A stretch of 64,000 nucleotides of DNA, from assembly GCF_036346295.1 (NCBI RefSeq), contig NZ_CP107820.1, positions 186,001 through 250,000 of the forward strand, written 5' to 3'. Under the pieces are notes generated by a model. That model ran no database searches and had not been told where the DNA came from. It saw only the letters and a program-made list of their open reading frames with translations. Shown piece after piece: positions 1-64,000 of this stretch. The position numbers were made by a program, and so were the translations under genes. This stretch comes from Streptomyces sp. NBC_00536 (lineage in GTDB: Bacteria; Actinomycetota; Actinomycetes; Streptomycetales; Streptomycetaceae). Within the stretch, counting starts at the first letter, position 1. The number at the start of each line of letters is the position of its first letter.

Positions 1-1
1 G

Positions 2-1897
2 CACCCGGCCTCCGCCCCGCCCCCTGCCCTGTCCCCCGCCTTCAGCCCCTCCCCGGCCCCGGAACTGGGCCCGGCCCAGTCATCTGCCTCCGCCCCGGTC
101 CCGGAGCGCACCTCCGACCCCGCCCCGGCCCTGGGCCCGGTCCCGGGCAGCGGGCCGACCCCGGGCAGGGACCAGACCCCCGCCGGGAGGCTCATCGGTG
201 CCGCGCTCGCCGCCGCGCTCGGGGAGGCCTGTGCCATCGCGCTGACCGCGAGCGCGGCCTGGCTGATCTGCCGGGCCTCCCAGCAGCCGCCGCTGGGGGC
301 GCTGATGGTCGCGGTGGTCGCGGTCCGCGCGTTCGCCCTGGGGCGGGGGGCGCTGCGTTACGCCGAGCGGCTGTGGGGCCACGACGCGACGCTGCGGATC
401 ATGGAGCGGGTACGGGGGCGGCTGCTCACGCTGCTGGCCCCGCACGCACCGTACGGGCTGCGCGCCTTCAGCCGCGGCGAGCTGCTGAACCGGCTCGTCG
501 CCGACGCCGACGCCGTGCAGGACGCGCTGCTGCGGGTGGCGCTGCCGATGCTCACCGCGCTGCTCGTGGGCGGCGGGGTCACGGTGTGGACCGCGCTCGT
601 GGTGCCCGCCGCCGGGTGGGCGCTGGGCGCGGGGCTGCTGCTGGCCTGCGTGGCGCTGCCGGTGCTGGCCGCGGCCACCGGGCGCCGCTCCGCCGCCCGG
701 CTGTCGGCGGCCCGCGCCGAACTGGCCGCGCGCACCGTGGACGTGGTCGAGGGCGCGGAGGACCTCGCCCTGTGCGGGGCGACCGCGCGGGTGGCCGCCC
801 GTGAGCGCGCCGCCTCCCGCGCCGTGGCCCGCCGCGAACTCGCCGCCGCCCGCGCCGCGGCCGTCCTCGCCGCGACGGCGGTACTGGTCCAGCTCGGCAC
901 CACGGCCGCGGTGGCCGTCCTCGCCCTGCGCGCCGCCACCGGCCCGGTGACCGCGGCGGTCCTGACCCTGACCGCGCTGGCCACCCTCGACCTCGCCACC
1001 CCGGTCCGCACCGCCGCCGACCACCTGACCCGGCTCACCACCTCCCTGCACCGGCTGCGCGCCCTGCGCACCCTCCCGACCACCCCGACCAGGGGGCGGA
1101 CGGCCACACCTACGGGCCCCCTCACCCTGGAGTTCACCGACGTCGGCGTCACCCACCCCGGTGCCGCGCGCCCCGCCCTGACCGGGATCCGCCTCGTCCT
1201 CGCACCGGGCCGTCGGGTCGCGCTCGTCGGGCCCAGCGGCTCCGGGAAGAGCACGGTCGCCGGGCTGGCCCTGGGGCTGCTGGAGCCCACCGCGGGCCGG
1301 GTCGCGCTGGGCGGCGTACCGCTCGCGGACCTCCCGGAGGGCGCGCTGCGGCCGCGGCTGGCCGCCGGACTGACCCAGTACCACCACGTGTTCGCCGGCA
1401 CCGTGCGCGAGCACCTGCAGCTGGCCCGCCCCGGCGCGGCCGAGGACCGGCTGTGGGCGGCGCTGGCCCGGGCCGGGGCCGCGGACTGGGTGCGCGCGCT
1501 GCCCGGCGGCCTGGACGCCGAGGTCAGCGAGGACGCGGCCGCGTTCTCCGGCGGTGAGCGCCGCCGCCTGGGCCTGGCGGCGGCCCTGCTCGCCGATCCG
1601 GCCGTACTGGTCCTGGACGAGCCCACCGAATCGCTGGCCCCCCGGGACGCCGACGCGGTGCTCGCCGCGCTCCTCGCGCCCCGCCCGGACCGCGCGGTGC
1701 TGCTGATCAGCCACCGCACGATCGGCCTGGACGCGGTGGACGAGATCGTGGTCCTCGACGGGGGCCGGGTCGTCCAGCGCGGCACGCACGCCGAACTCCT
1801 CGCCGCGCCGGGCCACTACCGCGAGCGGCACCGCACGGAACGCGCCGCCGAGCACCAACAGCAGCCCCGCCCGCACGCGTTGGCATCCACCCCATGA
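2..1897 (+). CDS. cydC: CydC-type ABC exporter, ATP-binding/permease (5' end outside window)
   Basis: The frame is open from the first bases of the window, so the gene starts upstream. The first ~60 visible residues are a Pro/Ala-rich linker. Then come transmembrane helices (region 185-1080) and an ABC ATPase domain with Walker A GPSGSGKST (near 1230), signature SGGERRRLG (near 1550) and Walker B LVLDEPT (near 1610). The layout matches CydC, the half-transporter that exports glutathione/cysteine for cytochrome bd assembly. In streptomycetes CydD and CydC are often one polypeptide, and the linker at the window edge fits such a fusion; this is inference because the first half is not visible. 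The Q-loop neighbourhood reads TQYHHVFAGTV, as in CydC. It is probably a housekeeping gene marking the cluster flank. Its stop precedes the 2,3-dehydratase by 158 bp. Confidence 0.85.
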   Translation, partial: HPASAPPPALSPAFSPSPAPELGPAQSSASAPVPERTSDPAPALGPVPGSGPTPGRDQTPAGRLIGAALAAALGEACAIALTASAAWLICRASQQPPLGALMVAVVAVRAFALGRGALRYAERLWGHDATLRIMERVRGRLLTLLAPHAPYGLRAFSRGELLNRLVADADAVQDALLRVALPMLTALLVGGGVTVWTALVVPAAGWALGAGLLLACVALPVLAAATGRRSAARLSAARAELAARTVDVVEGAEDLALCGATARVAARERAASRAVARRELAAARAAAVLAATAVLVQLGTTAAVAVLALRAATGPVTAAVLTLTALATLDLATPVRTAADHLTRLTTSLHRLRALRTLPTTPTRGRTATPTGPLTLEFTDVGVTHPGAARPALTGIRLVLAPGRRVALVGPSGSGKSTVAGLALGLLEPTAGRVALGGVPLADLPEGALRPRLAAGLTQYHHVFAGTVREHLQLARPGAAEDRLWAALARAGAADWVRALPGGLDAEVSEDAAAFSGGERRRLGLAAALLADPAVLVLDEPTESLAPRDADAVLAALLAPRPDRAVLLISHRTIGLDAVDEIVVLDGGRVVQRGTHAELLAAPGHYRERHRTERAAEHQQQPRPHALASTP

Positions 1898-2003
1898 CCG
1901 TCCGTCACTTGAGCCCCCGTACGTCCCACCTCAAGGCCCTCTCCAGCCACAGCCGATCGCGCTCCCCCATCGTCGTGGTGCGACCGGCTGCCCCTGGGCG
2001 CGC

Positions 2004-2039
2004 GGGACAAGGCGTGACAACGGGACAAGGCGTGACAAG
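2004..2039. repeat. 18-bp tandem direct repeat upstream of the 2,3-dehydratase
   Basis: Two adjacent 18-bp copies of GGGACAAGGCGTGACAA(C/G) end just before the Shine-Dalgarno sequence of the next gene (GAAGGAG at 2042-2048). The copies differ only in the last base. It could be a regulator site or a recent slippage duplication. Confidence 0.7.
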
Positions 2040-2055
2040 GCGAAGGAGTCCACCG

Positions 2056-3456
2056 ATGACCATCACCCAGGCAATGCCCCCGGGCGTCGTCACGAGCCTG
2101 GGGCGGCGGTTCACCCTGTCGGCCCAGGCCCTCGACAGCTCGGTGACCCCCAACCCGGTCTTCCGCGAGTGGTTCGCCGAGCAGCGGCGCACCAACCGCT
2201 ACGACGTGCGGCGCATCCCGTTCGCCGAGCTGGTCGGCTGGCACTTCGAGGACTCCACCGGGAACCTCGTGCACGACAGCGGCCGTTTCTTCTCCGTCGA
2301 GGGCCTGCGGGTGCGCACCGAATGGGGCGGCCACGGCGCCTCCTGGTCGCAGCCGATCATCAACCAGCCGGAAGTCGGCATCCTCGGCATCGTCGTCAAG
2401 GAGTTCAACGGGATCCTGCACTGCCTGATGCAGGCGAAGATGGAACCCGGCAACCTCGACACGGTGCAGCTCTCCCCCACCGTGCAGGCGACCCGCAGCA
2501 ACTACACCGGGGTGCACAAGGGCGCGTCCGTGCACTACATCGACTACTTCAAGCCGCCGCGGGTCGGCTCACGGGTGCTGTTCGACTCCCTCCAGTCGGA
2601 GCAGGGCTCCTGGTTCCTGCGCAAGCGGAACCGGAACATGGTGGTCGAGGCGCTGGGCGACGTACCCGCGCACGAGGACTTCATCTGGCTGACCCTCGGC
2701 CAGATACACCAGCTGCTCTACCAGAACAACGTGATCAACATGGACGCCCGCACCGTCCTGTCCCTGATCCCCACCTTCGCGGACGAGGGCCCCTCGCTGC
2801 ACACCACGGAGCACGTCCTGTCCCGGCTCACCGAGATCAAGGCGACCCGCGAACTGGTGCAGAGCAGCCTGCCGCTGCACGGCGTGGAGGGCTGGGAGCG
2901 CACCGACCACGAGATCCGGCACGCCGGCGGCCACCACTTCAGCGTGATCGCGGCCTCGGTCTCCGCCGCCAACCGCGAGGTCAAGCGCTGGACGCAGCCG
3001 CTGCTCGCCCCCGCCGAGCAGGGCCTCGCCGCCTTCGTCGTCCGCCGGATCGGCGGGGTGCCGCACCTGCTGGCGCAGGCCCGTTCCGAGGCGGGCGTCC
3101 TGGACGTCGCCGAGCTGGGCCCGACCGTGCAGTGCCAGCCGGGCCGGGCGCTGACCCTGCCCGTGGAGCGGCAGCCGCGCTACCTGGACATGGTGCTCTC
3201 CGCGCCGAAGTCCCGGCTGCTGTACGACACGGTGCAGTCCGAGGAGGGCGGCCGCTTCCACCACGCGGGCAACCGCTACGCGCTGGTGGAGGTCGGGGAC
3301 GAGTTCCCCGTGGACGTACCGGAGGACTTCCTGTGGGTGACCGCGGGCCAGCTGGCCGGGCTCCTCAGGCACAGCAACTACCTGAACATCGAGGCCCGGA
3401 CGCTCCTGACCAGCCTGCGGGCGGCCTGGGCGCTGGGCGGAGCGTACGCCCTGTGA
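2056..3456 (+). CDS. NDP-hexose 2,3-dehydratase
   Basis: 466 aa. Family (LanS, UrdS, OleV): removes water across C2-C3 of dTDP-4-keto-6-deoxyglucose, committing the sugar to 2-deoxygenation. The protein shows the duplicated architecture of the family: two related halves, each with a block resembling VQLSPTVQATRSNYTG (about residue 140) and AELGPTVQCQPG (about 355), and a matching YIDYF.../YLDMV... segment. The start is ATG 2056, preceded by GAAGGAG; an upstream in-frame start at 1894 would overlap the previous gene and lacks this site. The stop overlaps the GTG of the next gene by 3 bp, so the two are translationally coupled, as expected for a dehydratase whose unstable diketo product must be reduced at once. 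Confidence 0.92.
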   Translation: MTITQAMPPGVVTSLGRRFTLSAQALDSSVTPNPVFREWFAEQRRTNRYDVRRIPFAELVGWHFEDSTGNLVHDSGRFFSVEGLRVRTEWGGHGASWSQPIINQPEVGILGIVVKEFNGILHCLMQAKMEPGNLDTVQLSPTVQATRSNYTGVHKGASVHYIDYFKPPRVGSRVLFDSLQSEQGSWFLRKRNRNMVVEALGDVPAHEDFIWLTLGQIHQLLYQNNVINMDARTVLSLIPTFADEGPSLHTTEHVLSRLTEIKATRELVQSSLPLHGVEGWERTDHEIRHAGGHHFSVIAASVSAANREVKRWTQPLLAPAEQGLAAFVVRRIGGVPHLLAQARSEAGVLDVAELGPTVQCQPGRALTLPVERQPRYLDMVLSAPKSRLLYDTVQSEEGGRFHHAGNRYALVEVGDEFPVDVPEDFLWVTAGQLAGLLRHSNYLNIEARTLLTSLRAAWALGGAYAL

Positions 3457-4421
3457 GCGCGCCGAAGGCCCTGCGCGTCGGCGTACTGGGCTGCGCCGAC
3501 ATCGCCGAACGCCGCATGCTGCCCTCGATGCTGCGCCAGCCGCTCGTCGAGATCACCGCGATCGCCAGCCGCACCATCGACAAGGCCCGGCACTTCACCG
3601 ACCGCTTCGGCGGCGCCCCGCTGGCCGGCTACGAGAAGGTCCTGGAGCGCTCCGACGTGGACGCGGTGTACATCCCGCTGCCGCCCGAGATGCACGTCGA
3701 ATGGACCCTGCGGGCACTGGCGGCAGGAAAGCACGTGCTGTGCGAAAAGCCCTTCGCGACCTCGCTGCCGGACGCCGAGAAGGCGGTCGCGGCGGCCCAC
3801 GAGAGCGGTCTGCTCCTCATGGAGAGCTTCATGTTCCTGCACCACGCGCAGCACGCGCGGGTGCGGCAGCTGGTGGCGGACGGCCTGATCGGCGAAGTCC
3901 AGCTCTTCACCTCGGAGTTCGGCATCCCGCTGCGCCCGGGCGGGGTGCGCGCGAGCACCCTGCCGGAGGTGGCGGCGTACCCGGTCCGCGCGGCCCAGCT
4001 GTTCCTGGGCCCGGATCTGCGGGTGGCGGGCGCGCAGGTCCGCCCGGACAGCGCGTACGGTCCCCAGCCGGCCGGGAGCGCCCTGCTGACCTCCCCCTCC
4101 GGCGCGGCCGCCCACCTGGCGTACGGCGTCGAGCACTCCTACCTCAGCGGCTACGGCCTGTGGGGCAGCGAGGGCCGCCTGCGCCTGGAACGCGCCTTCA
4201 GCACCCCGGACGACCTCACCCCGATCCTGCGCGTCGAGAAGGCGGACGGCACCACGGAGATCCCCCTCGCCCCCGACCACCACTTCACGAACATCGCGGG
4301 CGCCTTCGCCTCGGCGATCCTGCACCGCGAGGACTTCACCCCCCACTCCCAAGCGATCCTCACCCACGCCCACCTGATGGACACCATCACGGCGATGGCG
4401 GCTTCGACTACTGGGCACTGA
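3453..4421 (+). CDS. NDP-hexose 3-ketoreductase (Gfo/Idh/MocA family)
   Basis: 322 aa. Reduces the 3-keto group left by the 2,3-dehydratase (family members LanT, UrdT, OleW). Visible: Rossmann start RVGVLGCADIAERRMLPS (residues ~8-25), DVDAVYIPLPPEMHVEW, and the Gfo/Idh CEKPFATS motif with its conserved lysine near residue 97. Start is GTG 3453 in a GTGA overlap with the upstream stop. Its 3' end overlaps the convergent SRPBCC gene by 14 bp. Whether the 3-hydroxyl becomes axial or equatorial cannot be told from sequence here. Confidence 0.9.
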   Translation: MSAPKALRVGVLGCADIAERRMLPSMLRQPLVEITAIASRTIDKARHFTDRFGGAPLAGYEKVLERSDVDAVYIPLPPEMHVEWTLRALAAGKHVLCEKPFATSLPDAEKAVAAAHESGLLLMESFMFLHHAQHARVRQLVADGLIGEVQLFTSEFGIPLRPGGVRASTLPEVAAYPVRAAQLFLGPDLRVAGAQVRPDSAYGPQPAGSALLTSPSGAAAHLAYGVEHSYLSGYGLWGSEGRLRLERAFSTPDDLTPILRVEKADGTTEIPLAPDHHFTNIAGAFASAILHREDFTPHSQAILTHAHLMDTITAMAASTTGH

Positions 4422-4908
4422 CCCGGCGTTCGAGGGCGCGGAGGAGACGTACGTACGGACTCCAGCGGGCCGGACGGGCCACCGTGCCCGTGCAGGCGAG
4501 CTCGGCGCGGTCCAGGCCGTCCTCCAAACACGCGTCGTGCATCGAGCGGAAGGCCAGGGGCCAGGTCAGGCGCGCCAGTCCGCCGGTCCTCATCGCGAGG
4601 GTGTGCCGCAGCACGGTGCGTTCCGCGTCGACGGGCAGCACCGCGAACTCGTGGAAGCCGTGGAATCCGCGCGGCCCGCTGAAGGTGAAGCGGACCCAGG
4701 TCCCGGGGACGTACGCGGTGACCGCGTAGCGGACCGGCCCGTGACCGCCGGTCGCGCCGACGGCCAAGGGGCGGTCGAACTCCAGCGCGGGCCATTTCTG
4801 CTGCGGCCAGAGCCGGTCCGCCACACCATCGGACAGGCTGTCGATGAGCGCGCCCACCTCGCTCCCTTTGGCGGCCAGCAGACGCTCGTGCACGTTGTAG
4901 ACGCCCAT
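4408..4908 (-). CDS. SRPBCC-family protein
   Basis: 166 aa. The pattern (LWPQQKWPALEFDRPLAVG, then a beta-rich stretch YVPGTWVRFTFSGPRGFHGF and a C-terminal helix) fits the START/SRPBCC ligand-binding fold of unknown substrate. It is divergent from the TetR gene at 4971 with a palindromic operator between them, so the two are probably a regulator and its target. Nothing ties it firmly to the sugar genes; it may be a stress or detoxification gene. Confidence 0.7.
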   Translation of the reverse strand: MGVYNVHERLLAAKGSEVGALIDSLSDGVADRLWPQQKWPALEFDRPLAVGATGGHGPVRYAVTAYVPGTWVRFTFSGPRGFHGFHEFAVLPVDAERTVLRHTLAMRTGGLARLTWPLAFRSMHDACLEDGLDRAELACTGTVARPARWSPYVRLLRALERRVSAQ

Positions 4909-4926
4909 GACGTCCTCCCCTCGCCT

Positions 4927-4967
4927 ATTAGAGGTGACCCTCTAATAATCTGGAGGGTACTCTCTGA
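4927..4967. promoter_or_regulatory. Palindromic operator between SRPBCC and TetR genes
   Basis: ATTAGAGG-TGAC-CCTCTAAT at 4927-4946 is an inverted repeat with 8-bp arms. A second, weaker GAGGGTACTCTC element follows to about 4965, just before the TetR start codon. AT content is higher than the surroundings. Position and symmetry fit autoregulation by the adjacent TetR protein and control of the divergent SRPBCC gene. Confidence 0.7.
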
Positions 4968-4970
4968 TTC

Positions 4971-5558
4971 ATGGCGAGACCACCCCGCTTCGACACCGAC
5001 CAGATCCTCGACGCCGCCGTCCAACTGGCCGCCTCCACCGGACCGGCGGGCGTGACCATGTCCGCCGTCGCCCAGGCGATCGGCGCGCCGAGCGGGTCCA
5101 TGTACCACCGCTTCCCCGGCCGTACGGCACTGCTCGCCGAGGTGTGGCTGCGTACCGTGGAGCGCTTCCAGGAGGGGTACTTCATCGCGCTCGGCAGCGC
5201 CCCCGAACCCCGCGGCGCCGCCCGCGCGGCCGCGCGGCACGTCGTCTCCTGGAGCCGCGCCCACCCACAGGAGGCCTCGCTCCTCCTCTACGGCGCCGAG
5301 CAGTTCGGCCGCGCCGACTGGTCCGCGGAACACAGGGAGCGCGCGGACCGGGGCAACGAGCACGTCTTCGACTCCCTCCACCTCCTCGCCGAAGTCCTGG
5401 GCGCGAAGGGCCCCATGGACCACGAGCGCGTCATCCTGGCCCTGATCGACCTCCCCCTGTCCCTGGTCCGCCGCCACCTCCGCGCCGGCCACCCCCTTCC
5501 CCCGCACGCGGAAGCCCTCGCCGAAGAATCCGCGGCGGCCCTGCTCACCGCCGACTGA
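4971..5558 (+). CDS. TetR/AcrR-family regulator
   Basis: 195 aa. N-terminal TetR helix-turn-helix: residues ~7-50 with DAAVQLAASTGPAGVTM, then VAQAIGAPSGSMYHRFPGR, the classic recognition-helix stretch. The C-terminal ligand-binding domain is all-helical. Start ATG 4971 lies 4 bp after the operator region, so a repressor bound there would also block its own transcription. Likely partner: the divergent SRPBCC gene. Confidence 0.9.
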   Translation: MARPPRFDTDQILDAAVQLAASTGPAGVTMSAVAQAIGAPSGSMYHRFPGRTALLAEVWLRTVERFQEGYFIALGSAPEPRGAARAAARHVVSWSRAHPQEASLLLYGAEQFGRADWSAEHRERADRGNEHVFDSLHLLAEVLGAKGPMDHERVILALIDLPLSLVRRHLRAGHPLPPHAEALAEESAAALLTAD

Positions 5559-5580
5559 GCCGGGCGGCTGGCCCGCCGGG

Positions 5581-5859
5581 TCAGCCGCCGCAGCCGATGT
5601 GCCCGGTCGACTGCTCCGGTTCCGACGGGTACTCGTAGTTCAGGCAGTCGCACCGTGTGCCGCCCTCCGACACGACAGTGCAGCGGCCCGCGCCCTGGTC
5701 GGCTCCGCTCCGATGCTGCTCGTAGCCGTGCCGGCAGTTGCGGCAGGAGCCCGTGCCCCAGCCGGAACCGTTGGACATCACGTCGACCGTGAGGCCGATC
5801 GCGAACAACGCGAGCGGCGTGACCGCGAAGGTCGCGAGTATCCAATCGTCTCCGGTCAA
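5581..5859 (-). CDS. Small membrane protein with Cys-rich tail
   Basis: 92 aa, family not recognised. One N-terminal hydrophobic segment (ILATFAVTPLALFAIGLTV, residues ~7-25) is followed by a Cys/His-rich part: CRNC, H, then a C-D-C pair and a terminal Cys, suggesting a small metal-binding or disulfide knuckle outside the membrane. A single-TM protein of unknown role. Confidence 0.5.
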   Translation of the reverse strand: MTGDDWILATFAVTPLALFAIGLTVDVMSNGSGWGTGSCRNCRHGYEQHRSGADQGAGRCTVVSEGGTRCDCLNYEYPSEPEQSTGHIGCGG

Positions 5860-5894
5860 CGGCCAGCCTCTCGTAGTCCGTCCACCCTCCCAGG

Positions 5895-6080
5895 GTGGCA
5901 GGTGCGCGCCGCGCGGACCGCGAGGTCCTGCTCCCGTGCGTGTGGTCCGGTCTCAGCCAGAGCGAGATGGCACAAGGGTGCGGCGGACCGGCTGGCACCG
6001 TACGCTCCCGGCTCGTGAACACCACCGAAGAGCCTCACCTCCCCCGTCCCTCCCGTCTCTTCGGGTCCAGGAGCACCTGA
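5895..6080 (+). pseudogene. Remnant of an ECF sigma factor (region 4)
   Basis: The frame translates to DREVLLPCVWSGLSQSEMAQ, then PAGTVRSRL, the sigma-70 region 4.2 helix-turn-helix. The usual C-terminal helix is replaced by unrelated residues, and no sigma region 2 is found upstream (the preceding bases hold the oppositely oriented gene at 5581). It sits directly before a CU044_5270-type gene, where an intact ECF sigma factor is normally found. I read it as a decayed sigma gene. Confidence 0.6.
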
Positions 6081-6979
6081 TGCGCGAAACGGCCGGGGCC
6101 GCCCCCGGCGCCCGGACGCGGGCGTGGTCCCGCCGACCGCTGGCCTTGCTCCTGGCGGCCGGGGCCGCGACGGGTGCCGTGACCCTGGCCGTGACCCTCG
6201 GCGCGAGCGGCTCCGGCGGAGGCGGTCGCGGTCCGGTCGCCGCCCCGCCCGACCCGGCCGCCGTCCGGCTGCTGGACCGCGCGGCCATGACGGCGCAGGC
6301 GGCTGCGGCAGCGCCCGTACGCGACGGGCAGTACCTCTACACCAAGACGACCGGGTTCTCCACGTCCCTGGCGGAGACCGGGAACGGCGGAATGGAGGCG
6401 GCCCGTACCGACGAATCGGCGGAGCGCTGGGTATCCGCCGACGGATCCACCGGCACGCTCACGCGCACCGCGAGCGGCACCTCACAGGACCCCGCGCCGG
6501 GCAAGGGCAGGGCCACCATCAACAGCCCCACCCACCGCTTCCTCGAATCCCTCCCGACGGACCCCGACCGTCTGCTGGAGACGATCTACGCCGACACCCG
6601 CCTCAACCACGGCGCGGGATCCGGCTCCACCACCGGCCCCGACCAGGAGGCCTTCGTCGCGATCGGCGACCTGCTGCGGACCGTGGAGGCCCCACCCGGC
6701 GTGAGCGCCGCCCTCTACCGCGCCGCGGCCCGGATCCCCGGCGTCGTCCTGGTCCCTGGAGCGACGGACGCCGCTGGCCGCGAGGGCGTCGCGGTCGCCC
6801 GCATCCACAACGGCGAGCGCACCGAGTGGATCTTCGACAAGGCCACCACGCACCTGCTCGGCGAGCGCACCGTGCTCCTGAAGGACAGCCCCTGGGGCAA
6901 GGCCGGAACCGCGGTCACCTCGACGGCCGTCATCGCCCGCGGCATCGCAGACGAAGCGGGCCGGGCTCCGGGGCAATAA
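6080..6979 (+). CDS. CU044_5270-family protein (sigma-factor-associated membrane protein)
   Basis: 299 aa. A short cytoplasmic N-terminus is followed by one TM helix (LALLLAAGAATGAVTLAVTL, residues ~19-38) and a large extracellular domain with the family's DGQYLYTKT segment and a C-terminal ERTEWIFDKATTHLLGE block. Start ATG 6080 follows CCAGGAG at 6067-6073 and overlaps the end of the sigma remnant. Such proteins are usually encoded next to ECF sigma factors and may act as their anti-sigma or partner; here the sigma gene is broken. Role unproven. Confidence 0.7.
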   Translation: MRETAGAAPGARTRAWSRRPLALLLAAGAATGAVTLAVTLGASGSGGGGRGPVAAPPDPAAVRLLDRAAMTAQAAAAAPVRDGQYLYTKTTGFSTSLAETGNGGMEAARTDESAERWVSADGSTGTLTRTASGTSQDPAPGKGRATINSPTHRFLESLPTDPDRLLETIYADTRLNHGAGSGSTTGPDQEAFVAIGDLLRTVEAPPGVSAALYRAAARIPGVVLVPGATDAAGREGVAVARIHNGERTEWIFDKATTHLLGERTVLLKDSPWGKAGTAVTSTAVIARGIADEAGRAPGQ

Positions 6980-6986
6980 CGCCAGG

Positions 6987-7484
6987 TCAGGCGCCCAGGT
7001 AGTCGGCCGCCCCGCGCCGGGGCAGGCTCGCCCAGGTCCGGGTCCCGCCACCGGGCTCGCGGGACTCCCCGAAGCCCCAGTCCCCGCCACACGACCGCAC
7101 CACCGCTGCCATGAGCCGCAGCGCCGCCCGCCGCCGGGCCTCGCAGTGAGCGGCGATCCGGGGGTGGGTGTGGGGCGCGTGGCCGTCGTAGGTGGTCAGG
7201 TGGAGCGAGTCGTCGCGATGGCGGACGGACAGGTACAGGCTCCGCCCGGGTTCCAACTGCCAGGCGGCGGCAACCAGTTCTCCGGCGACCTGTACGACGG
7301 CGGCCTCCAGCGGATCGAGCCGGTACGCGTGCAGGACGGACCGTACGACGGACCGCGCGATCTGGGCACCGAGCGGCTCCCCGGGCACGGTGAGGCTGCA
7401 GGTGAGCGTGTCGAGCGCGGGCGGTTCGCCCCCGGCACGGACCGGCGGGGCCGGAGGACAGGCGATGAAGGGGTGGGTGGACAT
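6987..7484 (-). CDS. ATP-binding (HATPase_c, anti-sigma-like) regulatory protein
   Basis: 165 aa. The N-box-like segment DPLEAAVVQVAGELVAAAW and the later GGDWGFGESREPGGGTRTWASLP resemble the HATPase_c fold of RsbW/SpoIIAB-like kinases, widely present in streptomycetes next to XRE-DUF5753 and DUF397 genes. Divergent from that pair (7739, 8599), forming a WhiJ-like module. Such modules modulate development or antibiotic production; target unknown. Confidence 0.7.
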   Translation of the reverse strand: MSTHPFIACPPAPPVRAGGEPPALDTLTCSLTVPGEPLGAQIARSVVRSVLHAYRLDPLEAAVVQVAGELVAAAWQLEPGRSLYLSVRHRDDSLHLTTYDGHAPHTHPRIAAHCEARRRAALRLMAAVVRSCGGDWGFGESREPGGGTRTWASLPRRGAADYLGA

Positions 7485-7570
7485 CGCGGGACTCCCTGAG
7501 GTCGGAGGTGACTACGGCGAGTTCGGCGCGCACGAATGGCTGACGCGGACGGAAGCGTGGCTCGTCACCG

Positions 7571-7594
7571 AGGCCCAAGGCCCAAGGCCCAAGG
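7571..7594. repeat. Three tandem 7-bp repeats (AGGCCCA)
   Basis: AGGCCCA is repeated three times from 7571, followed by AGGCA, in the gap between the ATP-binding gene and the XRE regulator. Possibly simple slippage; meaning unknown. Confidence 0.6.
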
Positions 7595-7659
7595 CATGCT
7601 GCGGCGATGCACTTCGACTCCCACTGCGTGAGCGGTGCGTCACCTAACGTAGCGACCAC

Positions 7660-7675
7660 GGGCCAAATTTGGCCC
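7660..7675. promoter_or_regulatory. 16-bp perfect palindrome, likely XRE operator
   Basis: GGGCCAAATTTGGCCC is a perfect palindrome in the divergent gap between 7484 and 7739, 64 bp before the XRE start. An AAATTT core inside a GC-rich genome is a strong hint of a specific protein site, most simply for the adjacent WhiJ-like regulator. Confidence 0.65.
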
Positions 7676-7738
7676 TGCTTGCGGGAGAAATCATCCTCTC
7701 GTGGCCAGACCGGCTACGGACGCGCAAGACTGCACGCC

Positions 7739-8587
7739 ATGAGCGCGAGGACCGCACCCACGGAGCGTCAGAAGAGGCTGGGGCATGAGCTACGCAGAAT
7801 GCGCACGGCAGCGGGCATCTCGGCCGAGTACGCGGCCGGACTGCTGGGCGTGGACCGCGGGGCCATCTCCGCGATGGAGTCCGGAACGCGCGCCATCTCC
7901 GCAGACCGGCTACGGACGCTGGCCTGCAACTGTGCGGTGACCGACGAGGAGCACATCGCCGGGCTGACGACGCTGACCGCGTCCAGTCGCGGCTGGTGGG
8001 ACCGCTATCGAGGCCAACTGCCCCAGGGCTTCCTGGACATCGCGGAGCTGGAAGCGCACAGCAGCCGCATGCGGGGCGCCTTCTCGGTGCACATGCCCGG
8101 CCTCCTCCAGACATCCGACCACGCACTCGCCGTGTTCCGGATGGTCATCCCGGCCCTGCCGGAGCACGAGGTGGCGCTGCGTCTGGCATTTCGCGCCGAA
8201 CGCCAACAGGTCCTGGCCGGCACGGGCGCCCGGGAATTCGTCGCCATCGTGCACGAAGCCGCCCTGCGCATGCAGTTCGGCGGGCGTGCGGTACTCCGCG
8301 CCCAGCTGGAGCACCTGCTTGAGCGCTCGCAGCAGGACAATGTGACCGTGCTCGTCCTACCGTTCGAAGCGGGCGGATTTCCCGGAGCAGGCCAGACCGT
8401 GCTCTACGCGGAGGGCCCGACCGCACAGCTGGACACCGTGCAGGTCGACAACGCCCACGGACCCGACTTCCTCTACGCCGATGCGCAACTCGGCAAGTAC
8501 CGAGCCCACTTCGACCTCATGGAAGAACTCGCCCTGTCTCCCGATGACTCGCGGGCATTCATCCAGACCATCGCAAACCAGCTGTGA
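7739..8587 (+). CDS. WhiJ-like XRE regulator with DUF5753 domain
   Basis: 282 aa. The XRE helix-turn-helix is at residues ~12-65 (LGHELRRMRTAAGISAEYAA, then LLGVDRGAISAMESG). The rest is the DUF5753 effector domain: PGLLQTSDHALAVFRM and a later DNVTVLVLPFEAGGFPG stretch are typical. Start ATG 7739; an upstream in-frame start at 7607 would run through the palindrome. Overlaps or abuts the DUF397 gene, its usual functional partner. Expected to bind the 7660 palindrome and be antagonised by the DUF397 protein, by analogy with WhiJ systems. Confidence 0.88.
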   Translation: MSARTAPTERQKRLGHELRRMRTAAGISAEYAAGLLGVDRGAISAMESGTRAISADRLRTLACNCAVTDEEHIAGLTTLTASSRGWWDRYRGQLPQGFLDIAELEAHSSRMRGAFSVHMPGLLQTSDHALAVFRMVIPALPEHEVALRLAFRAERQQVLAGTGAREFVAIVHEAALRMQFGGRAVLRAQLEHLLERSQQDNVTVLVLPFEAGGFPGAGQTVLYAEGPTAQLDTVQVDNAHGPDFLYADAQLGKYRAHFDLMEELALSPDDSRAFIQTIANQL

Positions 8588-8598
8588 GAGGGGACAAC

Positions 8599-8796
8599 GT
8601 GCCTGCCGTGACCTGGGAAGAGCCGTTCTGCGGCGAGGGAAACTCCTGCTACCGGATCGGGGTGGACGGGGACGGCAACAGCTACATCGCCGTCGCGGGC
8701 GCAGAGGCCTCGTACCTCACCGACACGACGGACGCCCTCCGCCAGCTGATCCGGGACATCAAGGCGGGAAAGGCCGACCACCTCCTGACCGACTGA
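8599..8796 (+). CDS. DUF397 small protein
   Basis: 65 aa from GTG 8599. The motif order (VTWEEPFCGEGNSC near the N-terminus, then VAGAEASYLTDTTDALRQLI) fits DUF397. GTG 8584 is an alternative start that would give a GTGA overlap with the XRE stop and 70 aa; AGAGGGGA at 8587-8594 favours 8599. DUF397 proteins act with the neighbouring XRE-DUF5753 protein, probably as antagonists. Confidence 0.8.
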   Translation: MPAVTWEEPFCGEGNSCYRIGVDGDGNSYIAVAGAEASYLTDTTDALRQLIRDIKAGKADHLLTD

Positions 8797-8910
8797 TTTG
8801 TCAAGCCCCGAAAATCAGGGGCATGACCACGTGCGCTTACTCGGGCTTAATCGATACATGGGATCAGATCACCCAGACAGAAAGCATTTCTCGCCGGAGG
8901 TGAATTTGCC

Positions 8911-9159
8911 ATGACCCACAAATCCCGAATACAGCGCTTCGCCATTCTTACCGCCTCGACCGCCCTGGCCGCAGCGGGCGCACTGCTCCCCACCACCGCA
9001 TTCGCCGCGCCATCAGCGGCGCACACCAGCACCACGACCGCGATGGCGCCCAGCCACGACCATCACGATTACTGCTACAACTGGTATTGGTACTGGAACT
9101 GGGACTATTGCTACGACCACCACCACGGCCATCACCACCACCACGACCACGACCGCTAA
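8911..9159 (+). CDS. Secreted His/Trp/Tyr-rich small protein
   Basis: 82 aa, not a family I recognise. A clear Sec signal peptide (basic start, then ILTASTALAAAGALLPTTAFA) is predicted to be cleaved after AFA at about residue 32. The mature part is ~50 aa: a Ser/Thr/Ala spacer, then alternating aromatics (YNWYWYWNWDY, two Cys in CY pairs) and a His/Asp tail (HHHGHHHHHDHDR). The composition suggests binding of Ni, Zn or Cu, with one possible disulfide. Strong SD CGGAGGTGA at 8895-8903. Closed by the 9177 terminator, so probably monocistronic. Confidence 0.75.
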   Translation: MTHKSRIQRFAILTASTALAAAGALLPTTAFAAPSAAHTSTTTAMAPSHDHHDYCYNWYWYWNWDYCYDHHHGHHHHHDHDR

Positions 9160-9176
9160 GCCAGCCAGATCAAAAA

Positions 9177-9213
9177 GGTCCGGGCCGGACGGTAAATCCA
9201 TCCGGCCCGGACC
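9177..9213. terminator. Strong bidirectional hairpin terminator
   Basis: GGTCCGGGCCGGACGG (9177-9192) pairs with CCATCCGGCCCGGACC (9198-9213) across a 5-nt TAAAT loop with one wobble. It lies between the convergent genes ending at 9159 (+) and 9240 (-). Confidence 0.85.
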
Positions 9214-9239
9214 GCCAAAGCGCGCAAGAAAGGGCGGAA

Positions 9240-9659
9240 CTACTCCCCCTGCAGCGCGTAGAAGTCCGCGCCCAGCTGGTGGAACATGCCCGCCACGTCC
9301 AGCTGGTCCCAGTGTTCGGCCAGGAGGCCGTTCTCGACGCGCCAGATGTCGATCGACTGGAAGTTCAGCGTGCGGCCGGTGGCCGGTATGCCGAAGAAGG
9401 GGCCCTGGTGGGTGCCCGAGTATTCGAAGCGGCCCGCCACGCGGTCGCCGTCGACGATCAGGTCGTGGGCGACGACCTTGACGTCCGGGAAGGCGTCGAA
9501 GATCGACTGGAAGAAGGCCGTGTTGGCCTCGATGCCGTCCGCGACGATCGGGTTGTGGTCGATGTGGTCGACGGCGGTGTGCTCGGCCATCGTGCTCACG
9601 TCATGGCTGTTGATCATGTCCACGAAGCGCTGGACGAGGTCCCGGTGGTTCTCCGACAT
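9240..9659 (-). CDS. SnoaL-like (ester cyclase/NTF2-fold) protein
   Basis: 139 aa. Motifs are typical of SnoaL-like polyketide cyclases: DLVQRFVDMINSHDV at the N-terminus, FFQSIFDAFPDVKVVAHDLI, then GPFFGIPATGRTLNFQSID. The family includes aldol cyclases of anthracycline pathways and many proteins of other function. Start ATG 9659 was chosen because the 45 extra residues of the longer frame have no similarity. Divergent from rmlA, sharing a 183-bp promoter region. Confidence 0.75.
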   Translation of the reverse strand: MSENHRDLVQRFVDMINSHDVSTMAEHTAVDHIDHNPIVADGIEANTAFFQSIFDAFPDVKVVAHDLIVDGDRVAGRFEYSGTHQGPFFGIPATGRTLNFQSIDIWRVENGLLAEHWDQLDVAGMFHQLGADFYALQGE

Positions 9660-9675
9660 GGGTGTGTCTGCCTCT

Positions 9676-9699
9676 CTGTACGGCTGTACGGCTGTACGG
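9676..9699. repeat. Three tandem 8-bp repeats (CTGTACGG)
   Basis: CTGTACGG occurs three times head-to-tail in the promoter/leader of the SnoaL-like gene (start 9659). Either slippage or a regulator site. Confidence 0.65.
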
Positions 9700-9842
9700 C
9701 TCGCGTCGCCGGTCGCTGCACACCGACGATCCGCACTCCCGGTGGAGCCGCCCTGGAGCACCCGGGGAACCCGGGGGTCCACGACCCCGCTCAAGGTGAA
9801 CCCCCACCCCGGCTCAAGTGGCCGCTTCTAGCCTCTGGTGCC

Positions 9843-10910
9843 ATGAAGGCTCTCGTACTCTCCGGCGGGGCCGGAACCCGCCTGCGCCCCCTCACCCACA
9901 CATCCGCCAAGCAGCTCGTGCCCGTGGCGAACAAGCCGGTGCTCTTCTACGGCCTGGAAGCGATCGCGGACGCAGGCATCACCGAGGTCGGGATCGTCGT
10001 CGGGGACACCGCCGACGAGATCCGCGAAGCCGTCGGCGACGGCTCCAAGTTCGGCATCGAGGTCACCTACATCCCGCAGACCGCGCCGCTGGGCCTCGCC
10101 CACGCCGTGGTGATCGCCCGGGAGTTCCTCGCCGACGAGGACTTCGTCATGTACCTCGGCGACAACTTCATCGTCGGCGGGATCTCCGACCTGGTGGAGT
10201 CCTTCCGCGCGGAGCGTCCCACCGCGCAGATCCTGCTCACCCAGGTCTCCGACCCGAAGTCCTTCGGCGTGGCCGAGCTGGGCCCCGACGGCCGGGTCGT
10301 CGGTCTGGAGGAGAAGCCGGAGGTCCCCAAGAGCGACCTCGCCCTCGTCGGCGTCTACCTCTTCACCCCAGCCGTGCACGAGGCGGTGCGCGCCATCAAG
10401 CCCTCCTGGCGCGGCGAGCTGGAGATCACCCACGCCCTGCAGTGGCTGATCGACGCGGACCTCGACGTCCGGTCCACGACGATCTCCGGGTACTGGAAGG
10501 ACACCGGGAACGTCAACGACATGCTGGAGGTCAACCGGTCCGTCCTGGAGCGCGCCGAGCCGCGCATCGAGGGCCTGGTCGACGCCGCGAGTGAGATCAT
10601 CGGGCGCGTGCAGATCGACGAGGGCGCCCAGGTCACGGCCTCGCGCATCGTCGGCCCCGCCGTGATCGGCGCGGGCAGCGTGGTCACCGGTTCGTACATC
10701 GGGCCGTTCACCTCGATCTCCCGCGACTGCACCATCACCGACAGCGAGATCGAGTTCTCCATCATCCTGGACGGCTCCTCGGTCCGGGGCGCCAGCCGCG
10801 TGGAGGCCTCGATCATCGGCCGCAACGTGGAGGTGACCCCCGCCCCCCGGGTGCCCGCGGCCCACCGTCTCATCCTCGGCGACCACAGCAAGGTGCAGAT
10901 TTCCTCTTGA
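9843..10910 (+). CDS. rmlA: Glucose-1-phosphate thymidylyltransferase (long form)
   Basis: 355 aa. Makes dTDP-glucose, the first step of deoxysugar synthesis. The nucleotidyltransferase signature LSGGAGTRLRPLTHTSAKQL is at residues 6-25, followed by VANKPVLFYGLE and MYLGDNFI. The C-terminal third is a left-handed beta-helix of hexapeptide-like repeats (residues ~250-340), the long StrD-type form found in antibiotic clusters rather than the short RmlA of cell-wall rhamnose. Its stop (TGA 10908-10910) lies in TTGACC; see the TnpB element that follows. Confidence 0.93.
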   Translation: MKALVLSGGAGTRLRPLTHTSAKQLVPVANKPVLFYGLEAIADAGITEVGIVVGDTADEIREAVGDGSKFGIEVTYIPQTAPLGLAHAVVIAREFLADEDFVMYLGDNFIVGGISDLVESFRAERPTAQILLTQVSDPKSFGVAELGPDGRVVGLEEKPEVPKSDLALVGVYLFTPAVHEAVRAIKPSWRGELEITHALQWLIDADLDVRSTTISGYWKDTGNVNDMLEVNRSVLERAEPRIEGLVDAASEIIGRVQIDEGAQVTASRIVGPAVIGAGSVVTGSYIGPFTSISRDCTITDSEIEFSIILDGSSVRGASRVEASIIGRNVEVTPAPRVPAAHRLILGDHSKVQISS

Positions 10911-11060
10911 CCTCGTCCCTCACCTCAGGAGGAGAGGGTTCCTTCCCTCACGGGTCGGGATTTCTGCTTCGCCGACCGCTGCCTCTCAGGAGAGTTCCGT
11001 TGAGGTCCTACGCCGTCTCCACAGACTGCGACCGCCAGCCCGGCGGCCAGAAGGTTGACT
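10911..11060 (-). ncRNA. Candidate omega RNA (reRNA) of TnpB
   Basis: Known TnpB systems use an RNA derived from the 3' end of tnpB and the right end of the element. This stretch overlaps the tnpB 3' end and holds several inverted repeats on the minus strand (GAGGG/CCCTC at 10934-10949; CCTC/GAGG pairs around 10913-10933). If the RNA ends at the element boundary, the guide would read into the 3' end of rmlA in antisense. Boundaries are guesses. Confidence 0.3.
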
Positions 11061-12133
11061 GCCGCGTTCACGTCCCGGTCATGGGTCCTGCCGCAGGTCT
11101 CGCACGTCCAGATGCGGACGCCCAGCGGAAGCACGTCGGCGAGCGTTCCACAGGAGGAACAGAGTTTCGTGCTGGGAAACCACCGGTCGACCACGATCAG
11201 CTCACGCCCGTACCAGGCACATTTGTACTCCAGCATGGACCGGAGAGCCGCCCAGCTCGCGTCCGCGACAGCTCGGGCGAGAGCGTGGTTCCCCAGCATG
11301 TTCCGCACGGACAGGTCCTCGATCACGAGCGTTTGGTTGTCACGCACGAGCCGGGTGGAGAGCTGGTGAAGCGAGTCCCGCCGCCGGTCGGCGATGCGGG
11401 CATGGATCCTGGCGACCTTCATCCGTGCCTTGGTCCGGTTCCTCGAACCTTTCTCTTTGCGCGCCAGTTCCCGCTTGGCCCTGGCCAACCGGGCACGCTC
11501 CCTGCGCTCGTGCCCGGGATTCGCGATCTTCTCGCCGGTGGACAACGTCACCAGCGAAGTGATGCCCACATCGATTCCGACGGCCCCTGCTCCGCCGGAC
11601 AGGTCCGCCGGAATGTCCTCGCACAGCAACGACACGAAGTACCGGCCGGCCGCGTCACGGGACACCGTGGCCATGCTCGGATCCGCCCCTTCCGGCAGCG
11701 GCCGCGACCACACGATGTCCAGCGGCTCTCGCATCTTCGCCAGTGTGAGCCGACCATCGCGCAATGCGAACGCGGAGCGCGTGTACTCCGCACTCGCCCG
11801 GGAGCGCTTCTTGGACTTGAACCGCGGATACCTCGCGCGCTTGTCCCAGAACGCGACGAACGCGTGCTGCACGTGCCTGAGCGCCTGCTGCAGCGGGACC
11901 GAGGACACCGCCGACAGGAACGCCAGCTCCTCGGTCCTCTTCCACTCGGTCAGCATCGCCGAGGTCCGCGCGTAGCCCACCCGCTCCTGTCGCCGCCACG
12001 CCTCCGACCGGGCAGCCAGCGCCAAGTTGTACACCTTGCGTACACAGCCGAAGGTGCGCGACAACTCGGCCGCCTGCACGGCAGTGGGATGGAAGCGATA
12101 CCTGAACGCCCGCTTCACGGTCCGGGACCTCAT
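10925..12133 (-). CDS. tnpB: TnpB RNA-guided endonuclease (OrfB family)
   Basis: 402 aa, typical full length. N-terminal helix-turn-helix/WED region with FRYRFHPTAVQAAELSRTFG; RuvC-like nuclease with the catalytic Asp in GIDVGITSLVTLS (about residue 190) and Glu in VIEDLSVRNM (about 275); zinc finger CSSCG...CETCG; last catalytic Asp in HDRDVNAAVNLL. All catalytic residues are present, so the nuclease looks active. TnpB cuts DNA matching the omega-RNA guide next to a TAM and helps keep the element in place. Orientation is opposite to rmlA and rmlB. Confidence 0.93.
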   Translation of the reverse strand: MRSRTVKRAFRYRFHPTAVQAAELSRTFGCVRKVYNLALAARSEAWRRQERVGYARTSAMLTEWKRTEELAFLSAVSSVPLQQALRHVQHAFVAFWDKRARYPRFKSKKRSRASAEYTRSAFALRDGRLTLAKMREPLDIVWSRPLPEGADPSMATVSRDAAGRYFVSLLCEDIPADLSGGAGAVGIDVGITSLVTLSTGEKIANPGHERRERARLARAKRELARKEKGSRNRTKARMKVARIHARIADRRRDSLHQLSTRLVRDNQTLVIEDLSVRNMLGNHALARAVADASWAALRSMLEYKCAWYGRELIVVDRWFPSTKLCSSCGTLADVLPLGVRIWTCETCGRTHDRDVNAAVNLLAAGLAVAVCGDGVGPQRNSPERQRSAKQKSRPVREGTLSS

Positions 12134-12196
12134 GTTTCCCGACGCTATTCAGCCCGTCCACGAGGAAACAACCTCTGGTCAAAGCACCACGCAACA

Positions 12197-12216
12197 CCCC
12201 GGCCCGAAAGCCGGGG
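12197..12216. repeat. Element-end hairpin upstream of tnpB
   Basis: CCCCGGC-CCGAAA-GCCGGGG: 7-bp perfect stem with a 6-nt loop, 21 bp inside the rmlB-side boundary. IS200/IS605 transposases recognise such subterminal hairpins. It could also act as a weak terminator for readthrough from rmlA. Confidence 0.65.
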
Positions 12217-12237
12217 CTTCCATCCGAGGAGATTCCG

Positions 12238-13230
12238 TTGACCACCACACGCATCCTCGTCACCGGCGGGGCGGGGTTCATCGGTTCGCACTACGTCCGT
12301 ACGCTGCTCGGGCCCGCCGGCCCGGGGGACGTGGCGATCACCGTGCTCGACAAGCTCACCTACGCGGGCAATCCCGCGAACCTCGATCCGGTGCGCGGGC
12401 GTCCCGGGTTCCGGTTCGTCCAGGGCGACATCTGTGACGTCGCGCTGGTCGCCGAGCTGGTGGCCGGGCACGACCAGGTCGTGCACTTCGCGGCCGAGTC
12501 GCACGTGGACCGTTCCATCCTGGGCGCGGCCGAGTTCATCACCACCAATGTGCTCGGTACGCAGACCCTGCTGGACGCGGCGCTGCGCCGGCCCGGCGGG
12601 CCCGTGCCCTTCCTGCACGTGTCCACGGACGAGGTGTACGGGTCGGTGGCCGAGGGGTCCTGGCCGGAGACCGATCCGCTGAAGCCGAATTCGCCGTACG
12701 CCGCTTCCAAGGCCTCCTCCGACCTGGTGGCGCTGTCGTACCACCGGACGCACGGCCTGGACGTGCGGGTGACGCGCTGCTCGAACAACTACGGGCACCA
12801 CCACTTCCCGGAGAAGGTCATCCCGCTGTTCGTCACGAACCTGCTCGACGGGCTGCGCGTGCCGCTGTACGGCGAGGGGCTCAACGTCCGCGACTGGCTG
12901 CACATCGACGACCACGTCCAGGGCCTGGAGCTGGTGCGTACGGGCGGCCGCGCGGGCGAGGTGTACAACATCGGCGGTGGCACCGAGCTGAGCAACAAGG
13001 AGCTGACCACCCTGCTCCTGGACCTGGCGGGCGCGGGCTGGGACCGGGTCGAGCACGTCGCCGACCGGCTCGGGCACGACCTGCGCTACTCCGTGGACTG
13101 CACGAAGATCTCCACCGAGCTGGGTTACCGGCCCCGGAAGGACTTCGACCAGGGCCTCGCGGAGACCTTCGCCTGGTACCGGGACAACCGCGCCTGGTGG
13201 GAGCCGCTGAAGCGGAAGGCCGCCCTGTGA
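12238..13230 (+). CDS. rmlB: dTDP-glucose 4,6-dehydratase
   Basis: 330 aa. Makes dTDP-4-keto-6-deoxyglucose, the branch point for all deoxysugars here. NAD-binding motif TGGAGFIGSHYVRTLL near the N-terminus, then HFAAESHVDRSI, STDEVYGSVAEGSW with the catalytic Asp-Glu pair, and YAASKASSDLV with the Tyr-x3-Lys pair. Start is TTG 12238, preceded by GAGGAG (12226-12231), which lies inside the inserted element. The TTGACC at the start also occurs at the rmlA stop. The stop overlaps rmlD (GTGA). Confidence 0.94.
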   Translation: MTTTRILVTGGAGFIGSHYVRTLLGPAGPGDVAITVLDKLTYAGNPANLDPVRGRPGFRFVQGDICDVALVAELVAGHDQVVHFAAESHVDRSILGAAEFITTNVLGTQTLLDAALRRPGGPVPFLHVSTDEVYGSVAEGSWPETDPLKPNSPYAASKASSDLVALSYHRTHGLDVRVTRCSNNYGHHHFPEKVIPLFVTNLLDGLRVPLYGEGLNVRDWLHIDDHVQGLELVRTGGRAGEVYNIGGGTELSNKELTTLLLDLAGAGWDRVEHVADRLGHDLRYSVDCTKISTELGYRPRKDFDQGLAETFAWYRDNRAWWEPLKRKAAL

Positions 13231-14117
13231 GCCACTGGCTGGTGACGGGCGCGGACGGGCTGCTGGGCCGGGACCTGCGGGTGGCGCTGGAGGCGGCCGG
13301 GCAGCCGGCCGTGTGCCTGGGCCGCGCGGAGCTCGACGTGCGCGACCGCCGCGCGGTGCGCTCGGCGATCGCCACGCACCGGCCGGTGGTCGTCGTCAAC
13401 GCGGCGGCGTACACGGACGTCGACGCCGCCGAGACGCACGAGGCCCAGGCGCAGCACGTCAACGGCGCGGCGCCGCTGCATCTGGCGAGCGCGTGCGGGG
13501 AGTTCGGGGCGCTGCTGCTGCAGGTGTCCACGGACTACGTGTTCTCCGGCGAGGCCCGCGTGCCGTACCCGGAGGACGCGCCTGCGGCCCCGCGCACGGC
13601 GTACGGGCGCACCAAGCTGGAGGGCGAGCGGGCGGTGCTGCGGCTGCTGCCGTGGACCGGGTACGTCGTGCGGACGGCCTGGCTCTACGGCGAGGGCGGC
13701 GAGGGCGGCGACGACTTCGTCCGTACGATGATCAGGCTGGAGCGGGAGCGGGAGTTCGTCGACGTCGTCGAGGACCAGCGGGGTCAGCCCACCTGGACCG
13801 CGGACGTAGCCGACCGCCTCGTATCCCTCGGCCGCGCGGCCCGCCTCGGCGCCGCCCCCGGCATCTACCACGCGACCAGCGCCGGCGGCTGCACCCGCCT
13901 GGAGCTGGCGCGCGAGGTCTTCCGCCTGCTGGGCGCCGACCCGCAACGGGTCCGACCCCTCGTCGGCCCCGCCCCCGGCGCGAGGCGCCCGGCGTACAGC
14001 GTGCTGGAACACGGCCGCTGGGAAGCCGCGGGCATCGAGGTGATCCGCGACTGGCGCGAGGCCCTGGCCGCAGCGATGCCCGCATTGACCGGAGCCCGGG
14101 TGCTGGCGTCCACGTAG
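13227..14117 (+). CDS. rmlD: dTDP-4-dehydrorhamnose reductase-type 4-ketoreductase
   Basis: 296 aa. Reduces the 4-keto group of the sugar. The short-chain fold starts HWLVTGADGLLGRDL; other marks are NAAAYTDVDAAE, STDYVFSGEA and the Tyr-x3-Lys motif AYGRTKLEGE. GTG 13227 overlaps the rmlB stop. With the 2,3-dehydratase and 3-ketoreductase upstream, its natural substrate may be a 2-deoxy sugar rather than the rhamnose precursor; that would be the last step to a 2,6-dideoxyhexose. Confidence 0.88.
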   Translation: MSHWLVTGADGLLGRDLRVALEAAGQPAVCLGRAELDVRDRRAVRSAIATHRPVVVVNAAAYTDVDAAETHEAQAQHVNGAAPLHLASACGEFGALLLQVSTDYVFSGEARVPYPEDAPAAPRTAYGRTKLEGERAVLRLLPWTGYVVRTAWLYGEGGEGGDDFVRTMIRLEREREFVDVVEDQRGQPTWTADVADRLVSLGRAARLGAAPGIYHATSAGGCTRLELAREVFRLLGADPQRVRPLVGPAPGARRPAYSVLEHGRWEAAGIEVIRDWREALAAAMPALTGARVLAST

Positions 14118-14125
14118 GCGAAAAC

Positions 14126-14164
14126 GGGAGCGGCGGCCGATGTGGGTCATCGGCCGCCGCTCCC
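14126..14164. terminator. 17-bp perfect hairpin, bidirectional terminator
   Basis: GGGAGCGGCGGCCGATG (14126-14142) and its exact reverse complement (14148-14164) are separated by a 5-nt loop. It lies between rmlD (+) and the convergent gene ending at 14185 (-). Confidence 0.9.
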
Positions 14165-14184
14165 GCACGCGTACGTATGTACGC

Positions 14185-14832
14185 TCAGTGCGCGATGGCC
14201 AGGCCGAACGGGACGAAGCCGTGGCGGGTGATGAACGGGCCCAGCATCAGGACGGTCCATTCCAGGGCCCGGGCGGTGTAGAGGCCGCCGAGGTCGAGGA
14301 TCCACTCGCGCGGCCAGCCCAGGTCCCCGAGCAGCGCCGACAGTTCCTCCTTGGCCCGCGGGTCGTCGCCGGAGAGGAAGGCGGTGGCGGGGGCGGGCAG
14401 GATCCTCGGGGCCGTCATCACGGAGTGGTCCATCGTGTTGAGGGCCTTGACCACGCTGGTCCGCGGCAGGACCCGCTGGATCTCCTCGGCGAGGCTGCTG
14501 TGCGGGTAGAGGGGGGCCGCGGGGAAGCCTTCGGGGCTGCGTTCGGCGGCGTTGGACACGTCGACCAGGATCCGGCCGCGCAGGGCGGGTTCGAGGTCGC
14601 GCAGCAGGGCCACGGACACCTCGCCGGGGGTGGTGTTGAAGACGATCCGGGCGTGCTCGGCGGCCTCGGCGTGGCCGGTGAACCGGACGCCCGCCGCGAG
14701 CGCCGGGTCGTCGGCGGGGCGGGGGCGGTCCGGCCGGGTGGAGCCGGTCAGCACCCGGTGGCCGGCGGCGGCCAGCCCGGTGGCGAGGCTGGTGCCGACG
14801 GCCCCGGAGCCGAGGACGGCGATCCGTGTCAC
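14185..14832 (-). CDS. NADPH-dependent F420 reductase-like oxidoreductase
   Basis: 215 aa. Rossmann start RIAVLGSGAVGTSLATGLAA, later FNTTPGEVSVALLRDLEP and VKALNTMDHSVM, as in the Fno-like NAD(P)-binding family. Members include F420:NADPH oxidoreductases but also reductases of unknown substrate, so it could either supply F420H2 or reduce a pathway intermediate. GTG 14832 overlaps the stop of the rmlC-like gene (GTGA), so the two are coupled. Confidence 0.65.
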   Translation of the reverse strand: MTRIAVLGSGAVGTSLATGLAAAGHRVLTGSTRPDRPRPADDPALAAGVRFTGHAEAAEHARIVFNTTPGEVSVALLRDLEPALRGRILVDVSNAAERSPEGFPAAPLYPHSSLAEEIQRVLPRTSVVKALNTMDHSVMTAPRILPAPATAFLSGDDPRAKEELSALLGDLGWPREWILDLGGLYTARALEWTVLMLGPFITRHGFVPFGLAIAH

Positions 14833-15431
14833 GGGCGGTGGCCGGGCCCGTACGAGGCGCGGGCCTGCTCGTAGGTGGGCAGCAGCCCCAGCTCCACGGC
14901 CTCGGCCAGGGTCGGGGCCAGCGCGTCCTTCTCGGAGCGGACCAGCGGCTCGGTGGTGTTCCACGGGATGCCGAGGGCCGGGTCCAGGGCCTGGATGTCG
15001 ACCATCGTGCCCGGTACGTACTCCTCCGAGCAGAGGTAGTTCATGCAGGTGTCGTCGGTGAGCGCGAGGAAGGCGTGGCCGAGGCCGTCGGCGAGGTAGA
15101 CGCCGATGCCCGATTCGGCTTCCTGGACGGTGGTGTCGAACATGCCGAAGGTCGGCGAGCCGACGCGCAGGTCGACGACCACGTCGAGGGCGGCGCCGCG
15201 GACACAGGTCACCAGCTTGGCCTGGCCCGGGGGCAGGGTGGTGCCGTGGATCCCGCGCAGGGTGCCCCGCGAAGAGACCGAGAAGTTGACCTGCTTGACG
15301 GTGAAGGGCTGGCCGCTCAGTTCGGTGAGTTCGCCGATCCGCCAGGCCTCGAAGAAGCGGCCACGGTTGTCGGTCAGCTGCGACGGCGTGATCCGGAAGG
15401 CGTCCCGGACCTTCATCTCCTCAATTGCCAT
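14829..15431 (-). CDS. rmlC: dTDP-4-keto-6-deoxyhexose 3,5-epimerase
   Basis: 200 aa. Cupin-fold epimerase that turns the D-sugar into its L-form. Family blocks: DNRGRFFEAWRI, FSVSSRGTLRGIHGTTLPPGQ with the catalytic His, KLVTCVRGAALDVVVDLR, and GLGHAFLALTD. ATG 15431 follows GAGGAAGC; an internal ATG at 15416 is a weaker choice. Homologues in antibiotic clusters can be 5- or 3,5-epimerases, which cannot be separated by eye. Confidence 0.85.
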   Translation of the reverse strand: MAIEEMKVRDAFRITPSQLTDNRGRFFEAWRIGELTELSGQPFTVKQVNFSVSSRGTLRGIHGTTLPPGQAKLVTCVRGAALDVVVDLRVGSPTFGMFDTTVQEAESGIGVYLADGLGHAFLALTDDTCMNYLCSEEYVPGTMVDIQALDPALGIPWNTTEPLVRSEKDALAPTLAEAVELGLLPTYEQARASYGPGHRP

Positions 15432-15448
15432 GCTTCCTCGGTTCGTTG

Positions 15449-15484
15449 TCGGAATCGGAATCGGAGTCGGGGTCGGAATCGGAA
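15449..15484. repeat. Six tandem hexamers (TCGGAA-type) upstream of rmlC
   Basis: TCGGAA, TCGGAA, TCGGAG, TCGGGG, TCGGAA, TCGGAA run head-to-tail 18 bp before the rmlC start. Probably a microsatellite-like slippage tract in the leader. Confidence 0.7.
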
Positions 15485-15562
15485 TCGTGAACAGCGGGCC
15501 GTCCGATCCTCGGGGCAGCCGCTCCGGCCCCGCTCGAACCCGGGTGGAGCGCCCGGGCACGG

Positions 15563-15599
15563 CCGATGGCCCCCGCGCACGGGACGCGGGGGCCATCGG
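15563..15599. terminator. 15-bp perfect hairpin terminator
   Basis: CCGATGGCCCCCGCG and its exact reverse complement, separated by 7 nt, lie 15 bp downstream of the stop of the leftward MFS gene. It separates the PKS-side operon from the rmlC operon. Confidence 0.88.
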
Positions 15600-15613
15600 A
15601 GCGGTGCGTACGG

Positions 15614-17152
15614 TCAGCGCACGGAGGCCGGAGCCGGCTTGTCGGCAGGCGCCTTGCCGCCGGAAGCCTTGCCACCCGGGGCCGCGGGCGCGGCCTTCGG
15701 CGGCGCCACCGGCGCGGACTGACCCGCCGCCACCGGGGCGAGCTCGGGCTGGACGCCCTTGCCCTTGCCGGGGGCGATCAGCATGGACAGGGTGGCGAGG
15801 GCCACCCCGATGGCACCGACCCACATGGCCGGGACGAGCCCGTCCACGAAGTTCTGCGGGGAGGCGTAGCCACCGTTGGCGGAGAAGATGGAGGCCAGCA
15901 GGGCGACACCGAGCGCGGCGCCGACCTCACGGGTGGCGGCCGTGACACCGGAGGCGATGCCCTGCTCCTCCTCCTTGACCGAGCCCATCGTCAGGTTCAT
16001 CAGCGGTGCGTAGAACAGGGCCATGCCGGCGCCGCAGATCATCAGGGAGGGCAGCTGGGCGACGTAGGAGACATCGGGCTCCAGGATGAAGGCCCAATAG
16101 ACCATGCCGCCGGTCATCATCGCGAGGCCGAGGGTGACGACGGGCTTGCCGCCGATCTTGTCGGAGACCATGCCGCCGATCGGGGCGACGACCATCGGCA
16201 TCGCGGTCCAGGCGAGCAGCCGGACACCGGCCTCCATCGCGCTGTAGCCCTGGATGCTCTGGAGGAACTGGGTCATCAGGAAGATCGCACCGAACATGCC
16301 GACCGACATCAGCGTGCCGGCCAGGTTGATCGCGGTGAACGCCCGGATCTTGAAGAGGCGCATCGGGACCATGGGGTGGGCGGTCTTGTTCTCCCAGACC
16401 ACGAAGACGCCCATGACGACCACGCCGCCGATGAGGGAGGCGAGGACGACGGGGGAGGTCCAGCCGTCGCCGTGGCCCTTGATCAGGCCGAGGACGATGC
16501 CGAAGAGACCGATGCTGGCCAGGATCGTGCCGACCGCGTCGAGCCGCGAGTTCGCGACCTTGCTCTCGGCGAGCTTGCGCCAGGACATCGGGGCCAGGGC
16601 CAGGCCGATGGGCACGTTCAGCCAGAAGATCCACTGCCAGGACAGGTGCTCGACGATCGCACCGCCGACGAGCGGGCCCGCCGCGATCGACAGACCGTTG
16701 ACCGCGCCCCAGATGCCGAGCGCCGTACCGCGCTTCTCGGCGGGGACGGCGGCCGTCAGCAGGGTCACCGAGAGCGGCATGATGATGGCCGCGCCGGCGC
16801 CCTGGATGGCGCGGAAGGCGATGAGTTCGTTGATGCCGGGCGCGAGCGCGGCGGCGGCCGAGGCACCCGTGAAGAGCAGCAGGCCCAGCACGAACAGCTT
16901 GCGGCGGCCGAAGCGGTCACCGAGCGCGGCACCGAACATCATCAGGACCGCGAAGGACAGCGTGTAGGCGTTGACCGTCCATTCGAGGTCGGTCAGGCTG
17001 CCGCCGAGTTTCTCCCGGATGGTGGGCAGCGCCGTGATGATCACGAGGTTGTCCAGGCCTGCCATGAAGGAGGCGAGGCTCGTGGTGAGGATGGCCCAGA
17101 AGACCACCCCCTTTGCTCCACCGGCCGGGGCTGGGGGGTTGACGGTGCTCAT
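15614..17152 (-). CDS. MFS efflux transporter, DHA2 (14-TM) family
   Basis: 512 aa. Family marks: motif ALGDRFGRRKLFVLGLLLFT in the loop after TM2, GAGAAIIMPLSVTLL and AVNGLSIAAGPLVGGAIVEH (antiporter motif C). About 14 hydrophobic segments, as in EmrB/QacA drug/proton antiporters. A Pro/Ala/Lys-rich tail of ~40 residues extends into the cytoplasm. SD AAAGGA 8 nt before ATG 17152. A likely exporter or self-resistance pump of the cluster; a second DHA2 pump is at 18566. Confidence 0.9.
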   Translation of the reverse strand: MSTVNPPAPAGGAKGVVFWAILTTSLASFMAGLDNLVIITALPTIREKLGGSLTDLEWTVNAYTLSFAVLMMFGAALGDRFGRRKLFVLGLLLFTGASAAAALAPGINELIAFRAIQGAGAAIIMPLSVTLLTAAVPAEKRGTALGIWGAVNGLSIAAGPLVGGAIVEHLSWQWIFWLNVPIGLALAPMSWRKLAESKVANSRLDAVGTILASIGLFGIVLGLIKGHGDGWTSPVVLASLIGGVVVMGVFVVWENKTAHPMVPMRLFKIRAFTAINLAGTLMSVGMFGAIFLMTQFLQSIQGYSAMEAGVRLLAWTAMPMVVAPIGGMVSDKIGGKPVVTLGLAMMTGGMVYWAFILEPDVSYVAQLPSLMICGAGMALFYAPLMNLTMGSVKEEEQGIASGVTAATREVGAALGVALLASIFSANGGYASPQNFVDGLVPAMWVGAIGVALATLSMLIAPGKGKGVQPELAPVAAGQSAPVAPPKAAPAAPGGKASGGKAPADKPAPASVR

Positions 17153-17287
17153 CCGAGCATCCTTTCTGGAGGCAATGTCAGTAGGAGATGCTCATAACTC
17201 ATCCGTGACACAGGCCGTTTCGGCGCTCACGACGCTACGGAACCGGACTACAGCCCTCCTCGATTCGTGGTGGACCCACGGACGCGC

Positions 17288-17322
17288 GAAGCCACCCTCC
17301 CCGGATCGGGGAGGGTGGCTTC
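17288..17322. terminator. 16-bp perfect hairpin terminator
   Basis: GAAGCCACCCTCCCCG pairs exactly with CGGGGAGGGTGGCTTC across a 3-nt loop, 23 bp beyond the stop of the leftward gene ending at 17345. Confidence 0.88.
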
Positions 17323-17344
17323 GGGGTCCGGCGCGCGGGAACGG

Positions 17345-17815
17345 TCAGCCGAGCTGGCGCTGGAAGGTCGCCATGTCGAAGTACAGCGTCTCGTCGACCA
17401 GGACGTCACCGTCGAAGTGGAAGAAGACGGCGACGGGCGCGTCGATGGACTTGCCGAGGTTGGGTATGCCCCGGTAGTCCGCTTCCTGCTTGCCGCGGGC
17501 CTGGGCTTCCAGGATCACGGCGGTGGGGGTGTGGTGCACGTGGTGCAGGTCGTGCTCCAGGTTCGGGAACGCGGCCTTGAGGTCGGCGAAGTAGCCCTTC
17601 TTGATGGCCTCTTCACCGATCAGCGGGCCCTCTTCGAAGGCCTGGATCCGGTAGATGCCACCGCGCGGGAAGGTGGCCAGTACGCCGTCGATGTCCCAGG
17701 CGATCTCGGCGACGGTGTGCGCGAGGACGACCGCCTCGCGCCGCTTGCGCAGATCCGCGTCGGGCTGCGGGAGATCCGCACCGGGCAGGGTGAATTCGTG
17801 CTGTTCGGTGGCCAT
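17345..17815 (-). CDS. SnoaL/NTF2-fold protein
   Basis: 156 aa. Layout typical of the NTF2-like fold: long N-terminal helix (RKRREAVVLAHTVAEIAWDI), GYFADLKAAFPNLEHDLHHV and a C-terminal VAVFFHFDGDVLVDETLYFD. Contains a His cluster (HDLHHVHHT) that could bind metal or act in acid-base chemistry. One of three SnoaL-like proteins in the window, which fits a cluster needing cyclisation or similar steps; exact reaction unknown. SD GGAGGAA. Confidence 0.65.
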   Translation of the reverse strand: MATEQHEFTLPGADLPQPDADLRKRREAVVLAHTVAEIAWDIDGVLATFPRGGIYRIQAFEEGPLIGEEAIKKGYFADLKAAFPNLEHDLHHVHHTPTAVILEAQARGKQEADYRGIPNLGKSIDAPVAVFFHFDGDVLVDETLYFDMATFQRQLG

Positions 17816-17927
17816 GACCGTTCCTCCACGCGTCGACCGGCTTGATGTCGCAGACGCTAGGGCCGCGACCTCGCGTACCGCTCGAACGCCGGGCCGGACG
17901 GACCGGTCGGTCGGCCCCCGCGCACCG

Positions 17928-18500
17928 TCAGGCGTTCGCGCCGACCGGCTCGGTGCGCTGCTGCTGCGGGGGCTTGTAGGAGGAGCGGTAGCCGCAGGCC
18001 AGGCCGATCGGCGCGAGCAGGGTGCACAGCGCCATGTCCAGGGCGAAGGGCCGGCCGGTGATCACGCGGTACTCGTCCCGGAAACCGAGGGCGAGCAGCG
18101 GCATCTGCAGCGCGGGGCCGGAGGCGCTGAGACGCCCCTCGTTGGCCAGGCCCCACAGGGTCTCGAAGACCTTCTCGGTCTGGTAGGCGGGGGTGGTGCG
18201 CCAGACCATCCGGGTGGTCTCGGGGCCCGGGTTCCACATGGAGTGGCGCACGCCCGGCGGGATGTAGAACTCGGCGCCTTCGGTGTATTCGTGTTCGACG
18301 CCCTCCAGCTGGAGGGTGATCCGGCCGCCGCGGACCTGCATGACCTCGGTCTGCTTGGGGTGGTAGTGGACGGGCGGCTTCAGGACGGTCGGGGCGTACT
18401 CGACCTCGACCTCGACATAGGCGCCGTTCGTCTGGGAGGCGGTGGTGAGGAAGGTGAGCCGGTCTTTTCCGAGCTGCAGGGTGTCTCCGGGGCGTGCCAT
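17928..18500 (-). CDS. Cupin-domain protein
   Basis: 190 aa. A single cupin core at residues ~35-110 with the metal-binding pattern PPVHYHPKQTEVMQVRGG (His-x-His...Glu) and the second motif PPGVRHSMWNPG (His). The ~70-residue C-terminal helical part (FALDMALCTLLAPIGLACGY) is hydrophobic. Similar proteins are found in polyketide clusters as cyclases or dioxygenases, but many are uncharacterised. Sits in the leftward run between two pumps. Confidence 0.7.
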   Translation of the reverse strand: MARPGDTLQLGKDRLTFLTTASQTNGAYVEVEVEYAPTVLKPPVHYHPKQTEVMQVRGGRITLQLEGVEHEYTEGAEFYIPPGVRHSMWNPGPETTRMVWRTTPAYQTEKVFETLWGLANEGRLSASGPALQMPLLALGFRDEYRVITGRPFALDMALCTLLAPIGLACGYRSSYKPPQQQRTEPVGANA

Positions 18501-18565
18501 CGGATGCCTCTCCTTGGTGTCCGGGGGTGGTCAGGACAAGGGGGGTGGTCAGGGCGAGGGGGTGG

Positions 18566-20110
18566 TCAGACGCTGGTGGTGCTCCGCGCGGTGGTGGCGG
18601 CCACAGCGGTCCCGGTGCTCTCGGTGGGCCCGGTACGCCGCTTGCCGGGGAGCCCGAAGAAGGCGTTGAGCAGGTTGAGTACGCCGATGCCCACCGCGAT
18701 CCAGAAGCCCAGGTGCAGTCCGTCCACCCAGGCGATCGCGGGCAGCCGCCCGTCGGCGAGTTCGCCGGTGGTGCGGGTCATGGCGCTGGTGGCCACGGTC
18801 GCCACGCCGAGCGAGGCGCCGACCTGGAAGGCGGCGACGAGCACGCCGGAGGCGATGCCCTGCTGTTCCTGCGGGATGTCGGACACCCCGTGGACGTTGA
18901 CGGGGATGCCGCAGCACTGCATGGAGGCGCCCAGGATGAGCAGCGCGGGCAGCACGTCGAGGAGGTAGTTCCCGTCGTGCGGGGCCCGGGTCAGCAGGAT
19001 CAGGCCGAGTACGGAGCCGATGGCGCCGAAGAGGTAGACCGGGCGGGGTCCGGACTTGTGCATGATCCGGGTCGCCGGGGCGGTGATCAGGATGGCGATG
19101 ACGCCGAGCGGCAGGAAGGCGAAGCCCGACTTGAGGGTGGAGTAGCCGAGGCTGCGCTGGAGGTAGTAGCTGCTCAGGAAGAGGACGGAGGCCTGCACCC
19201 CGCTGGTCAGGATGCGGCCGAGGCCGGCGGTGACCAGGGAGCGGGTGGCGAAGAGCTGGAGCGGCATCAGCGGGTCGGCGACCTTGCGCTCGACCACGAC
19301 GAAGCCGACCAGCAGCGCCACCGCGGCGACGGCCGGGACGATGACGTACGGGATCGAACCCCAGCCCTTGTCCTGGATGTTGACGATGGCGTACACGAGG
19401 GAGGCCAGGCCGCCGGTGACGGCGATCGCGCCCAGGATGTCGGGGGTGGACTCGCTCTTGGTCTCGGTGCGCCCGCCGGCCAGGATCAGCACGCCGATGA
19501 CGGCGACGACCCCGAAGGGGATGTTGATGTAGAAGATCCAGCGCCAGTTGAGGCTGTCGGTGATCAGGCCGCCCGCGATGACGCCGAGGGTGCCGCCGAG
19601 TCCGGCCAGCGCGGCCCAGATCGCGAGGGCGGTGGTCCGCTCCTTGCCCTTGGGGAAGGTGGTGGTGACCAGGGACATCGCGGCCGGGGACAGGAAGGCC
19701 GCGCCACACCCCTGGAGGGCGCGCGCGGCGATCAGCAGGCCGGTGCCGTCGGCGATGCCGCAGAGTAACGAGGCCGCGGTGAACAGGAACGCGCCGAGCA
19801 GGAACGTACGCCGGCGCCCCCAGCGGTCGGCGGTGCGCCCGCCGAGCAGCATCAGGCCGCCGAAGCACAGGATGTAGGAGGTCAGCACCCACTCGATGCC
19901 GGTGGCGGTGGCCTTCAGGTCGGACTGGATCGCGGGCAGCGCGAGGTTCACCACGGTGGTGTCGAGGAGCACCATGAACTGGGCGAGGGCGACGAAGACG
20001 AGCAGCCGCCATCGTCGTGGGTCGGGCGGGGTGTCGGTGCCCGGTCCGGCCGCGGACGCGGCGGCCGGTGCCTGGTCCTGGATACGGGGGGCGTTCTTCT
20101 CGGTGTTCAT
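18566..20110 (-). CDS. MFS efflux transporter, DHA2 (14-TM) family, second copy
   Basis: 514 aa. Motif LLGGRTADRWGRRRTFLLGA after TM2, GCGAAFLSPAAMSLV, and GLGGTLGVIAGGLI. About 14 hydrophobic segments. Clearly distinct in sequence from the pump at 15614, so not a recent duplication. SD GAGAGGGAG just before ATG 20110. Likely exports the product or an intermediate. Confidence 0.9.
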   Translation of the reverse strand: MNTEKNAPRIQDQAPAAASAAGPGTDTPPDPRRWRLLVFVALAQFMVLLDTTVVNLALPAIQSDLKATATGIEWVLTSYILCFGGLMLLGGRTADRWGRRRTFLLGAFLFTAASLLCGIADGTGLLIAARALQGCGAAFLSPAAMSLVTTTFPKGKERTTALAIWAALAGLGGTLGVIAGGLITDSLNWRWIFYINIPFGVVAVIGVLILAGGRTETKSESTPDILGAIAVTGGLASLVYAIVNIQDKGWGSIPYVIVPAVAAVALLVGFVVVERKVADPLMPLQLFATRSLVTAGLGRILTSGVQASVLFLSSYYLQRSLGYSTLKSGFAFLPLGVIAILITAPATRIMHKSGPRPVYLFGAIGSVLGLILLTRAPHDGNYLLDVLPALLILGASMQCCGIPVNVHGVSDIPQEQQGIASGVLVAAFQVGASLGVATVATSAMTRTTGELADGRLPAIAWVDGLHLGFWIAVGIGVLNLLNAFFGLPGKRRTGPTESTGTAVAATTARSTTSV

Positions 20111-20170
20111 GGCTCCCTCTCGGGTGGGCCCGCCGCCCCCGGCCCCGCGGCCGGGAGCGGCGCAGTCCGG

Positions 20171-21118
20171 TCAGGCGGCAGTGGCCTCGATGTAGCTCAG
20201 GGCGTTGTAGATGGTCCGGTTCGGGTCAGTGATGGCGCGGCGGCCGTGCATGACCCGGGTGTTGTCGATGACAGCGGCGTCGCCGTCCTGCCATTCGAGG
20301 TTCTCGGTGATCCGTGCGGTCACCGACTCGACTTCGGCCAGCAGCTGTTCGGACAACTCGGTCCCGTCGGCGAAGGTGATCGTCGGCTTCTCGTAGTTGA
20401 AGGAGGGGCCGAGGATGCTGTTCGCGAACGAGCGCCGCTCGCCGAAGATCGTGGTCCCGGCAGCGGGGGTGCAGAAAGCGTAGCGGATGCCGCCGTCCGC
20501 CTCGGCCTGGATTTCGGTGCCGGGCAACTGGCTCGCCAGTGCGAGGAGTTCCTCCACCTTGATGTCCTCGGCGGGCTTGGTCTTGCCGAGCAGGTGGTGG
20601 GCCATGGCGCGCCACTGCTGCTCGCCGACGTAGCGGCTGTAGACGATGTCCTGGGCGGCGAAGGCCTCGCGGGCCCCGTCGCTGAGGGCGTCCCAGACGC
20701 GGTAGCCGTCGCAGACGGTGGTCTGGGAGCCGGAGGAGGCGGCCTTCTCGCAGAAGAACCAGGCGACGTGGGCGCGGAAGGGGCTGTTGCCGTTCTCGGT
20801 GTGCAGGCCGACCTCGGCGAATCCGGCGTCGACCTTCTGGGCGACCTCCGAGTAGAAGTCGCGGGCCGGGTCGAGGGTGGTGGAGGTGGAGGTGGCCTGC
20901 ACCAGGGCGGTGAAGGAGTCCATGTCGGAGGGGGTGAATCCGCGCAGCAGCAGGAATCCCGCCTCGGCGAGCAGGCCGCGCAGGGCCTTGGGGTCGATGT
21001 CCGCGAGGCTGCCGCCCTCGACGGGTTCCACCAGCAGGCCGCTGCCGGTGCCGTAGGGCGTGGTTTTCACTGCGGTGCTCACTCCGGTACTCGCTGCGGT
21101 GCTCACTGCCGTGCTCAT
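20171..21118 (-). CDS. TauD/clavaminate-synthase-like Fe(II)/2-oxoglutarate oxygenase
   Basis: 315 aa. Iron triad visible: His106-x-Glu108 in GLHTENGNSPF and the distal His291 in NTRVMHGRRA, with the 2OG-binding Arg just after. A Glu in place of the usual Asp is as in clavaminate-synthase-like members, so it should be competent. Reaction could be hydroxylation, desaturation or decarboxylation of an acyl or amino-acyl substrate. Its start overlaps the acyl-AMP ligase stop (ATGA), suggesting it works on a product of that ligase. Confidence 0.82.
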   Translation of the reverse strand: MSTAVSTAASTGVSTAVKTTPYGTGSGLLVEPVEGGSLADIDPKALRGLLAEAGFLLLRGFTPSDMDSFTALVQATSTSTTLDPARDFYSEVAQKVDAGFAEVGLHTENGNSPFRAHVAWFFCEKAASSGSQTTVCDGYRVWDALSDGAREAFAAQDIVYSRYVGEQQWRAMAHHLLGKTKPAEDIKVEELLALASQLPGTEIQAEADGGIRYAFCTPAAGTTIFGERRSFANSILGPSFNYEKPTITFADGTELSEQLLAEVESVTARITENLEWQDGDAAVIDNTRVMHGRRAITDPNRTIYNALSYIEATAA

Positions 21119-22755
21119 GCCTTCTCCTCGGTCGTGTCCCCGGCCGGGGCGCTCTGGTGCCCTCGCAGCACGTGGGTGCGGATGACGTCACGGCGCGGGC
21201 GCCCGGTGACGGTGAAGCAGGTGGCGTACTCGGGGTCGTCCTCGGACATGAGGTGGACGACGGCGGCGCGTTCGATGCCGGAGAGGCGTTCCTTGCCGAA
21301 GGCGTCGATGCGCTCGCGGGCGGTGTCCTGGTCGAGGCCGGCCTCGATGACGAAGAGGCCGTGCACCTGGTCGAGGCCGTCGGCGACGATGGCGGCCTCA
21401 CGGATGAAGCCGATCTCGCGGTAGCGCGCTTCCACCCATTCGGGTGACACGTTGCGGCCGCTGGAGGTGATCACCATGCTCTTCTTGCGGCCGGTGATGC
21501 GCAGGTACCCGTCCTCGTCGATCTCGGCGAGGTCGCCGGTGTGCAGGCGTCCCTGGTCGTCGACGACCACGCTGGACGGGTCCTCGCGGGTGTACCCGGC
21601 GAAGAGCGAGGTGCTGCGGATGAGCAGCTCGCCGTCCTCGGCGAGTTCGGCCTGTACGTGGTCCAGGGGGCGCCCGACGGTGCCGAAGCGGACCTGGCCG
21701 GGGAAGTTCCAGGAGACCACCGAGGAGTTCTCGCTGAGTCCGTACCCCTCGTGGACGGTGACCCCGTAGGCGTCGAGGCGCTGGAGGATCTCCGCGGGGA
21801 CGGGCGCGCCGCCACAGGCGATGAAGACGGAGCCCTCGTGGCCGAAGATCCGGCGGCGCCGCTCGGGGACGCTCTCGCCGGGCTGCTGGTCGCTGAGCGC
21901 GAGGAAGAGTCCGGCGACGGTGGGCGGTACGACGAGTGCGGTGGGGCGGGCCTGGCGCAGCAGGCTCAGCATCCGGGGCGCGGCGTCGGCGGCGGTGCCC
22001 ACCAGCGCGGTGCCGGGCGGCAGGAAGGAGACCGAGCCGCCGGCCAGGAAGGGCATGTAGAGCCCGGCGACCTGTTCGATGAGCAGGCTCAGCGGGACGA
22101 TCGAGAGGTAGCGCTCGAAGACGGCGGGTTCGGTGCGGGCCCGCAGGGAGGTCAGGAGCGCGTCCAGGCCGTGGCGGCGGATCTGGACGCCCTTGGGGGC
22201 GGAGGTGGTGCCCGAGGTGTGGATCACCTTGATGACCGCGTCCTCGGCGGGCACCGGCGGGCGGGCCGCTCCCCCGGCAGGGGTCTCGGCGAGCAGCGCC
22301 TTGATGTCGACGGCGGTCACCGGGCACGTGTCGGGAAGCACCTTGGATCCGGTGTTGGCCGGTCCGCTGTCGGCGGCCCAGCGGGCCAGCGCGCGGGTGC
22401 CGCCGTCGTCGACGTAGCAGAGGTCCGCGGTGTCGAGGAGGGAGGCGGCCTGTTCGGCGGCGAAGGCGGTGGGGACCGGGACTTCGACGGCGGCGGCGAA
22501 GAGGGCGGCGAGGTCGGCGACGACCCACTCGGGGGAGTTCTCGGCGAGCAGCCCGACCTTGGCGGGGCGGCCGTGCTCGGCGGCCCAGCGCTCCAGGTGT
22601 CCGGCGAGGACCAGGGCCGCGCCGATGATCTCGCGGTAGCTCCAGGTGGTGCCCGTACCGCCGTCGCCGGACAGGACGCGGACCATGACGGCGTCGCTGT
22701 CGGCCTGGTCCAGCAGGCCTTGGGCGAGGGAGACGGGCAGGGTGTCATGCGGCAC
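21115..22755 (-). CDS. Acyl-AMP/acyl-CoA ligase
   Basis: 546 aa. ANL superfamily: P-loop IHTSGTTSAPKGVQI, GYGLSENSSVVSW, TGDLAEIDEDGYLRITGRK (ATP-binding Asp and hinge) and a C-terminal domain. The position of the catalytic lysine appears as Arg (TVTGRPRRDVI instead of ...K...), so the adenylation step may be weakened, or alignment by eye may be off. It overlaps the genes on both sides. With the thermostable-hemolysin-like, FAD and TauD-like neighbours it forms a subset likely acting on one acyl or amino-acid-derived building block. Confidence 0.82.
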   Translation of the reverse strand: MPHDTLPVSLAQGLLDQADSDAVMVRVLSGDGGTGTTWSYREIIGAALVLAGHLERWAAEHGRPAKVGLLAENSPEWVVADLAALFAAAVEVPVPTAFAAEQAASLLDTADLCYVDDGGTRALARWAADSGPANTGSKVLPDTCPVTAVDIKALLAETPAGGAARPPVPAEDAVIKVIHTSGTTSAPKGVQIRRHGLDALLTSLRARTEPAVFERYLSIVPLSLLIEQVAGLYMPFLAGGSVSFLPPGTALVGTAADAAPRMLSLLRQARPTALVVPPTVAGLFLALSDQQPGESVPERRRRIFGHEGSVFIACGGAPVPAEILQRLDAYGVTVHEGYGLSENSSVVSWNFPGQVRFGTVGRPLDHVQAELAEDGELLIRSTSLFAGYTREDPSSVVVDDQGRLHTGDLAEIDEDGYLRITGRKKSMVITSSGRNVSPEWVEARYREIGFIREAAIVADGLDQVHGLFVIEAGLDQDTARERIDAFGKERLSGIERAAVVHLMSEDDPEYATCFTVTGRPRRDVIRTHVLRGHQSAPAGDTTEEKA

Positions 22756-23398
22756 GGGTCAGCACCTTCGCCTGCGGGCGGTTGCTGAGCAGCCGCATGT
22801 CGACGGATTCGAAGCAGTAGCGGCCGATGGCGGCGAGCAGCAGGGTGCTCTGGTCGACCGCCTTGGCGTAGCCGACCATGGGCCGGGTGTCGTAGTACGA
22901 GCCCCAGGAGGCGAGTTCCTCCGGCTCCAGCCGGTCGGGCGAGGCGTCCGCGAGCGGGTGGAAGACGCAGCCGAGGCGGGACATCAGCTCGGCGAGCCGG
23001 CCGGTCATCGTCATCACCGCGTACGGGCGGCCCAGGCAGGCCATGACCAGCGGGATCGACTTGATGATCTCGCCGCCGGCCGAGGCGCGGACGGAGGCGA
23101 TGTTGCCGATCTGGAGGACCTGGTGGCGGCCGACGGGGTCGCCGACCTCGGCCGCGATGACCTCTTCGACCGGGGCGTCGAGGTAGCGCTCCAGCAGGAC
23201 CGGCTCGTCCTCGGGGAAGGAGAGGCCCGCGCAGGCGAGGACCTGCTCCTGGCCGTTCTCGTCCTCCTCGAAGAAGGCGAGGAAGCCGTCGGGGTCGGGG
23301 TTGATGGTCGCCTGGTACTGCTTGGCGAACACCTCGCGGGCCATCTCCCTGGCGACCAGCCAGTCCGGGGTACCGCGCTCGGACAGCGTGATTCTCAT
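22745..23398 (-). CDS. Thermostable-hemolysin-family protein
   Basis: 217 aa. N-terminal WLVAREMAREVFAKQYQA, then LACAGLSFPEDEPVLLERYL, a VLQIGNIASVRASAGG block and AVMTMTGRLAELMSRLGC. These fit the thermostable hemolysin family (PF12261), whose members resemble GNAT-type acyltransferases and often sit next to acyl-AMP ligase genes. A toxin role is unlikely; an N- or O-acyltransfer in small-molecule synthesis is my inference. Overlaps the ligase by 11 bp. Confidence 0.72.
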   Translation of the reverse strand: MRITLSERGTPDWLVAREMAREVFAKQYQATINPDPDGFLAFFEEDENGQEQVLACAGLSFPEDEPVLLERYLDAPVEEVIAAEVGDPVGRHQVLQIGNIASVRASAGGEIIKSIPLVMACLGRPYAVMTMTGRLAELMSRLGCVFHPLADASPDRLEPEELASWGSYYDTRPMVGYAKAVDQSTLLLAAIGRYCFESVDMRLLSNRPQAKVLTRAA

Positions 23399-23426
23399 GT
23401 GTGATGCGCCCCCTTACAGGGTCGAG

Positions 23427-24644
23427 TTACAGGGTCGAGTGGGCCGAGAGGACGGACCGGCTCACCGCCTGGACGCCGGGCGCGCGGCGCGTCACGGGCT
23501 GGGCCCGGACGGCGAGTTCCGCCGCGTGCAGGGCGCTGTTGATGGAGGTCTCGGCGAGGATGCCGGGGGCGGCGACCGCGTCGCCGATGAGGTAGACGCC
23601 GTCGCCGCGGTCGATGGCGGGACGGTCGCGCCAGCTCAGGCCGGGCAGGTCGAGGGCGCCGGTGCGGCCGCGGGAGACTCCCTCGCGGCGCCACTGGATG
23701 CGGTCTTGCCAGCCGGGGGTGGTGAGGTCGAAGAGCTTTTCGAGGCGCGCCAGGGCCTCGGCCTTCGACTCGCCCGGCCGGATGGGCATCTGGCCCTGGA
23801 AGAGGGCCTGTCCCTCGGGTGCGAGGGAGGGGTCGTGGTCGGAGTACTGGGAGGTGAAGCCGCCCTCGTCCATGTCGAAGGAGACGTTGCCGTCCTTCTT
23901 GGAGTGGGTGACGGCCATGTCGAGCAGGGCGGCGGTGCCGCTGGGCCAGTCGAGCGTGGGGTCGCCGAGCAGGCCGCGGGAGGCGGCGAGCGAGGTGGCG
24001 ACGATGACCGGGCCGTCGGTGGGGAGTTCGGTGATCCGGGAGTTCTTCTCGATGACGACGCCGTGGGCCTTGGCCCGGCGTTCCATCCGGTCGATGACCC
24101 CGCCCCAGCCGCCGATGAAGTACCGGCTCGGGAGCGGGAAGCGGGGGGTGCCGACGCGCAGCAGCCGCTCCCAGACGAAGGCGGCGGAGAGCCGGCCGGG
24201 GTCGCCGTCGAAGAGGATCGGACCGAGGAAGCCGAGGGCTTCGTTGACGGTCTGCTGCTCGAAGCGCTCGCTGGCCCAGTCCTGGAAGGAGCGGTCGATG
24301 GGGACCTCGATGTCCCGGTGCATCCAGGTCATCTTCATGTAGCCGCCGGGCAGGGTCATGCGCAGTTTGCCCATGTGGCGAAAGCGCATCCGCGTCCACT
24401 CGTGGAAGGACAGGCGGACGTAGTTCCCGGCGAGGCCGCGCTGGAGCAGCCAGCTCCAGCAGGGGCCGTTGTCGAAGAAGGTGTGGGGGCCGTCGTTGGT
24501 GACGTAGGGCCCGGTGGCGGAGCGGGAGCGGCCGCCCAGGTGGGCGTGCGCCTCGTGGACGGTGACGCGGGCGCCCTGCTCGGCGGCGGATATCGCCGCG
24601 GTCAGGCCGGCGAGCCCGCCGCCGATGATCGTGATGTTCGCCAT
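23427..24644 (-). CDS. FAD-dependent oxidoreductase (phytoene-desaturase/amine-oxidase-like)
   Basis: 405 aa. FAD Rossmann motif ITIIGGGLAGLTAAISAAEQ starts at residue 4, then HLGGRSRS, and the C-terminal FAD contact GDGVYLIGDAVAAPGILAET. The fold matches carotenoid-desaturase-like flavoproteins, so it may desaturate or dehydrogenate a polyene or acyl chain. ATG 24644 puts the Rossmann motif at the usual place; an upstream GTG at 24659 has poor SD spacing. Confidence 0.8.
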   Translation of the reverse strand: MANITIIGGGLAGLTAAISAAEQGARVTVHEAHAHLGGRSRSATGPYVTNDGPHTFFDNGPCWSWLLQRGLAGNYVRLSFHEWTRMRFRHMGKLRMTLPGGYMKMTWMHRDIEVPIDRSFQDWASERFEQQTVNEALGFLGPILFDGDPGRLSAAFVWERLLRVGTPRFPLPSRYFIGGWGGVIDRMERRAKAHGVVIEKNSRITELPTDGPVIVATSLAASRGLLGDPTLDWPSGTAALLDMAVTHSKKDGNVSFDMDEGGFTSQYSDHDPSLAPEGQALFQGQMPIRPGESKAEALARLEKLFDLTTPGWQDRIQWRREGVSRGRTGALDLPGLSWRDRPAIDRGDGVYLIGDAVAAPGILAETSINSALHAAELAVRAQPVTRRAPGVQAVSRSVLSAHSTL

Positions 24645-24720
24645 GGTTATCGCACTCACTCACCTTTGGGATTCGCGCACCTTGGGGATTCGCGCACCTC
24701 GCAGGTGCGCGGGCCGTTCC

Positions 24721-25716
24721 TCAGCCGTCGAGCGTGGCCATGGCGCCTGCGGGATAGCGGTCTCCCACCAGGCTGCCGTGGGGGGCGATCCGGTCGAGGG
24801 CCGCGAGGTCGTCGGCGCCGAGTGCGACGGCGGACGCGGCGATGTTCTCTTCCAAGTACGTGACCCGCTTGGTGCCGGGGATGGCCACGACGTCCTCGCC
24901 CTGGGCGAGCACCCAGGCCAGCGCGAGCTGGCCGGTGGTGATGCCCTTGGCGGCGGCGAGGGCTTCCAGCTGCTCGACGACGTGCAGGTTGGCGTCGAGG
25001 TTCTCCTTCTGGAAGCGCGGCGCCACCCGGCGGAAGTCGTGCTCGGCGAGGCCGTCGAGGGTGCGGATGCGGCCGGTGAGCAGGCCGCGGCCGAGCGGGC
25101 TGTAGCCGACGAAGCCGATGCCGAGTTCGCGGACGGTGTCGAGGACCCCGTTGGCCTCGACGTCGCGGGTGGCCAGGGAGTACTCGGTCTGTACGGCGCT
25201 CAGCGGGTGGACGGCGTGGGCGCGGCGGATGGTGGCGGCGGAGGCCTCGGAGATGCCGAGGTAGCCGACCTTTCCGGCGGCGACCAGGTCGGCCAGCGCG
25301 CCGAAGCTCTCCTCGACGGGCACGTCGGGGTCGACGCGGTGCAGGTAGTAGAGGTCGAGGCGGTCGGTGCCGAGCCGGCGCAGGCTGCCCTCGACGGTGG
25401 AACGGATGTATTCGGGGCGGCCGTTGAGCTTGCCGGTGATCTGCCCGGTGGGGCTGACCTCGTTGCCGACCTTGGAGGAGACGATGACCTCGTCCCGGCG
25501 GCCCGCGATGACCCGGGCGACGAACTCCTCGTTGGAGTGCGGTCCGTAGAAGTCCGCGGTGTCGAGGAGGTTCACGCCGAGTTCGAGGGCCCGGTGGGCC
25601 GTGCGCAGGGCCTCCTGGTCGTCGGCGGGGCCGTAGGCGAAGGTCATGCCCATGCATCCGAGCCCCTGCTCGGAGACCGCCAGCCCCTGGCTGCCGAGCT
25701 TTCGTTGCCGCATCAT
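24721..25716 (-). CDS. Aldo/keto reductase
   Basis: 331 aa. Catalytic tetrad visible: Asp and Tyr in [15 protein letters not shown], Lys in VSSKVGNE, His in [10 protein letters not shown]. Also [14 protein letters not shown] and a C-terminal IPGTKR cofactor site. NADPH-dependent reduction of an aldehyde or ketone; homologues in glycosylated polyketide clusters may be sugar 3-/4-ketoreductases, an alternative here. First gene after an AT-rich gap, so it may start its own transcript. Confidence 0.85.
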
Positions 25717-25744
25717 CCACGCCTTCCCCGGGTAGTTTTCATCC

Positions 25745-25820
25745 CTAGAAACTCTAGCAGTGATAGCTCTTGAGAACTAGCAATGAAAGAGTCAATACCT
25801 AAGCTAGACAACAGACCTGA
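25745..25820. promoter_or_regulatory. AT-rich promoter region with inverted repeat
   Basis: The 120-bp gap between 25716 and 25837 is far richer in A/T than anything nearby. CTAG-AAA-CTC...GAG-AA-CTAG (25745-25780) is an imperfect inverted repeat, and a small hairpin CTGACG-AAG-CGTCAG lies at 25817-25831. Probably a promoter for the aldo/keto reductase and the genes below it, with a regulator site. Confidence 0.5.
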
Positions 25821-25836
25821 CGAAGCGTCAGATCAG

Positions 25837-26742
25837 TCAGCCGCCCGCCACCAGTTCGGAAGTGACCGACGACCAGCCGTGCCCCTGCTCGGCGGCCCCG
25901 CCCTCGGCCAGCGCCGCGTACGGATCGGCCCCGAAGACCTCGCCCGCCGCCCCGCGCAGCCACACGTCGAAGGCGTTGCCGGACTCCCGCAGCCGCTTCG
26001 CCGCCCCGGCCGGATCGCGCGCCTCCAGCTGGAGCACCACCACGGACCGGCCGCCCAACTCCTGTACCGCGAAGGACTCCTGGAGGATCCCGGCCCGGCG
26101 CCGGGAGGCCTCGTACGCGCGCAGCCGCTCACCGGACAGCTCGGCCTGTACGTCCTGCCACCGCGCCGCCCGCTCGGCGGGCAGCTCCAGCACCACGGTC
26201 GCCGGCTTCACCGTCCGCCGGGCCGCCGCCTTGGCCGCCCCGCGCGAGGCGGGGGCCAGGCGCCGCATGCCCAGCACCGAGAGCATGTTGGACTCCACGC
26301 CGATGCCCCAGCGCTCGGCGATCAGCCCGTTCTCCAGCAGCCGCCACACCACCACGCCCGTGAACTCGATGAACTGGCCGGTCGGCGGCATGCCCAGGAA
26401 CTCGCCGGTGTGCGTGCCGCGCCAGGTGTTGTGGATGACCACGTGGTCCCCGGCGGCGCTCATGTCCTCGATGGTCACGTGCAGGTCGGGGAAGCCCTCG
26501 CGCAGACCCGCGATGGTGTACTTGACCCCCTCCAGCCCCTCCGGGGCGCCCGGCAGCGGCTGGTGGTCGATCATGTCGGGGCTGTAGATCCGGTCGACGA
26601 TGGAGAAGTCGCCCCGGTTGACGAAGGTGTCGAAGACCGAGCGGATGGTCTTCTTGTTCCGCTCCTCGACGCTCTCCCCGACGCTCACTGCGGTACCGGT
26701 ACCCACCTCGGTGCGCTCCGTCTCTTGTATCGACACGTCCAT
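25837..26742 (-). CDS. Two-domain protein: SnoaL-like cyclase plus dimeric alpha/beta-barrel-like domain
   Basis: 301 aa. Residues ~25-155 are SnoaL-like (NKKTIRSVFDTFVNRGDFS, YSPDMIDHQPLPGAPEGLEG, HTGEFLGMPPTGQFIEF). After a basic Ala/Arg linker, residues ~185-290 form a separate domain (TVVLELPAERAARWQDVQ, SFAVQELGGRSVVVLQLEA) that looks like a ferredoxin-like alpha/beta unit. Such a fusion is unusual for this ~140-aa family. It follows the KASIII gene by 23 bp, so it is probably transcribed with the PKS genes. Confidence 0.65.
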   Translation of the reverse strand: MDVSIQETERTEVGTGTAVSVGESVEERNKKTIRSVFDTFVNRGDFSIVDRIYSPDMIDHQPLPGAPEGLEGVKYTIAGLREGFPDLHVTIEDMSAAGDHVVIHNTWRGTHTGEFLGMPPTGQFIEFTGVVVWRLLENGLIAERWGIGVESNMLSVLGMRRLAPASRGAAKAAARRTVKPATVVLELPAERAARWQDVQAELSGERLRAYEASRRRAGILQESFAVQELGGRSVVVLQLEARDPAGAAKRLRESGNAFDVWLRGAAGEVFGADPYAALAEGGAAEQGHGWSSVTSELVAGG

Positions 26743-26765
26743 CCGTCCTTACGTCGCTTACGTCG

Positions 26766-27890
26766 TCACTTGGCGGGGGTCGGGGCGTCCCAGGTGAGTG
26801 TCAGCCCCGCGTACAGGTAGCGGCTGGCCTCGATCGCGAGCAGCAGGACGGTGTCCCCGGGCGTGATCCGGCCGTCCACCCAGCCCGCGTCCAGGGCGAG
26901 CGGCACCGCGGCGGAACCGGTGGCGCCCACATCGGTGAGGTTCTCCACGATGTTCTTGCTCAGGGTCGCCTGGTCCTCGGCGGAGAGCCCGGCGGTGCCG
27001 TACTCGCTGGCGAAGTACTCGGCGTTGCCCTCGGGCAGCACGCAGGCGTCGATCTCGTCGAGCGCGAGGCCCGAGCGGCGCAGCATGTCGTGGATGCCCT
27101 CGACGAAGACCCGCGGCCCGAACTTCGCGGTACCGGGGATGTCCAGGCTGATGTCCATCAGCCGCTTGCGCTGCTGCTGTTCGTGCAGCGGTGCGTCGGT
27201 CCCGCCGCCGGTGATCAGCATGCCGGGCTTGCGCGCCCCGCCCATCGACCGCGTGGCGAAGACCTGGCGGCTGCCCTCGTGCGCGGAGCCCTCCTCGCCG
27301 GCCTTGAGCACCAGAGCCCCGGCGCCGTCGCCGAAGGTGTAGACGGTGAGCCGGTCGCGCATCCGGACCTTGTACGGGTCCTTGCCGAGGAAGACCGGCG
27401 CGAGCAGCGGGGAGACCGCCTCCGAGCCGATGACCAGGGCGGTCTTGTACGTGCCGTCGGCGAGCTGGCGGCGGGCGATGTCCAGGGCCTGTACGGCGCC
27501 CACGCAGCCCGCGCGGACCTCGATGACCGCGCAGTTCTCCAGGCCGAGCTGCTCCTGGACGTAGGTCGCGGCGACCGGCAGCAGGTAGTCGGGGCTGGCC
27601 GTGGACATCACGATCAGCTCGACCTCGGACGCCTCCATGCCCGCCCGCTCCAGGGCCTGGCGGGCGGCCGCGGTGGCCATGGCGGAGGTGGAGGTGCGGT
27701 GGGCGCCGGTGGCCGGGTCGATCAGCCAGTGGCGGCGCTCGACCTGGATGCCCTCCAGGACGTCGTCCGGGAGCGGTCCGCAGATCTTGGCCAGGGCGTC
27801 GTTGTCGAGGGGGTCGCCGGGCAGGTGCGCGCCGGTGGCGAGGATCGATACATGGCGGTCACTTGTGGTGGACGCGGTGCTGGCTGACAT
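26766..27890 (-). CDS. KASIII-like condensing/acyltransfer enzyme lacking His and Asn
   Basis: 374 aa. Thiolase fold of the FabH group. The nucleophile is present: Cys129 in EVRAGCVGAVQAL. The expected His motif (PHQAN) reads LPEGNAEY, i.e. His to Glu, and the expected Asn motif (GNTSAAS) reads GATGSAAV. Without these, decarboxylative condensation is doubtful, but acyl transfer through the Cys is possible, as shown for some KASIII-like acyltransferases. It may load the starter or act on the finished chain. Starts 2 bp after the KS-KS gene. Confidence 0.85.
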   Translation of the reverse strand: MSASTASTTSDRHVSILATGAHLPGDPLDNDALAKICGPLPDDVLEGIQVERRHWLIDPATGAHRTSTSAMATAAARQALERAGMEASEVELIVMSTASPDYLLPVAATYVQEQLGLENCAVIEVRAGCVGAVQALDIARRQLADGTYKTALVIGSEAVSPLLAPVFLGKDPYKVRMRDRLTVYTFGDGAGALVLKAGEEGSAHEGSRQVFATRSMGGARKPGMLITGGGTDAPLHEQQQRKRLMDISLDIPGTAKFGPRVFVEGIHDMLRRSGLALDEIDACVLPEGNAEYFASEYGTAGLSAEDQATLSKNIVENLTDVGATGSAAVPLALDAGWVDGRITPGDTVLLLAIEASRYLYAGLTLTWDAPTPAK

Positions 27891-27892
27891 GG

Positions 27893-30256
27893 TCAGTTCT
27901 CCGTTGCGGGACGCAGGACGAGGCTGATGTGGGTGCCGCCGAGGGAGGAGCTGTTGATGAGCACCGGCCCACTGGCCAGGCCGTTGTCCCAGCCGGTGAG
28001 GGCGAGCAGGGCCGCCAGCTGCGCGCCCGCGCCGACCGGCTCGCCCAGGATCCGCTTCGGGCTGTGCACGGGCGCCGCGTCGGCCACTCCCAGCCGGGCG
28101 GTGGCCAGGGTCTCGGGGGTGTCGGCCCGCTCCAGTCCGGCCGCGTTGGCCCAGATCCCGGCGAGTTCGCCCGGCTCCACCCCGGCGTGGGCCAGCGCCT
28201 CGCGCATGGCCCGTTCCACGCCCTCGCCCTCGGCGTCCCAGCGGCCGATGCCCTGGGCGTCCGAGGCGGTGCCGTGTCCGGCGAACTCGGCCAGCACCTT
28301 CGCGCCGCGGGCCCGGGCCGTGGACTCCCGCTCCAGCACCAGCGCGATGCCCGCCTCGGCCAGGGTGTACCCGGATCCGGCGAACAGCGGCAGCTTGCGG
28401 TAGGCGTCCAGGACGCCCGGCGAGAGGTCCTCGACCGCGGGGCACAGCACCGCGTCGGCGCGGTGCTGGAGCAGCAGGTCGTGGGCCACGGTCAGGGCGG
28501 AGGCCCCGGCCGCGTGCCCGGTGGTCACGGTGGAGGTGGGGCCCTTGGCGCCGACGTTCATGGCGACCTGGCCCGCGGCCGCGTTGAAGACGGTATTGGG
28601 GAAGACGGCCGGGCTGCCGTGCGAGGGGCAGCCGCCGAGCACCGGGAGCAGGAACTCCTCGATGCTGCGCATCGGGCCGAGGCCCGTGCCCAGCACCACG
28701 CCGACGCGCTCGTCGGCGGTCAGGCCCGCGTGCTCCAGGGCCTCCTTGCAGGAGGCCACGGCGAGCTGGCCGAGCCGGTCCATCCGGCGGGCGACGCGGC
28801 GGTCGATGTGCGCGTGCGGGTCGAAGTCGGCGCGGGCGACGCTCAGTCCGTCCTCGTCCACGCCCAGCGGGACGCCCTCGCTCCAGGCCCGCCACAGCGC
28901 GTCGGCGCCGTCACCGGCCGAGGTGATCGCGGCGAAGCCGGTGATCACGACCTTCTCGGTGGCGGGCGGGGCCGGGACGGTGAAGCGGTGCCCGGAGGGC
29001 CAGCCGAAGGCGACGCAGGCGTTGGCTCCGGCGAAGGCGAAGTTGTTGGACAGCGCGGCGTTCATGGCCAGCGAGCGCCCGGGGTCGGGCACCGCGTCCA
29101 GGCCGCACTTGGGGTCGACGCCGGTGAAGTTGGCGGTGGGCGGGGCGATCTGCTCGACCAGCGCCTTGACGGTGACGATGGCCTCGACCGCCCCCGCCGC
29201 GCCGAGCAGGTGGCCGATCATCGACTTGGAGCTGCTGAGCGCGGTCTTCTCGGCGGCCTCGCCGAAGGCGGCGCGGACCGCGTTGGACTCGGCGGAGTCG
29301 TTCTTGGGGGTGCCGGTGCCGTGCCCGTTGATGTAGCCGACGTCCTCCGGGGCGATGCCCGCGGAGGTCAGCGCGCCGCGGATCGCGCGCGCGGCGCCCT
29401 CGCCCTTGGGGTGCGGGGCGGTGGCGTGGTAGCCGTCGGCGGAGAGCCCGTAGCCGAGCACCTCGGCCAGGATGGGGGCGCCCGCGGCGCGCGCCACGGA
29501 CTCCTCGGCGAGCACGAGCATGCCCGCGCCCTCGCCGAGCGAGAGGCCGTCGCGGTCCCGGGAGTAGGGCGCGGCGGGCTTGGTGGACAGGGACTGGAGG
29601 CTGGTGAAACCGGCGAAGGCGGTCTCGGTGAAGGCGTCGGAGCCGCCGACCAGCATGGCGTCGGCGCGGCCCGCGGCGATCGCCTCGGTGGCGTGGGCGA
29701 TGGCGTGGGCGCCGGAGGCGCAGGCCGTGTTCACCGACAGGGAGGGGCCCTTGAGGCCGAAGGCGCTGCTGAGCGCCTCGGCTATGGCCTGCGGCGGGAC
29801 CAGCAGGTAGTGCCGGCCGTCGTCCTCGGGGGCGGCGCCGTCCATCGCTCTGCGGGCGAGCAGTTCGGCGCTGCGCAGACCGCCGTTGCAGGAGCCGAAG
29901 GCGACGCCCCAGCGGTCGGCGGGCAGCGAGCCCAGGCCCGCCTGGTCCATCGCCTCCTCCGCCGCGAGGAGCGCGAAGTCGGCGGCGGGTTCGCGGACCT
30001 GCCCGCCGAAGGAGGCCAGGTAGTCGTAGGCGGGGCGGCGGTCGGTGGAGACCTCGCCGCCGAGTTCGGTGTCGTATCCCTCCATGGACATGCCGCGGAC
30101 CGGGCCGATGGCCGTGTGTCCGGTGCGGATGCCCTCCCACAGCGCCTCGGCGCCGTCGCCCTGTGCGGTCACAGCGCCGACGCCGCAGATGACCACGGTG
30201 CGGGTGCGGCCCGGGCCGTCCGGCGGGGTGGTGTGGTCGTACACGTCGTCCGTCAT
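27893..30256 (-). CDS. Fused ketosynthase and inactive ketosynthase (KS-CLF didomain)
   Basis: 787 aa from ATG 30256 (SD AAAGGAG); ATG 30286 would give 797 aa and an ATGA overlap. Domain 1 (to ~430) is an intact FabF-type KS: Cys in NTACASGAHA (~residue 180), His in NGHGTGTPKND and His in SMIGHLLGAAGA. Domain 2 (~435-787) is a KS fold without the triad: the Cys position is His (VTTGHAAGAS), and both His motifs are lost (IWANAAGLERADT; GEPVGAGAQL). This is the arrangement of a type II KS with its chain-length factor, here in one chain. It sits in the same operon as another KS and another CLF-like protein. Confidence 0.88.
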   Translation of the reverse strand: MTDDVYDHTTPPDGPGRTRTVVICGVGAVTAQGDGAEALWEGIRTGHTAIGPVRGMSMEGYDTELGGEVSTDRRPAYDYLASFGGQVREPAADFALLAAEEAMDQAGLGSLPADRWGVAFGSCNGGLRSAELLARRAMDGAAPEDDGRHYLLVPPQAIAEALSSAFGLKGPSLSVNTACASGAHAIAHATEAIAAGRADAMLVGGSDAFTETAFAGFTSLQSLSTKPAAPYSRDRDGLSLGEGAGMLVLAEESVARAAGAPILAEVLGYGLSADGYHATAPHPKGEGAARAIRGALTSAGIAPEDVGYINGHGTGTPKNDSAESNAVRAAFGEAAEKTALSSSKSMIGHLLGAAGAVEAIVTVKALVEQIAPPTANFTGVDPKCGLDAVPDPGRSLAMNAALSNNFAFAGANACVAFGWPSGHRFTVPAPPATEKVVITGFAAITSAGDGADALWRAWSEGVPLGVDEDGLSVARADFDPHAHIDRRVARRMDRLGQLAVASCKEALEHAGLTADERVGVVLGTGLGPMRSIEEFLLPVLGGCPSHGSPAVFPNTVFNAAAGQVAMNVGAKGPTSTVTTGHAAGASALTVAHDLLLQHRADAVLCPAVEDLSPGVLDAYRKLPLFAGSGYTLAEAGIALVLERESTARARGAKVLAEFAGHGTASDAQGIGRWDAEGEGVERAMREALAHAGVEPGELAGIWANAAGLERADTPETLATARLGVADAAPVHSPKRILGEPVGAGAQLAALLALTGWDNGLASGPVLINSSSLGGTHISLVLRPATEN

Positions 30257-30282
30257 GTCCGCGCTCCTTTCGGGTGTGCCGG

Positions 30283-31572
30283 TCATGAGACCCGCCTCAG
30301 CGCGACCGCCACCGCCTGGCCTTCCAGGCCGCGGGCGAGGGCGAGTGCGCTGTCGGGCCGTGTGTCGCGCGGGGTGAGCGGGACGTAGTCCAGGTCACAC
30401 TCGGCGGCGGGGTTGTCCAGGTTCCGGGTCGCGGGGATGATCCCGGAGTCCAGGGTCAGTGCGGCCACGGCCGCGTTCAGTGCCCCGGCGCCGCCGACCA
30501 GGTGCCCGGTCTGCGGTTTGACACTGCTGATCTGCGCCGCCTTGGCGGACGTACCGAGCGCGTCGTGCAGGGCGATGGTCTCGCTGGCGTCGCCCTGGAC
30601 GGTGGCGCAGCCGTGCGCGGCGATGTAGCTGCCGTCGGGGAAGATGCCGCCCGCGTCGGTCAGGGCGCGGCCGATGGCCCGGGACAGGCCGCGCGCCCGG
30701 GCCTGCGGACTGGGCGGTCGTACGCAGTCGTTGCCCGCGCCGAAGCCGGTGACCTCGGCGTAGCAGTGGGCGCCCCGGGCCAGCGCGTGTTCGCGCTCTT
30801 CCAGGACGAGCAGGGCGGCGCCCTCGCCGAAGACGGAGCCGGAGCGGTCCCGGTCGAAGGGCCGGAAGGCCGCGTCGCCGAGTTCGGGTCGGGTGGTCAG
30901 GACGCCGAGGCCGTCCATCTTGGACATCGCCCACCAGCCGGTGGCGTCGTCGTAGCCGCCGGCGACCACGATGTCGGCCTCGCCGCGGCGTACGGTGCGC
31001 ATCGCGCGGCCGATGGCCATGGCGCCGGAGTCGGCGGTCCCGGCGAAGTAGGCGTTGGCGCCGCGGATCCCGTACTTCTCGGAGATGTGGAACCCGGCGG
31101 CGGGCTGGAGCCCCTCGACGAAGAAGAGGGGGGCGACCACCGAGGAGGCGTCCTGGCCCAGCTTGTACAGGTCGGGGGTGCCGTCCTCGGCGCGTACGGC
31201 CTGGAGCTGGGCGATGAGTTCGTCCATGCGCGGCATTTCCTTGTTGCTGCCCAGGAAGAGGCCGGCCCGGTGCCCGAGGTCCTTCTCGCCGTCGAGGCCC
31301 GCGTCCCGCAGCGCCAGGGTGGCGCCCGCGAGGGCGAGCTGGTCGCCGCGGCACAGCATCCGCAGGGTGCGGCGGCTGGCCCATTCGGTGGGCTGGAAAT
31401 CGGGGATCTCGGCGCCGATGCCGGTCTTCAGCGGGGCCGGATCGTAGGCGCGCAGCGGCCCGATGGCGCTGCGGCCCTCCAGCAGGGCCTCCCAGGTCTG
31501 TGCGGCGCCCTGGCCGATCCCGGTCATCAGGCCGATGCCGGTCACCATCACGCGCCGCCTGTTGTCGCTCAT
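30283..31572 (-). CDS. CLF-like ketosynthase (Cys to Asp)
   Basis: 429 aa. KS fold with VMVTGIGLMTGIGQGAAQ at the N-terminus. The active-site Cys is replaced by Asp181 (GTADSGAMA); the two His motifs remain (AAHGCATVQGD, PQTGHLVGGAGA). Chain-length factors of aromatic PKSs normally carry Gln here. The partner is probably the active KS at 31979, one gene upstream, with a dehydratase between them. Overlaps on both sides are ATGA. Confidence 0.85.
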   Translation of the reverse strand: MSDNRRRVMVTGIGLMTGIGQGAAQTWEALLEGRSAIGPLRAYDPAPLKTGIGAEIPDFQPTEWASRRTLRMLCRGDQLALAGATLALRDAGLDGEKDLGHRAGLFLGSNKEMPRMDELIAQLQAVRAEDGTPDLYKLGQDASSVVAPLFFVEGLQPAAGFHISEKYGIRGANAYFAGTADSGAMAIGRAMRTVRRGEADIVVAGGYDDATGWWAMSKMDGLGVLTTRPELGDAAFRPFDRDRSGSVFGEGAALLVLEEREHALARGAHCYAEVTGFGAGNDCVRPPSPQARARGLSRAIGRALTDAGGIFPDGSYIAAHGCATVQGDASETIALHDALGTSAKAAQISSVKPQTGHLVGGAGALNAAVAALTLDSGIIPATRNLDNPAAECDLDYVPLTPRDTRPDSALALARGLEGQAVAVALRRVS

Positions 31573-31982
31573 GCTGTGCCCTCCCAGGGCTTCTCGGCGC
31601 TCACGAGGGTGAGGACGCGAGCGGCGGCGACCACACGGCCCTCGACCTTGGCGGTGGCCCTGACATCGGTGCTGTCCTCGGTGCGGCCGATCACCTCGAC
31701 GGTGATCTCGACCTGGTCGCCGGGTCCGACGAAGTGCTTGAAGCGGACCCCGCGCACGCCCTTCAGGCGCCAGTCGGTGCCGCTGCCCGCCACGGCCTTG
31801 CCGAGGGTGGCCATGGACTCCAGGAGCAGGACGCCCGGCAGGATGGGGTGGCGGGGGAAGTGGTGGTCGAAGGCGGGCAGGGTGGCCGGCACGTTGCGGA
31901 TGCCGACGCCCCGTTCACCCGGTACGAGTTCCACCACGCGGTCGAAGCCGGGGACGACGGGGGTGGCGAGCGAGGTGGTCAC
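31569..31982 (-). CDS. FabZ-like hot-dog dehydratase
   Basis: 137 aa. Catalytic helix motif FDHHFPRHPILPGVLLLESM at residues ~38-57, with the expected His and Glu, so it should dehydrate 3-hydroxyacyl-ACP. The C-terminal strand has VRGVRFKHFVGPGDQVEI. Encoded between a CLF-like and an active KS, with ATGA overlaps on both sides. Likely makes the double bonds of a polyene. Confidence 0.85.
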   Translation of the reverse strand: MTTSLATPVVPGFDRVVELVPGERGVGIRNVPATLPAFDHHFPRHPILPGVLLLESMATLGKAVAGSGTDWRLKGVRGVRFKHFVGPGDQVEITVEVIGRTEDSTDVRATAKVEGRVVAAARVLTLVSAEKPWEGTA

Positions 31983-33274
31983 GCGTCCTCCCGCGGGGCG
32001 CCGATGACGAGGGCGGTGTTGCTGCCGCCGAAGGCGAAGGCGTTGATGAGTGCGGCGCCGACCGGCATCGGGCGCGCGGTGTGCGGTACGTAGTCCAGGT
32101 CGAGGCCGCGGTCGGGTTCGTCGAGGTTGACCGTCGGGGACACCAGGGAGTGCCGCATCGCGTTGACCGCGGCGAGGACGCCCAGGCCCAGGCTGGCCGA
32201 GGTCAGGTGCCCGGACATCGACTTGGGGGCGCTGACCACGATGCGCTGCGCGTCCGTACCGAACACCTTCTTGATGGCGACCGTCTCGGACTGGTCGTTG
32301 CCGTGGGTGCTGGTGCCGTGCGCGACGACGTAGTCGATCCCGCCGGTGCCGAGGCCGGATTCGGCGATGGCGCCCTCCATGGCCTGGATGGCGCCGGAGC
32401 CGTCCGGCGGGGAGTCGGTGATCCGCCAGGCGTTGAGGGTGGAGCCGTAGCCGAGGATCTCGGCGAGGATCGTGGCGCCGCGCTCGCGGGCGCTGTCCAG
32501 GTCCTCCAGGATCACGGCGACGGCGCCCTCGCCGATGACGAAGCCGGAGCGGTCCGCGGCGAAGGGCCGCGAGGCGTGCGTCGGGTCGTCGTTGTAGCGG
32601 TCGGTGAGCGCGCCCAGCAGGCTGAAGCCGAGCAGGTCGAGCCAGGTGGTCAGCGAGTCGTAGCCGCCCGCGACCATCATCTTGGCGTCGCCCTCCTGGA
32701 TGGCGCGGAACGCCTCCCCGATGGCGTGCCCGGATCCGGCGCAGGCGGTGGAGATGCCCATCATCGGGCCGGTGCCGCCGACCATCCGGGCCATCGCGGC
32801 CAGCGGGACGTTCTGGTCGTCGGTCAGGGTGACCGCCGGGGGCTGGCAGATGAAGGCGTCCTGCTGACCGGTGGTGGCCCGCAGGTGCCCGATGTCGAGG
32901 AGGGCCTGGAGTTCGGGGCGGCCGACGCTGGCGCCCATGGCGACCCCGCGCTCGTCGGCGGCGTACACCTCTTCGGAGACCTGGTCGATGCCCGCGTCGC
33001 GGACCGCCTCCCAGGCGGCGGCGACGCCGAACTGGCCGACCCGCGAGAGGTGCTTGCGGCCCACGTGCGCCGGAATGGCCTTGGCCGCGTCGAAGTCCTT
33101 GACCTCGGCGGCGATGCGCACCGGGAAGCCGGTGGCGTCGAAGGTGGTCAGCGCCCCGATGCCGCTGCGCCCGCTCGCGAGGCCCTCCCAGGTGGTCCCG
33201 GCGTCATTGCCGAGGGGGGTGACCGCCCCGATTCCCGTGATGGCCACGCGCTTGTAGTCGCTCGTACCGCTCAT
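31979..33274 (-). CDS. Ketosynthase (active, FabF/type II PKS)
   Basis: 431 aa. Full triad: Cys178 in GISTACAGSGHAIG, His in VVAHGTSTHGND, and His in PKSMSGHLTSAS. N-terminal RVAITGIGAVTPLGNDAG. Probably pairs with the Cys-to-Asp protein at 30283 as KS/CLF. ATG 33274 overlaps the upstream stop (ATGA); the longer reading frame (33361) is not needed. Confidence 0.9.
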   Translation of the reverse strand: MSGTSDYKRVAITGIGAVTPLGNDAGTTWEGLASGRSGIGALTTFDATGFPVRIAAEVKDFDAAKAIPAHVGRKHLSRVGQFGVAAAWEAVRDAGIDQVSEEVYAADERGVAMGASVGRPELQALLDIGHLRATTGQQDAFICQPPAVTLTDDQNVPLAAMARMVGGTGPMMGISTACAGSGHAIGEAFRAIQEGDAKMMVAGGYDSLTTWLDLLGFSLLGALTDRYNDDPTHASRPFAADRSGFVIGEGAVAVILEDLDSARERGATILAEILGYGSTLNAWRITDSPPDGSGAIQAMEGAIAESGLGTGGIDYVVAHGTSTHGNDQSETVAIKKVFGTDAQRIVVSAPKSMSGHLTSASLGLGVLAAVNAMRHSLVSPTVNLDEPDRGLDLDYVPHTARPMPVGAALINAFAFGGSNTALVIGAPREDA

Positions 33275-33723
33275 CCCACCGGCCCTCCGCCCTGTAGCTG
33301 TCGCGCCATGCGCGCCGTGTTCGCCGGGTCGTCGAGCCGCTCGGCGTCGATGAGCGCGCACAGGATGCCGCTCGCGTCCAGGACGGTCTCGCCGTCCACG
33401 GTGACCGTGCCGTCGAGGATCGCGGCCTCGTCGGTCATCGATTCGATCCTGGCCTCCATGCGGAGCACCTCACCGGGCCGTACCGCGCGGCTCGCGGTGG
33501 CGTCGCCGACGGCGAGGAGCGCGGCGCGCAGCGTGTGGTCGGTGCTGAGCATGATCAGCCAGGTGGCCGACTGGCACAGGGCCTCCAGGGCGAGCCCGAA
33601 GGGCATCGCGGGGCCGCCGCCGGTGTGCTGCCAGTAGTCCTCGTCGACGGAGGTGACCTTGCGAGCGGTGATGTGCTCGCGGGGAGTCCAGGATTCGATC
33701 CTGTCGATCAGATGGAATCGCAT
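33271..33723 (-). CDS. Hot-dog dehydratase, divergent FabZ-like
   Basis: 150 aa. Starts FHLIDRIESWTPREHITARK, a FabZ-like opening. The catalytic motif is unusual: YWQHTGGGPAMPFGLALEAL, keeping a His and a Glu in about the right positions but with little else of the usual HHFPGxP pattern. May form a heterodimer with the dehydratase at 31569, as paired dehydratases do in aryl-polyene and other reducing type II systems (inference). Confidence 0.7.
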   Translation of the reverse strand: MRFHLIDRIESWTPREHITARKVTSVDEDYWQHTGGGPAMPFGLALEALCQSATWLIMLSTDHTLRAALLAVGDATASRAVRPGEVLRMEARIESMTDEAAILDGTVTVDGETVLDASGILCALIDAERLDDPANTARMARQLQGGGPVG

Positions 33724-33763
33724 CGTCGTCTCTTCTTCCGGTCCTTTCGATCCTCGCGGTCCG

Positions 33764-34531
33764 TTACGGACGGCCGATGCCGAGCTGGGCGGAGAACCCG
33801 CCGTCGACGCAGAGCAGTTCGCCGGTGGTGTAGCCGGAGTCGGGGCCCGCCAGGAACACGGCGGCCGCGGCGACCTCCTCGACGGTGGCGAAGCGGCGCA
33901 GCGGGATCTGCTTCTTGATGGACTTGCCGCCGTCCTTCTCCATCACCTCGCCCACCAGTTCGGTCGGGGTGAAGCCCGCCAGGACCGCGTTGACCCGGAC
34001 GCCGAAGCGCGCGAACTCGATGGCGGCGGCGCGGGTGAAGGAGTTCAGCGCGCCCTTGGAGGCCGAGTAGTTGGACTGGCCGATCCAGCCGGTCTCGCCC
34101 ATGGCCGAGGAGATGTTGACGATGGTGGCGTTGCCCGCCGTCATGAACTGCTCGCTGACGGCGTGGGTGCAGTGGTAGGCCCCGCCGAAGTTGACCTTCA
34201 TGACGTTCCACCAGGCGTCGGGCTTCGACTGGTAGATCAGCCCGTCGTCGCTGATGCCCGCGTTGTTGACCAGGATGTCCAGGGCGCCCAGCTGCCGGAC
34301 GGCCTCCGCGACCAGGCGGGCCGCGTCCTGCGGATCGGAGACGTCGGCGCCGATCGCCACGGCCCGCCCGCCCGCCGCCTCGATCTCCTCGACGACCGCC
34401 AGGGCTTCCTCCTGGCGCGAGCGGTAGTTGACTGCGACGGCCGCCCCCTGTTCGGCCAGGGCCAGGGCGATGGCCCGGCCGATGCCGCGCGAGGCACCGG
34501 TGACCAGGGCGGTGCGGTCCTTCAGCTTCAT
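33764..34531 (-). CDS. 3-ketoacyl-ACP reductase (FabG-like KR)
   Basis: 255 aa. SDR with TALVTGASRGIGRAIALALA, LDILVNNAGIS, the catalytic Ser in VNISSAMGE and Tyr-x3-Lys in SNYSASKGAL; the C-terminus holds the FabG-like LLCVDGGFSAQ. Start ATG 34531 was chosen over longer frames by the usual position of the glycine-rich motif. Reduces the beta-keto group in each extension cycle. Confidence 0.9.
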   Translation of the reverse strand: MKLKDRTALVTGASRGIGRAIALALAEQGAAVAVNYRSRQEEALAVVEEIEAAGGRAVAIGADVSDPQDAARLVAEAVRQLGALDILVNNAGISDDGLIYQSKPDAWWNVMKVNFGGAYHCTHAVSEQFMTAGNATIVNISSAMGETGWIGQSNYSASKGALNSFTRAAAIEFARFGVRVNAVLAGFTPTELVGEVMEKDGGKSIKKQIPLRRFATVEEVAAAAVFLAGPDSGYTTGELLCVDGGFSAQLGIGRP

Positions 34532-34652
34532 CTGTCTCTTCCCGTTTCTGCTGCGAGGCGGGCGGCCTGGTGTCTGGAGGGGGAGGGAGGCGGGAGGGAG
34601 CGGCAGGGGGCTCCGGGGCACCGTCGGCCCGGAGCCCCCTGCCGGTCCCGCG

Positions 34653-35078
34653 CTACGCGGCGGCGGCCGCCGCGTGGGCGCGCTCGGTCAGCAGGTCGGT
34701 CAGGTTCTGGACGGTGAACAGGCCCAGCACGCCCTCGGCCGTCAGCGGCTCGCTGAGCTGGCTGCGGTTGAACTGCGGCAGGACCTTCTCCAGGTGGGTC
34801 AGACCGGTGTCGTTGACGACCTCGTTCTCGTCGCCGAACTCCTCGTCCGGGATGCCGCCCTGGAGCAGGTTGGCGATGTCGGCCACGGTGATCTTCACCT
34901 TGGTGGCGCGCTCCACGCGGAAGAGGATGTCGAGCAGGTCGATCGACTCGGCGCCCAGCTGACCGAGCAGGGTCGCCTCGGGCACGGCCTCGGCCTCGTC
35001 GATGCCGAGCGCGTCGGCGATGGCGGCCTGGACCGCGGAGAGGTAGTCGGTCGAAGTGGTGGCAAGGGTTTCGGGCAC
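34653..35078 (-). CDS. Acyl carrier protein with C-terminal extension
   Basis: 141 aa. Phosphopantetheine site Ser45 in LGAESIDLLDILFRVE, followed by ATKVKITVADIANLLQGG. Discrete ACPs are ~80-90 aa; here ~55 extra residues follow (EFGDENEVVNDTGLTHLEKV..., ending in Ala-rich sequence), of unknown role. This looks like the carrier of the leftward reducing PKS. Confidence 0.85.
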   Translation of the reverse strand: MPETLATTSTDYLSAVQAAIADALGIDEAEAVPEATLLGQLGAESIDLLDILFRVERATKVKITVADIANLLQGGIPDEEFGDENEVVNDTGLTHLEKVLPQFNRSQLSEPLTAEGVLGLFTVQNLTDLLTERAHAAAAAA

Positions 35079-35143
35079 CGTGGGCTGCCTTTCGAGAGGG
35101 TTGGCAAGAACGGGGTGGGAAGGCGTGCGGGTCGGGCCGGAGG

Positions 35144-36112
35144 TCAGGCAGCGGCCGCGGTGGCGGGCTCCGGCCTCAGGTCGCGCAGCAGGGTGGTGAT
35201 GCGGCGCGCGTCGTTGGTGCTGCGGACGGGCGCGTCGGGCCGGGCGCGGCCGGCGAAGCCGCTGAGCACCCGGCCGGGACCGGCCTCCAGGTAGCCGCCC
35301 ACGCCGAGCGCGGACGCCGTCTCCAGTACGCCGACCCAGCGCACGGGTCCGGCCAGCTGACGGCGCAGCAGGTCACGGGCGTGGGCTCCGTCGCGGACGA
35401 CCGTGGCGGTCACCGAGCTGACGACGGGCACCCGGGGCGCGTGGAACGTGGCCCGCTCCAGCGCCGCGGCGAACTCGTCCTCGATGGCGCTCATCAGGGA
35501 ACAGTGGAAGGGGGCGGAGACCTTGAGCTGCACGGCGCGCTCCGCGCCGGCCTCCAGGGCGAGCCGGGCCGCCTCGGCGACCGCCGCGCTCTGCCCGGAG
35601 ATCACCGTCTGGCCCGCCTCGTTGTAGTTGGCGACCTCGACCACCCCGAGCGGGGCGGCCGCCGCGCAGACCTCCTCGATCCGCGCCGGGTCCAGCCCCA
35701 TCAGCGCGGTCATCGCGCCGGAGACCGTCCGCGAGACCCCGGCCATGAGCTGCCCGCGGATGCGCACCAGGCGCAGCGCGTCGTCCGCGTCCAGCACCCC
35801 GGCGGCGATCAGCGCCGTGTACTCGCCCAGGCTGTGCCCGGCCACCGCACCCGGTGTGAAGCCGGTCTCGGCGCGCAGGATCTCGTACACGGCGAGGCTG
35901 GTGGCGACGATGGCGGGCTGGGCGATCTCGGTCGGGGCCAGCGCCTCTTCGGGAGCCGTGGTGCACAGCTCGGTCAGCGGCAGGCCCGTGGCCTCCTCTG
36001 CCCGGGCCAGGACGCGTCCGGCCGTGCGGGGGTGTTCGCGAAGGAGATGCCCCGCCATGGCCGCGCGCTGCGAGCCCTGTCCGGGAAACATCGTGAATAG
36101 GTTGTCGATCAT
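35144..36112 (-). CDS. Malonyl-CoA:ACP acyltransferase (FabD-like)
   Basis: 322 aa. FPGQGSQ near the N-terminus, the nucleophile Ser94 in AGHSLGEYTALIAAG, the carboxylate-binding Arg in VRIRGQLM, and His in SAPFHCSLM. First gene of the leftward PKS operon. A dedicated AT is unusual for type II PKS clusters, which often borrow FabD; it may keep malonyl supply separate or load an unusual unit. Confidence 0.9.
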   Translation of the reverse strand: MIDNLFTMFPGQGSQRAAMAGHLLREHPRTAGRVLARAEEATGLPLTELCTTAPEEALAPTEIAQPAIVATSLAVYEILRAETGFTPGAVAGHSLGEYTALIAAGVLDADDALRLVRIRGQLMAGVSRTVSGAMTALMGLDPARIEEVCAAAAPLGVVEVANYNEAGQTVISGQSAAVAEAARLALEAGAERAVQLKVSAPFHCSLMSAIEDEFAAALERATFHAPRVPVVSSVTATVVRDGAHARDLLRRQLAGPVRWVGVLETASALGVGGYLEAGPGRVLSGFAGRARPDAPVRSTNDARRITTLLRDLRPEPATAAAA

Positions 36113-36150
36113 CCCCGTTCCTACCTCACTGACTTGTGGCCGATAGGTCA

Positions 36151-36229
36151 TCGAGCCGTCGGCGACCGGTTTTCGACTCTGTGAATCTGGCACCCTGTTC
36201 TGGCGCATTCCTCGAATTGACCTCGACTG
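36151..36229. promoter_or_regulatory. Candidate SARP-binding repeats in the divergent PKS/TetR promoter
   Basis: Heptamers TCGAGCC (36151), GCGACCG (36162) and TCGACTC (36173) are spaced exactly 11 bp apart. TCGAATT (36212) and TCGACTG (36223) repeat the 11-bp spacing. SARP activators bind TCGA-type direct heptamers one helical turn apart. The gap drives the PKS operon leftward (from 36112) and the TetR gene rightward (36319). Not experimentally supported. Confidence 0.45.
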
Positions 36230-36318
36230 CCGCCGAAGGACCCGCCGAAGGGACCGCCCAAGGGGCCGCCATTGACGGGGAAAGCACACCGCCACAAACT
36301 GGCCGACATGGCGGCGAC

Positions 36319-36891
36319 ATGGCGAGGATGAGCGCGCAGGAACGGCGTACGAGCGTTATCCGGGCGGCGATGCTCGAATTCGCCCGGGGCGGCTACGACG
36401 GCACCTCGACCGCGGACATCGCCCGGCGCGCGGGGGTGTCCCAGCCGTACCTGTTCCGGCTCTTCCCCGGCAAGCGGGCGATCTTCCTGGCGGCGGCGAC
36501 CCGCTGCGTCGCCGACACGGCGGCCCTGTTCGCCGGGGCCGCGCGGGGGCTGACGGGCCGCGAGGCGCTGCGCGCGATGTCGAACGCCTACACCCGGGTC
36601 CTCGTCAAGGAGCCGGACCGGCTCCGGCTCCAGATGCAGGTGTACGTGGCGGTGGCGGCCGCGGAAGCCGCGGGCGACGCCGCCTTCGGCGAGGCGGTGC
36701 GGGCGGAGTGGCTGAAGGTGTGGGAGGCGGTCGAGGCCCCGCTCGGCGGGGCCGACCCGGCCGGGACGACCACGTTCATGGCGTACGGAATGCTGGTCAA
36801 CGTGCTGGTCTGCATGGGCTTCCCGGCGGGCCACCCGCTGTGGTCCCGGCTGCCGGTGGACGCGGCCGCCGGACGCGCGCTGCCCGGGTGA
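36319..36891 (+). CDS. TetR-family regulator
   Basis: 190 aa. HTH at residues ~7-52: AAMLEFARGGYDGTSTADIA, then RRAGVSQPYLFRLFPGKRA. The C-terminal domain has MQVYVAVAAAEAAGDAAFGE. Divergent from the PKS operon, so likely its repressor or modulator, with an acyl or aromatic intermediate as inducer (inference). Start at ATG 36319 (or 36328). Confidence 0.88.
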   Translation: MARMSAQERRTSVIRAAMLEFARGGYDGTSTADIARRAGVSQPYLFRLFPGKRAIFLAAATRCVADTAALFAGAARGLTGREALRAMSNAYTRVLVKEPDRLRLQMQVYVAVAAAEAAGDAAFGEAVRAEWLKVWEAVEAPLGGADPAGTTTFMAYGMLVNVLVCMGFPAGHPLWSRLPVDAAAGRALPG

Positions 36892-36952
36892 CGCGGCCAT
36901 GGGCCGCCCACCCGGGCTCGGCGGTACACGGGGATCTTCCGGGCGTACGGTC

Positions 36953-38200
36953 CTACTCCGCGCCGGGGGCGGAGCTGGCCGCCGGGGTCCGGTCCGGGGC
37001 GGCGGGGGCGCGGTGGCGCCCGGTCTGCCTGGCCCAGCGGGTCCCGTAGGCGACCTGGTCCTTCTCCGCGGCGGCGAAGGCCTTGGTGTTCCAGTTCTTG
37101 CGCATGAACGCCTCCCGCACCTTGATCAGCAGCGGGTTCTTCACCGAGCCCATCTGCCCGATCCGCCAGGCGATGTTCTGCAGCGGCGCGGTGCGCTGCT
37201 GGCGCTCGCTCTCGTAGCGGCGCAGCGCCGAGACCGGGTCGCTGCCCGCCCCGGCGAGGTGCTCGGCGAGCACGAGGGCGTCCTCCAGGGCCTGGCAGGC
37301 GCCCTGGCCGATGTTGAAGGTGATGGGGTGCGCGGCGTCACCGAGGAGGGTGACCCGGCCCTGGCCCCACTGGCGTTCGGGCTTGCGGCCCTCGACGTCA
37401 CCGCGCAGGATCCACTCCTCGGGGGTGGCCCGCAGGATGTCCGCGACGGGCCCGCCCCAGCCCGCGTGGCGGCGCAGCAGCATGTCCCGTACGCCGGGCA
37501 GGTCGCGGCCGCCGGGCGCGCCGTTGGCCACGCTCATCCAGTGGACCAGGCCGGGGGCGACGTCGTAGTAGGTGAAGCGGGTGCCCGGCCCGAACATGGC
37601 GTTGAAGGTGCCCGGGGGGATGTCGGCGTGCTCCATCTGGGCCCGGCCGCGCCAGGCGATGTAGCCGCTGTAGCGGTTCTGCGCGGGGCCGAACATGGCG
37701 TCCCGGACGGCTCCGTGGATGCCGTCGGCGCCGATCAGCAGGTCGCCGCGCTCGGTGGTGCCGTCGGCGAAACGGACGGTGACCCCCTCGCGGTCCTGGT
37801 CGAAGCCGACCACGTGGGCGCCGGTGCGCACCACGTCGCCCGTCAGCGCGTCGCGCAGGATGCCGTGCAGGACGGACCGTTCGACGGCGATGGTGGGCGC
37901 GCCGTAGCGGGCGACGAAGTCGCCCACCGGCCAGGCGCCGAGGACCTCTCCGCGCCAGGTGCTGAAGTGGGCGGTCTCCTGCGCGGGGGCGATCTCCAGG
38001 ACCTCTTCGGCGACGCCGAGGTAGTCCAGCGCGAGGACGCCGTTGGTCCAGATGTGCAGACCGGCCCCGCCGTCGCGCAGTTCCTCGGCCCGTTCCAGGA
38101 CGAGGGGTTCGAAACCGCGCTGCTGGAGGGCGAGGGCCGCGGCGAGGCCGCCGATCCCTCCGCCGGCGATGAGTATGCGACGGGCATGTCCTATGGCCAT
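36953..38200 (-). CDS. FAD-dependent aromatic monooxygenase
   Basis: 415 aa. Group A flavin hydroxylase: ILIAGGGIGGLAAALALQQR at the N-terminus, LLIGADGIHGAVRDAMFGP (DG motif), and VTLLGDAAHPITFNIGQGAC (second FAD/NAD motif). The 6-hydroxynicotinate-3-monooxygenase/salicylate-hydroxylase type, acting on an aromatic or enolic carbon. Convergent with the TetR gene (62 bp) and divergent from the DUF1772 gene; the pair looks like an oxidation unit. SD GAGGAG, ATG 38200. Confidence 0.86.
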   Translation of the reverse strand: MAIGHARRILIAGGGIGGLAAALALQQRGFEPLVLERAEELRDGGAGLHIWTNGVLALDYLGVAEEVLEIAPAQETAHFSTWRGEVLGAWPVGDFVARYGAPTIAVERSVLHGILRDALTGDVVRTGAHVVGFDQDREGVTVRFADGTTERGDLLIGADGIHGAVRDAMFGPAQNRYSGYIAWRGRAQMEHADIPPGTFNAMFGPGTRFTYYDVAPGLVHWMSVANGAPGGRDLPGVRDMLLRRHAGWGGPVADILRATPEEWILRGDVEGRKPERQWGQGRVTLLGDAAHPITFNIGQGACQALEDALVLAEHLAGAGSDPVSALRRYESERQQRTAPLQNIAWRIGQMGSVKNPLLIKVREAFMRKNWNTKAFAAAEKDQVAYGTRWARQTGRHRAPAAPDRTPAASSAPGAE

Positions 38201-38349
38201 CTTGTGTGCTCTCCTCGTGGCTGCCCGGGCCGGTCCGGGACCGGTCATGAACTCCCTGGCGGACTAGTGGAGTTGTCAACGCTAGCATTCCAAGCATCGA
38301 ACTTGATAGTCTCAGCAGAACATCTAGCGTCGCTACAAAGGTGGTTGTG
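38201..38349. promoter_or_regulatory. Divergent promoter, FAD monooxygenase / DUF1772 gene
   Basis: The 149-bp gap is AT-richer than its neighbours (TTGTCAACGCTAGCATTCC...). An inverted pair CGCTAG (38280-38285) / CTAGCG (38324-38329) spans it. Promoters for both genes must lie here; the repeat may be an operator. Confidence 0.45.
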
Positions 38350-38823
38350 ATGGAAGTCCTCCTGCAAACGCTGGCCGTGATCGCCACCATGGCCAACGCG
38401 GTGGTCTACGGCACCGACGTCTTCGGCGCACTCGTCCAGCGCCCGGCCCTCGCCCACGTCGACGACGCGACCCTCACCAGCGTCATGGGCCAGACCCACC
38501 GCTTCGGGGACGCCCGGATGGTCGTCCCCGGCGTCTCGGGCCTGGTCTCCACGGTGGCCACCGCCGGGCTGGCGGGCTTCGAGGGCAAGCCCGTGCCCTC
38601 CATCGCCGCGGGCGTCTCGGCCCTGGCCCTGGTCATCTGGCTGGCGATCTACAACAAGGTGAGCGTGCCGGTGAACAAGGCGCTCACCAGCGCGGCCCTG
38701 GAGTGCAAGGTCGCCCCCGACGCCCGCGGCCTGCAGCGCACCTGGGACAGCGTCATCAACGTCCGGGTGCTGCTCCAGGCGGTGGCCCTCGGCGCGATGT
38801 GCGTGGTCCTCTCCACCACCTGA
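38350..38823 (+). CDS. DUF1772 / anthrone-oxygenase-like membrane protein
   Basis: 157 aa. Four hydrophobic segments: TLAVIATMANAVVYGTDV, VVPGVSGLVSTVATAGLA, AGVSALALVIWLAIYN and VLLQAVALGAMCVVLS. The polar loops contain a Gly-Gln-Thr-His pair and WDSVINVR near the end. The family is annotated as anthrone oxygenase-like and appears in aromatic polyketide clusters, where members oxidise an anthrone to an anthraquinone. SD AAAGGTGG at 38337-38344; start ATG 38350. Confidence 0.75.
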   Translation: MEVLLQTLAVIATMANAVVYGTDVFGALVQRPALAHVDDATLTSVMGQTHRFGDARMVVPGVSGLVSTVATAGLAGFEGKPVPSIAAGVSALALVIWLAIYNKVSVPVNKALTSAALECKVAPDARGLQRTWDSVINVRVLLQAVALGAMCVVLSTT

Positions 38824-38847
38824 GTGGCGCGCGGACGACACGGCGAA

Positions 38848-38873
38848 GGGGGCCCACCCGCCGGTGGGCCCCC
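38848..38873. terminator. 11-bp perfect hairpin, bidirectional terminator
   Basis: GGGGGCCCACC-CGCC-GGTGGGCCCCC, between the DUF1772 gene (+, ends 38823) and the small peptide gene (-, ends 38897). Confidence 0.88.
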
Positions 38874-38896
38874 TCAGCCGTGCTCCGTTTGAACTC

Positions 38897-39025
38897 CTAC
38901 TGGAGGGCGATGTTGCCGAGGATGTCCGCGTCCGAGCTGTCGTCCATTCCCTCGGTGACCTCGCCGACGGCGCCCGGCGCCACTTCCGGCTCGGAACCCG
39001 TCACGTTCTTCTTCTTGCTCGCCAC
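38897..39025 (-). CDS. 42-aa peptide gene (possible RiPP-like precursor)
   Basis: GTG 39025 to TAG 38897; SD GAAGGAG 8 nt before the start, better than many genes here. The peptide begins MASKKKNVTGSEPEV (basic start), then turns acidic (GEVTEGMDDSSDADIL) and ends GNIALQ. There is no Cys, Trp, Tyr, Phe or His. Closed by the 38848 terminator and divergent from the tandem-ACP gene, so it is its own transcript. The acidic leader-like layout resembles RiPP precursors, but no RiPP modification enzyme is recognised nearby. Could also be a regulatory or partner peptide. Confidence 0.6.
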   Translation of the reverse strand: MASKKKNVTGSEPEVAPGAVGEVTEGMDDSSDADILGNIALQ

Positions 39026-39197
39026 GATGATGTCTCCTTCAGACGCGGAACACGCAGGAATACCCTCTAGAGATTCGCCAGCCCCGCCCAACCTCGTCAA
39101 GCCATAATTCCCCCGCCCCAGCGGAATTCGAGGACCCCTCCAGGAAATTGCGGAAAAGTACCATGGGACCGGGATCCGACACGGGGAGACGCCCATC
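39026..39197. promoter_or_regulatory. Divergent promoter between peptide gene and tandem-ACP gene
   Basis: 172 bp with relatively AT-rich blocks (AATACCCTCTAGAGATTCG, CCATAATTCC, GGAAATTGCGGAAAAG), standing out from the flanks. It must carry both promoters. No convincing SARP repeat was found here. Confidence 0.4.
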
Positions 39198-39923
39198 ATG
39201 ACCACCGCCCCGCACACTCCCGCCGCCGATGTGCTCGCCGAACTCACCGCGGTACTGGCGGGGATGACCGGCGCCGAGGTGCACTCCGTCGACGCCGAGC
39301 GGCCCTTCGCCTTCCTGGGGATCGACTCCCTGCTCAGTGCGCAGTTCGTCGCCGCGCTCGGCGCCCGCTACGGCATCCGGCTGCCCAGCGACGCGCTGTA
39401 CGAGCACCGGACCCCGGCGGCGCTGGCCCGGCACATCGCCGGGCGCCTGCACGCGCCCTCCGCCCCGGCGCCGTCCGCCGCCACGACCTCCTGGTCCCCG
39501 CTGCGGCCCGTACGGGACCCGGCCGCGGTCGCCGTGGCCGCCGACCCCGCCGGCCTGACCCTGGTGCTGCGCGACCAGCTCGCGCGGATCCTGCGCTGCG
39601 CCCCCGAGGCCATCGACCCCGGGACCCCCTTCACGATGCTGGGCCTGGATTCCATCCTGGCGGCGGAGTTCGTCGCGGGCATCAACCAGACCTGGGACCT
39701 CACCGAACAGACCGCCCTGCTCTACGAACACCCCGACCTCGCCGCGATGGCCGCGTACGTCACCTCCCGCGTCACCGGCACCCCCGCGGTCCCCCCGGCG
39801 CCCGCCGCGCCGACGCCACCCGCCGCGCAGGGCCCGGGCCTCGACCTCGAAGCCCTGCTGGACGCGGTACGGGACGACGTACTCAGCATCGACGAAGCCG
39901 CCGCCCTGCTCGCCGCCCGCTGA
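39198..39923 (+). CDS. Tandem (double) acyl carrier protein
   Basis: 241 aa. Two ACP domains with intact phosphopantetheine serines: Ser44 in FLGIDSLLSAQF and Ser152 in LGLDSILAAEF. Each is followed by the usual helix with DALYEHRTPAALARHI or ALLYEHPDLAAMAAYV. The C-terminus (DLEALLDAVRDDVLSIDEAA) looks like a short docking helix pair, similar in style to the N-terminus of the next protein (REILRRFKSGTLERRRAVALL). Two ACPs in tandem are typical of PUFA or enediyne PKS and some trans-AT modules. Closely followed by the degenerate KS gene. Confidence 0.85.
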   Translation: MTTAPHTPAADVLAELTAVLAGMTGAEVHSVDAERPFAFLGIDSLLSAQFVAALGARYGIRLPSDALYEHRTPAALARHIAGRLHAPSAPAPSAATTSWSPLRPVRDPAAVAVAADPAGLTLVLRDQLARILRCAPEAIDPGTPFTMLGLDSILAAEFVAGINQTWDLTEQTALLYEHPDLAAMAAYVTSRVTGTPAVPPAPAAPTPPAAQGPGLDLEALLDAVRDDVLSIDEAAALLAAR

Positions 39924-40105
39924 CCCCGCGACGGGGGCGCTGCCGGGTCCACCGCCCCGGGGCACCTCCCGCGGAGCCATCGCGCCCCGCACCCAGGGCC
40001 GGTCGGGCCCGCCCCTCCCCCTCCCGGGCGACGGATTCCACTTCCGCACGGCCCGGAACGACCGCCCGGACACCACCAGGCCGGAGACGAAAGGCACGCC
40101 AGGAG

Positions 40106-43100
40106 ATGGAAGACCGGGAGATCCTGAGGCGGTTCAAGAGCGGCACCCTGGAGCGCCGACGCGCGGTGGCCCTGCTGACGGCCGACCCGACCGCCACCGC
40201 TCCCCCGGAGCCCCTCCCCGCCACCCCACCCACGGCCCCGCGGCCCCCCGCCCCCTGCGCGGTCATCGCCCTCCAGGGCCACTTCCCCCAAGCCGTGGAC
40301 CTCACCGCGTTCTGGCACCTGTCCCTGTCCCCCACCACGCCCCCGGCCCAGCCCATGTCCGACCCCGTCCCGGCGGCCACCACACCCCCGGCCCAGCCCG
40401 GCCCCGGCACCGGCCCGGCGTACGCCAGGCCCACGGACCAGCCCGGCCCTGGCCCTGCCGTCGTCACGACCACGGACCAGCGCGGCCCCGGCCTTGCGTA
40501 CGCCAGACCCGCGGACCAGCCCGGCCCTGGCACCCTCCCCGGCCCCACGTCCCCCACGCCCCCGGCCCGATACTGGCCCGATCCCCCGGCCCAGACCGCG
40601 GCCCGAGCGGAACCGACCGCAAACCACCCCGGCACCGACCCGGCGTACCCCACGCCCACGGACCAGCCCGCCCCCGGCCCCGACCCGGCGGCCGCCCCGG
40701 CCGCGGCCGAGCCCGGCCCCGGCACCGCCCCGGTGTACGCCAGGCCCGCGGACCCGCCCGGCCCCGGCACCGTGCCCGCCAGGGCCGCTGACGGAACCCC
40801 GGCCGAGGCCCCGAGCCCGGCGGTAGCGGCCGCAGGCCAAGCCACGGCCACAGGCCGCCCCGCGCCCCGCCCGGGCCCGCCCGCAACGGGCCCAAGCCTG
40901 GCCGCCGCAGGCCGCGTTACGGCCACAGGCACCCCCCGCCTCACCCCGGTCCGTACCCCGGGCGCAGGCCCGAGCACGGGCATCGGCCCCACCGAAGCCC
41001 CGGGCCCAAGCCTGGCCGCAGGCCCAGGCACGGCCCCGGGCACGGCCCCGGGCGTGAGCCCGGGTGCGGCTCCGGGCGTGGCCCCGGGCGTGAGCCCAGG
41101 CGCGGCCCCGGGCGCGGCCCCGGGCGTGAGCCCGGGTGCGGCCCCGGGTGCGGCCCCGGGCGTGGGCCCGGGTGCAGGCCCGAACGCAGGCCCCGGCACG
41201 GGCATTGGCCCCGCCACAGCCCCAGGCGCAAGCCTGACCGCAGGCCCAGGCGCGGCTCCGGGCGCAAGCCCGGGTGCAGGCCCCGACACGGGCACGGGCC
41301 CCACCGCAGCCCCGGGCGCAAGCCCGGCCGCAGGCCCAGGCGCAACCCCGGGCACGGCCCCGGGCGCGAGCCCGAACTCGCCCGCCGCACCCGCCGCACC
41401 CGCCGCAGCCACCGGCACGGGCACGGCCCCGGACGTCCACCCGGGCGCGCCCGGCGCCGACACCGCCCCCACGGGAACCCCCGGACCGGGAACGGCCGAA
41501 ACCCCGGCCTCGGTACGGGCCATGGCCGCCTGGGCCACGCCCCCGGACCGGAATACGCCCCCGGCCGCAGGCCCGGCCCCGGGCCACGAACCCGCCACCG
41601 TCCCCGGCCAGGGGAACACACCGGGTACCGCTCCGATCCCGGACCAGAACCCCCGCCTCCTCAACGGAGTAGCCGCCTTCGACCCCGACCTCTTCGGCCT
41701 GGACCCCGCCACCGCCGCCGCGCTCGATCCGCAGGAGCGGCTGCTGTTGGAGAGCGCCCGGCAGGTGCTGGAGGGCGCCGGTTACGCCGGGGCCCGCCTC
41801 GACGCCCTCGGCTCCCCCGACGGCGCCACCGCGTCCCGCAGCGTCGGCGTCTTCACCGCCGTCACCTCCCACGACTACTCCCTGCTGGCCCCCGCGGGGA
41901 CCCCGTACGGCGACCCCGCCGGGCGGCTCTCCCGGCTGCTGGACCTGCGCGGCCCCAGCCAGAGCGTGGACACCGGCGCCTCCTCCTTCCTGACCGCCGT
42001 GCACCACGCGCTGGCCGCCCTGCGCGCGGGCGAGTGCGCGGCCGCCCTCGTCGGCGCCGCCGAACTGCGCCTGCACCCCGGCCGCCTGCGCCCCGGTGAC
42101 GGCGAGGGGGTCGCCGCCGTCCTGCTGCGCCCGCTGTCCGCCGCCCGCGCGGACGGAGACCGGGTTCAGGCCGTGGTCCTGTCCAGCGCGGTCGGCCACC
42201 CGGGTCGCGGTCCGCACGCCCCGCTGCGGGAGCGCCTCGCCCAACGGGCCCTGGCCACCGCCCGGATCCCCGCCGCCGCCGTCGCCCTGACCGAGGACTC
42301 CCGCAGCGCGGCGCGCTCCGTGGGCCGGGCCGGGGCCGCGACCGGCGCGGCCGCGCTCGCCCGGGCCGTCTTGCAGCTGCGCCACGCCACCCTGCTCCCG
42401 GACCCGGCGCGCTCCGGCGGCCGGGCCCAGCCCGCCCCCTGGCCGGCCGGTGCGCCCCGCCGCGCCCTGGTCGGCGTACACGAGGACGGCGAGCCGCAGG
42501 CCGTCCTCGTCCTGGCGGAGGCCCCGGCCCCGGCACCCGCCCCGGAACAACCCGCCCCGGAGCCCGGCGGCGGCCCCCGCCTGGTGCTGCTGTCGGCGCC
42601 CACCCCCGCGCACCTCACCGCCACCGCCGGGCGGCTCGCCCGCTGGCTGACCTCCCCCGCCGGGGCCGCCCGCGGCGCGGTCTGCGATCTGGACGCGGTG
42701 GCGGGCGAACTGCGCTCCGGCCGGGCCCCGATGGACTGCCGCCTCGCCGTCGTCGCCACCGACGTGCCGGAGCTGGCGAGCGCCCTGGCCGCCTTCGCCG
42801 CGCCCGGCGGGCTCCCGGAGGCGGACGGCCTCCCGTACGCGCCCCCCGTCCGCAGCGCGGACCTCCGCACCGCGCACGCCCGTGACCCGCTGCTGCTGGG
42901 CGATCTCGGCGAGACCCGCGCGTACGTCGACGCCCTCTGGCGGGGCGACCGGCTGGAGCAGCTGACCCGGCTGTGGCTGGCCGGGGTCGACGTCCTGGTC
43001 ACCGACACGGCACCCGGCGCCGGCCCGCGGCCCGTCCTCGACCTGCCGACGACCGCGTCCCGCCCCCGCCCCTTCTGGCTGCCCGCCCCGCCGGATACGG

Positions 43101-43129
43101 CCCGCGCCGAGCGGGGAGACCTCGCATGA
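40106..43129 (+). CDS. Inactive type I PKS ketosynthase with a giant Pro/Ala/Gly insertion
   Basis: 1007 aa. Residues 1-28 resemble a docking/start segment of modular PKS (REILRRFKSGTL). KS sequence starts at ~51 (CAVIALQGHFPQAVDLTAFW), stops at ~77, and resumes only at ~517 (AAFDPDLFGLDPATAAALDP). The ~440 residues between are low-complexity P/A/G/T repeats. The catalytic Cys is Ala (VDTGASSFLTAVHHA), the HGTGT motif is absent, and GH is GR (SVGRAGAATGAAAL). The last part resembles a post-KS/linker (LPTTASRPRPFWLP). No AT, KR or ACP domain. Overlaps the PPTase gene by ATGA. A dead KS, possibly structural. Confidence 0.8.
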   Translation: MEDREILRRFKSGTLERRRAVALLTADPTATAPPEPLPATPPTAPRPPAPCAVIALQGHFPQAVDLTAFWHLSLSPTTPPAQPMSDPVPAATTPPAQPGPGTGPAYARPTDQPGPGPAVVTTTDQRGPGLAYARPADQPGPGTLPGPTSPTPPARYWPDPPAQTAARAEPTANHPGTDPAYPTPTDQPAPGPDPAAAPAAAEPGPGTAPVYARPADPPGPGTVPARAADGTPAEAPSPAVAAAGQATATGRPAPRPGPPATGPSLAAAGRVTATGTPRLTPVRTPGAGPSTGIGPTEAPGPSLAAGPGTAPGTAPGVSPGAAPGVAPGVSPGAAPGAAPGVSPGAAPGAAPGVGPGAGPNAGPGTGIGPATAPGASLTAGPGAAPGASPGAGPDTGTGPTAAPGASPAAGPGATPGTAPGASPNSPAAPAAPAAATGTGTAPDVHPGAPGADTAPTGTPGPGTAETPASVRAMAAWATPPDRNTPPAAGPAPGHEPATVPGQGNTPGTAPIPDQNPRLLNGVAAFDPDLFGLDPATAAALDPQERLLLESARQVLEGAGYAGARLDALGSPDGATASRSVGVFTAVTSHDYSLLAPAGTPYGDPAGRLSRLLDLRGPSQSVDTGASSFLTAVHHALAALRAGECAAALVGAAELRLHPGRLRPGDGEGVAAVLLRPLSAARADGDRVQAVVLSSAVGHPGRGPHAPLRERLAQRALATARIPAAAVALTEDSRSAARSVGRAGAATGAAALARAVLQLRHATLLPDPARSGGRAQPAPWPAGAPRRALVGVHEDGEPQAVLVLAEAPAPAPAPEQPAPEPGGGPRLVLLSAPTPAHLTATAGRLARWLTSPAGAARGAVCDLDAVAGELRSGRAPMDCRLAVVATDVPELASALAAFAAPGGLPEADGLPYAPPVRSADLRTAHARDPLLLGDLGETRAYVDALWRGDRLEQLTRLWLAGVDVLVTDTAPGAGPRPVLDLPTTASRPRPFWLPAPPDTARAERGDLA
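40336..41655. repeat. Low-complexity insertion inside the KS gene
   Basis: About 1.3 kb with short imperfect repeats, densest at 41026-41370 where 15-18-bp units coding for PGAAPGVSPGA-like strings recur (GCGGCCCCGGGCGTGAGCCC-type). The reverse strand also reads open here because of codon composition, which explains the large antisense reading frames. Reading frame is kept throughout. Confidence 0.75.
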
Positions 43130-44055
43130 ACGCCGCCACGACGGTGAACGCCGCGACGGTGACCAGCGCCACGACGGCAACCAGCGCCCCGCGAGCGCCC
43201 GGCGGCACCAACCGGCAGCAACTGGTCGAGGCGGCCGCCGCCCAGGGCCCCACCGCCGAGGCGGTCACCCTGTGGCTGTGCCCCAACGACGAGGTCAGTC
43301 CGGCCCTGGCCAGTCTGCTGGCCGGGCACTGGCTGGACGCCCACGAGCACAAGACCGCGGGCAAGTTCCTCTTCGAGCGGGACCGCAGCCAGTACCTGAT
43401 CGCCCACACGCTGGTGCGCCGCGCCCTGTCCCTGGAGGCGGGCCTGTCCGAGGCCGAGCTGGTCATCTGGCGCTCCGCCCGCGGGCGGCCGTTCCTGCGG
43501 CCCTCCCCCGACGCCCTGCCGCGCGGCGGCGCCCAGCTGGACTTCAACCTCTCGCACGCGGGCGGCTACAACCTGCTCGGCATCGTGCGCCACCAGCGCA
43601 TCGGCGTGGACGTGGAGCGGATGGACGACCGCGACGCCCAGGCCATCACCACCATCGTGCGCACCTTCGCGCCCGAGGAGCGCGACTGGGTGGACACCCT
43701 GCCCCCGGGGCGCGAGCGCGACCGGCGCGCGCTGCGCGTGTGGACGCTCAAGGAGGCGTACTCCAAGGCCCGCGGCCTGGGTCTCGGACTGCCCTTCGAC
43801 AGCTTCGTGTTCACGATGGACGACGAGCGCGGTGTGCGCGCCTTCGCCCCGCCGGAGGACGACACGGCCCGCCCCTGGTGGTTCATCGAGCTGGAGCCGG
43901 TCCCCGGCGTCCTGGTCGCCGTCGCGGTCCCCGCCGACCCCGGGCAGGACGCGGTGATCCAGCTGAACCACGGCTTCCCGTGGAGCCGCAGCGCCCCCCA
44001 GAGTTTTCCGCTCCCGGATCCGGTCGGCGGAATCCAGGCATCCGTTCCCGCGTGA
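43126..44055 (+). CDS. 4'-phosphopantetheinyl transferase (Sfp type), first copy
   Basis: 309 aa. Sfp-type marks: FLRPSPDALPRGGAQLDFNL, SHAGGYNLLGIV, the Mg-binding RIGVDVERMDD, and WTLKEAYSKARGLGLG. Activates ACP domains by attaching phosphopantetheine from CoA. Probably serves the tandem ACP at 39198 encoded two genes upstream. ATG 43126 overlaps the previous stop. The Ala/Thr-rich N-terminal ~30 residues are not part of the fold. Confidence 0.9.
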   Translation: MNAATTVNAATVTSATTATSAPRAPGGTNRQQLVEAAAAQGPTAEAVTLWLCPNDEVSPALASLLAGHWLDAHEHKTAGKFLFERDRSQYLIAHTLVRRALSLEAGLSEAELVIWRSARGRPFLRPSPDALPRGGAQLDFNLSHAGGYNLLGIVRHQRIGVDVERMDDRDAQAITTIVRTFAPEERDWVDTLPPGRERDRRALRVWTLKEAYSKARGLGLGLPFDSFVFTMDDERGVRAFAPPEDDTARPWWFIELEPVPGVLVAVAVPADPGQDAVIQLNHGFPWSRSAPQSFPLPDPVGGIQASVPA

Positions 44056-44386
44056 CACCCCGGACAGCCCCCGAACACCCCCGGAACACTCCTCGAATCC
44101 TTTACCGATAATTTGGAAACATTCGCGGATCTTCTCGCGCCCCGGAAAGTTGATCTATATCTCTCCAGCTTTCCCCGGACATCCGCCCGTAACATCATCC
44201 AGCCCGCCCTGACCTGCAAAGAGGCTGAATCCATCCCGTACTGATGGGACGCCATGGAAAGGCGCTCAAGGACCACTACAGGAAATAGAGAAAGACCTGT
44301 GGCCCCCGCTAGCGTGCCTGGAGCGGGGGCGGATTTCTGCCCACCGGATGGAAAAGACAAGGAACTCGACGAGTACGGAGGAGACC
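44056..44386. promoter_or_regulatory. 331-bp leader of the first SARP gene
   Basis: No gene seen. It has AT-rich promoter-like patches (GATAATTTGGAAACATTC, TTGATCTATATCTCTCC) and a hairpin GCCCCCGCT...AGCGGGGGC at 44302-44330 (9-bp stem, 11-nt loop) in the presumed 5' UTR, which could attenuate expression. Confidence 0.45.
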
Positions 44387-45208
44387 GTGAGGATTCAGGT
44401 TCTGGGTCCGTTGAGTGCCGAGGTCAACGGGGGATCCATCGTTCCGACCGCGGGTAAACCACGGCAGGTTCTGTCACTGCTCGCGCTCTATCCGGGGCGC
44501 GTCATGCCGGTCCCCACCCTCATGGAGGAGATCTGGGGGACCCAGCCGCCGCAGAGCGCGCTGACCACCCTCCAGACGTACATCCTCCAGTTACGCAGAC
44601 GCCTGGGCACCGCGATGGGCCCCGACGCGCCCGGTGGCGCCAAAGAGGTACTGGCCACCCGGCACGGCGGCTACCTGCTGCAGATCCCCGAAGAGAGCGT
44701 CGACGTACACGATTACGAGCGCCTGATCCGCGAGGGCCAGACGGCCTTCGAGACGGGCGACAGCCAGGTCTCGGCGGCCCGCTTCAAGGCCGCGCTGGAC
44801 CTGTGGCGCGGACCGGCCCTGGTCGACGTACGCGTGGGACCGATCCTCGACATCGAGGTGATGCGCCTGGAGGAGAGCCGGCTCGTCACCGTGGAACGGC
44901 GGATCGACGCCGACCTGCGCCTCGGCCGGCACGCCGAACTCATCGCCGAACTCACCGAACTGACCGCGCGCCACCCCCAGCACGAGGGACTGCACTCCCA
45001 GGTGATGGTCGCGCTCTACCGCTCGGGCCGACAGGCCTCGGCACTGGAGGTGTACCGCAAGCTGCGCATGCGGCTGATCGAGGACCTGGGCGTGGAGCCC
45101 TCCCCGCAGTTGCAGCGCCTGCACCAGGCGATGCTGTCCGTGGACCCGCAGCTCGACGTCTTCGCGGGCCCCCGGCACACCTCGACCTTCGACCTCTTCG
45201 CCGCCTGA
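44387..45208 (+). CDS. SARP-family activator (first copy)
   Basis: 273 aa. Winged-helix OmpR-like DNA-binding N-terminus (RIQVLGPLSAEVNGGSIVPT, then KPRQVLSLLALYPGRVM) and a bacterial transcriptional activation domain with VDVHDYERLIREGQ and HPQHEGLHSQVMVALYRSGR. No extra ATPase or TPR domain, so a small DnrI/RedD/ActII-ORF4-like SARP. GTG 44387 follows GGAGGAG. Close in sequence to the SARP at 60819, including GPLSAEVNGGSIVPTA. A pathway-specific activator is the likely role. Confidence 0.92.
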   Translation: MRIQVLGPLSAEVNGGSIVPTAGKPRQVLSLLALYPGRVMPVPTLMEEIWGTQPPQSALTTLQTYILQLRRRLGTAMGPDAPGGAKEVLATRHGGYLLQIPEESVDVHDYERLIREGQTAFETGDSQVSAARFKAALDLWRGPALVDVRVGPILDIEVMRLEESRLVTVERRIDADLRLGRHAELIAELTELTARHPQHEGLHSQVMVALYRSGRQASALEVYRKLRMRLIEDLGVEPSPQLQRLHQAMLSVDPQLDVFAGPRHTSTFDLFAA

Positions 45209-45390
45209 GGACCCGCCCCGGGCCGGTACGCGCACCTCCTGGCCGGTACGCGCGTACCCCCGGGGCGGCTCCGCCACCCGTGCCGGGCCTCTCGAAGGCC
45301 TCTCCAGCCCCGGTCCAGCCGGGGCGCGGACAGTGATGGGTCATCACCGGCCCGCCGCTTGGGGTGCCGTTCGGAGCCAGGAGGTCGCAC

Positions 45391-46986
45391 GTGCCCATCC
45401 TGAGGTACCTGGAGAACCCGCTCGACGACCTGCTGCGGCGGGCCGCGGCGCGCGGGGGTGACGCACCGGCCGTCACCACCGCCCGTACCACCCTCACCTT
45501 CGCCGCAATCGACCGGGAAGCAGACCGGATCGCGCACGTCGTACGCCGCCTCGCGTCCCGGCCCGGCGCCGTGGTCGCGGCGGCCGCGAACCTGGACGCG
45601 GTGTTCCCCGCCGTCTACTACGGCACGATCCGCAGCGGCCACCTGCTGGCCCTCGTCGATCCGCTGACCGGTCCGGCCGCCCTGCACGAGATCCTCACCA
45701 CGGCCGGAGCCGAGATCGCCTTCGTGCCCACGGCCCTCGCCGAGCTGCTGGTCAAGATGGAGGACCAGCTGCCGCACCTGCGCACGATCGTGGTGACGGA
45801 CGCGGTCGGCGAAGTGGCCCCCGGCTCGTCCCTGGCACTGTCCACGGTGCTTGCGTCCGCGCCGCACACCCCACTGCGGACCGGCCCCCCGATCGACGTG
45901 GACTCCGTGGCCTGCCTCCACTTCACCCCGCACACGAGCCCGCACACGGGGTCGCCGGGCATGGCATGGCGAGCGATCCGTTTCAGCCACCGCAACCTCA
46001 TCGCGGGCGCCGCCCAAACGGCCATCGCCCAGAACCTGGACTCCGGTTCGGTCATCGTGAACCACTTGCCCCTCTACCATCCCGCCCACCTCAACGCCGC
46101 CGTGCACGCGGGCGCCTGGCAGGTGCTGTGCGCCGATCCGGCGCCCTGGGCCGGGATCGCGCTCGCCGCGCGGGTGGGCGCGGACCACTACCACGGGCTC
46201 GCGAGCCGGCTGACCCGGCTGGCCGCCGACCGCCGCTTCGCACCCGGACACCCGGACCTGCCCGGCCCGCACCTGCGCGCGGTGCTCTCCGGCGGCACCC
46301 CGCTGGAACCGGCGACCGCGCGGCGGCTGCGCGACGTCCTGGGCGCGCCCGTCCTGCAGGGGTACGGCCTGAGCGAGGTGTGCACCCTCTCCCACCACCA
46401 GGTGCCCGGCTCCCGGCCGGACCTCGGCGCGGTCGGCGTCCCGCTGCCGGGCACCGAGTGCCGGGTGGTCGCGCCCGCCGGGCGGGAGCCGGTCGCGGTG
46501 TGGTCGACGGGCGAGGTGGAGATCCGCGGTCCGCAGCTGACCGCGGGCTGCGGGGCGGACGGCTGGCTCTCCACGGGCGACGTGGGCTATCTCGACGAGG
46601 ACGGCGGACTGTACGTCGTCGACCGCCTCGGCTCCGTCTTCACCTGCGACGACGTCCTCATCGCGCCGTCCCTGATCGAACGGGTCATCGCCGAGGACCC
46701 CCGGGTCGCGGAGTGCGTCGTGGCCGACTGGCCCGACCCAGCACGCGGCGCCCTGGTCTGGGCAGGCATCGTCCTACGCCCGGGTGTCCCGACCCACACC
46801 CCCTTGCTCCTCCTCGACACCCTGGACTCGATAGCGGAACAGGCCAACGCCCGCCTCTCCTCAGGAGAACGCATCCGTCGCCTGGAAGCCCTGGACACCA
46901 TCCCCCGCACCCCCACCGGCACCCCCGCCCGCCACCACATCCGCACCCGCCTCCAAGCCCTCTCCACCGCCGAAACCACCACCTGA
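45391..46986 (+). CDS. Degenerate adenylation enzyme (FAAL/acyl-AMP ligase-like)
   Basis: 531 aa. ANL fold is clear: QGYGLSEVCTLSHHQ, STGDVGYLDEDGGLYVVD, DRLGSVFTCDDVLIAPSLIE. But the P-loop motif (normally TSGTTGxPKG) reads HFTPHTSPHTGSPGMAW, and the catalytic C-terminal Lys is Thr (IPRTPTGTPARHHIR). Adenylation should therefore be lost or very weak. GTG 45391 has a good SD (AGGAGG). Encoded alone between the first SARP and a repeat-rich gap. Confidence 0.8.
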   Translation: MPILRYLENPLDDLLRRAAARGGDAPAVTTARTTLTFAAIDREADRIAHVVRRLASRPGAVVAAAANLDAVFPAVYYGTIRSGHLLALVDPLTGPAALHEILTTAGAEIAFVPTALAELLVKMEDQLPHLRTIVVTDAVGEVAPGSSLALSTVLASAPHTPLRTGPPIDVDSVACLHFTPHTSPHTGSPGMAWRAIRFSHRNLIAGAAQTAIAQNLDSGSVIVNHLPLYHPAHLNAAVHAGAWQVLCADPAPWAGIALAARVGADHYHGLASRLTRLAADRRFAPGHPDLPGPHLRAVLSGGTPLEPATARRLRDVLGAPVLQGYGLSEVCTLSHHQVPGSRPDLGAVGVPLPGTECRVVAPAGREPVAVWSTGEVEIRGPQLTAGCGADGWLSTGDVGYLDEDGGLYVVDRLGSVFTCDDVLIAPSLIERVIAEDPRVAECVVADWPDPARGALVWAGIVLRPGVPTHTPLLLLDTLDSIAEQANARLSSGERIRRLEALDTIPRTPTGTPARHHIRTRLQALSTAETTT

Positions 46987-47313
46987 CCCCCCGCCGCGCC
47001 CCCAGAGGGGGACAGCCGACCGACAAGGGCGCGCAACCCCAGCCCCGCCGGCGTTTGAGGCGCCCCCAGAGGGCCAGCCGACCCAACGGGGCGCACCCAC
47101 CCCACCCCCACCGAGGCCATTCCAGCCCCGCCGGCGTTTGAGGCGCCCCCAGAGGGCCAGCCGACCCAACGGGGCGCACCCACCCCACCCTCGCCGAGGC
47201 CATTCCAGCCCCGCCGGCGTTTGAGGCGCCCCCGGAGGGCCAGCCGACCGGCGCCACCGATCCGGCCCCCGCCCCCGCCCCCGAGACCAGGCCCGCCAGG
47301 GCTACCGACTGGG
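46987..47313. repeat. 82-bp tandem repeats with a streptomycete intergenic element
   Basis: Three copies of CAGCCCCGCCGGCGTTTGAGG begin near 47040, 47122 and 47204, each inside a larger unit of about 82 bp (CAACGGGGCGCACCCACCCCACC...CCGAGGCCATTC). The core recurs at 54821, 54977, 62034, 62093 and 62126. This gap between two convergent genes holds no gene; the repeats may act as terminators or protein or recombination sites. Confidence 0.75.
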
Positions 47314-49419
47314 CTACCGACTGGGCGTCGAGGCCGACGCCGAGGCCTCCACCGGGGCCAGCGCCCGCACAAGCGCCTCCGCCGAAGCCTCCGCATCCGC
47401 GACCCCCGTCATCACCACCGTCACCGCCAAGTCCCGCCCCGGCTCCCGGACCAGCGCCTCCCCCAGCCCCTGCGCCGCCCCCGCCCCGGGCCCGCACCCG
47501 CACAGGAACACCCGCCGCCCGGGGACGGGCACAAGCAAGCCATCCAGTTCCGGCGGAACCGAAACCGCCCCCGCCCCCGGAAGCCCCGGCAGCCACAGCA
47601 CGACCACCCTCCCCACCCCCCGATACCGCCGCGCGAACACCTCGTACGCCCCCGCAACCACCCCCGGCACCGCCACCAGGCAGATCACATCCGCCGAAGC
47701 CCCACCCGCCCGCAGGGTCCGCAGCACGACCCGCCGGACCGGCGGCGGGTCCGGAGCCACGGCCGGGACCTCGACATGGGCCAGCAGCGACAGCGCCTGC
47801 CCCACCGTCGTCCCCGGATCCCGCATCTGCGCCAGCGCCCGCAACAGGCTCACGCACTGCCCGAGCGCCGCCGACGCGTCCTCGTCGGCCAGACTCGCCC
47901 GGTCGTACACCGCGCTGAGCGCCAGCGCCCCGCCCCGCTCGTGCCGCGCGTTCAGCGTGATCGGCAGGCTGGTCCCGCCGCCCGCGGGCCGCGGCTCGTC
48001 CACCTCGATCCCCTGTCCCTCCAGTTCGGCCCGTACGCCCGGCGGGAGTTCGGGCCAGTGGTCGAAGGACACGACGGTGTCGGTGAGCGGCGGCTCGCCG
48101 TCACCGCGCCCGATCCACGCCCGGATCCGGTCGCCGGACACCCACGGGTACGCGGCCAGGTCGAGCAGCGCGTCCCGCACCTGCTGGAGCAGCTCGGCCA
48201 GCGGGGCCGCCGGGTCCACGCGCACCGTCATCGGCAGCGGGTGCCCGAGCACGCCGGGTATCCCCGCGGCTCCGGGCAGCGCGATGTCCCGGGGCCCAAG
48301 CTGCACCCCGAAGCTCACCCGCAGCGGGCCGCCGGTCCCCGCCGCCCGGTACAGCAGCAGCGCCCACACCACGTGCAGGGCGCTGCTCTCCCCGGCCCCC
48401 CGGGCCGCGGCCCAGGAGCGCAGCCCGGAGCTGTACGGCTCGACGAGCCGCCTGCGCAGCCGCCCCGCCCCGCTCTGGCGGGTGTCGGCGCCCCGGCGGC
48501 CCACCGCGGTCGCGGCGTGCCGCGGGGGTCCGGTCCGCGTCCACAGTTCGCGCGCGCCCTCGCTGCTCTGCCGGGCCAGCCAGCGGGCGTGGTCGCGCAG
48601 GTCGGGGCGGCGCTCCCCGCCGGGCAGCACCCCGCCGGCCAGGTAGGCCCGGTAGAACTCGCGCAGCAGCAGGTGCACCCCGCGCTCGTCGAGCAGCGCC
48701 CGGTGGTAGGTCAGCAGGACGCGTACGGGCGCCCCCGGCCGCCCGTGCAGCAGGGTGAGCCGCAGCAGCGGCGGCCGGTCCAGCGCGAAGCCGTGCAGCC
48801 GGTCGGCCGCGAGGAGCCCGGGCCAGTCGGCCTCGCCGTGCGCGCGGTGGACGATGTCGACGTCGGCGCGCGGGTGCAGTACGAGCCTGGCCACCGCCGT
48901 CCAGTCGAAGGCGGCCCGCAGCACCGCTTCCCGGTCGGCCACCGACTGCCAGGCCGCGGCGAAGCGCGCCCGTTCCAGCGGGCCGGACCAGGTCCAGTGC
49001 AGTTGCTCGATGTGCCGGTCGGGGCCGCTCTGCCGGGTGACCGCCTCCCAGAGCAGTTCCCGCTGGTGGCCGACCAGTTCGAGCGGCTCCCCGGCCGCCC
49101 GGTGCGGACCGAGCAGGTCGGCGAGCAACTCGGGCCCCGGCCCGCCACCCGCACCAGCACCCGCACCCGCACCCACGCCCGCACCCGCACCCGCACCCGG
49201 AACCAGCCGCAGCGTGTGCCGCCCCGGCCCGTGGCACTCCAGCGTGACCTGGAACTCCCGGTGCCGCCCGGCGATCCGGGCAGCGAACAGTTCGGCGTCC
49301 GCGTCGTCGCGCAGCCCGCGCACGCCGAAGACGAGGGGGGCTCCGGCCACCGGCCGCCCCGCCTCGCGCACCACGACGAGGACCGGCCCCGGGCCCCGGG
49401 GGCCCGACGTGCCGGTCAT
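47314..49419 (-). CDS. Degenerate NRPS condensation domain with TE-like tail
   Basis: 701 aa. Residues ~110-560 resemble an NRPS condensation domain (LLWEAVTRQSGPDRHIEQLH; DTVVSFDHWPELP). The HHxxxDG motif reads TYHRALLDERG: the second, catalytic His is Arg and the Gly is Glu. Residues ~565-700 look like a short type II thioesterase without its serine (LCGCGPGAGAAQGLGEAL where GHSxG is expected). A Gly/Ala string (~75-95) separates an unassigned N-terminal part. Not a free-standing normal C domain. Confidence 0.65.
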   Translation of the reverse strand: MTGTSGPRGPGPVLVVVREAGRPVAGAPLVFGVRGLRDDADAELFAARIAGRHREFQVTLECHGPGRHTLRLVPGAGAGAGVGAGAGAGAGGGPGPELLADLLGPHRAAGEPLELVGHQRELLWEAVTRQSGPDRHIEQLHWTWSGPLERARFAAAWQSVADREAVLRAAFDWTAVARLVLHPRADVDIVHRAHGEADWPGLLAADRLHGFALDRPPLLRLTLLHGRPGAPVRVLLTYHRALLDERGVHLLLREFYRAYLAGGVLPGGERRPDLRDHARWLARQSSEGARELWTRTGPPRHAATAVGRRGADTRQSGAGRLRRRLVEPYSSGLRSWAAARGAGESSALHVVWALLLYRAAGTGGPLRVSFGVQLGPRDIALPGAAGIPGVLGHPLPMTVRVDPAAPLAELLQQVRDALLDLAAYPWVSGDRIRAWIGRGDGEPPLTDTVVSFDHWPELPPGVRAELEGQGIEVDEPRPAGGGTSLPITLNARHERGGALALSAVYDRASLADEDASAALGQCVSLLRALAQMRDPGTTVGQALSLLAHVEVPAVAPDPPPVRRVVLRTLRAGGASADVICLVAVPGVVAGAYEVFARRYRGVGRVVVLWLPGLPGAGAVSVPPELDGLLVPVPGRRVFLCGCGPGAGAAQGLGEALVREPGRDLAVTVVMTGVADAEASAEALVRALAPVEASASASTPSR

Positions 49420-49597
49420 CCCTGGCCCGTACTTCCCCCGGCCGCCACCGGGAGCTGGGGGAAACCCGGGCTATCCGTCCTGACCGGCACGACGGCCCCC
49501 GACCCGGACACGGCGCGGCCCGCGCGCGGCCGCAGGCCGCGCTCCGGCGAGTTCCCTTGCCTTCACGGCGTACGCCTTCCCTTGGCCCGGCCGGAGG

Positions 49598-50497
49598 TTA
49601 CCGGTCCAAAAAGCGTAGTAGGCCCAGCGGTTCGGGGCCCCTTTCCTCAAGCGGACCTGCACCGCTCCGCGAACCGGCGTCGACCGGCGGCGCGGTCTCC
49701 GGCACAGACTTCGGCGCCGAGCCCGCCCGTACCCGCCGGTGCGCCTCGCTGACGAGATAGCGGTCCTGGACGAGATGCGTGGCGAAGCTCCACCGCCCGC
49801 CCGCGTCATCGCCCGGCACGACCTGCGGCGCACCGGCCCCGTCCCCGGAACCCGCCCCGGCCCCGTACGCGAACCCGAACCCGGCGAAGCTCCGCCGCAT
49901 CCCGTGCCCGAGCGCCTTCGTGTACGCCTCCTTCAAGGTCCACATGCGCAACAGCCGCACCCGGCGCTCCTCTTCGGGCAGCGCGGCCAGCTCCGCGTCC
50001 TCCGCCGGGGTGCACACGTGCTCGCGCAGCAGCTCGAAGGAGATCTGCCGCCCCACCGGCTCCGCGTCCACCCCGATCGGCCCGGTCCGGCTCACCCCGA
50101 CCACGATCAGCTCGTCGGTGTGCGCCAGGCTCACCTCCAGCTCGCCGCCGAGCCCGCGCAGGACGGGCCGCCCGCCGGGCCGGTAGCCGAGGTCGAGGGC
50201 GCCCACGGGTACGTTCAGCGCGCTCGCGGCGGTGTACTTCATCACCAGCCGGGACACCGCGAACCGCATCCGCCCGGCCGCCGTCGGCCCCTGCCGGTAG
50301 CGCGGCCAGTCGTGCCCGAGCAGCGGCCGCAGCCCCGGATCCAGCAGCGCGGCCGTCAGCCACTGGCCCCAGGTGGTGCAGACGACCGCCCGGCCGTCGT
50401 CGTCGAGCCGGTCGCCCAGCTCGTCCCACGGCCCGTCGGGCCCGGCGACCGCCAGCGGCGCGGGCCCCGGCCCGTAGCCGGGCGCCGCCGCGCTCAC
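49598..50497 (-). CDS. 4'-phosphopantetheinyl transferase (Sfp type), second copy
   Basis: 299 aa. YRQGPTAAGRMRFAVSRLVM, EVSLAHTDELIVVGVS, Mg-binding GPIGVDAEPVGRQ, and MWTLKEAYTKALGHGMRRSF. GTG 50497 overlaps the stop of the gene upstream (GTGA). Only distantly alike the PPTase at 43126, so they may serve different carriers; two PPTases in one cluster is uncommon. Long Pro/Gly-rich tail (~60 residues). Confidence 0.88.
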   Translation of the reverse strand: MSAAAPGYGPGPAPLAVAGPDGPWDELGDRLDDDGRAVVCTTWGQWLTAALLDPGLRPLLGHDWPRYRQGPTAAGRMRFAVSRLVMKYTAASALNVPVGALDLGYRPGGRPVLRGLGGELEVSLAHTDELIVVGVSRTGPIGVDAEPVGRQISFELLREHVCTPAEDAELAALPEEERRVRLLRMWTLKEAYTKALGHGMRRSFAGFGFAYGAGAGSGDGAGAPQVVPGDDAGGRWSFATHLVQDRYLVSEAHRRVRAGSAPKSVPETAPPVDAGSRSGAGPLEERGPEPLGLLRFLDR

Positions 50498-51963
50498 CAC
50501 AGCACCCGGGTCGCGTAGAGGTCGCAGTCGACCCCGAGCCGGTCGCGGCCGTCCAGCTCCGCCCACACCCGCTGCTGCGCCTCGATCTCCGCGGGCCCGG
50601 CCGGGCCGCCCGGACCGATGCCGAGCCGGGCCGCGATCCGCGAGGCCGCGAGCAGCGACCAGTGTTCGCCGCCCAGGAACGGGACCCGCCCGGCGGCGGC
50701 CCCCTGCACTCCCAGCACGGCGCCCGCCAGCAGCAGCATGGCCTGCCGGTCGGCCAGCGCCCGTACCGCCGGATCGGCGCGGCCCGCGTGCGCGGCGGCC
50801 AGGCACGGTCCGTGCAGCGCGCGCTGCTCGCTCACCAGCCGTCCCGCCACCCGGGCGAGCGCGGCGGTGACCGCCTCGCCGCCCGCGACGGCGGTGGAGA
50901 GCCGGGCCGCGGCGCCGGTGAGCACGCCGACGAGGGTGTCGTCGCCCTCCGGCGCCGGGGGCACGCTCCGGGCGGGCATGGCCTCGCCGAGCCGGAACAG
51001 CACGGCGCCCGTGGTGTCCGCCCGGCGCTCGAAGGCGAGGGCCAGCGAGGGCAGTTCGCGCACCACGTCCGTCTGGTAGGCGGACACGTCCGCCGGACCG
51101 GACCCGGCCCGGGACACGTCCGTGGCCAGCTTGGCCACCATCAGCCGCTCCAGCGAGCCGGCCGGACGCCCGCATTCACCGAGTACGAGGTCCACCTCGT
51201 CCAGCACCCCGCCCACCACCTGCGCCGTCACGTACCCGACGGCCGCGCGCACGGCCCGCCCGCTGCCCTGCGGCAGCGCACTCGCCCGCAGCCCCACCGC
51301 CACCAGGCTCTCGCAGGCCAGCAGCTCGGCGAAGGCGGCGGCCAGCGGTCCGCGCCACTGCCGGATCGCGGGCTCGGTCCGGCCCCGCTCGGCGACCATC
51401 CGCACCGCCGCGCGCAGCACCGTACCCGTGGTGGCGATCAGCGCCGCCGGGCCGAGCAGCGCGGCGAACTCCCCGGCCCGCGCGGGCACCGGCTCCTCCC
51501 GTTCCAGGGCGGCGATCAGCGCCCGCGCGCCGTGCGCGTACCCGAGCGCCAGGTCCCGGCGGAACAGTGGGCGCAGCACGCGCACGAGGTCGTCGGCGGC
51601 GGTGTAGCGGCCGCCGTGCGCCGCCGGTACCAGCTCGGCCCGCACGGCGGCTTCGACGGCGGTGCGCTGCACCCCGCCCCGGCCGCCGGTGCCTTCGCGC
51701 AGGCCGTGGAACCCGTACGGATTGCCCTCGTCGTAGGGATCGGAGAGCAGCGCCTCCAGCCGCACCGCCCGCAGCGCGACGTCCACGGTGGGCGCGAGGG
51801 CCGCGTAGGGGTGGGCGAGCGCGAAGTGCCGCGTCCGCGGCGGCCGTTCGGCGGCCTCCTGGGCGACCGGCTCGGCCTCCGGAAGGACGACCTCGCGCTC
51901 CTGCACGGGACCGGACCGGGTGAGGGCCATCGAACTGCTCCTGTTCATCGGCGAGGTCGTCAT
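50494..51963 (-). CDS. Acyl-CoA dehydrogenase-like protein lacking the middle beta-domain
   Basis: 489 aa. N-terminal helices (LSDPYDEGNPYGFHGL, AELVPAAHGGRYTAADDLV, LFRRDLALGYAHGARALIAA) and the C-terminal helical part (GPLAAAFAELLACESLVAVG; VGYVTAQVVGGVLDEVDLVL) match the acyl-CoA dehydrogenases found in NRPS/PKS clusters. The ~100-120 residue central beta-domain, which contacts FAD and substrate, seems missing (the two helical parts join near residue 150-170). Activity as a dehydrogenase is doubtful. Confidence 0.55.
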   Translation of the reverse strand: MTTSPMNRSSSMALTRSGPVQEREVVLPEAEPVAQEAAERPPRTRHFALAHPYAALAPTVDVALRAVRLEALLSDPYDEGNPYGFHGLREGTGGRGGVQRTAVEAAVRAELVPAAHGGRYTAADDLVRVLRPLFRRDLALGYAHGARALIAALEREEPVPARAGEFAALLGPAALIATTGTVLRAAVRMVAERGRTEPAIRQWRGPLAAAFAELLACESLVAVGLRASALPQGSGRAVRAAVGYVTAQVVGGVLDEVDLVLGECGRPAGSLERLMVAKLATDVSRAGSGPADVSAYQTDVVRELPSLALAFERRADTTGAVLFRLGEAMPARSVPPAPEGDDTLVGVLTGAAARLSTAVAGGEAVTAALARVAGRLVSEQRALHGPCLAAAHAGRADPAVRALADRQAMLLLAGAVLGVQGAAAGRVPFLGGEHWSLLAASRIAARLGIGPGGPAGPAEIEAQQRVWAELDGRDRLGVDCDLYATRVLW

Positions 51964-52008
51964 AGGGGAACGGTCAACGGGGGAACGGTGAAGCGGTGTC
52001 GGGACCTG

Positions 52009-52971
52009 TCATCGCAACCTGCGTACGGCGCTCTGCGCGTGCCACTTGGCCAGCCCCAGCACCTCTTCGGAGGCCCGCCCCAGCCACGCGCGCACGTACC
52101 GGCGGGCCTCCGCGAGGCTCGTCCCCTCTCCCAGCACCCGCTCGACGGCCTCCTCGTTCAGCATCACCTGCTGCGCACAGACCACCCGGACCCCGTCCTC
52201 GTCCGGCACCAGGGACCATTCGCCGCTGTGCGCGGCGATCAGTTCGGGGGTGACCAGCTCCTTGTGGACGATCCGCGCGGCCGAGGGGAAACACAGCCGC
52301 ACCGCCCGCGTGGAGACCGTCCGCCCGCCGGGCGCGGCGCAGGTGTCCAGGACGGCGACCTGCACGCCCGGCACGTCCTCGATGACGCTGGACCACTCCA
52401 CGTGCGGGACGGATTCGCTCCAGTCCCCGATCCGGTAGAGGAAGTCGTAGACCAGCTCGGCCGGGCCCTGGACGTGCACGCTGTCCTCGAAGGAGAGCAG
52501 CAGCCGGTCCATCCGCTCCCAGCGTTCGGCGGCCTCCTTGAGGTGCGCGAGCTGCGCGTCCAGCTCCGCCTGCCACTCCCGCTGGCTGCGTTCGCTCTCG
52601 GCGGCGGGCAACCCCACCAGGGTGCGCCGTTGGACCAGGGTCACCAGTGACTCCGTATCGCCCTTCGGTTCGACCGTCCAGGTCCCGGACACGGGCACGC
52701 CCAGGCGGGCGGTGTCCTCCTGCTCGAAGTCGACCGCGCGGGCGTGGGGGCGCAGCACGCGCCGGAGGTGGAAGGACCGGACCCGGTCCCCGGCCACGTC
52801 CCAGAGCCGCAGGCGTTCGTGCTCGCCGTCGAAGTCCATCCGTTCGACGTGCACGGGGGAGGGCAGCAGGAGGGGCCAGCGCACGGCGTCGGCCAGCAGT
52901 CCGTAGACCACGCCGGCCGGGGCGGCCACCCACGCCGTCTGCTCGCTCGCGTGCACACGCTGCGACGACAT
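52009..52971 (-). CDS. Two-domain polyketide aromatase/cyclase
   Basis: 320 aa. Two SRPBCC (START-like) halves: AWVAAPAGVVYGLLADAVRW (~10-145) and FEDSVHVQGPAELVYDFLYR with DWSESVPHVEW (~160-320). Tandem ARO/CYC proteins of aromatic type II PKS pathways fold, cyclise and aromatise the first ring. Its presence argues for an aromatic part in the product. Start ATG 52971 with SD AAAGGGG; GTG 52986 lies upstream. Confidence 0.9.
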   Translation of the reverse strand: MSSQRVHASEQTAWVAAPAGVVYGLLADAVRWPLLLPSPVHVERMDFDGEHERLRLWDVAGDRVRSFHLRRVLRPHARAVDFEQEDTARLGVPVSGTWTVEPKGDTESLVTLVQRRTLVGLPAAESERSQREWQAELDAQLAHLKEAAERWERMDRLLLSFEDSVHVQGPAELVYDFLYRIGDWSESVPHVEWSSVIEDVPGVQVAVLDTCAAPGGRTVSTRAVRLCFPSAARIVHKELVTPELIAAHSGEWSLVPDEDGVRVVCAQQVMLNEEAVERVLGEGTSLAEARRYVRAWLGRASEEVLGLAKWHAQSAVRRLR

Positions 52972-53053
52972 GAATGCCCCTTTCACCTCTGCGGGTGCCC
53001 TCCAGAGTGCACGGCCCCGCTCGAACCTCCCTCAAGCCCGGCGGCACGACCCC

Positions 53054-54277
53054 TCAGGCGGAAGACCGGCTGCTCTCGGCCAGGGCGTCCGCGAGCATCC
53101 GCCAGATCTCGGCGGCCAGGTCGATGTTGGCGTCCTCCTGGGCCTGCTGGGCCAGGGTGCGCAGGCCCTGGATGCCGGCCGGGTCGCCGCCGAGTATCAG
53201 CAGCTGGTGGCGGAGCATCTCCAGCCGGACCTGGTCGCGGTACGTCATCCTCGGCGCGTCCCCGGCCAGTTCGCCGAGGAGGGCGCGCGCGTCGTCGTAG
53301 CGGGCGGTGGCGAAGGCCAGATCGGCCTTGAGCGCGGTCAGGTCCTGACGCAGCGCGGGGGTGCCGACGAAGGCGAGGGCGGCCTCCGCCTCGGCGGCCC
53401 GCCGCTGCGCCTGTTCGGGGTCGGCGGGCAGCCGTTGCAGGTGCAGCCGGGCGGCGGCGAGGCGCAGACGGAGCCACAGCACCAGGTCTTCCTGGCTGCT
53501 GAAACGTTCCAGGGCTTCCTCCAAACAGGCCTGCGCACCGGCGTAATCGCCCTGCCGCATCCGTACGGCGGCGGCCGTCCACATGGCCTCCGCCCACAGC
53601 GCGTCCGTACGTCCCTCCACCAGCGCGGTCAGTTCGTCGGCGTGCGTCCGGGCCTCGCCGATGCGGCCCGCCTCCGCCTGTACGGAGATCAGCGCCAGCA
53701 GGGCGGTGGCCCGGTCCTCCACGCCCAGTTCCTCACCGAGCGCGAGGCGGTGGGCCTCGACGGCCGCGTCGAGGGCCGGGGTGATGTCACCGAGGGAGCG
53801 CAGGCAGCGGGCGAGCCGGGTCAGCCCGCGCACGCGCAGCTCGGTGACGCCGACCTCGTCGCCGAGCGCGACGAGCCGGGTGAGCCGCTCGCGCTCGCCC
53901 GCGTGGTCACCCTGGAGCCGGTCGGCCTGCGCGAGCAGCCACAGGGCCTGCCAGCGCAGTACGGGACTCTCGTGCGCCTCGGCGGCCAGCGCCTGGCGCA
54001 GTTCCTCGATGGCGTCACTGGATCCGGTGGACGCGGCAAGGGTGAGCGCATGGGCCAGCGACCCGGTAACAGGCTCCTCAAAGTCAGCAGCCTCGATCCC
54101 GAGCCGCCCCGCAAGATAGTTGACAGCCCGTTCGGTGGGCTGCCGGGCACCGGACTCCAGCCGGGACAGATAGCCGGTGGACATGCCCTCCCCCGCGAGC
54201 GCGGTCTGGGACAGGCCCCGGGCCATCCTCAACTTCTTCAGGCGGTGTCCGAACGCGGGCTGTCGCAGCATGAGCAT
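53054..54277 (-). CDS. XRE-family regulator with TPR-like repeats
   Basis: 407 aa. HTH at the N-terminus (FGHRLKKLRMARGLSQTALA, MSTGYLSRLESGARQ) followed by ~330 residues of helix pairs (TPR-like: WQALWLLAQADRLQGDHAGE, AVRMRQGDYAGAQACLEEAL). Similar regulators bind peptides or small ligands. ATG 54277 is used; ATG 54271 has better spacing to AGGG and would cost two residues. Likely a cluster or stress regulator. Confidence 0.8.
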   Translation of the reverse strand: MLMLRQPAFGHRLKKLRMARGLSQTALAGEGMSTGYLSRLESGARQPTERAVNYLAGRLGIEAADFEEPVTGSLAHALTLAASTGSSDAIEELRQALAAEAHESPVLRWQALWLLAQADRLQGDHAGERERLTRLVALGDEVGVTELRVRGLTRLARCLRSLGDITPALDAAVEAHRLALGEELGVEDRATALLALISVQAEAGRIGEARTHADELTALVEGRTDALWAEAMWTAAAVRMRQGDYAGAQACLEEALERFSSQEDLVLWLRLRLAAARLHLQRLPADPEQAQRRAAEAEAALAFVGTPALRQDLTALKADLAFATARYDDARALLGELAGDAPRMTYRDQVRLEMLRHQLLILGGDPAGIQGLRTLAQQAQEDANIDLAAEIWRMLADALAESSRSSA

Positions 54278-55046
54278 CCCTGGGGTGATCGGGGCAGGAG
54301 AGTCGCCGGGAGAACCGCACCGAGCGTAGGCCGCCTGGCAACACGCGGGCAAACCTTTGCCACAGCCAGTCGGCTTCTCTCATCCCCATCTCAAGCGCTC
54401 CTCGACCGGATCGAGGCAGACTCTCCAGAACCCGGCCCCGCACCTGGCCGGGACCTGCTCTTTTCCGACGCCTGGGGGTCGACGATGAGGCCATCGGTGT
54501 GCGCACCACGCGCGGCCGTCCCGGCTGCCGCCTTTCCGCACATCGGAGACGACCCCCTCGACCCACCCCAAGACGTCCAGTCGGACGAAGACATAGGCTG
54601 GCCCAAACACTGACCCCAGCCGACAGCCCACCACCAGGCCGCACCAAACCCACCCCGCAGCCGACCGCCTGGCCACGCAAAATCCACCCCGCAGCCCACC
54701 TCGAGGCCACACCAAATCCGCCCCGCAGGGGACCGCCTGGCCACGCCAAGTCCGGCCCGCAGGGGACCGCCTGGCCACGCCAAATCCACCCCGCAGGGAA
54801 CCTGCAGGCCGCACCAAATTCAGCCCCGCCGGCGTTTGAGGCGCCGCCGGAGGCACCACAACCCGCGCAGCACCCCCACCGCAGCCCACCACTCAGCCAC
54901 ACCAAGTCCAGCCTCGCGGGCCACCTCCAGCCCACGCCACATCCGCCCGCAGGCAACCTCCAGGCCGCACCAAAATCAGCCCCGCCGGCGTTTGAGGCGC
55001 CGCCGGAGGCACCCCAGCCCGCGCAGCACCCCCCATCGCACCCACC
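54278..55046. repeat. Repeat-rich 769-bp gap without a gene
   Basis: About 54616-54820 carries imperfect ~60-bp repeats (CCCCGCAGGGGACCGCCTGGCCACGCC-like) and two copies of the 35-bp CAGCCCCGCCGGCGTTTGAGG... element (from 54821 and 54977). Long apparent frames on the plus strand here are composition artefacts with repeated Pro/Ala strings. It may carry the promoter of the XRE gene near 54278-54400. Confidence 0.6.
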
Positions 55047-56762
55047 TCACCCAGCCCAAACCCCCCGCCCCGCCGGAGCCCCCCTCCCCCGCGAAACACG
55101 GCCCACCCCCAGCGGAGCCACCGCCCCCGCCAACTCCGCCTCCGTCAGCTCGGTCCCACCCCCCGCCGTGTACCCGTCCGGCCGGACCAGGAGCCAACCC
55201 CCCGCGGCCAGCGCCAGCGCCCCCCGCACACGCCCCCCAGGATCCGCCAGCGCCCGCGGCCCCACCCCGGACCTCGCCCCCACCCCCGCCCCCGCCCCAG
55301 TTCCCCCGCCCGCCCCGGAAATCGCCCGCACCGACAACCACCCCGCATACCGCCCCGCAGCCTCCCGCGCCACCTCCACCGCCTCACCGGTGCCCTCCGG
55401 TACGTACAGCAACGACCACCGCACGTCCCGCAGTTCCCCCCGGATCCCCTCCGCGACGACCCGCCGACCGCCCCCGAGCCCGCCGGGCCGCCCCCCGTAC
55501 GCCTGCCCGAGCCCCGACATGTCGCCGAGCACCTTCCGCTGGATGGCCCGGTGCAGCAGCCCGGTGCCGCGTACGACACCCATGACGGCCGGCAACGCCG
55601 CCCCCGCCATCGCGTTCGTGACCTGCGCCAGCACCCCCGTCCGCTGCGCCGCCCCGAGGAGCGCCCGCGCCACCGGCACCCGTTCCTCCTCGTACGTACG
55701 GAGCAACTCCCGCCCCGTCCAGCCCTGTTCGACCATGGCCAGCTTCCAGGCCAGGTTGTACGCGTCCTGCACCCCGGTGTTGAGACCCTGCCCGGACGCG
55801 GGCCCGTACACATGCGCCGCGTCCCCGGCGACGAAGCACCGGCCCTCGCCCATCCGCGTGGCCACCGCCCCCCGGAAGGTGTGCACGGCGCTCCAGAGCG
55901 GCACGCCCACCCTGACCTCGCGCCCCAGCCCGGCCGACAGCTTCTCGGACAGCCGCAGTTCCACCGGCCGCCCGTCCCGGACCGCATCGGCGGGCGCGGA
56001 GTCCAGCAGCCGCCAGTGTCCGGCGCGCCGATGAGGAATCATCAACAACGCCTGCCCCCCGGTGTGCACCCAGTGCACACTGTCCTGCACAAGCCCACCA
56101 GCAGCCCCACCAGCAATCCCACCCACCACCGCATCCGCCATCTCCCACGTCTCGACGCCCCCCTCCACACCCGGCAGCCGCAGCCGGGCCCGGACCGTGC
56201 TGTCCGCTCCGTCGCAGCCGACCAGCCAGGGCACGGCGCAGACCTCCCGCCGCCCGCCGAGATGCTCCAGGTGCGCCCGTACGCCGTCTTCGTCCTGGTC
56301 CAGGGACGTCAGCCGCACGCCCCACTCCACCCGGACCCCGAGCCGCGCCACCGCCCTGCGCAGGACGGCCTCGGTACGGGCCTGCTCGATGAGCACGGTG
56401 TACGGGTACCGGGTGGGCGTCGAGCCGTAGTCGGCGTCGAGCCGGACCGGCCGACCACCCCCCGCGGTCATCGTGAACGCCCGGTTGCGGCGCCCCTGTT
56501 CCAGTACGGGGCCCACCACACCCATCTGGTCGAAAACCTCCAGCGTCCGCGGATGCAGCGTGACGGCCCCGCCCCCACGGCCACCACTCACGCGCCCCGG
56601 CACACCGCCCCCGCGCCCACCACCCACACGCCCCGGCCCACCACCCGCGTCGACCACCCGGACCCGCAGACCCCTGCGGGCCAGTTCGTGCGCGGCGGTC
56701 AGCCCGGCCGGCCCGGCCCCGACGATCAGTACCCGTGCGCCCGTCCCGCTGCTCCGCGGCAT
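55047..56762 (-). CDS. FAD-dependent aromatic hydroxylase (PgaE/PheA-like)
   Basis: 571 aa. FAD Rossmann VLIVGAGPAGLTAAHELARR at ~9-28, LHPRTLEVFDQMGVV, DG motif WLVGCDGADSTVRARL, and GDAAHVYGPASGQGLNTGVQ. C-terminal ~150 residues form a thioredoxin-like domain typical of polyketide hydroxylases. A Gly/Arg-rich low-complexity stretch (~43-65) is inserted before the LHPRT motif, where normal members have a short loop. Likely hydroxylates an aromatic or quinone intermediate. Confidence 0.87.
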   Translation of the reverse strand: MPRSSGTGARVLIVGAGPAGLTAAHELARRGLRVRVVDAGGGPGRVGGGRGGGVPGRVSGGRGGGAVTLHPRTLEVFDQMGVVGPVLEQGRRNRAFTMTAGGGRPVRLDADYGSTPTRYPYTVLIEQARTEAVLRRAVARLGVRVEWGVRLTSLDQDEDGVRAHLEHLGGRREVCAVPWLVGCDGADSTVRARLRLPGVEGGVETWEMADAVVGGIAGGAAGGLVQDSVHWVHTGGQALLMIPHRRAGHWRLLDSAPADAVRDGRPVELRLSEKLSAGLGREVRVGVPLWSAVHTFRGAVATRMGEGRCFVAGDAAHVYGPASGQGLNTGVQDAYNLAWKLAMVEQGWTGRELLRTYEEERVPVARALLGAAQRTGVLAQVTNAMAGAALPAVMGVVRGTGLLHRAIQRKVLGDMSGLGQAYGGRPGGLGGGRRVVAEGIRGELRDVRWSLLYVPEGTGEAVEVAREAAGRYAGWLSVRAISGAGGGTGAGAGVGARSGVGPRALADPGGRVRGALALAAGGWLLVRPDGYTAGGGTELTEAELAGAVAPLGVGRVSRGRGAPAGRGVWAG

Positions 56763-56860
56763 GGCGCCGCCCCCTCCCCGTGGGCCGTCAGGCCGCCCCC
56801 GTGGGTACGGCGGCGCGGCGTTCACGGCGTTCCATCCTCGGCGGCGCCGCTCGCGACCCC

Positions 56861-56904
56861 CCGGACACCCACTGGACAGCCGCTGGACAGCCACCGGACA
56901 GCCA
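56861..56904. repeat. Four tandem 11-bp repeats in a divergent gap
   Basis: CCGGACACCCA, CTGGACAGCCG, CTGGACAGCCA, CCGGACAGCCA run head-to-tail, 40 bp before the flavoprotein gene and 99 bp before the FAD hydroxylase start. One repeat per helical turn is the spacing used by SARP and similar activators. Confidence 0.75.
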
Positions 56905-56943
56905 CCGGTGATCGCCGGCACGGGGATGTGATCCCATGATCAT

Positions 56944-57507
56944 ATGAAGACGACCACGAGGACCCTCCATCTGTTCTGCTCCGCCGCCCCGCCCGTCTTC
57001 GACGTGGCCCATGTGATCGAGGACGCGCAGGCCCGCGGCTGGGACGTGTGCCTGGGCCTGACGCCCACCGCCGCGCACTGGGTGGCCGGGAGCCTCGACG
57101 GACTGGCGGCGCTGACCGGGCACGCCGTGCGCTGGCAGTACAAGCTGCCCGGCGAGCCGGACGTGTGGCCCGCCGCGGACGCCCTGCTCTTCGCCCCGGC
57201 CACCTTCAACTCGGTCAACGCCTGGGCCCTCGGCCTCACCGACCGGTTCGTGGCCGGTTCGGCCGCCGAGGCGACCGGCATGGGGACGCCCGTCGTGGCG
57301 ATGCCCTGCGTGAACAGCGCCCTGGCCGCCCACCCGCAGTTCGACCAGAGCGTGGCCGTCCTGCGGGGGGCGGGCGTCGAATTCCTCTACGGGGAGGGCG
57401 GCTTCGTCCCCGGCCCGGCGGGCCCGGACGCCCCCGCCCACTTCCCGTGGGCCGCGGCCCTGGACGCCGTGGACCGCCGCGTCGCCACCCCGGGCGGCGC
57501 GGCCTGA
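56944..57507 (+). CDS. Flavoprotein (phosphopantothenoylcysteine decarboxylase-like fold)
   Basis: 187 aa. HFCD-type flavoprotein: LHLFCSAAPPVFDVAHVIE, ALLFAPATFNSVNAWALGLT and TPVVAMPCVNSALAAHPQF match the FMN-binding decarboxylase family (PPC-DC, LanD, EpiD-like). The conserved active-site His of PPC-DC is not obvious. It could decarboxylate a C-terminal cysteine or act in an unrelated redox step. The 42-aa peptide has no Cys, so it is unlikely to be its substrate. Confidence 0.7.
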   Translation: MKTTTRTLHLFCSAAPPVFDVAHVIEDAQARGWDVCLGLTPTAAHWVAGSLDGLAALTGHAVRWQYKLPGEPDVWPAADALLFAPATFNSVNAWALGLTDRFVAGSAAEATGMGTPVVAMPCVNSALAAHPQFDQSVAVLRGAGVEFLYGEGGFVPGPAGPDAPAHFPWAAALDAVDRRVATPGGAA

Positions 57508-57560
57508 GGCCGACGGCCCGGCGGGCCCCCGTACCGCCTGCCCCCCCCAAGACGTACCGC

Positions 57561-57608
57561 CTACTCCCCGGTCGTACCGTCGATCTACTCCCCGGTCGTG
57601 CCGTCGAT
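57561..57608. repeat. 24-bp tandem duplication at the dinB 3' end
   Basis: CTACTCCCCGGTCGTACCGTCGAT (57561-57584) and the same with one A/G change (57585-57608). The second copy contains the stop codon and last codons of the DinB gene; the first lies just downstream. A recent slippage or repair event. Confidence 0.85.
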
Positions 57609-58109
57609 CGCCTCGCGCAGCAGATCGGCGTGCCCGTTGTGCCGGGCGTACTCCTCGATCATGTGGGTCAGGACGTAGTGCAGGGAGTAGGTCTCGTCGA
57701 TGCGCCGCTCCTCGTCCACGTACCGGCCGGTGACGTCGAGGGACTCGGCCGCGTCGACGATCGCCCGGGACAGCCCGCAGGTCCATTCCCACTTCTCGAA
57801 GGCTTCGGCCGGGTCCGCGTCCTCGACCTCCCACTCCGTCCACCGCCCGGCGGCGTCGCGCGGCCAGTACCCGCGCACGTCCTCGCCGTTGATGACGTTG
57901 CGGAACCACCCCCGCTCGACCTCGGCCAGATGACGGACGAGCCCGAGCAGCGTGAGCCCGGTGGTCGGGAGCGCCTTGCTGCGCAGCTGTCCGGCCGTCA
58001 GGCCCGCGCACTTCATCATCAGGGTGTCGCGCTGGTACTGGAGGATGCTGGTGAGCGTGGCGCGTTCGTCGCCCACCTGGACCGGAAGGGTTCGCTGTTC
58101 GTCGAGCAT
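57585..58109 (-). CDS. DinB-family (DUF664) protein
   Basis: 174 aa. Four-helix-bundle motifs of the DinB/MSH-dependent superfamily: ILQYQRDTLMMKCAGLTAGQ with LLGLVRHLAEVERGWFRNVI, and YVLTHMIEEYARHNGHADLL at the C-terminus, holding the three metal His. Members use mycothiol or unknown substrates; many are detoxification enzymes. Link to the pathway is uncertain. Confidence 0.8.
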   Translation of the reverse strand: MLDEQRTLPVQVGDERATLTSILQYQRDTLMMKCAGLTAGQLRSKALPTTGLTLLGLVRHLAEVERGWFRNVINGEDVRGYWPRDAAGRWTEWEVEDADPAEAFEKWEWTCGLSRAIVDAAESLDVTGRYVDEERRIDETYSLHYVLTHMIEEYARHNGHADLLREAIDGTTGE

Positions 58110-58125
58110 CGGGTGATCATGCCCG

Positions 58126-59445
58126 CTACGCGATGGCGCCCGCCGGGATTTCCACCTGCTGGACGCCCGCCCGTACGCCCGCCCCGGCCCCCGCCTCCAC
58201 GCCCGCCGGGACGGCCCGTCGCCGCCCGCGCTGCCCGGGCACCAGCCCCGGCACCAGACCGGCCACCGAACCCCCCGCCGAACCGGACATCAGCCCGGAC
58301 GCCAGCCCGGCCGACGGGGCGAACGGCAGCCCCGGCACCGCCCCCGGCACCAGGACCTGCCCGGCCCCCGCCCCCGCCCCCCACCCGGAAGGCCGCACGG
58401 GCCACACGGACGGCACGGGCCCCACGTACGGCAGGGACGTTACGGACGACACGGACCGTACGGACGACACGGGCCGTACGGTCCTCACCTCGGCAACGAC
58501 ATCCCCCTCCGGCGCCACCCCACCCCGCGCCCGGTACCACCCGGCGGCCGCCCCGAGCCGTCCCAGCGGCCCGGGTCCGGGGTCGATCCCGCCCAGCTCC
58601 CAGGCCGTGTCGCTGCGGTACCACATGTCCCCGGCGAGCAGGGAGAACTGGCGCTCGCTCACCCACCCGGCCCGCTCCCGCAGCCCCGCCAGGCAGTCCT
58701 CCCACGTCAGCGAACCGCCCGCCTCCGGCGCGTGCGGCAGCACCCCGTACTCCGCCAGCGCCCCCATCAGCGCCCCGTTGCGCACCGGTTCGGGGTGTCC
58801 GGCGTGCAGCACCCCACCCGGCAGCGCCCGCGGGGTCACCGCGAGCGCGGCCAGCAAACGTGCCAGGTCCATGACATCCACGAACGAGGCGAGCCCGCTC
58901 CCCCCGGCCCAGCGCGCGGGCACCCGCCGGAAGGCGTCCACCAGCGCCGGCACGGCCCAGCGGTCCCCGTAACCGGTCACCAGCGGAGCCCGCAGCACCG
59001 TTCCGCCCGCCGCGAGCACCGAAGCCTCCCCGGCCAGCCGGCTGCGGCTGGCGGCCGAGACGGGCGCGGGCTCCAACTCGCCCGCCCCCTCGCCCCGGTG
59101 CGGCCCGGGCCCGTAGACGGCACAGGTGGACAGGTGAACGATGCGCTCCACCCCGGCCCGGCGCGCCTCCGCCACCAGGGCCGACGTACCGCGGACGTTG
59201 ACGTCGTCGCAGCGCCGCTCGTCCCCGCCGACGTACGAGGCGAGCGAGAGCAGGACCGAGGCCCCGTCGCACAGCCCGCGCAGCGAACCGGGATCGCCCA
59301 GGTCCCCGCGCACCCCGCCCGCGCACGCCCGCCCGCCCGGCACACGGCCCTCCCGGGAGAGGACCCGGACGGACCGTCCCTCACCCACCAGCCTGCGCAC
59401 CACCGCCGAGCCCACGAACCCGGTCCCCCCACTGATCACGATCAT
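58126..59445 (-). CDS. Extended SDR (NAD-dependent epimerase/reductase) with long C-terminal tail
   Basis: 439 aa. VISGGTGFVGSAVVRRLVGE at the start, LLSLASYVGGDERR, VHLSTCAVYGPGP, then a substrate region with SFVDVMDLARLLAALAV. The catalytic Tyr-x3-Lys is not seen in its usual place (ASRSRLAGEAS follows the AVYG motif), so the activity is uncertain. Residues ~320-439 are a Val/Ser/Pro/Gly/Ala-rich tail without a recognisable domain. Could be a sugar or polyketide reductase that has lost activity. Confidence 0.65.
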   Translation of the reverse strand: MIVISGGTGFVGSAVVRRLVGEGRSVRVLSREGRVPGGRACAGGVRGDLGDPGSLRGLCDGASVLLSLASYVGGDERRCDDVNVRGTSALVAEARRAGVERIVHLSTCAVYGPGPHRGEGAGELEPAPVSAASRSRLAGEASVLAAGGTVLRAPLVTGYGDRWAVPALVDAFRRVPARWAGGSGLASFVDVMDLARLLAALAVTPRALPGGVLHAGHPEPVRNGALMGALAEYGVLPHAPEAGGSLTWEDCLAGLRERAGWVSERQFSLLAGDMWYRSDTAWELGGIDPGPGPLGRLGAAAGWYRARGGVAPEGDVVAEVRTVRPVSSVRSVSSVTSLPYVGPVPSVWPVRPSGWGAGAGAGQVLVPGAVPGLPFAPSAGLASGLMSGSAGGSVAGLVPGLVPGQRGRRRAVPAGVEAGAGAGVRAGVQQVEIPAGAIA

Positions 59446-59473
59446 CACGCCACCCCCGGCTGACTGCGCTACA

Positions 59474-59511
59474 GAAAAAAAGAGAACGCCCTTTATGTTA
59501 TGAGGGCGTTC
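59474..59511 (-). terminator. Rho-independent terminator with U-tract
   Basis: Hairpin GAACGCCCT...AGGGCGTTC (9-bp stem, 10-nt loop, 59484-59511) is followed on the minus strand by a run of seven T (59474-59480). Ends the leftward epoxide-hydrolase transcript. A classical U-tract is rare in this GC-rich genome, where the other terminators are hairpins only. Confidence 0.85.
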
Positions 59512-59548
59512 CCTGTTCGCGCAGACGTTCGGCCGAGTTGGCATATAC

Positions 59549-60781
59549 CTACTCGGCCACCTCAGCCACTCCACCCACCTCGGCCACCGCGGCCGCCCGC
59601 TCCCGGAAGAACGCACGCACGTCCCCCACCAGCAACTCCGGCACCTCCATCGCGGCGAAGTGCCCGCCCCTGTCGAAGGAGGTCCACCGCACGATGTTGT
59701 CCGTCCGCGCCGCGACATGGCGCAGCGGAATGAAGTTGTCCCGCGGGAAGTCGGCGAGGGCGGTCGGCGTCGCCGACGGCTCCGGGGGCGCGCCGTGGTG
59801 GTCCGCGTGCGCCCGCTCGTAGTAGATGCGCGCCGCCGAACCGGCCGTTCCGGTCAGCCAGTAGAGCATCACGTTGGTCAGCACCTGGTCCCGGTCCACC
59901 GGGCACCGCGGATCCGTCCACTCCACGAACTTCTCGCCGATCCAGGCCAGCAGCCCCACCGGCGAATCGTTCAGCCCGTACGCCAGGGTCTGCGGCCGGG
60001 TCGCCTGGATGTCGGCGTACCCCTGCCGTTCCCGCGCCCACACCCGGTAGCGCTCCCAGGAGGCCACCGTCCGCTCCCGCTCGGCCGGGCTCAGCGGGGC
60101 GAGTTCCGCCTCCTGCGGCGCGGTCACGGCGCCCCCGCCGGGCAGCAGGTTCAGGTGGACGCCGATCACCCGCTCGGGCCGGATCCGGCCCAGCTCCCGG
60201 GAGACGGCGGCTCCCCAGTCACCGCCCTGGACCCCGTACGCCGGGTACCCGAGCCGCTCCATCAGCTCGGCGAACGCCCGCGCGACCCGCTTGAACTCCC
60301 ACCCGGCCTCGGTCGTGGGCCCGGACAGCCCGAAGCCGGGAATGCCCGGCAGCACCAGGTGGAACGCGTCCCGCGGATCCCCGCCGTGCGCCCGCGGATC
60401 GGTGAGCGGCTCGGCGACCCGCTGGAACTCGACGATCGACCCCGGCCAGCCGTGGGTCATCAGCAGCGGCGTCGCGTCCGGCTCGGGCGAGCGGATGTGG
60501 GCGAAGTGCACCCGCGCCCCGTCGATGACGGTGGTGAACTGCGGCCATTCGTTCAGCCGCGCCTCGGCCGCCCGCCAGTCGTAGCCGTGGCGCCAGTGTC
60601 CGGCCAGCTCCCGCAGGTGATCGACCGGAACGCCGTAGTCCCAGCCCACACCCGGCAGTTCGGAGGGCCACCGGGTCCGGTCGAGCCGCTCCGCGAGGTC
60701 GTCCAGTTCCCGCTGCGGCACGTCCAGCCGGAAGGGCCGCAGCCCGGCCCCGCCCACCCCGACCTCAAGATCACTGTCCAT
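59549..60781 (-). CDS. Epoxide hydrolase (alpha/beta, EHN domain)
   Basis: 410 aa. N-terminal EHN domain (PFRLDVPQRELDDLAERLDR, RWPSELPGVGWDYGV), oxyanion motif MTHGWPGSIVEFQRV, nucleophile Asp in VQGGDWGAAVSREL, and His in RGGHFAAMEVPEL. Microsomal-type hydrolase that opens an epoxide to a diol; a partner for one of the flavin monooxygenases if one makes an epoxide (inference). Confidence 0.92.
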   Translation of the reverse strand: MDSDLEVGVGGAGLRPFRLDVPQRELDDLAERLDRTRWPSELPGVGWDYGVPVDHLRELAGHWRHGYDWRAAEARLNEWPQFTTVIDGARVHFAHIRSPEPDATPLLMTHGWPGSIVEFQRVAEPLTDPRAHGGDPRDAFHLVLPGIPGFGLSGPTTEAGWEFKRVARAFAELMERLGYPAYGVQGGDWGAAVSRELGRIRPERVIGVHLNLLPGGGAVTAPQEAELAPLSPAERERTVASWERYRVWARERQGYADIQATRPQTLAYGLNDSPVGLLAWIGEKFVEWTDPRCPVDRDQVLTNVMLYWLTGTAGSAARIYYERAHADHHGAPPEPSATPTALADFPRDNFIPLRHVAARTDNIVRWTSFDRGGHFAAMEVPELLVGDVRAFFRERAAAVAEVGGVAEVAE

Positions 60782-60818
60782 GCACGGGAATGCTAACCGC
60801 CCCCGGCATCCACCCCCC

Positions 60819-61673
60819 TCAGGCGGCGTACAGATCGAAGGTCGACCCCCGCTTCGGCCCCGCGGCCACGTCCAGCGCCGGATCCACCGTCAGCATCGCC
60901 TGGTGCAGCCGCTGCAACTGCGGCGACGGCTCCACGCCCAGGTCCTCGATCAGCCGGGTCCGCAGCCGCCGGTAGACGTCCAGCGCGCTCGCCTGCCGCC
61001 CCGACCGGTACAGCGCCACCATCGCCTGCGAGTGCAGTCCCTCGTGCTGCGGGTGCCGGGCGATCATCTCCGCCAGTTCCGCGAGCAGTTCCCCGTGCCG
61101 CCCGAGCCGCAGGTCGACGTCGATCCGCCGCTCCATGGTGACCAGCCGGGACTCCTCCAGCCGCATCACCTCGATCTCCAGGATCGGTCCCACCCGTACG
61201 TCGACCAGGGCCGGACCCTGCCACAGCGCCAGCGCCTTGCGCAGCTGCGCCGCCGCGCTCTCGTCGTCCCCGGCCTCGAAGGCGGCGTGCCCTCCGGCGA
61301 CGAGGTTCTCGTACTCGAACACGTCCACGCACTCCGGCGGTATCTGGAGCAGGTACCCCCCGTGCCGCGTGGCCAGAATGTCCTTGGCACCACCGCCCGC
61401 ACCGTCCACTCCGCCCGGCCCACCCCCCACTCCTCCGGGGCCCATCGCGGTACCGAGTCTTCGGCGCAGCTGGAGTATGTAGGTCTGCAGCGTGGTCAGC
61501 GCGCTCTGCGGCAGATCCGTGCCCCAGATCTCCTCCATGAGGGTCGGGACCGGCATGACCCGCCCCGGATACAGCGCGAGGAGGGTCAGGATCTGCCGCG
61601 GTTTGCGCGCTGTCGGAACGATCGAGCCCCCGTTGACCTCGGCACTCAACGGACCCAGAACCCGAAACTTCAC
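60819..61673 (-). CDS. SARP-family activator (second copy)
   Basis: 284 aa. Same layout as the SARP at 44387, with nearly identical motifs (GPLSAEVNGGSIVPTA, RVMPVPTLMEEIWGT, HPQHEGLHSQAMVALYRSGR), so a likely paralogue. Residues ~90-107 are a Gly-rich insert before AKDILATRHGGYLL. GTG 61673 follows GGAGGAG, again the same leader as the first copy. Direct repeats lie upstream (61709). Confidence 0.92.
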   Translation of the reverse strand: MKFRVLGPLSAEVNGGSIVPTARKPRQILTLLALYPGRVMPVPTLMEEIWGTDLPQSALTTLQTYILQLRRRLGTAMGPGGVGGGPGGVDGAGGGAKDILATRHGGYLLQIPPECVDVFEYENLVAGGHAAFEAGDDESAAAQLRKALALWQGPALVDVRVGPILEIEVMRLEESRLVTMERRIDVDLRLGRHGELLAELAEMIARHPQHEGLHSQAMVALYRSGRQASALDVYRRLRTRLIEDLGVEPSPQLQRLHQAMLTVDPALDVAAGPKRGSTFDLYAA

Positions 61674-62280
61674 GGTCTCCTCCGCACGTCGTCGAGCCAC
61701 CTCGTTTTTCGGCCTTCTTTCGGCCTTCGACTCACGAAAGATAGCCGGGCCCCACGCGATGTCACCGCATTCTCAAGCCCCTTTCGAGGCCACCTCCACA
61801 ATCGATGCCAGCCCGCCTTCCGACAGCTACTGGATTCCGCTCGAAGCCGTACGAAATGACGCACGAAGGAAAATCCCCACCGCCCCGGAATTCCCCCCAC
61901 CCCGGGCAAGACCAGCCCCGCCGACAGCTGAAGGCACCCACCCCGGGCAAGGCCAGCCCCGCCAACGCCTAAAGGCGCCCACTCCAGACAAAGTCAGCCT
62001 CGCCAACAGCCGAAGGCGCCCACCGGGCAAAGTCAGCCCCGCCGGCGTTTGAGGCGCCGCCGGAGGCAAGGCGTGCCCACGCCGAACAAAGCCAGCCCCG
62101 CCGGCGTTTGAGGCACCGCCAAAATCAGCCCCGCCGGCGTTTGAGGCGCCGCCGGAGGCAACAGGAGGGATCACCGAGCCGCACCCACCCCCGCACCCGC
62201 GTGGACGAACTCACACGCCGCCTGAATTCCACTGGAGTGCTCACCGGATAACCGGAAAAGGCCCACGGGAACCGGGAAAC
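61674..62280. promoter_or_regulatory. 607-bp leader of the second SARP with 11-bp repeats and dispersed elements
   Basis: No gene seen. TCGGCCT occurs at 61709 and 61720, 11 bp apart, with TCGAGCC at 61692 and TCGACTC at 61727, which resembles SARP-type heptamers and could mark autoregulation. Downstream, three copies of the CAGCCCCGCCGGCGTTTGAGG element start at 62034, 62093 and 62126, the middle one truncated. Confidence 0.5.
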
Positions 62281-63168
62281 TCAGGAAGAGAACCCGGCAC
62301 CCGCACCGGCCCCCGCCCCGGACAGGGAATCCCCCTCAACCCCGCCCGCACCCTCGCCCCCGGCACCCTCCTCCGCGTCGGACACCAGCCCCGCCCCCAC
62401 CCACAGCGGCGCAGCCCCCCGCGTCCGGTACTCCCCCGCCCGCCCGGCAGCCACCACGCTCGGCAGCAACAGCGCCCACAGCGCCGCCACCTTGCGCTGC
62501 AACTCCCCGTACGGCATGCCGGTCCCGGACATGCCCTCGATGCCGCACGCCGCGGCCGCCACCAGCGACTCCGCGCTCTCCCAGCGCTGGTCCGCGCTCA
62601 GCTCACCCGTGTCCCGCGCCTGCCGCAGCAAGGTGCACACCGCGGTGATCCACGTCCGCTGGAAGTCGATCACCGGCGGCTGCTGGCCCGCGCACTCCTT
62701 GGTGATCCGGAAGCTCGCCGGGATCGCCGGGTCCTCGTGCAGCATCCGCGCCATCCAGTGCGTGGTGTCGATCAGCGCCTGCAACGGCGAGGCCCCGCCC
62801 TCGCGCAGCGCCCGTACCGAGTCGTGCAGCAGCGCGCAGCCCCGCTGCTGCACCGCCTCCGCCAGCTCGTCCTTGGAGGCGAAGTGGAAGTACAGCGCCC
62901 CCTTGGTCACCCCGGCGGCGCCCGCGATGTCGCCCAGGGTCGCGTTCGCGTATCCATTGCGGTGGAACAACTCGGCCCCGGCGCCGACGAGCCGCCTGCG
63001 GGTCCGCTCCGACCTCTCCTGCACCGCGCCGTCCCCTCTCGTCCCGCGCAGCCGAGCCGCGGCACCCGCCTTCACACCCTCGCGCCGACCGGCACGCCGC
63101 GCCGCGGCCGGCGCCACACCCGCCCCCGCGTCCACATCGGCATCCGCATCCGCAATCGCGCCCGGCAT
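62281..63168 (-). CDS. TetR-family gamma-butyrolactone receptor-like regulator
   Basis: 295 aa. The HTH (GAGAELFHRNGYANATLGDI, AAGVTKGALYFHFASKDELA) and the following block with SVRALREGGASPLQALIDTT match ArpA/ScbR-type autoregulator receptors. A basic Ala/Gly-rich N-terminal ~48 residues and a Gly-rich C-terminal tail are extra. ATG 63168 overlaps the stop of the SARP gene upstream (ATGA), so receptor and activator are translated together. It may act as a pseudo-receptor binding a product intermediate. Confidence 0.85.
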   Translation of the reverse strand: MPGAIADADADVDAGAGVAPAAARRAGRREGVKAGAAARLRGTRGDGAVQERSERTRRRLVGAGAELFHRNGYANATLGDIAGAAGVTKGALYFHFASKDELAEAVQQRGCALLHDSVRALREGGASPLQALIDTTHWMARMLHEDPAIPASFRITKECAGQQPPVIDFQRTWITAVCTLLRQARDTGELSADQRWESAESLVAAAACGIEGMSGTGMPYGELQRKVAALWALLLPSVVAAGRAGEYRTRGAAPLWVGAGLVSDAEEGAGGEGAGGVEGDSLSGAGAGAGAGFSS

Positions 63169-64000
63169 CAGACGCGGACGAGCCGCTCGCCACCCGCGTC
63201 CGTCGCCTCCGCGAGGCTCTCGGGGCCGGCCATGAGGATCGAGCGCTGCAACCGGCGCAGCGCGGCCGACGGTTCGAGCCCCAGCTCGCGCACGAGCATG
63301 CCGCGCAGCCGCTGGTAGACGTCGAGGGCCTCACCGCGCCGGCCGGAGCGGTGCAGGGCCAGCATGAACTGGCCGTGCAGGTTCTCGTGCGTGCGGTAGC
63401 GGCTCGCCAGCACGGTCAGCTCGGCCAGCAGTTCGCGGTGGCGCCCCAGCCGCAGGTCCGCCTCGATGCGCTGGTCGAGCGCGCACAGCCGGGTCTCCTC
63501 CAGCCGCCGGGTCTCCATGTCGAGCTGGACCCCGCCCTGTACGTCGGCGAAGGCGGGCCCGGACCACAGGGCGAGGGCCTCGCGCAGCAGCCGCGCCGCG
63601 CCGGGGAAGTCCCCGGCGTCCATCGCGCGGTAGCCGGTCCCGGCCAGCCGGTCGAACTCGCGGACGTCGCTGGTGCCGCCGTTGCTGTTGAGCAGGTAGC
63701 CGCCGGGCAGCGTCACGAGGACGTCCTTCGCGGTCCGGCCACCGGCGGCGCCCGCGACGCCGCCCTCCGGGTCCGGTTCGCGCTCCAGCGCCGTCGCGAT
63801 CAGTGCGCGTAACTGGAGTACGTACGTCTGCAAGGTGGTCCGCGCGCTGCGCGGCGGTTCGCCCGCCCACAGCTCCTCGATCAGTGCCGACACCGGCACG
63901 ACCTGGTCGGCATGGAGCGCGAGGAGCGCCAGGACCTGCCGGGGCTTGGGGGCGGTCGGCGTGATGGAGATTCCGTTCTCCCGCACGGCCAGTGCGCCCA
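63168..64000 (-). CDS. SARP-family activator (third copy, 5' end outside window)
   Basis: At least 277 aa visible, continuing past the window edge (…GALAVRENGISITPTAPKP precedes the apparent start at 63986, so the true start is outside). Contains KPRQVLALLALHADQVVPVS, LVTLPGGYLL and LASRYRTHENLHGQFMLALH. More divergent than the other two SARPs. Followed at once by the receptor-like gene (ATGA). Confidence 0.88.
   Translation of the reverse strand, partial: GALAVRENGISITPTAPKPRQVLALLALHADQVVPVSALIEELWAGEPPRSARTTLQTYVLQLRALIATALEREPDPEGGVAGAAGGRTAKDVLVTLPGGYLLNSNGGTSDVREFDRLAGTGYRAMDAGDFPGAARLLREALALWSGPAFADVQGGVQLDMETRRLEETRLCALDQRIEADLRLGRHRELLAELTVLASRYRTHENLHGQFMLALHRSGRRGEALDVYQRLRGMLVRELGLEPSAALRRLQRSILMAGPESLAEATDAGGERLVRV

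What the first reader, a model, noticed from the sequence alone, without database searches (positions are those of the whole stretch)
39198..51963. A carrier-protein block in which every catalytic partner looks dead
The tandem ACP keeps both serines (GIDSL, GLDSI) and two PPTases are intact. But the KS has Ala for Cys and Arg for His (40106), the adenylation enzyme has lost the P-loop motif and catalytic Lys (45391), the condensation protein has HRALLDE for HHxxxDG and no GHSxG serine (47314), and the dehydrogenase-like protein seems to lack its middle domain (50494). Frames are kept and SD sites are good, so this is not simple decay. Hypothesis: a non-catalytic scaffold or acyl-channelling complex.
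Basis: partly seen in the sequence, partly recalled or inferred. Interest (0 to 1): 0.9.

Follow-up and report, generated by a model that had tools for sequence, protein, structure and literature searches.

The report
Conserved dead-enzyme module around carrier proteins
A group of neighbouring Streptomyces genes encodes intact carrier proteins and their activating enzymes beside four relatives of biosynthetic enzymes that have lost their catalytic parts; the same losses recur in many other streptomycetes, so the proteins seem to be kept for a non-catalytic job rather than decaying.

Summary
Of the 119 listed KS homologues none has Cys at the nucleophile or an HGTGT/S motif; of the 120 listed condensation homologues none has HHxxxDG, 87 have HRxxxDE, and the thioesterase-like nucleophile column is Gly in 119. 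The "dehydrogenase" is an acyl-CoA dehydrogenase fold without its middle domain. The adenylating protein lost P-loop and A10 lysine in 5 of 5 module copies examined.

A sister operon elsewhere keeps intact ANL (11 of 11) and full ACAD. Dead-elbow C/TE goes with truncated ACAD in 22 of 22 loci, sister-clade C/TE with full ACAD in 16 of 16. dN/dS is mostly 0.2-0.6; carriers and PPTases are kept. The module shares plasmids with type I, reducing type II or aromatic type II PKSs. "Every partner dead" overstates: ARO/CYC and the neighbouring PKS look intact.

Best reading: a pseudoenzyme module related to a catalytic operon, probably docking a holo-tandem ACP. Conservation of the losses is shown; the scaffold role is inferred.

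The parts
39198..39923 (+). Tandem acyl carrier protein (two ACPs, both Ser kept) with a C-terminal helical tail LEALLDAVRDDVLSIDEAAALLAAR
40106..43129 (+). KS-like pseudoenzyme (nearest solved relatives: KSs of AT-less PKSs); Cys to Ala, HGTGT segment absent, NIGH His to Arg; N-terminal motif EDREILRRFKSGTLERRRAVALL; RhiE-like linker towards the C-terminus
40332..41400 (+). Pro/Ala/Gly-rich tandem-repeat tract inside the KS-like gene, reading frame kept
43126..44055 (+). Sfp-type PPTase 1, motifs intact, ATGA overlap with the KS-like gene
44348..45208 (+). SARP-family activator, the best conserved gene of the block
45391..46986 (+). ANL-family pseudo-adenylating protein; P-loop and A10 Lys lost (open reading frame from 45364)
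47314..49419 (-). Stand-alone condensation/thioesterase-like pseudoenzyme; HRALLDE and GCGPG
49598..50497 (-). Sfp-type PPTase 2, motifs intact, GTGA overlap with the ACAD-like gene
50494..51963 (-). Acyl-CoA-dehydrogenase-fold pseudoenzyme without the middle beta domain
52009..52986 (-). Di-domain aromatase/cyclase (BexL/StfQ-like), conserved residues kept; upstream gene of the minus-strand operon

Best explanation
A conserved pseudoenzyme module. Shown: a sister operon (ANL, FAD oxidase, KR, ARO/CYC, ACAD, PPTase, C/TE) and this module share homologous genes; in the module ANL, ACAD and C/TE have lost catalytic parts together, while ARO/CYC, PPTases and SARPs stayed intact; and it is combined with a second cassette, tandem ACP - KS-like - PPTase1, whose KS-like protein lacks its catalytic residues in every listed homologue. 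Inferred: PPTase1 and PPTase2 make the tandem ACP holo; the KS-like protein docks on it through paired helical tails (ACP C-terminus, KS-like N-terminus); the C/TE-like protein, with HRxxxDE as in glycopeptide X-domains, and the ACAD- and ANL-like shells hold the acyl-ACP or present it to intact partners (ARO/CYC, flavin monooxygenases, or the PKS of the same plasmid). It would thus work like a chain-length factor or an X-domain, but with several pseudoenzymes together. Which acyl group and which enzyme are served is not known.
For: Family-wide loss: 0 of 119 listed KS homologues with Cys or HGTGT/S; 0 of 120 listed C homologues with HHxxxDG, the D-E pair kept in 119. The dead-elbow C rows (30) are one side of one branch, SH-aLRT 100. 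Linked losses: truncated ACAD with dead-elbow C in 22 of 22, full ACAD with sister-clade C in 16 of 16; ANL dead in 5 of 5 module copies, intact in 11 of 11 sister copies. dN/dS: dead C 0.21-0.44 (11 pairs), dead ANL 0.18-0.28 (3), KS-like 0.29-0.52 (6), truncated ACAD 0.35-0.79 (7); sister-operon C 0.29-0.41 (4), ACAD 0.13-0.51 (4), ANL 0.21-0.45 (4). Second carrier Ser kept in 15 of 15 KS-linked tACPs. Tail/KS co-occurrence 15 of 17 against 0 of 4; head and tail profiles alike, hhalign E 0.0003 but probability only 40%. HRxxxDE is the X-domain motif said to stop catalysis and block the access channel (PMC6565677, passages). Overlapping start/stop codons.
Against: No interaction, complex structure or product was tested; the C/TE model was too poor to use (mean pLDDT 60.6). 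L002, L003 and L004 keep the dead C protein with no tACP, KS-like or PPTase1 hit in the flank held and with a degenerate PPTase2; L018 keeps it without a tACP hit within 10 kb. The X-domain resemblance is one motif, present in 87 of 120; the other 33 differ, and 7 of them (PHxxxDE) keep a His at the catalytic position. The KS nucleophile site is very variable, which looks like a free site, not a designed one. In the sister clade the condensation motif is itself mostly degenerate: HHxxxDG in 5 of 46 rows, elbow Ser in 35 of 46, so 'live' holds firmly for ANL and ACAD only. The tail-less tACPs come from close relatives, perhaps one event. The tree has a midpoint root only, so the direction intact to dead is inferred from motifs. 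Some dN/dS pairs share genomes and are not independent; ACAD-like omega reaches 0.79 and one sister-clade C pair (L033/L043, dS 0.08) 0.64. A tblastn of the KS-like part against plasmids at E 1e-40 found one record only, although KS-like genes are annotated on others.
Confidence: 0.5

Rival explanations
1. The proteins are enzymes with new chemistry: the folds and substrate tunnels are kept and reused with other residues.
For: The dead C rows keep 28 of 37 polar residues fixed in their relatives and have 6 newly fixed ones; ANL has 12 newly fixed polar columns. Seven of 120 C homologues keep a His at the catalytic position, and 9 have a Ser one column before the lost nucleophile.
Against: The KS nucleophile site is filled by ten different residues; three module ANLs (L076, L010, L011), about 403-407 aa, lack the C-terminal domain; the ACAD has no middle domain, recalled as part of the FAD and substrate site.
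Confidence: 0.17
2. A sensor: acyl-loaded tandem ACP with its pseudoenzymes reports precursor or product status to the SARP/ScbR regulators that flank the module.
For: SARP genes lie between the gene blocks in many loci, and the module sits beside ScbA and ScbR genes on plasmids L076, L078, L080, L081; it shares plasmids with type I and two kinds of type II PKS, as expected of a general controller.
Against: No contact with a regulator is known to me or was tested; SARPs are common beside Streptomyces clusters (recalled).
Confidence: 0.15
3. A helper kit (SARPs, two PPTases, carboxyltransferase subunits, ARO/CYC) is under selection; the dead genes are slowly decaying passengers.
For: ACC beta homologues lie in 19 of 30 dead-clade loci; no ANL hit in many module loci and a truncated one in three; dead genes evolve faster than the SARP gene; PPTase2 is degenerate in L002-L004; one possibly broken C copy, H83.
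Against: Long open frames in hundreds of database homologues, dN/dS well below 1 for C and ANL, order largely kept, overlapping start/stop codons. Frameshifts were not searched for as such.
Confidence: 0.13

Closest known systems
X-domain of glycopeptide NRPSs (kistamicin, teicoplanin)
   Same: Condensation fold with the same HHxxxDG to HRxxxDE change, said to abolish catalysis and block the channel (PMC6565677, passages)
   Different: Stand-alone gene with its own degenerate TE-like part; the profile's solved relatives are C domains such as PvdL, McyB, bacitracin, surfactin, so the motif looks convergent
Chain length factor (KS-beta) of type II PKSs
   Same: KS homologue without nucleophile, kept by selection beside an ACP (recalled)
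   Different: The KS-like protein here is nearest to KSs of AT-less PKSs, lacks the HGTGT segment, and no live KS of its own kind is in the module
ACAD9 acting with ECSIT
   Same: An acyl-CoA dehydrogenase turned into an assembly factor, losing FAD on binding (PMC10716376, abstract)
   Different: ACAD9 changes role by releasing FAD; here the middle domain is gone from the gene
Sister ANL-ACAD-PPTase-C/TE operons, e.g. beside the type II minimal PKS of the NBC_00523 plasmid (L078/L082)
   Same: Homologous genes in similar order
   Different: ANL and ACAD motifs or domains kept there; the C/TE beside them is itself HPALLDD with an elbow Cys

Membership tests
Ketosynthase (active KS) | Nucleophile Cys and two His (HGTGT, NIGH) | tested here: not met
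   0 of 119 listed homologues with Cys or HGTGT/S; NIGH-His position never His, 12 of 119 gaps
Ketosynthase fold | Match to PF00109 and KS-linker | tested here: met
   PF00109 1.6e-28, PF22336 3.1e-10; PF02801 not matched
Chain length factor | KS-alpha partner forming a heterodimer | not testable with these tools
   No complex prediction available; nearest solved relatives are AT-less PKS KSs
Condensation domain (active) | HHxxxDG | tested here: not met
   Window HRALLDE; 0 of 120 listed homologues
X-domain | HRxxxDE inactivating motif | tested here: met
   HRALLDE in the window; 87 of 120 listed homologues
X-domain | Part of the last module of an NRPS | tested here: not met
   Stand-alone gene in the window
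X-domain | Closest kin among C-type domains are X-domains | tested here: inconclusive
   None of 19 PDB hits is named X-domain; one is called 'special condensation domain'; whether X-domain entries are in that copy was not checked
X-domain | Recruits an oxygenase | not testable with these tools
   -
Thioesterase (alpha/beta hydrolase) | Ser in the nucleophile elbow | tested here: not met
   GxGP[AG] in 118 of 120; nucleophile column Gly in 119, gap in 1; 9 rows have a Ser one column earlier
Acyl-CoA dehydrogenase | Fold of N- and C-terminal alpha domains | tested here: met
Acyl-CoA dehydrogenase | Middle beta domain | tested here: not met
   Middle columns 0-15% filled in 22 of 22 module copies; no strand of 3 or more residues in the model
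ANL adenylating enzyme | P-loop (A3) and A10 lysine | tested here: not met
   Lost in 5 of 5 module copies aligned, the A10 region being absent in three
Sfp-type PPTase | GVD.E and KEAY.K motifs | tested here: met
   Both window PPTases

The most novel reading that the evidence does not exclude
A mobile, all-pseudoenzyme carrier-protein complex: an operon was copied, its activating, desaturating and condensing/hydrolysing enzymes were switched off together, and the copy, joined to a tandem ACP with a docked dead KS, spread on Streptomyces plasmids as a general non-catalytic accessory (scaffold or sensor) for unrelated PKS types.
Probability: 0.35. Interest if true: 0.92.

Novelty: new variant of a known kind. 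Interest (0 to 1): 0.74.

Why it matters
Single dead partners (chain length factor, X-domain) are known in assembly lines. A set of four different dead enzyme folds kept together, with a sister operon for comparison, gives a direct test of whether carrier-protein pathways use pseudoenzymes as a scaffold or sensor. It also warns that database records name such genes condensation, polyketide synthase or adenylate-forming proteins, which would suggest chemistry that they cannot do by the usual mechanism.

Tried and rejected
Simple decay: rejected as the main account because of open frames and dN/dS, but kept as a partial rival. Mis-alignment of catalytic residues: rejected with PDB, family and sister-operon alignments. 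X-domain membership: not claimed; the gene is stand-alone and the PDB hits are other C domains. A sister set in the same genome: not found for C/TE (other hits at 33% or less in frames of about 3,500-5,600 aa) or for ANL (others at most 40% over part of the length); ACAD and KS-like were not searched there. The C/TE structure model was poor and was not searched. ACC beta was sought in the window and 16 kb on either side without a hit. KS-like against plasmids at E 1e-40 gave one record. Published accounts: ten paper searches were answered, three of them with no paper; none of the listed titles describes such a module. Only open-licence PMC papers were searched.

Caveats: the 119 and 120 homologues are the best-scoring listed of 240 and 483 hits, so near kin are over-represented. 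dN/dS used Nei-Gojobori on stop-to-stop frames without codon-bias correction. The tree is a quick search with a midpoint root. In one search L021 and L077 also hold a second, sister-clade C gene (elbows GYSGS and GYAGA); they are counted by the truncated ACAD found there. The 16 sister-clade loci have elbow Ser in 9, Cys in 4, Thr in 2, unseen in 1, and HHxxxDG in 3. In one search L021, L077 and L078 were left out of the ACAD, ANL, ARO/CYC and PPT2 counts. In one search 15 of 119 KS hits had no recognisable head and were left out. The ANL hit of L008 was not aligned for motifs.
Full report
What is there. The window is high-GC DNA on contig C2 (267,650 bases) of a 4-contig assembly; whether C2 is a plasmid was not tested. 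Plus strand: tandem ACP, KS-like, PPTase1 (ATGA overlap with the KS-like stop), SARP, ANL. Minus strand, in transcription order: ARO/CYC, ACAD-like, PPTase2 (GTGA overlap), condensation/thioesterase-like. To the left lies a reducing type II PKS (KS, CLF, FabA-type DH, KR, ACP, AT), two of whose KS proteins keep the TACA and HGT motifs.

Observation check. The KS-like protein lacks the HGTGT stretch as well, and in this strain carries a long Pro/Ala/Gly-rich tract in frame. Close relatives listed with a start like the window's are 593 and 662 aa long.

The losses are shared. Among the 119 listed KS homologues other than the window's own the nucleophile site holds D 48, E 32, P 22, A 7, G 3, Q 2, S 2, N 1, T 1, R 1 and never Cys; none has HGTGT/S. 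Among the 120 listed C homologues HRxxxDE is found in 87, HPxxxDE in 18, PHxxxDE in 7 (a His stays at the catalytic position), PPxxxDE in 3 and five single others; HHxxxDG in none. The elbow reads GxGP[GA] in 118; its nucleophile column is Gly in 119 and a gap in one, and 9 rows have a Ser one column earlier.

A sister set exists. In 67 GTDB loci and annotated plasmid stretches more distant members of the C/TE family occur. Of 76 C rows aligned, 30 belong to the dead-elbow clade; of the other 46, 5 have HHxxxDG and 35 keep an elbow Ser. The dead clade is set off by one branch with SH-aLRT 100; the HH label needs five changes, at least three of them forced by well-supported branches, so the condensation motif changed repeatedly in this family, even where the elbow Ser stayed. 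ANL keeps TTGTTG and the Lys three residues on, and the A10 Lys, in 11 of 11 sister copies; in the module 0 of 5 do, and three copies lack the C-terminal domain. ACAD keeps the middle domain in 16 of 16 loci with a sister-clade C and in 0 of 22 with a dead-elbow one. L078 carries a dead C and also a full ACAD, which sits beside a second C gene with HPALLDD and an elbow Cys. Polar residues fixed in sister copies are kept in ARO/CYC (14 of 18 kept at 90% or more, none lost), partly in PPTase2 (28 of 47 kept, 5 lost) and ANL (29 of 73 kept, 14 lost), and mostly not in ACAD (13 of 87 kept, 46 lost); C keeps 28 of 37 and lost 2. So the ACAD gene changed most, C kept its fold, and ARO/CYC looks functional.

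Selection. dN/dS over close pairs is 0.21-0.44 for dead C (11 pairs), 0.18-0.28 for dead ANL (3), 0.29-0.52 for KS-like (6) and 0.35-0.79 for truncated ACAD (7). Sister-operon genes give C 0.29-0.41, ACAD 0.13-0.51 and ANL 0.21-0.45 (4 pairs each); two further sister-clade C pairs give 0.26 and 0.64. SARP44 is 0.05-0.35.

Carrier side. The second ACP Ser is kept in 15 of 15 KS-linked tACPs, the first in the 13 that have a first ACP in the frame read; four tail-less tACPs (L014, L016, L020, L078) lost the second Ser. The tail ALLDAVRxDxLSxDEAxxLL, with variations, occurs in 17 of 21 tACPs, of which 15 have the KS-like gene; the four without it have none. The KS-like N-terminus REILTRFKxGxLxRxxAxALL has a similar pattern; hhalign E 0.0003, probability 40%. 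PPTase1 motifs are intact in 16 of 16, PPTase2 in 42 of 45 (L002-L004 degenerate). The own genome holds 13 PPTase domains in all, so these two are not its only ones.

Context. The cluster is accessory: besides the window's own genome, 1 of 60 related genomes has a match at E 1e-60, with two hits at 44-45% identity. In the plasmid collection 103 records carry a relative of the C protein at E 1e-30, 21 of them over 80% of its length. The module shares a plasmid with modular type I KSs lying tens of kb away (records of L077, L080, L081), lies beside a reducing type II PKS (window, L001, L076; parts of it seen in L010, L011), or lies beside an aromatic type II PKS (L078). ACC beta is in 19 of 30 dead-clade loci but not in the window or 16 kb beside it.

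Mechanism. Inferred, not shown: holo-tandem ACP docks the KS-like protein by the helical tails; the other shells hold or present the acyl-ACP. HRxxxDE equals the kistamicin X-domain motif, where it disables condensation and blocks the channel (PMC6565677, passages), but solved relatives by sequence are other C domains. ACAD9 is a precedent for a dehydrogenase turned assembly factor (PMC10716376, abstract). A sensor role and new chemistry remain open. The cases L002-L004 and L018, which keep the dead C protein without a tACP hit nearby, speak against a purely ACP-centred account.

Noticed in passing
40332-41400: Tandem Pro/Ala/Gly-coding repeats (periods such as 12, 36, 39, 45, 90) inside the KS-like gene, in frame; a database version of the protein is only 535 aa (P0247) and starts downstream of most of the tract.
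   Followed up: partly
47039-47249 and 54624-55046: Tandem repeats between genes: an 83-base unit 97% alike, and 34/68/156-base units.
   Followed up: no
27893-38823: Reducing type II PKS (KS/CLF, FabA-like DH, KR, ACP, AT) beside an FAD monooxygenase and a DUF1772/anthrone-oxygenase-like gene; parts of the same set lie beside the module in L001, L010, L011, L076.
   Followed up: partly
10925-12133: OrfB/IS605-type transposase gene with a Cas12f1-like TNB domain match (PF01385, PF07282).
   Followed up: no
L022, L024, L027-L030, L079: Long (about 1100-1400 aa as read) C/TE relatives with an extra N-terminal part and degenerate condensation motifs; elbow Ser in 6 of these 7, Thr in L030.
   Followed up: partly
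L014, L016, L020, L078: Tandem ACPs whose second site reads GVDA, without the phosphopantetheine Ser, in loci lacking the KS-like gene.
   Followed up: partly
L002, L003, L004: PPTase2 with degenerate motifs beside a dead C protein and no tACP hit.
   Followed up: no
CP106748.1 96034-97302 (H83): C-protein match in three pieces under two hypothetical genes; possibly a broken copy.
   Followed up: no
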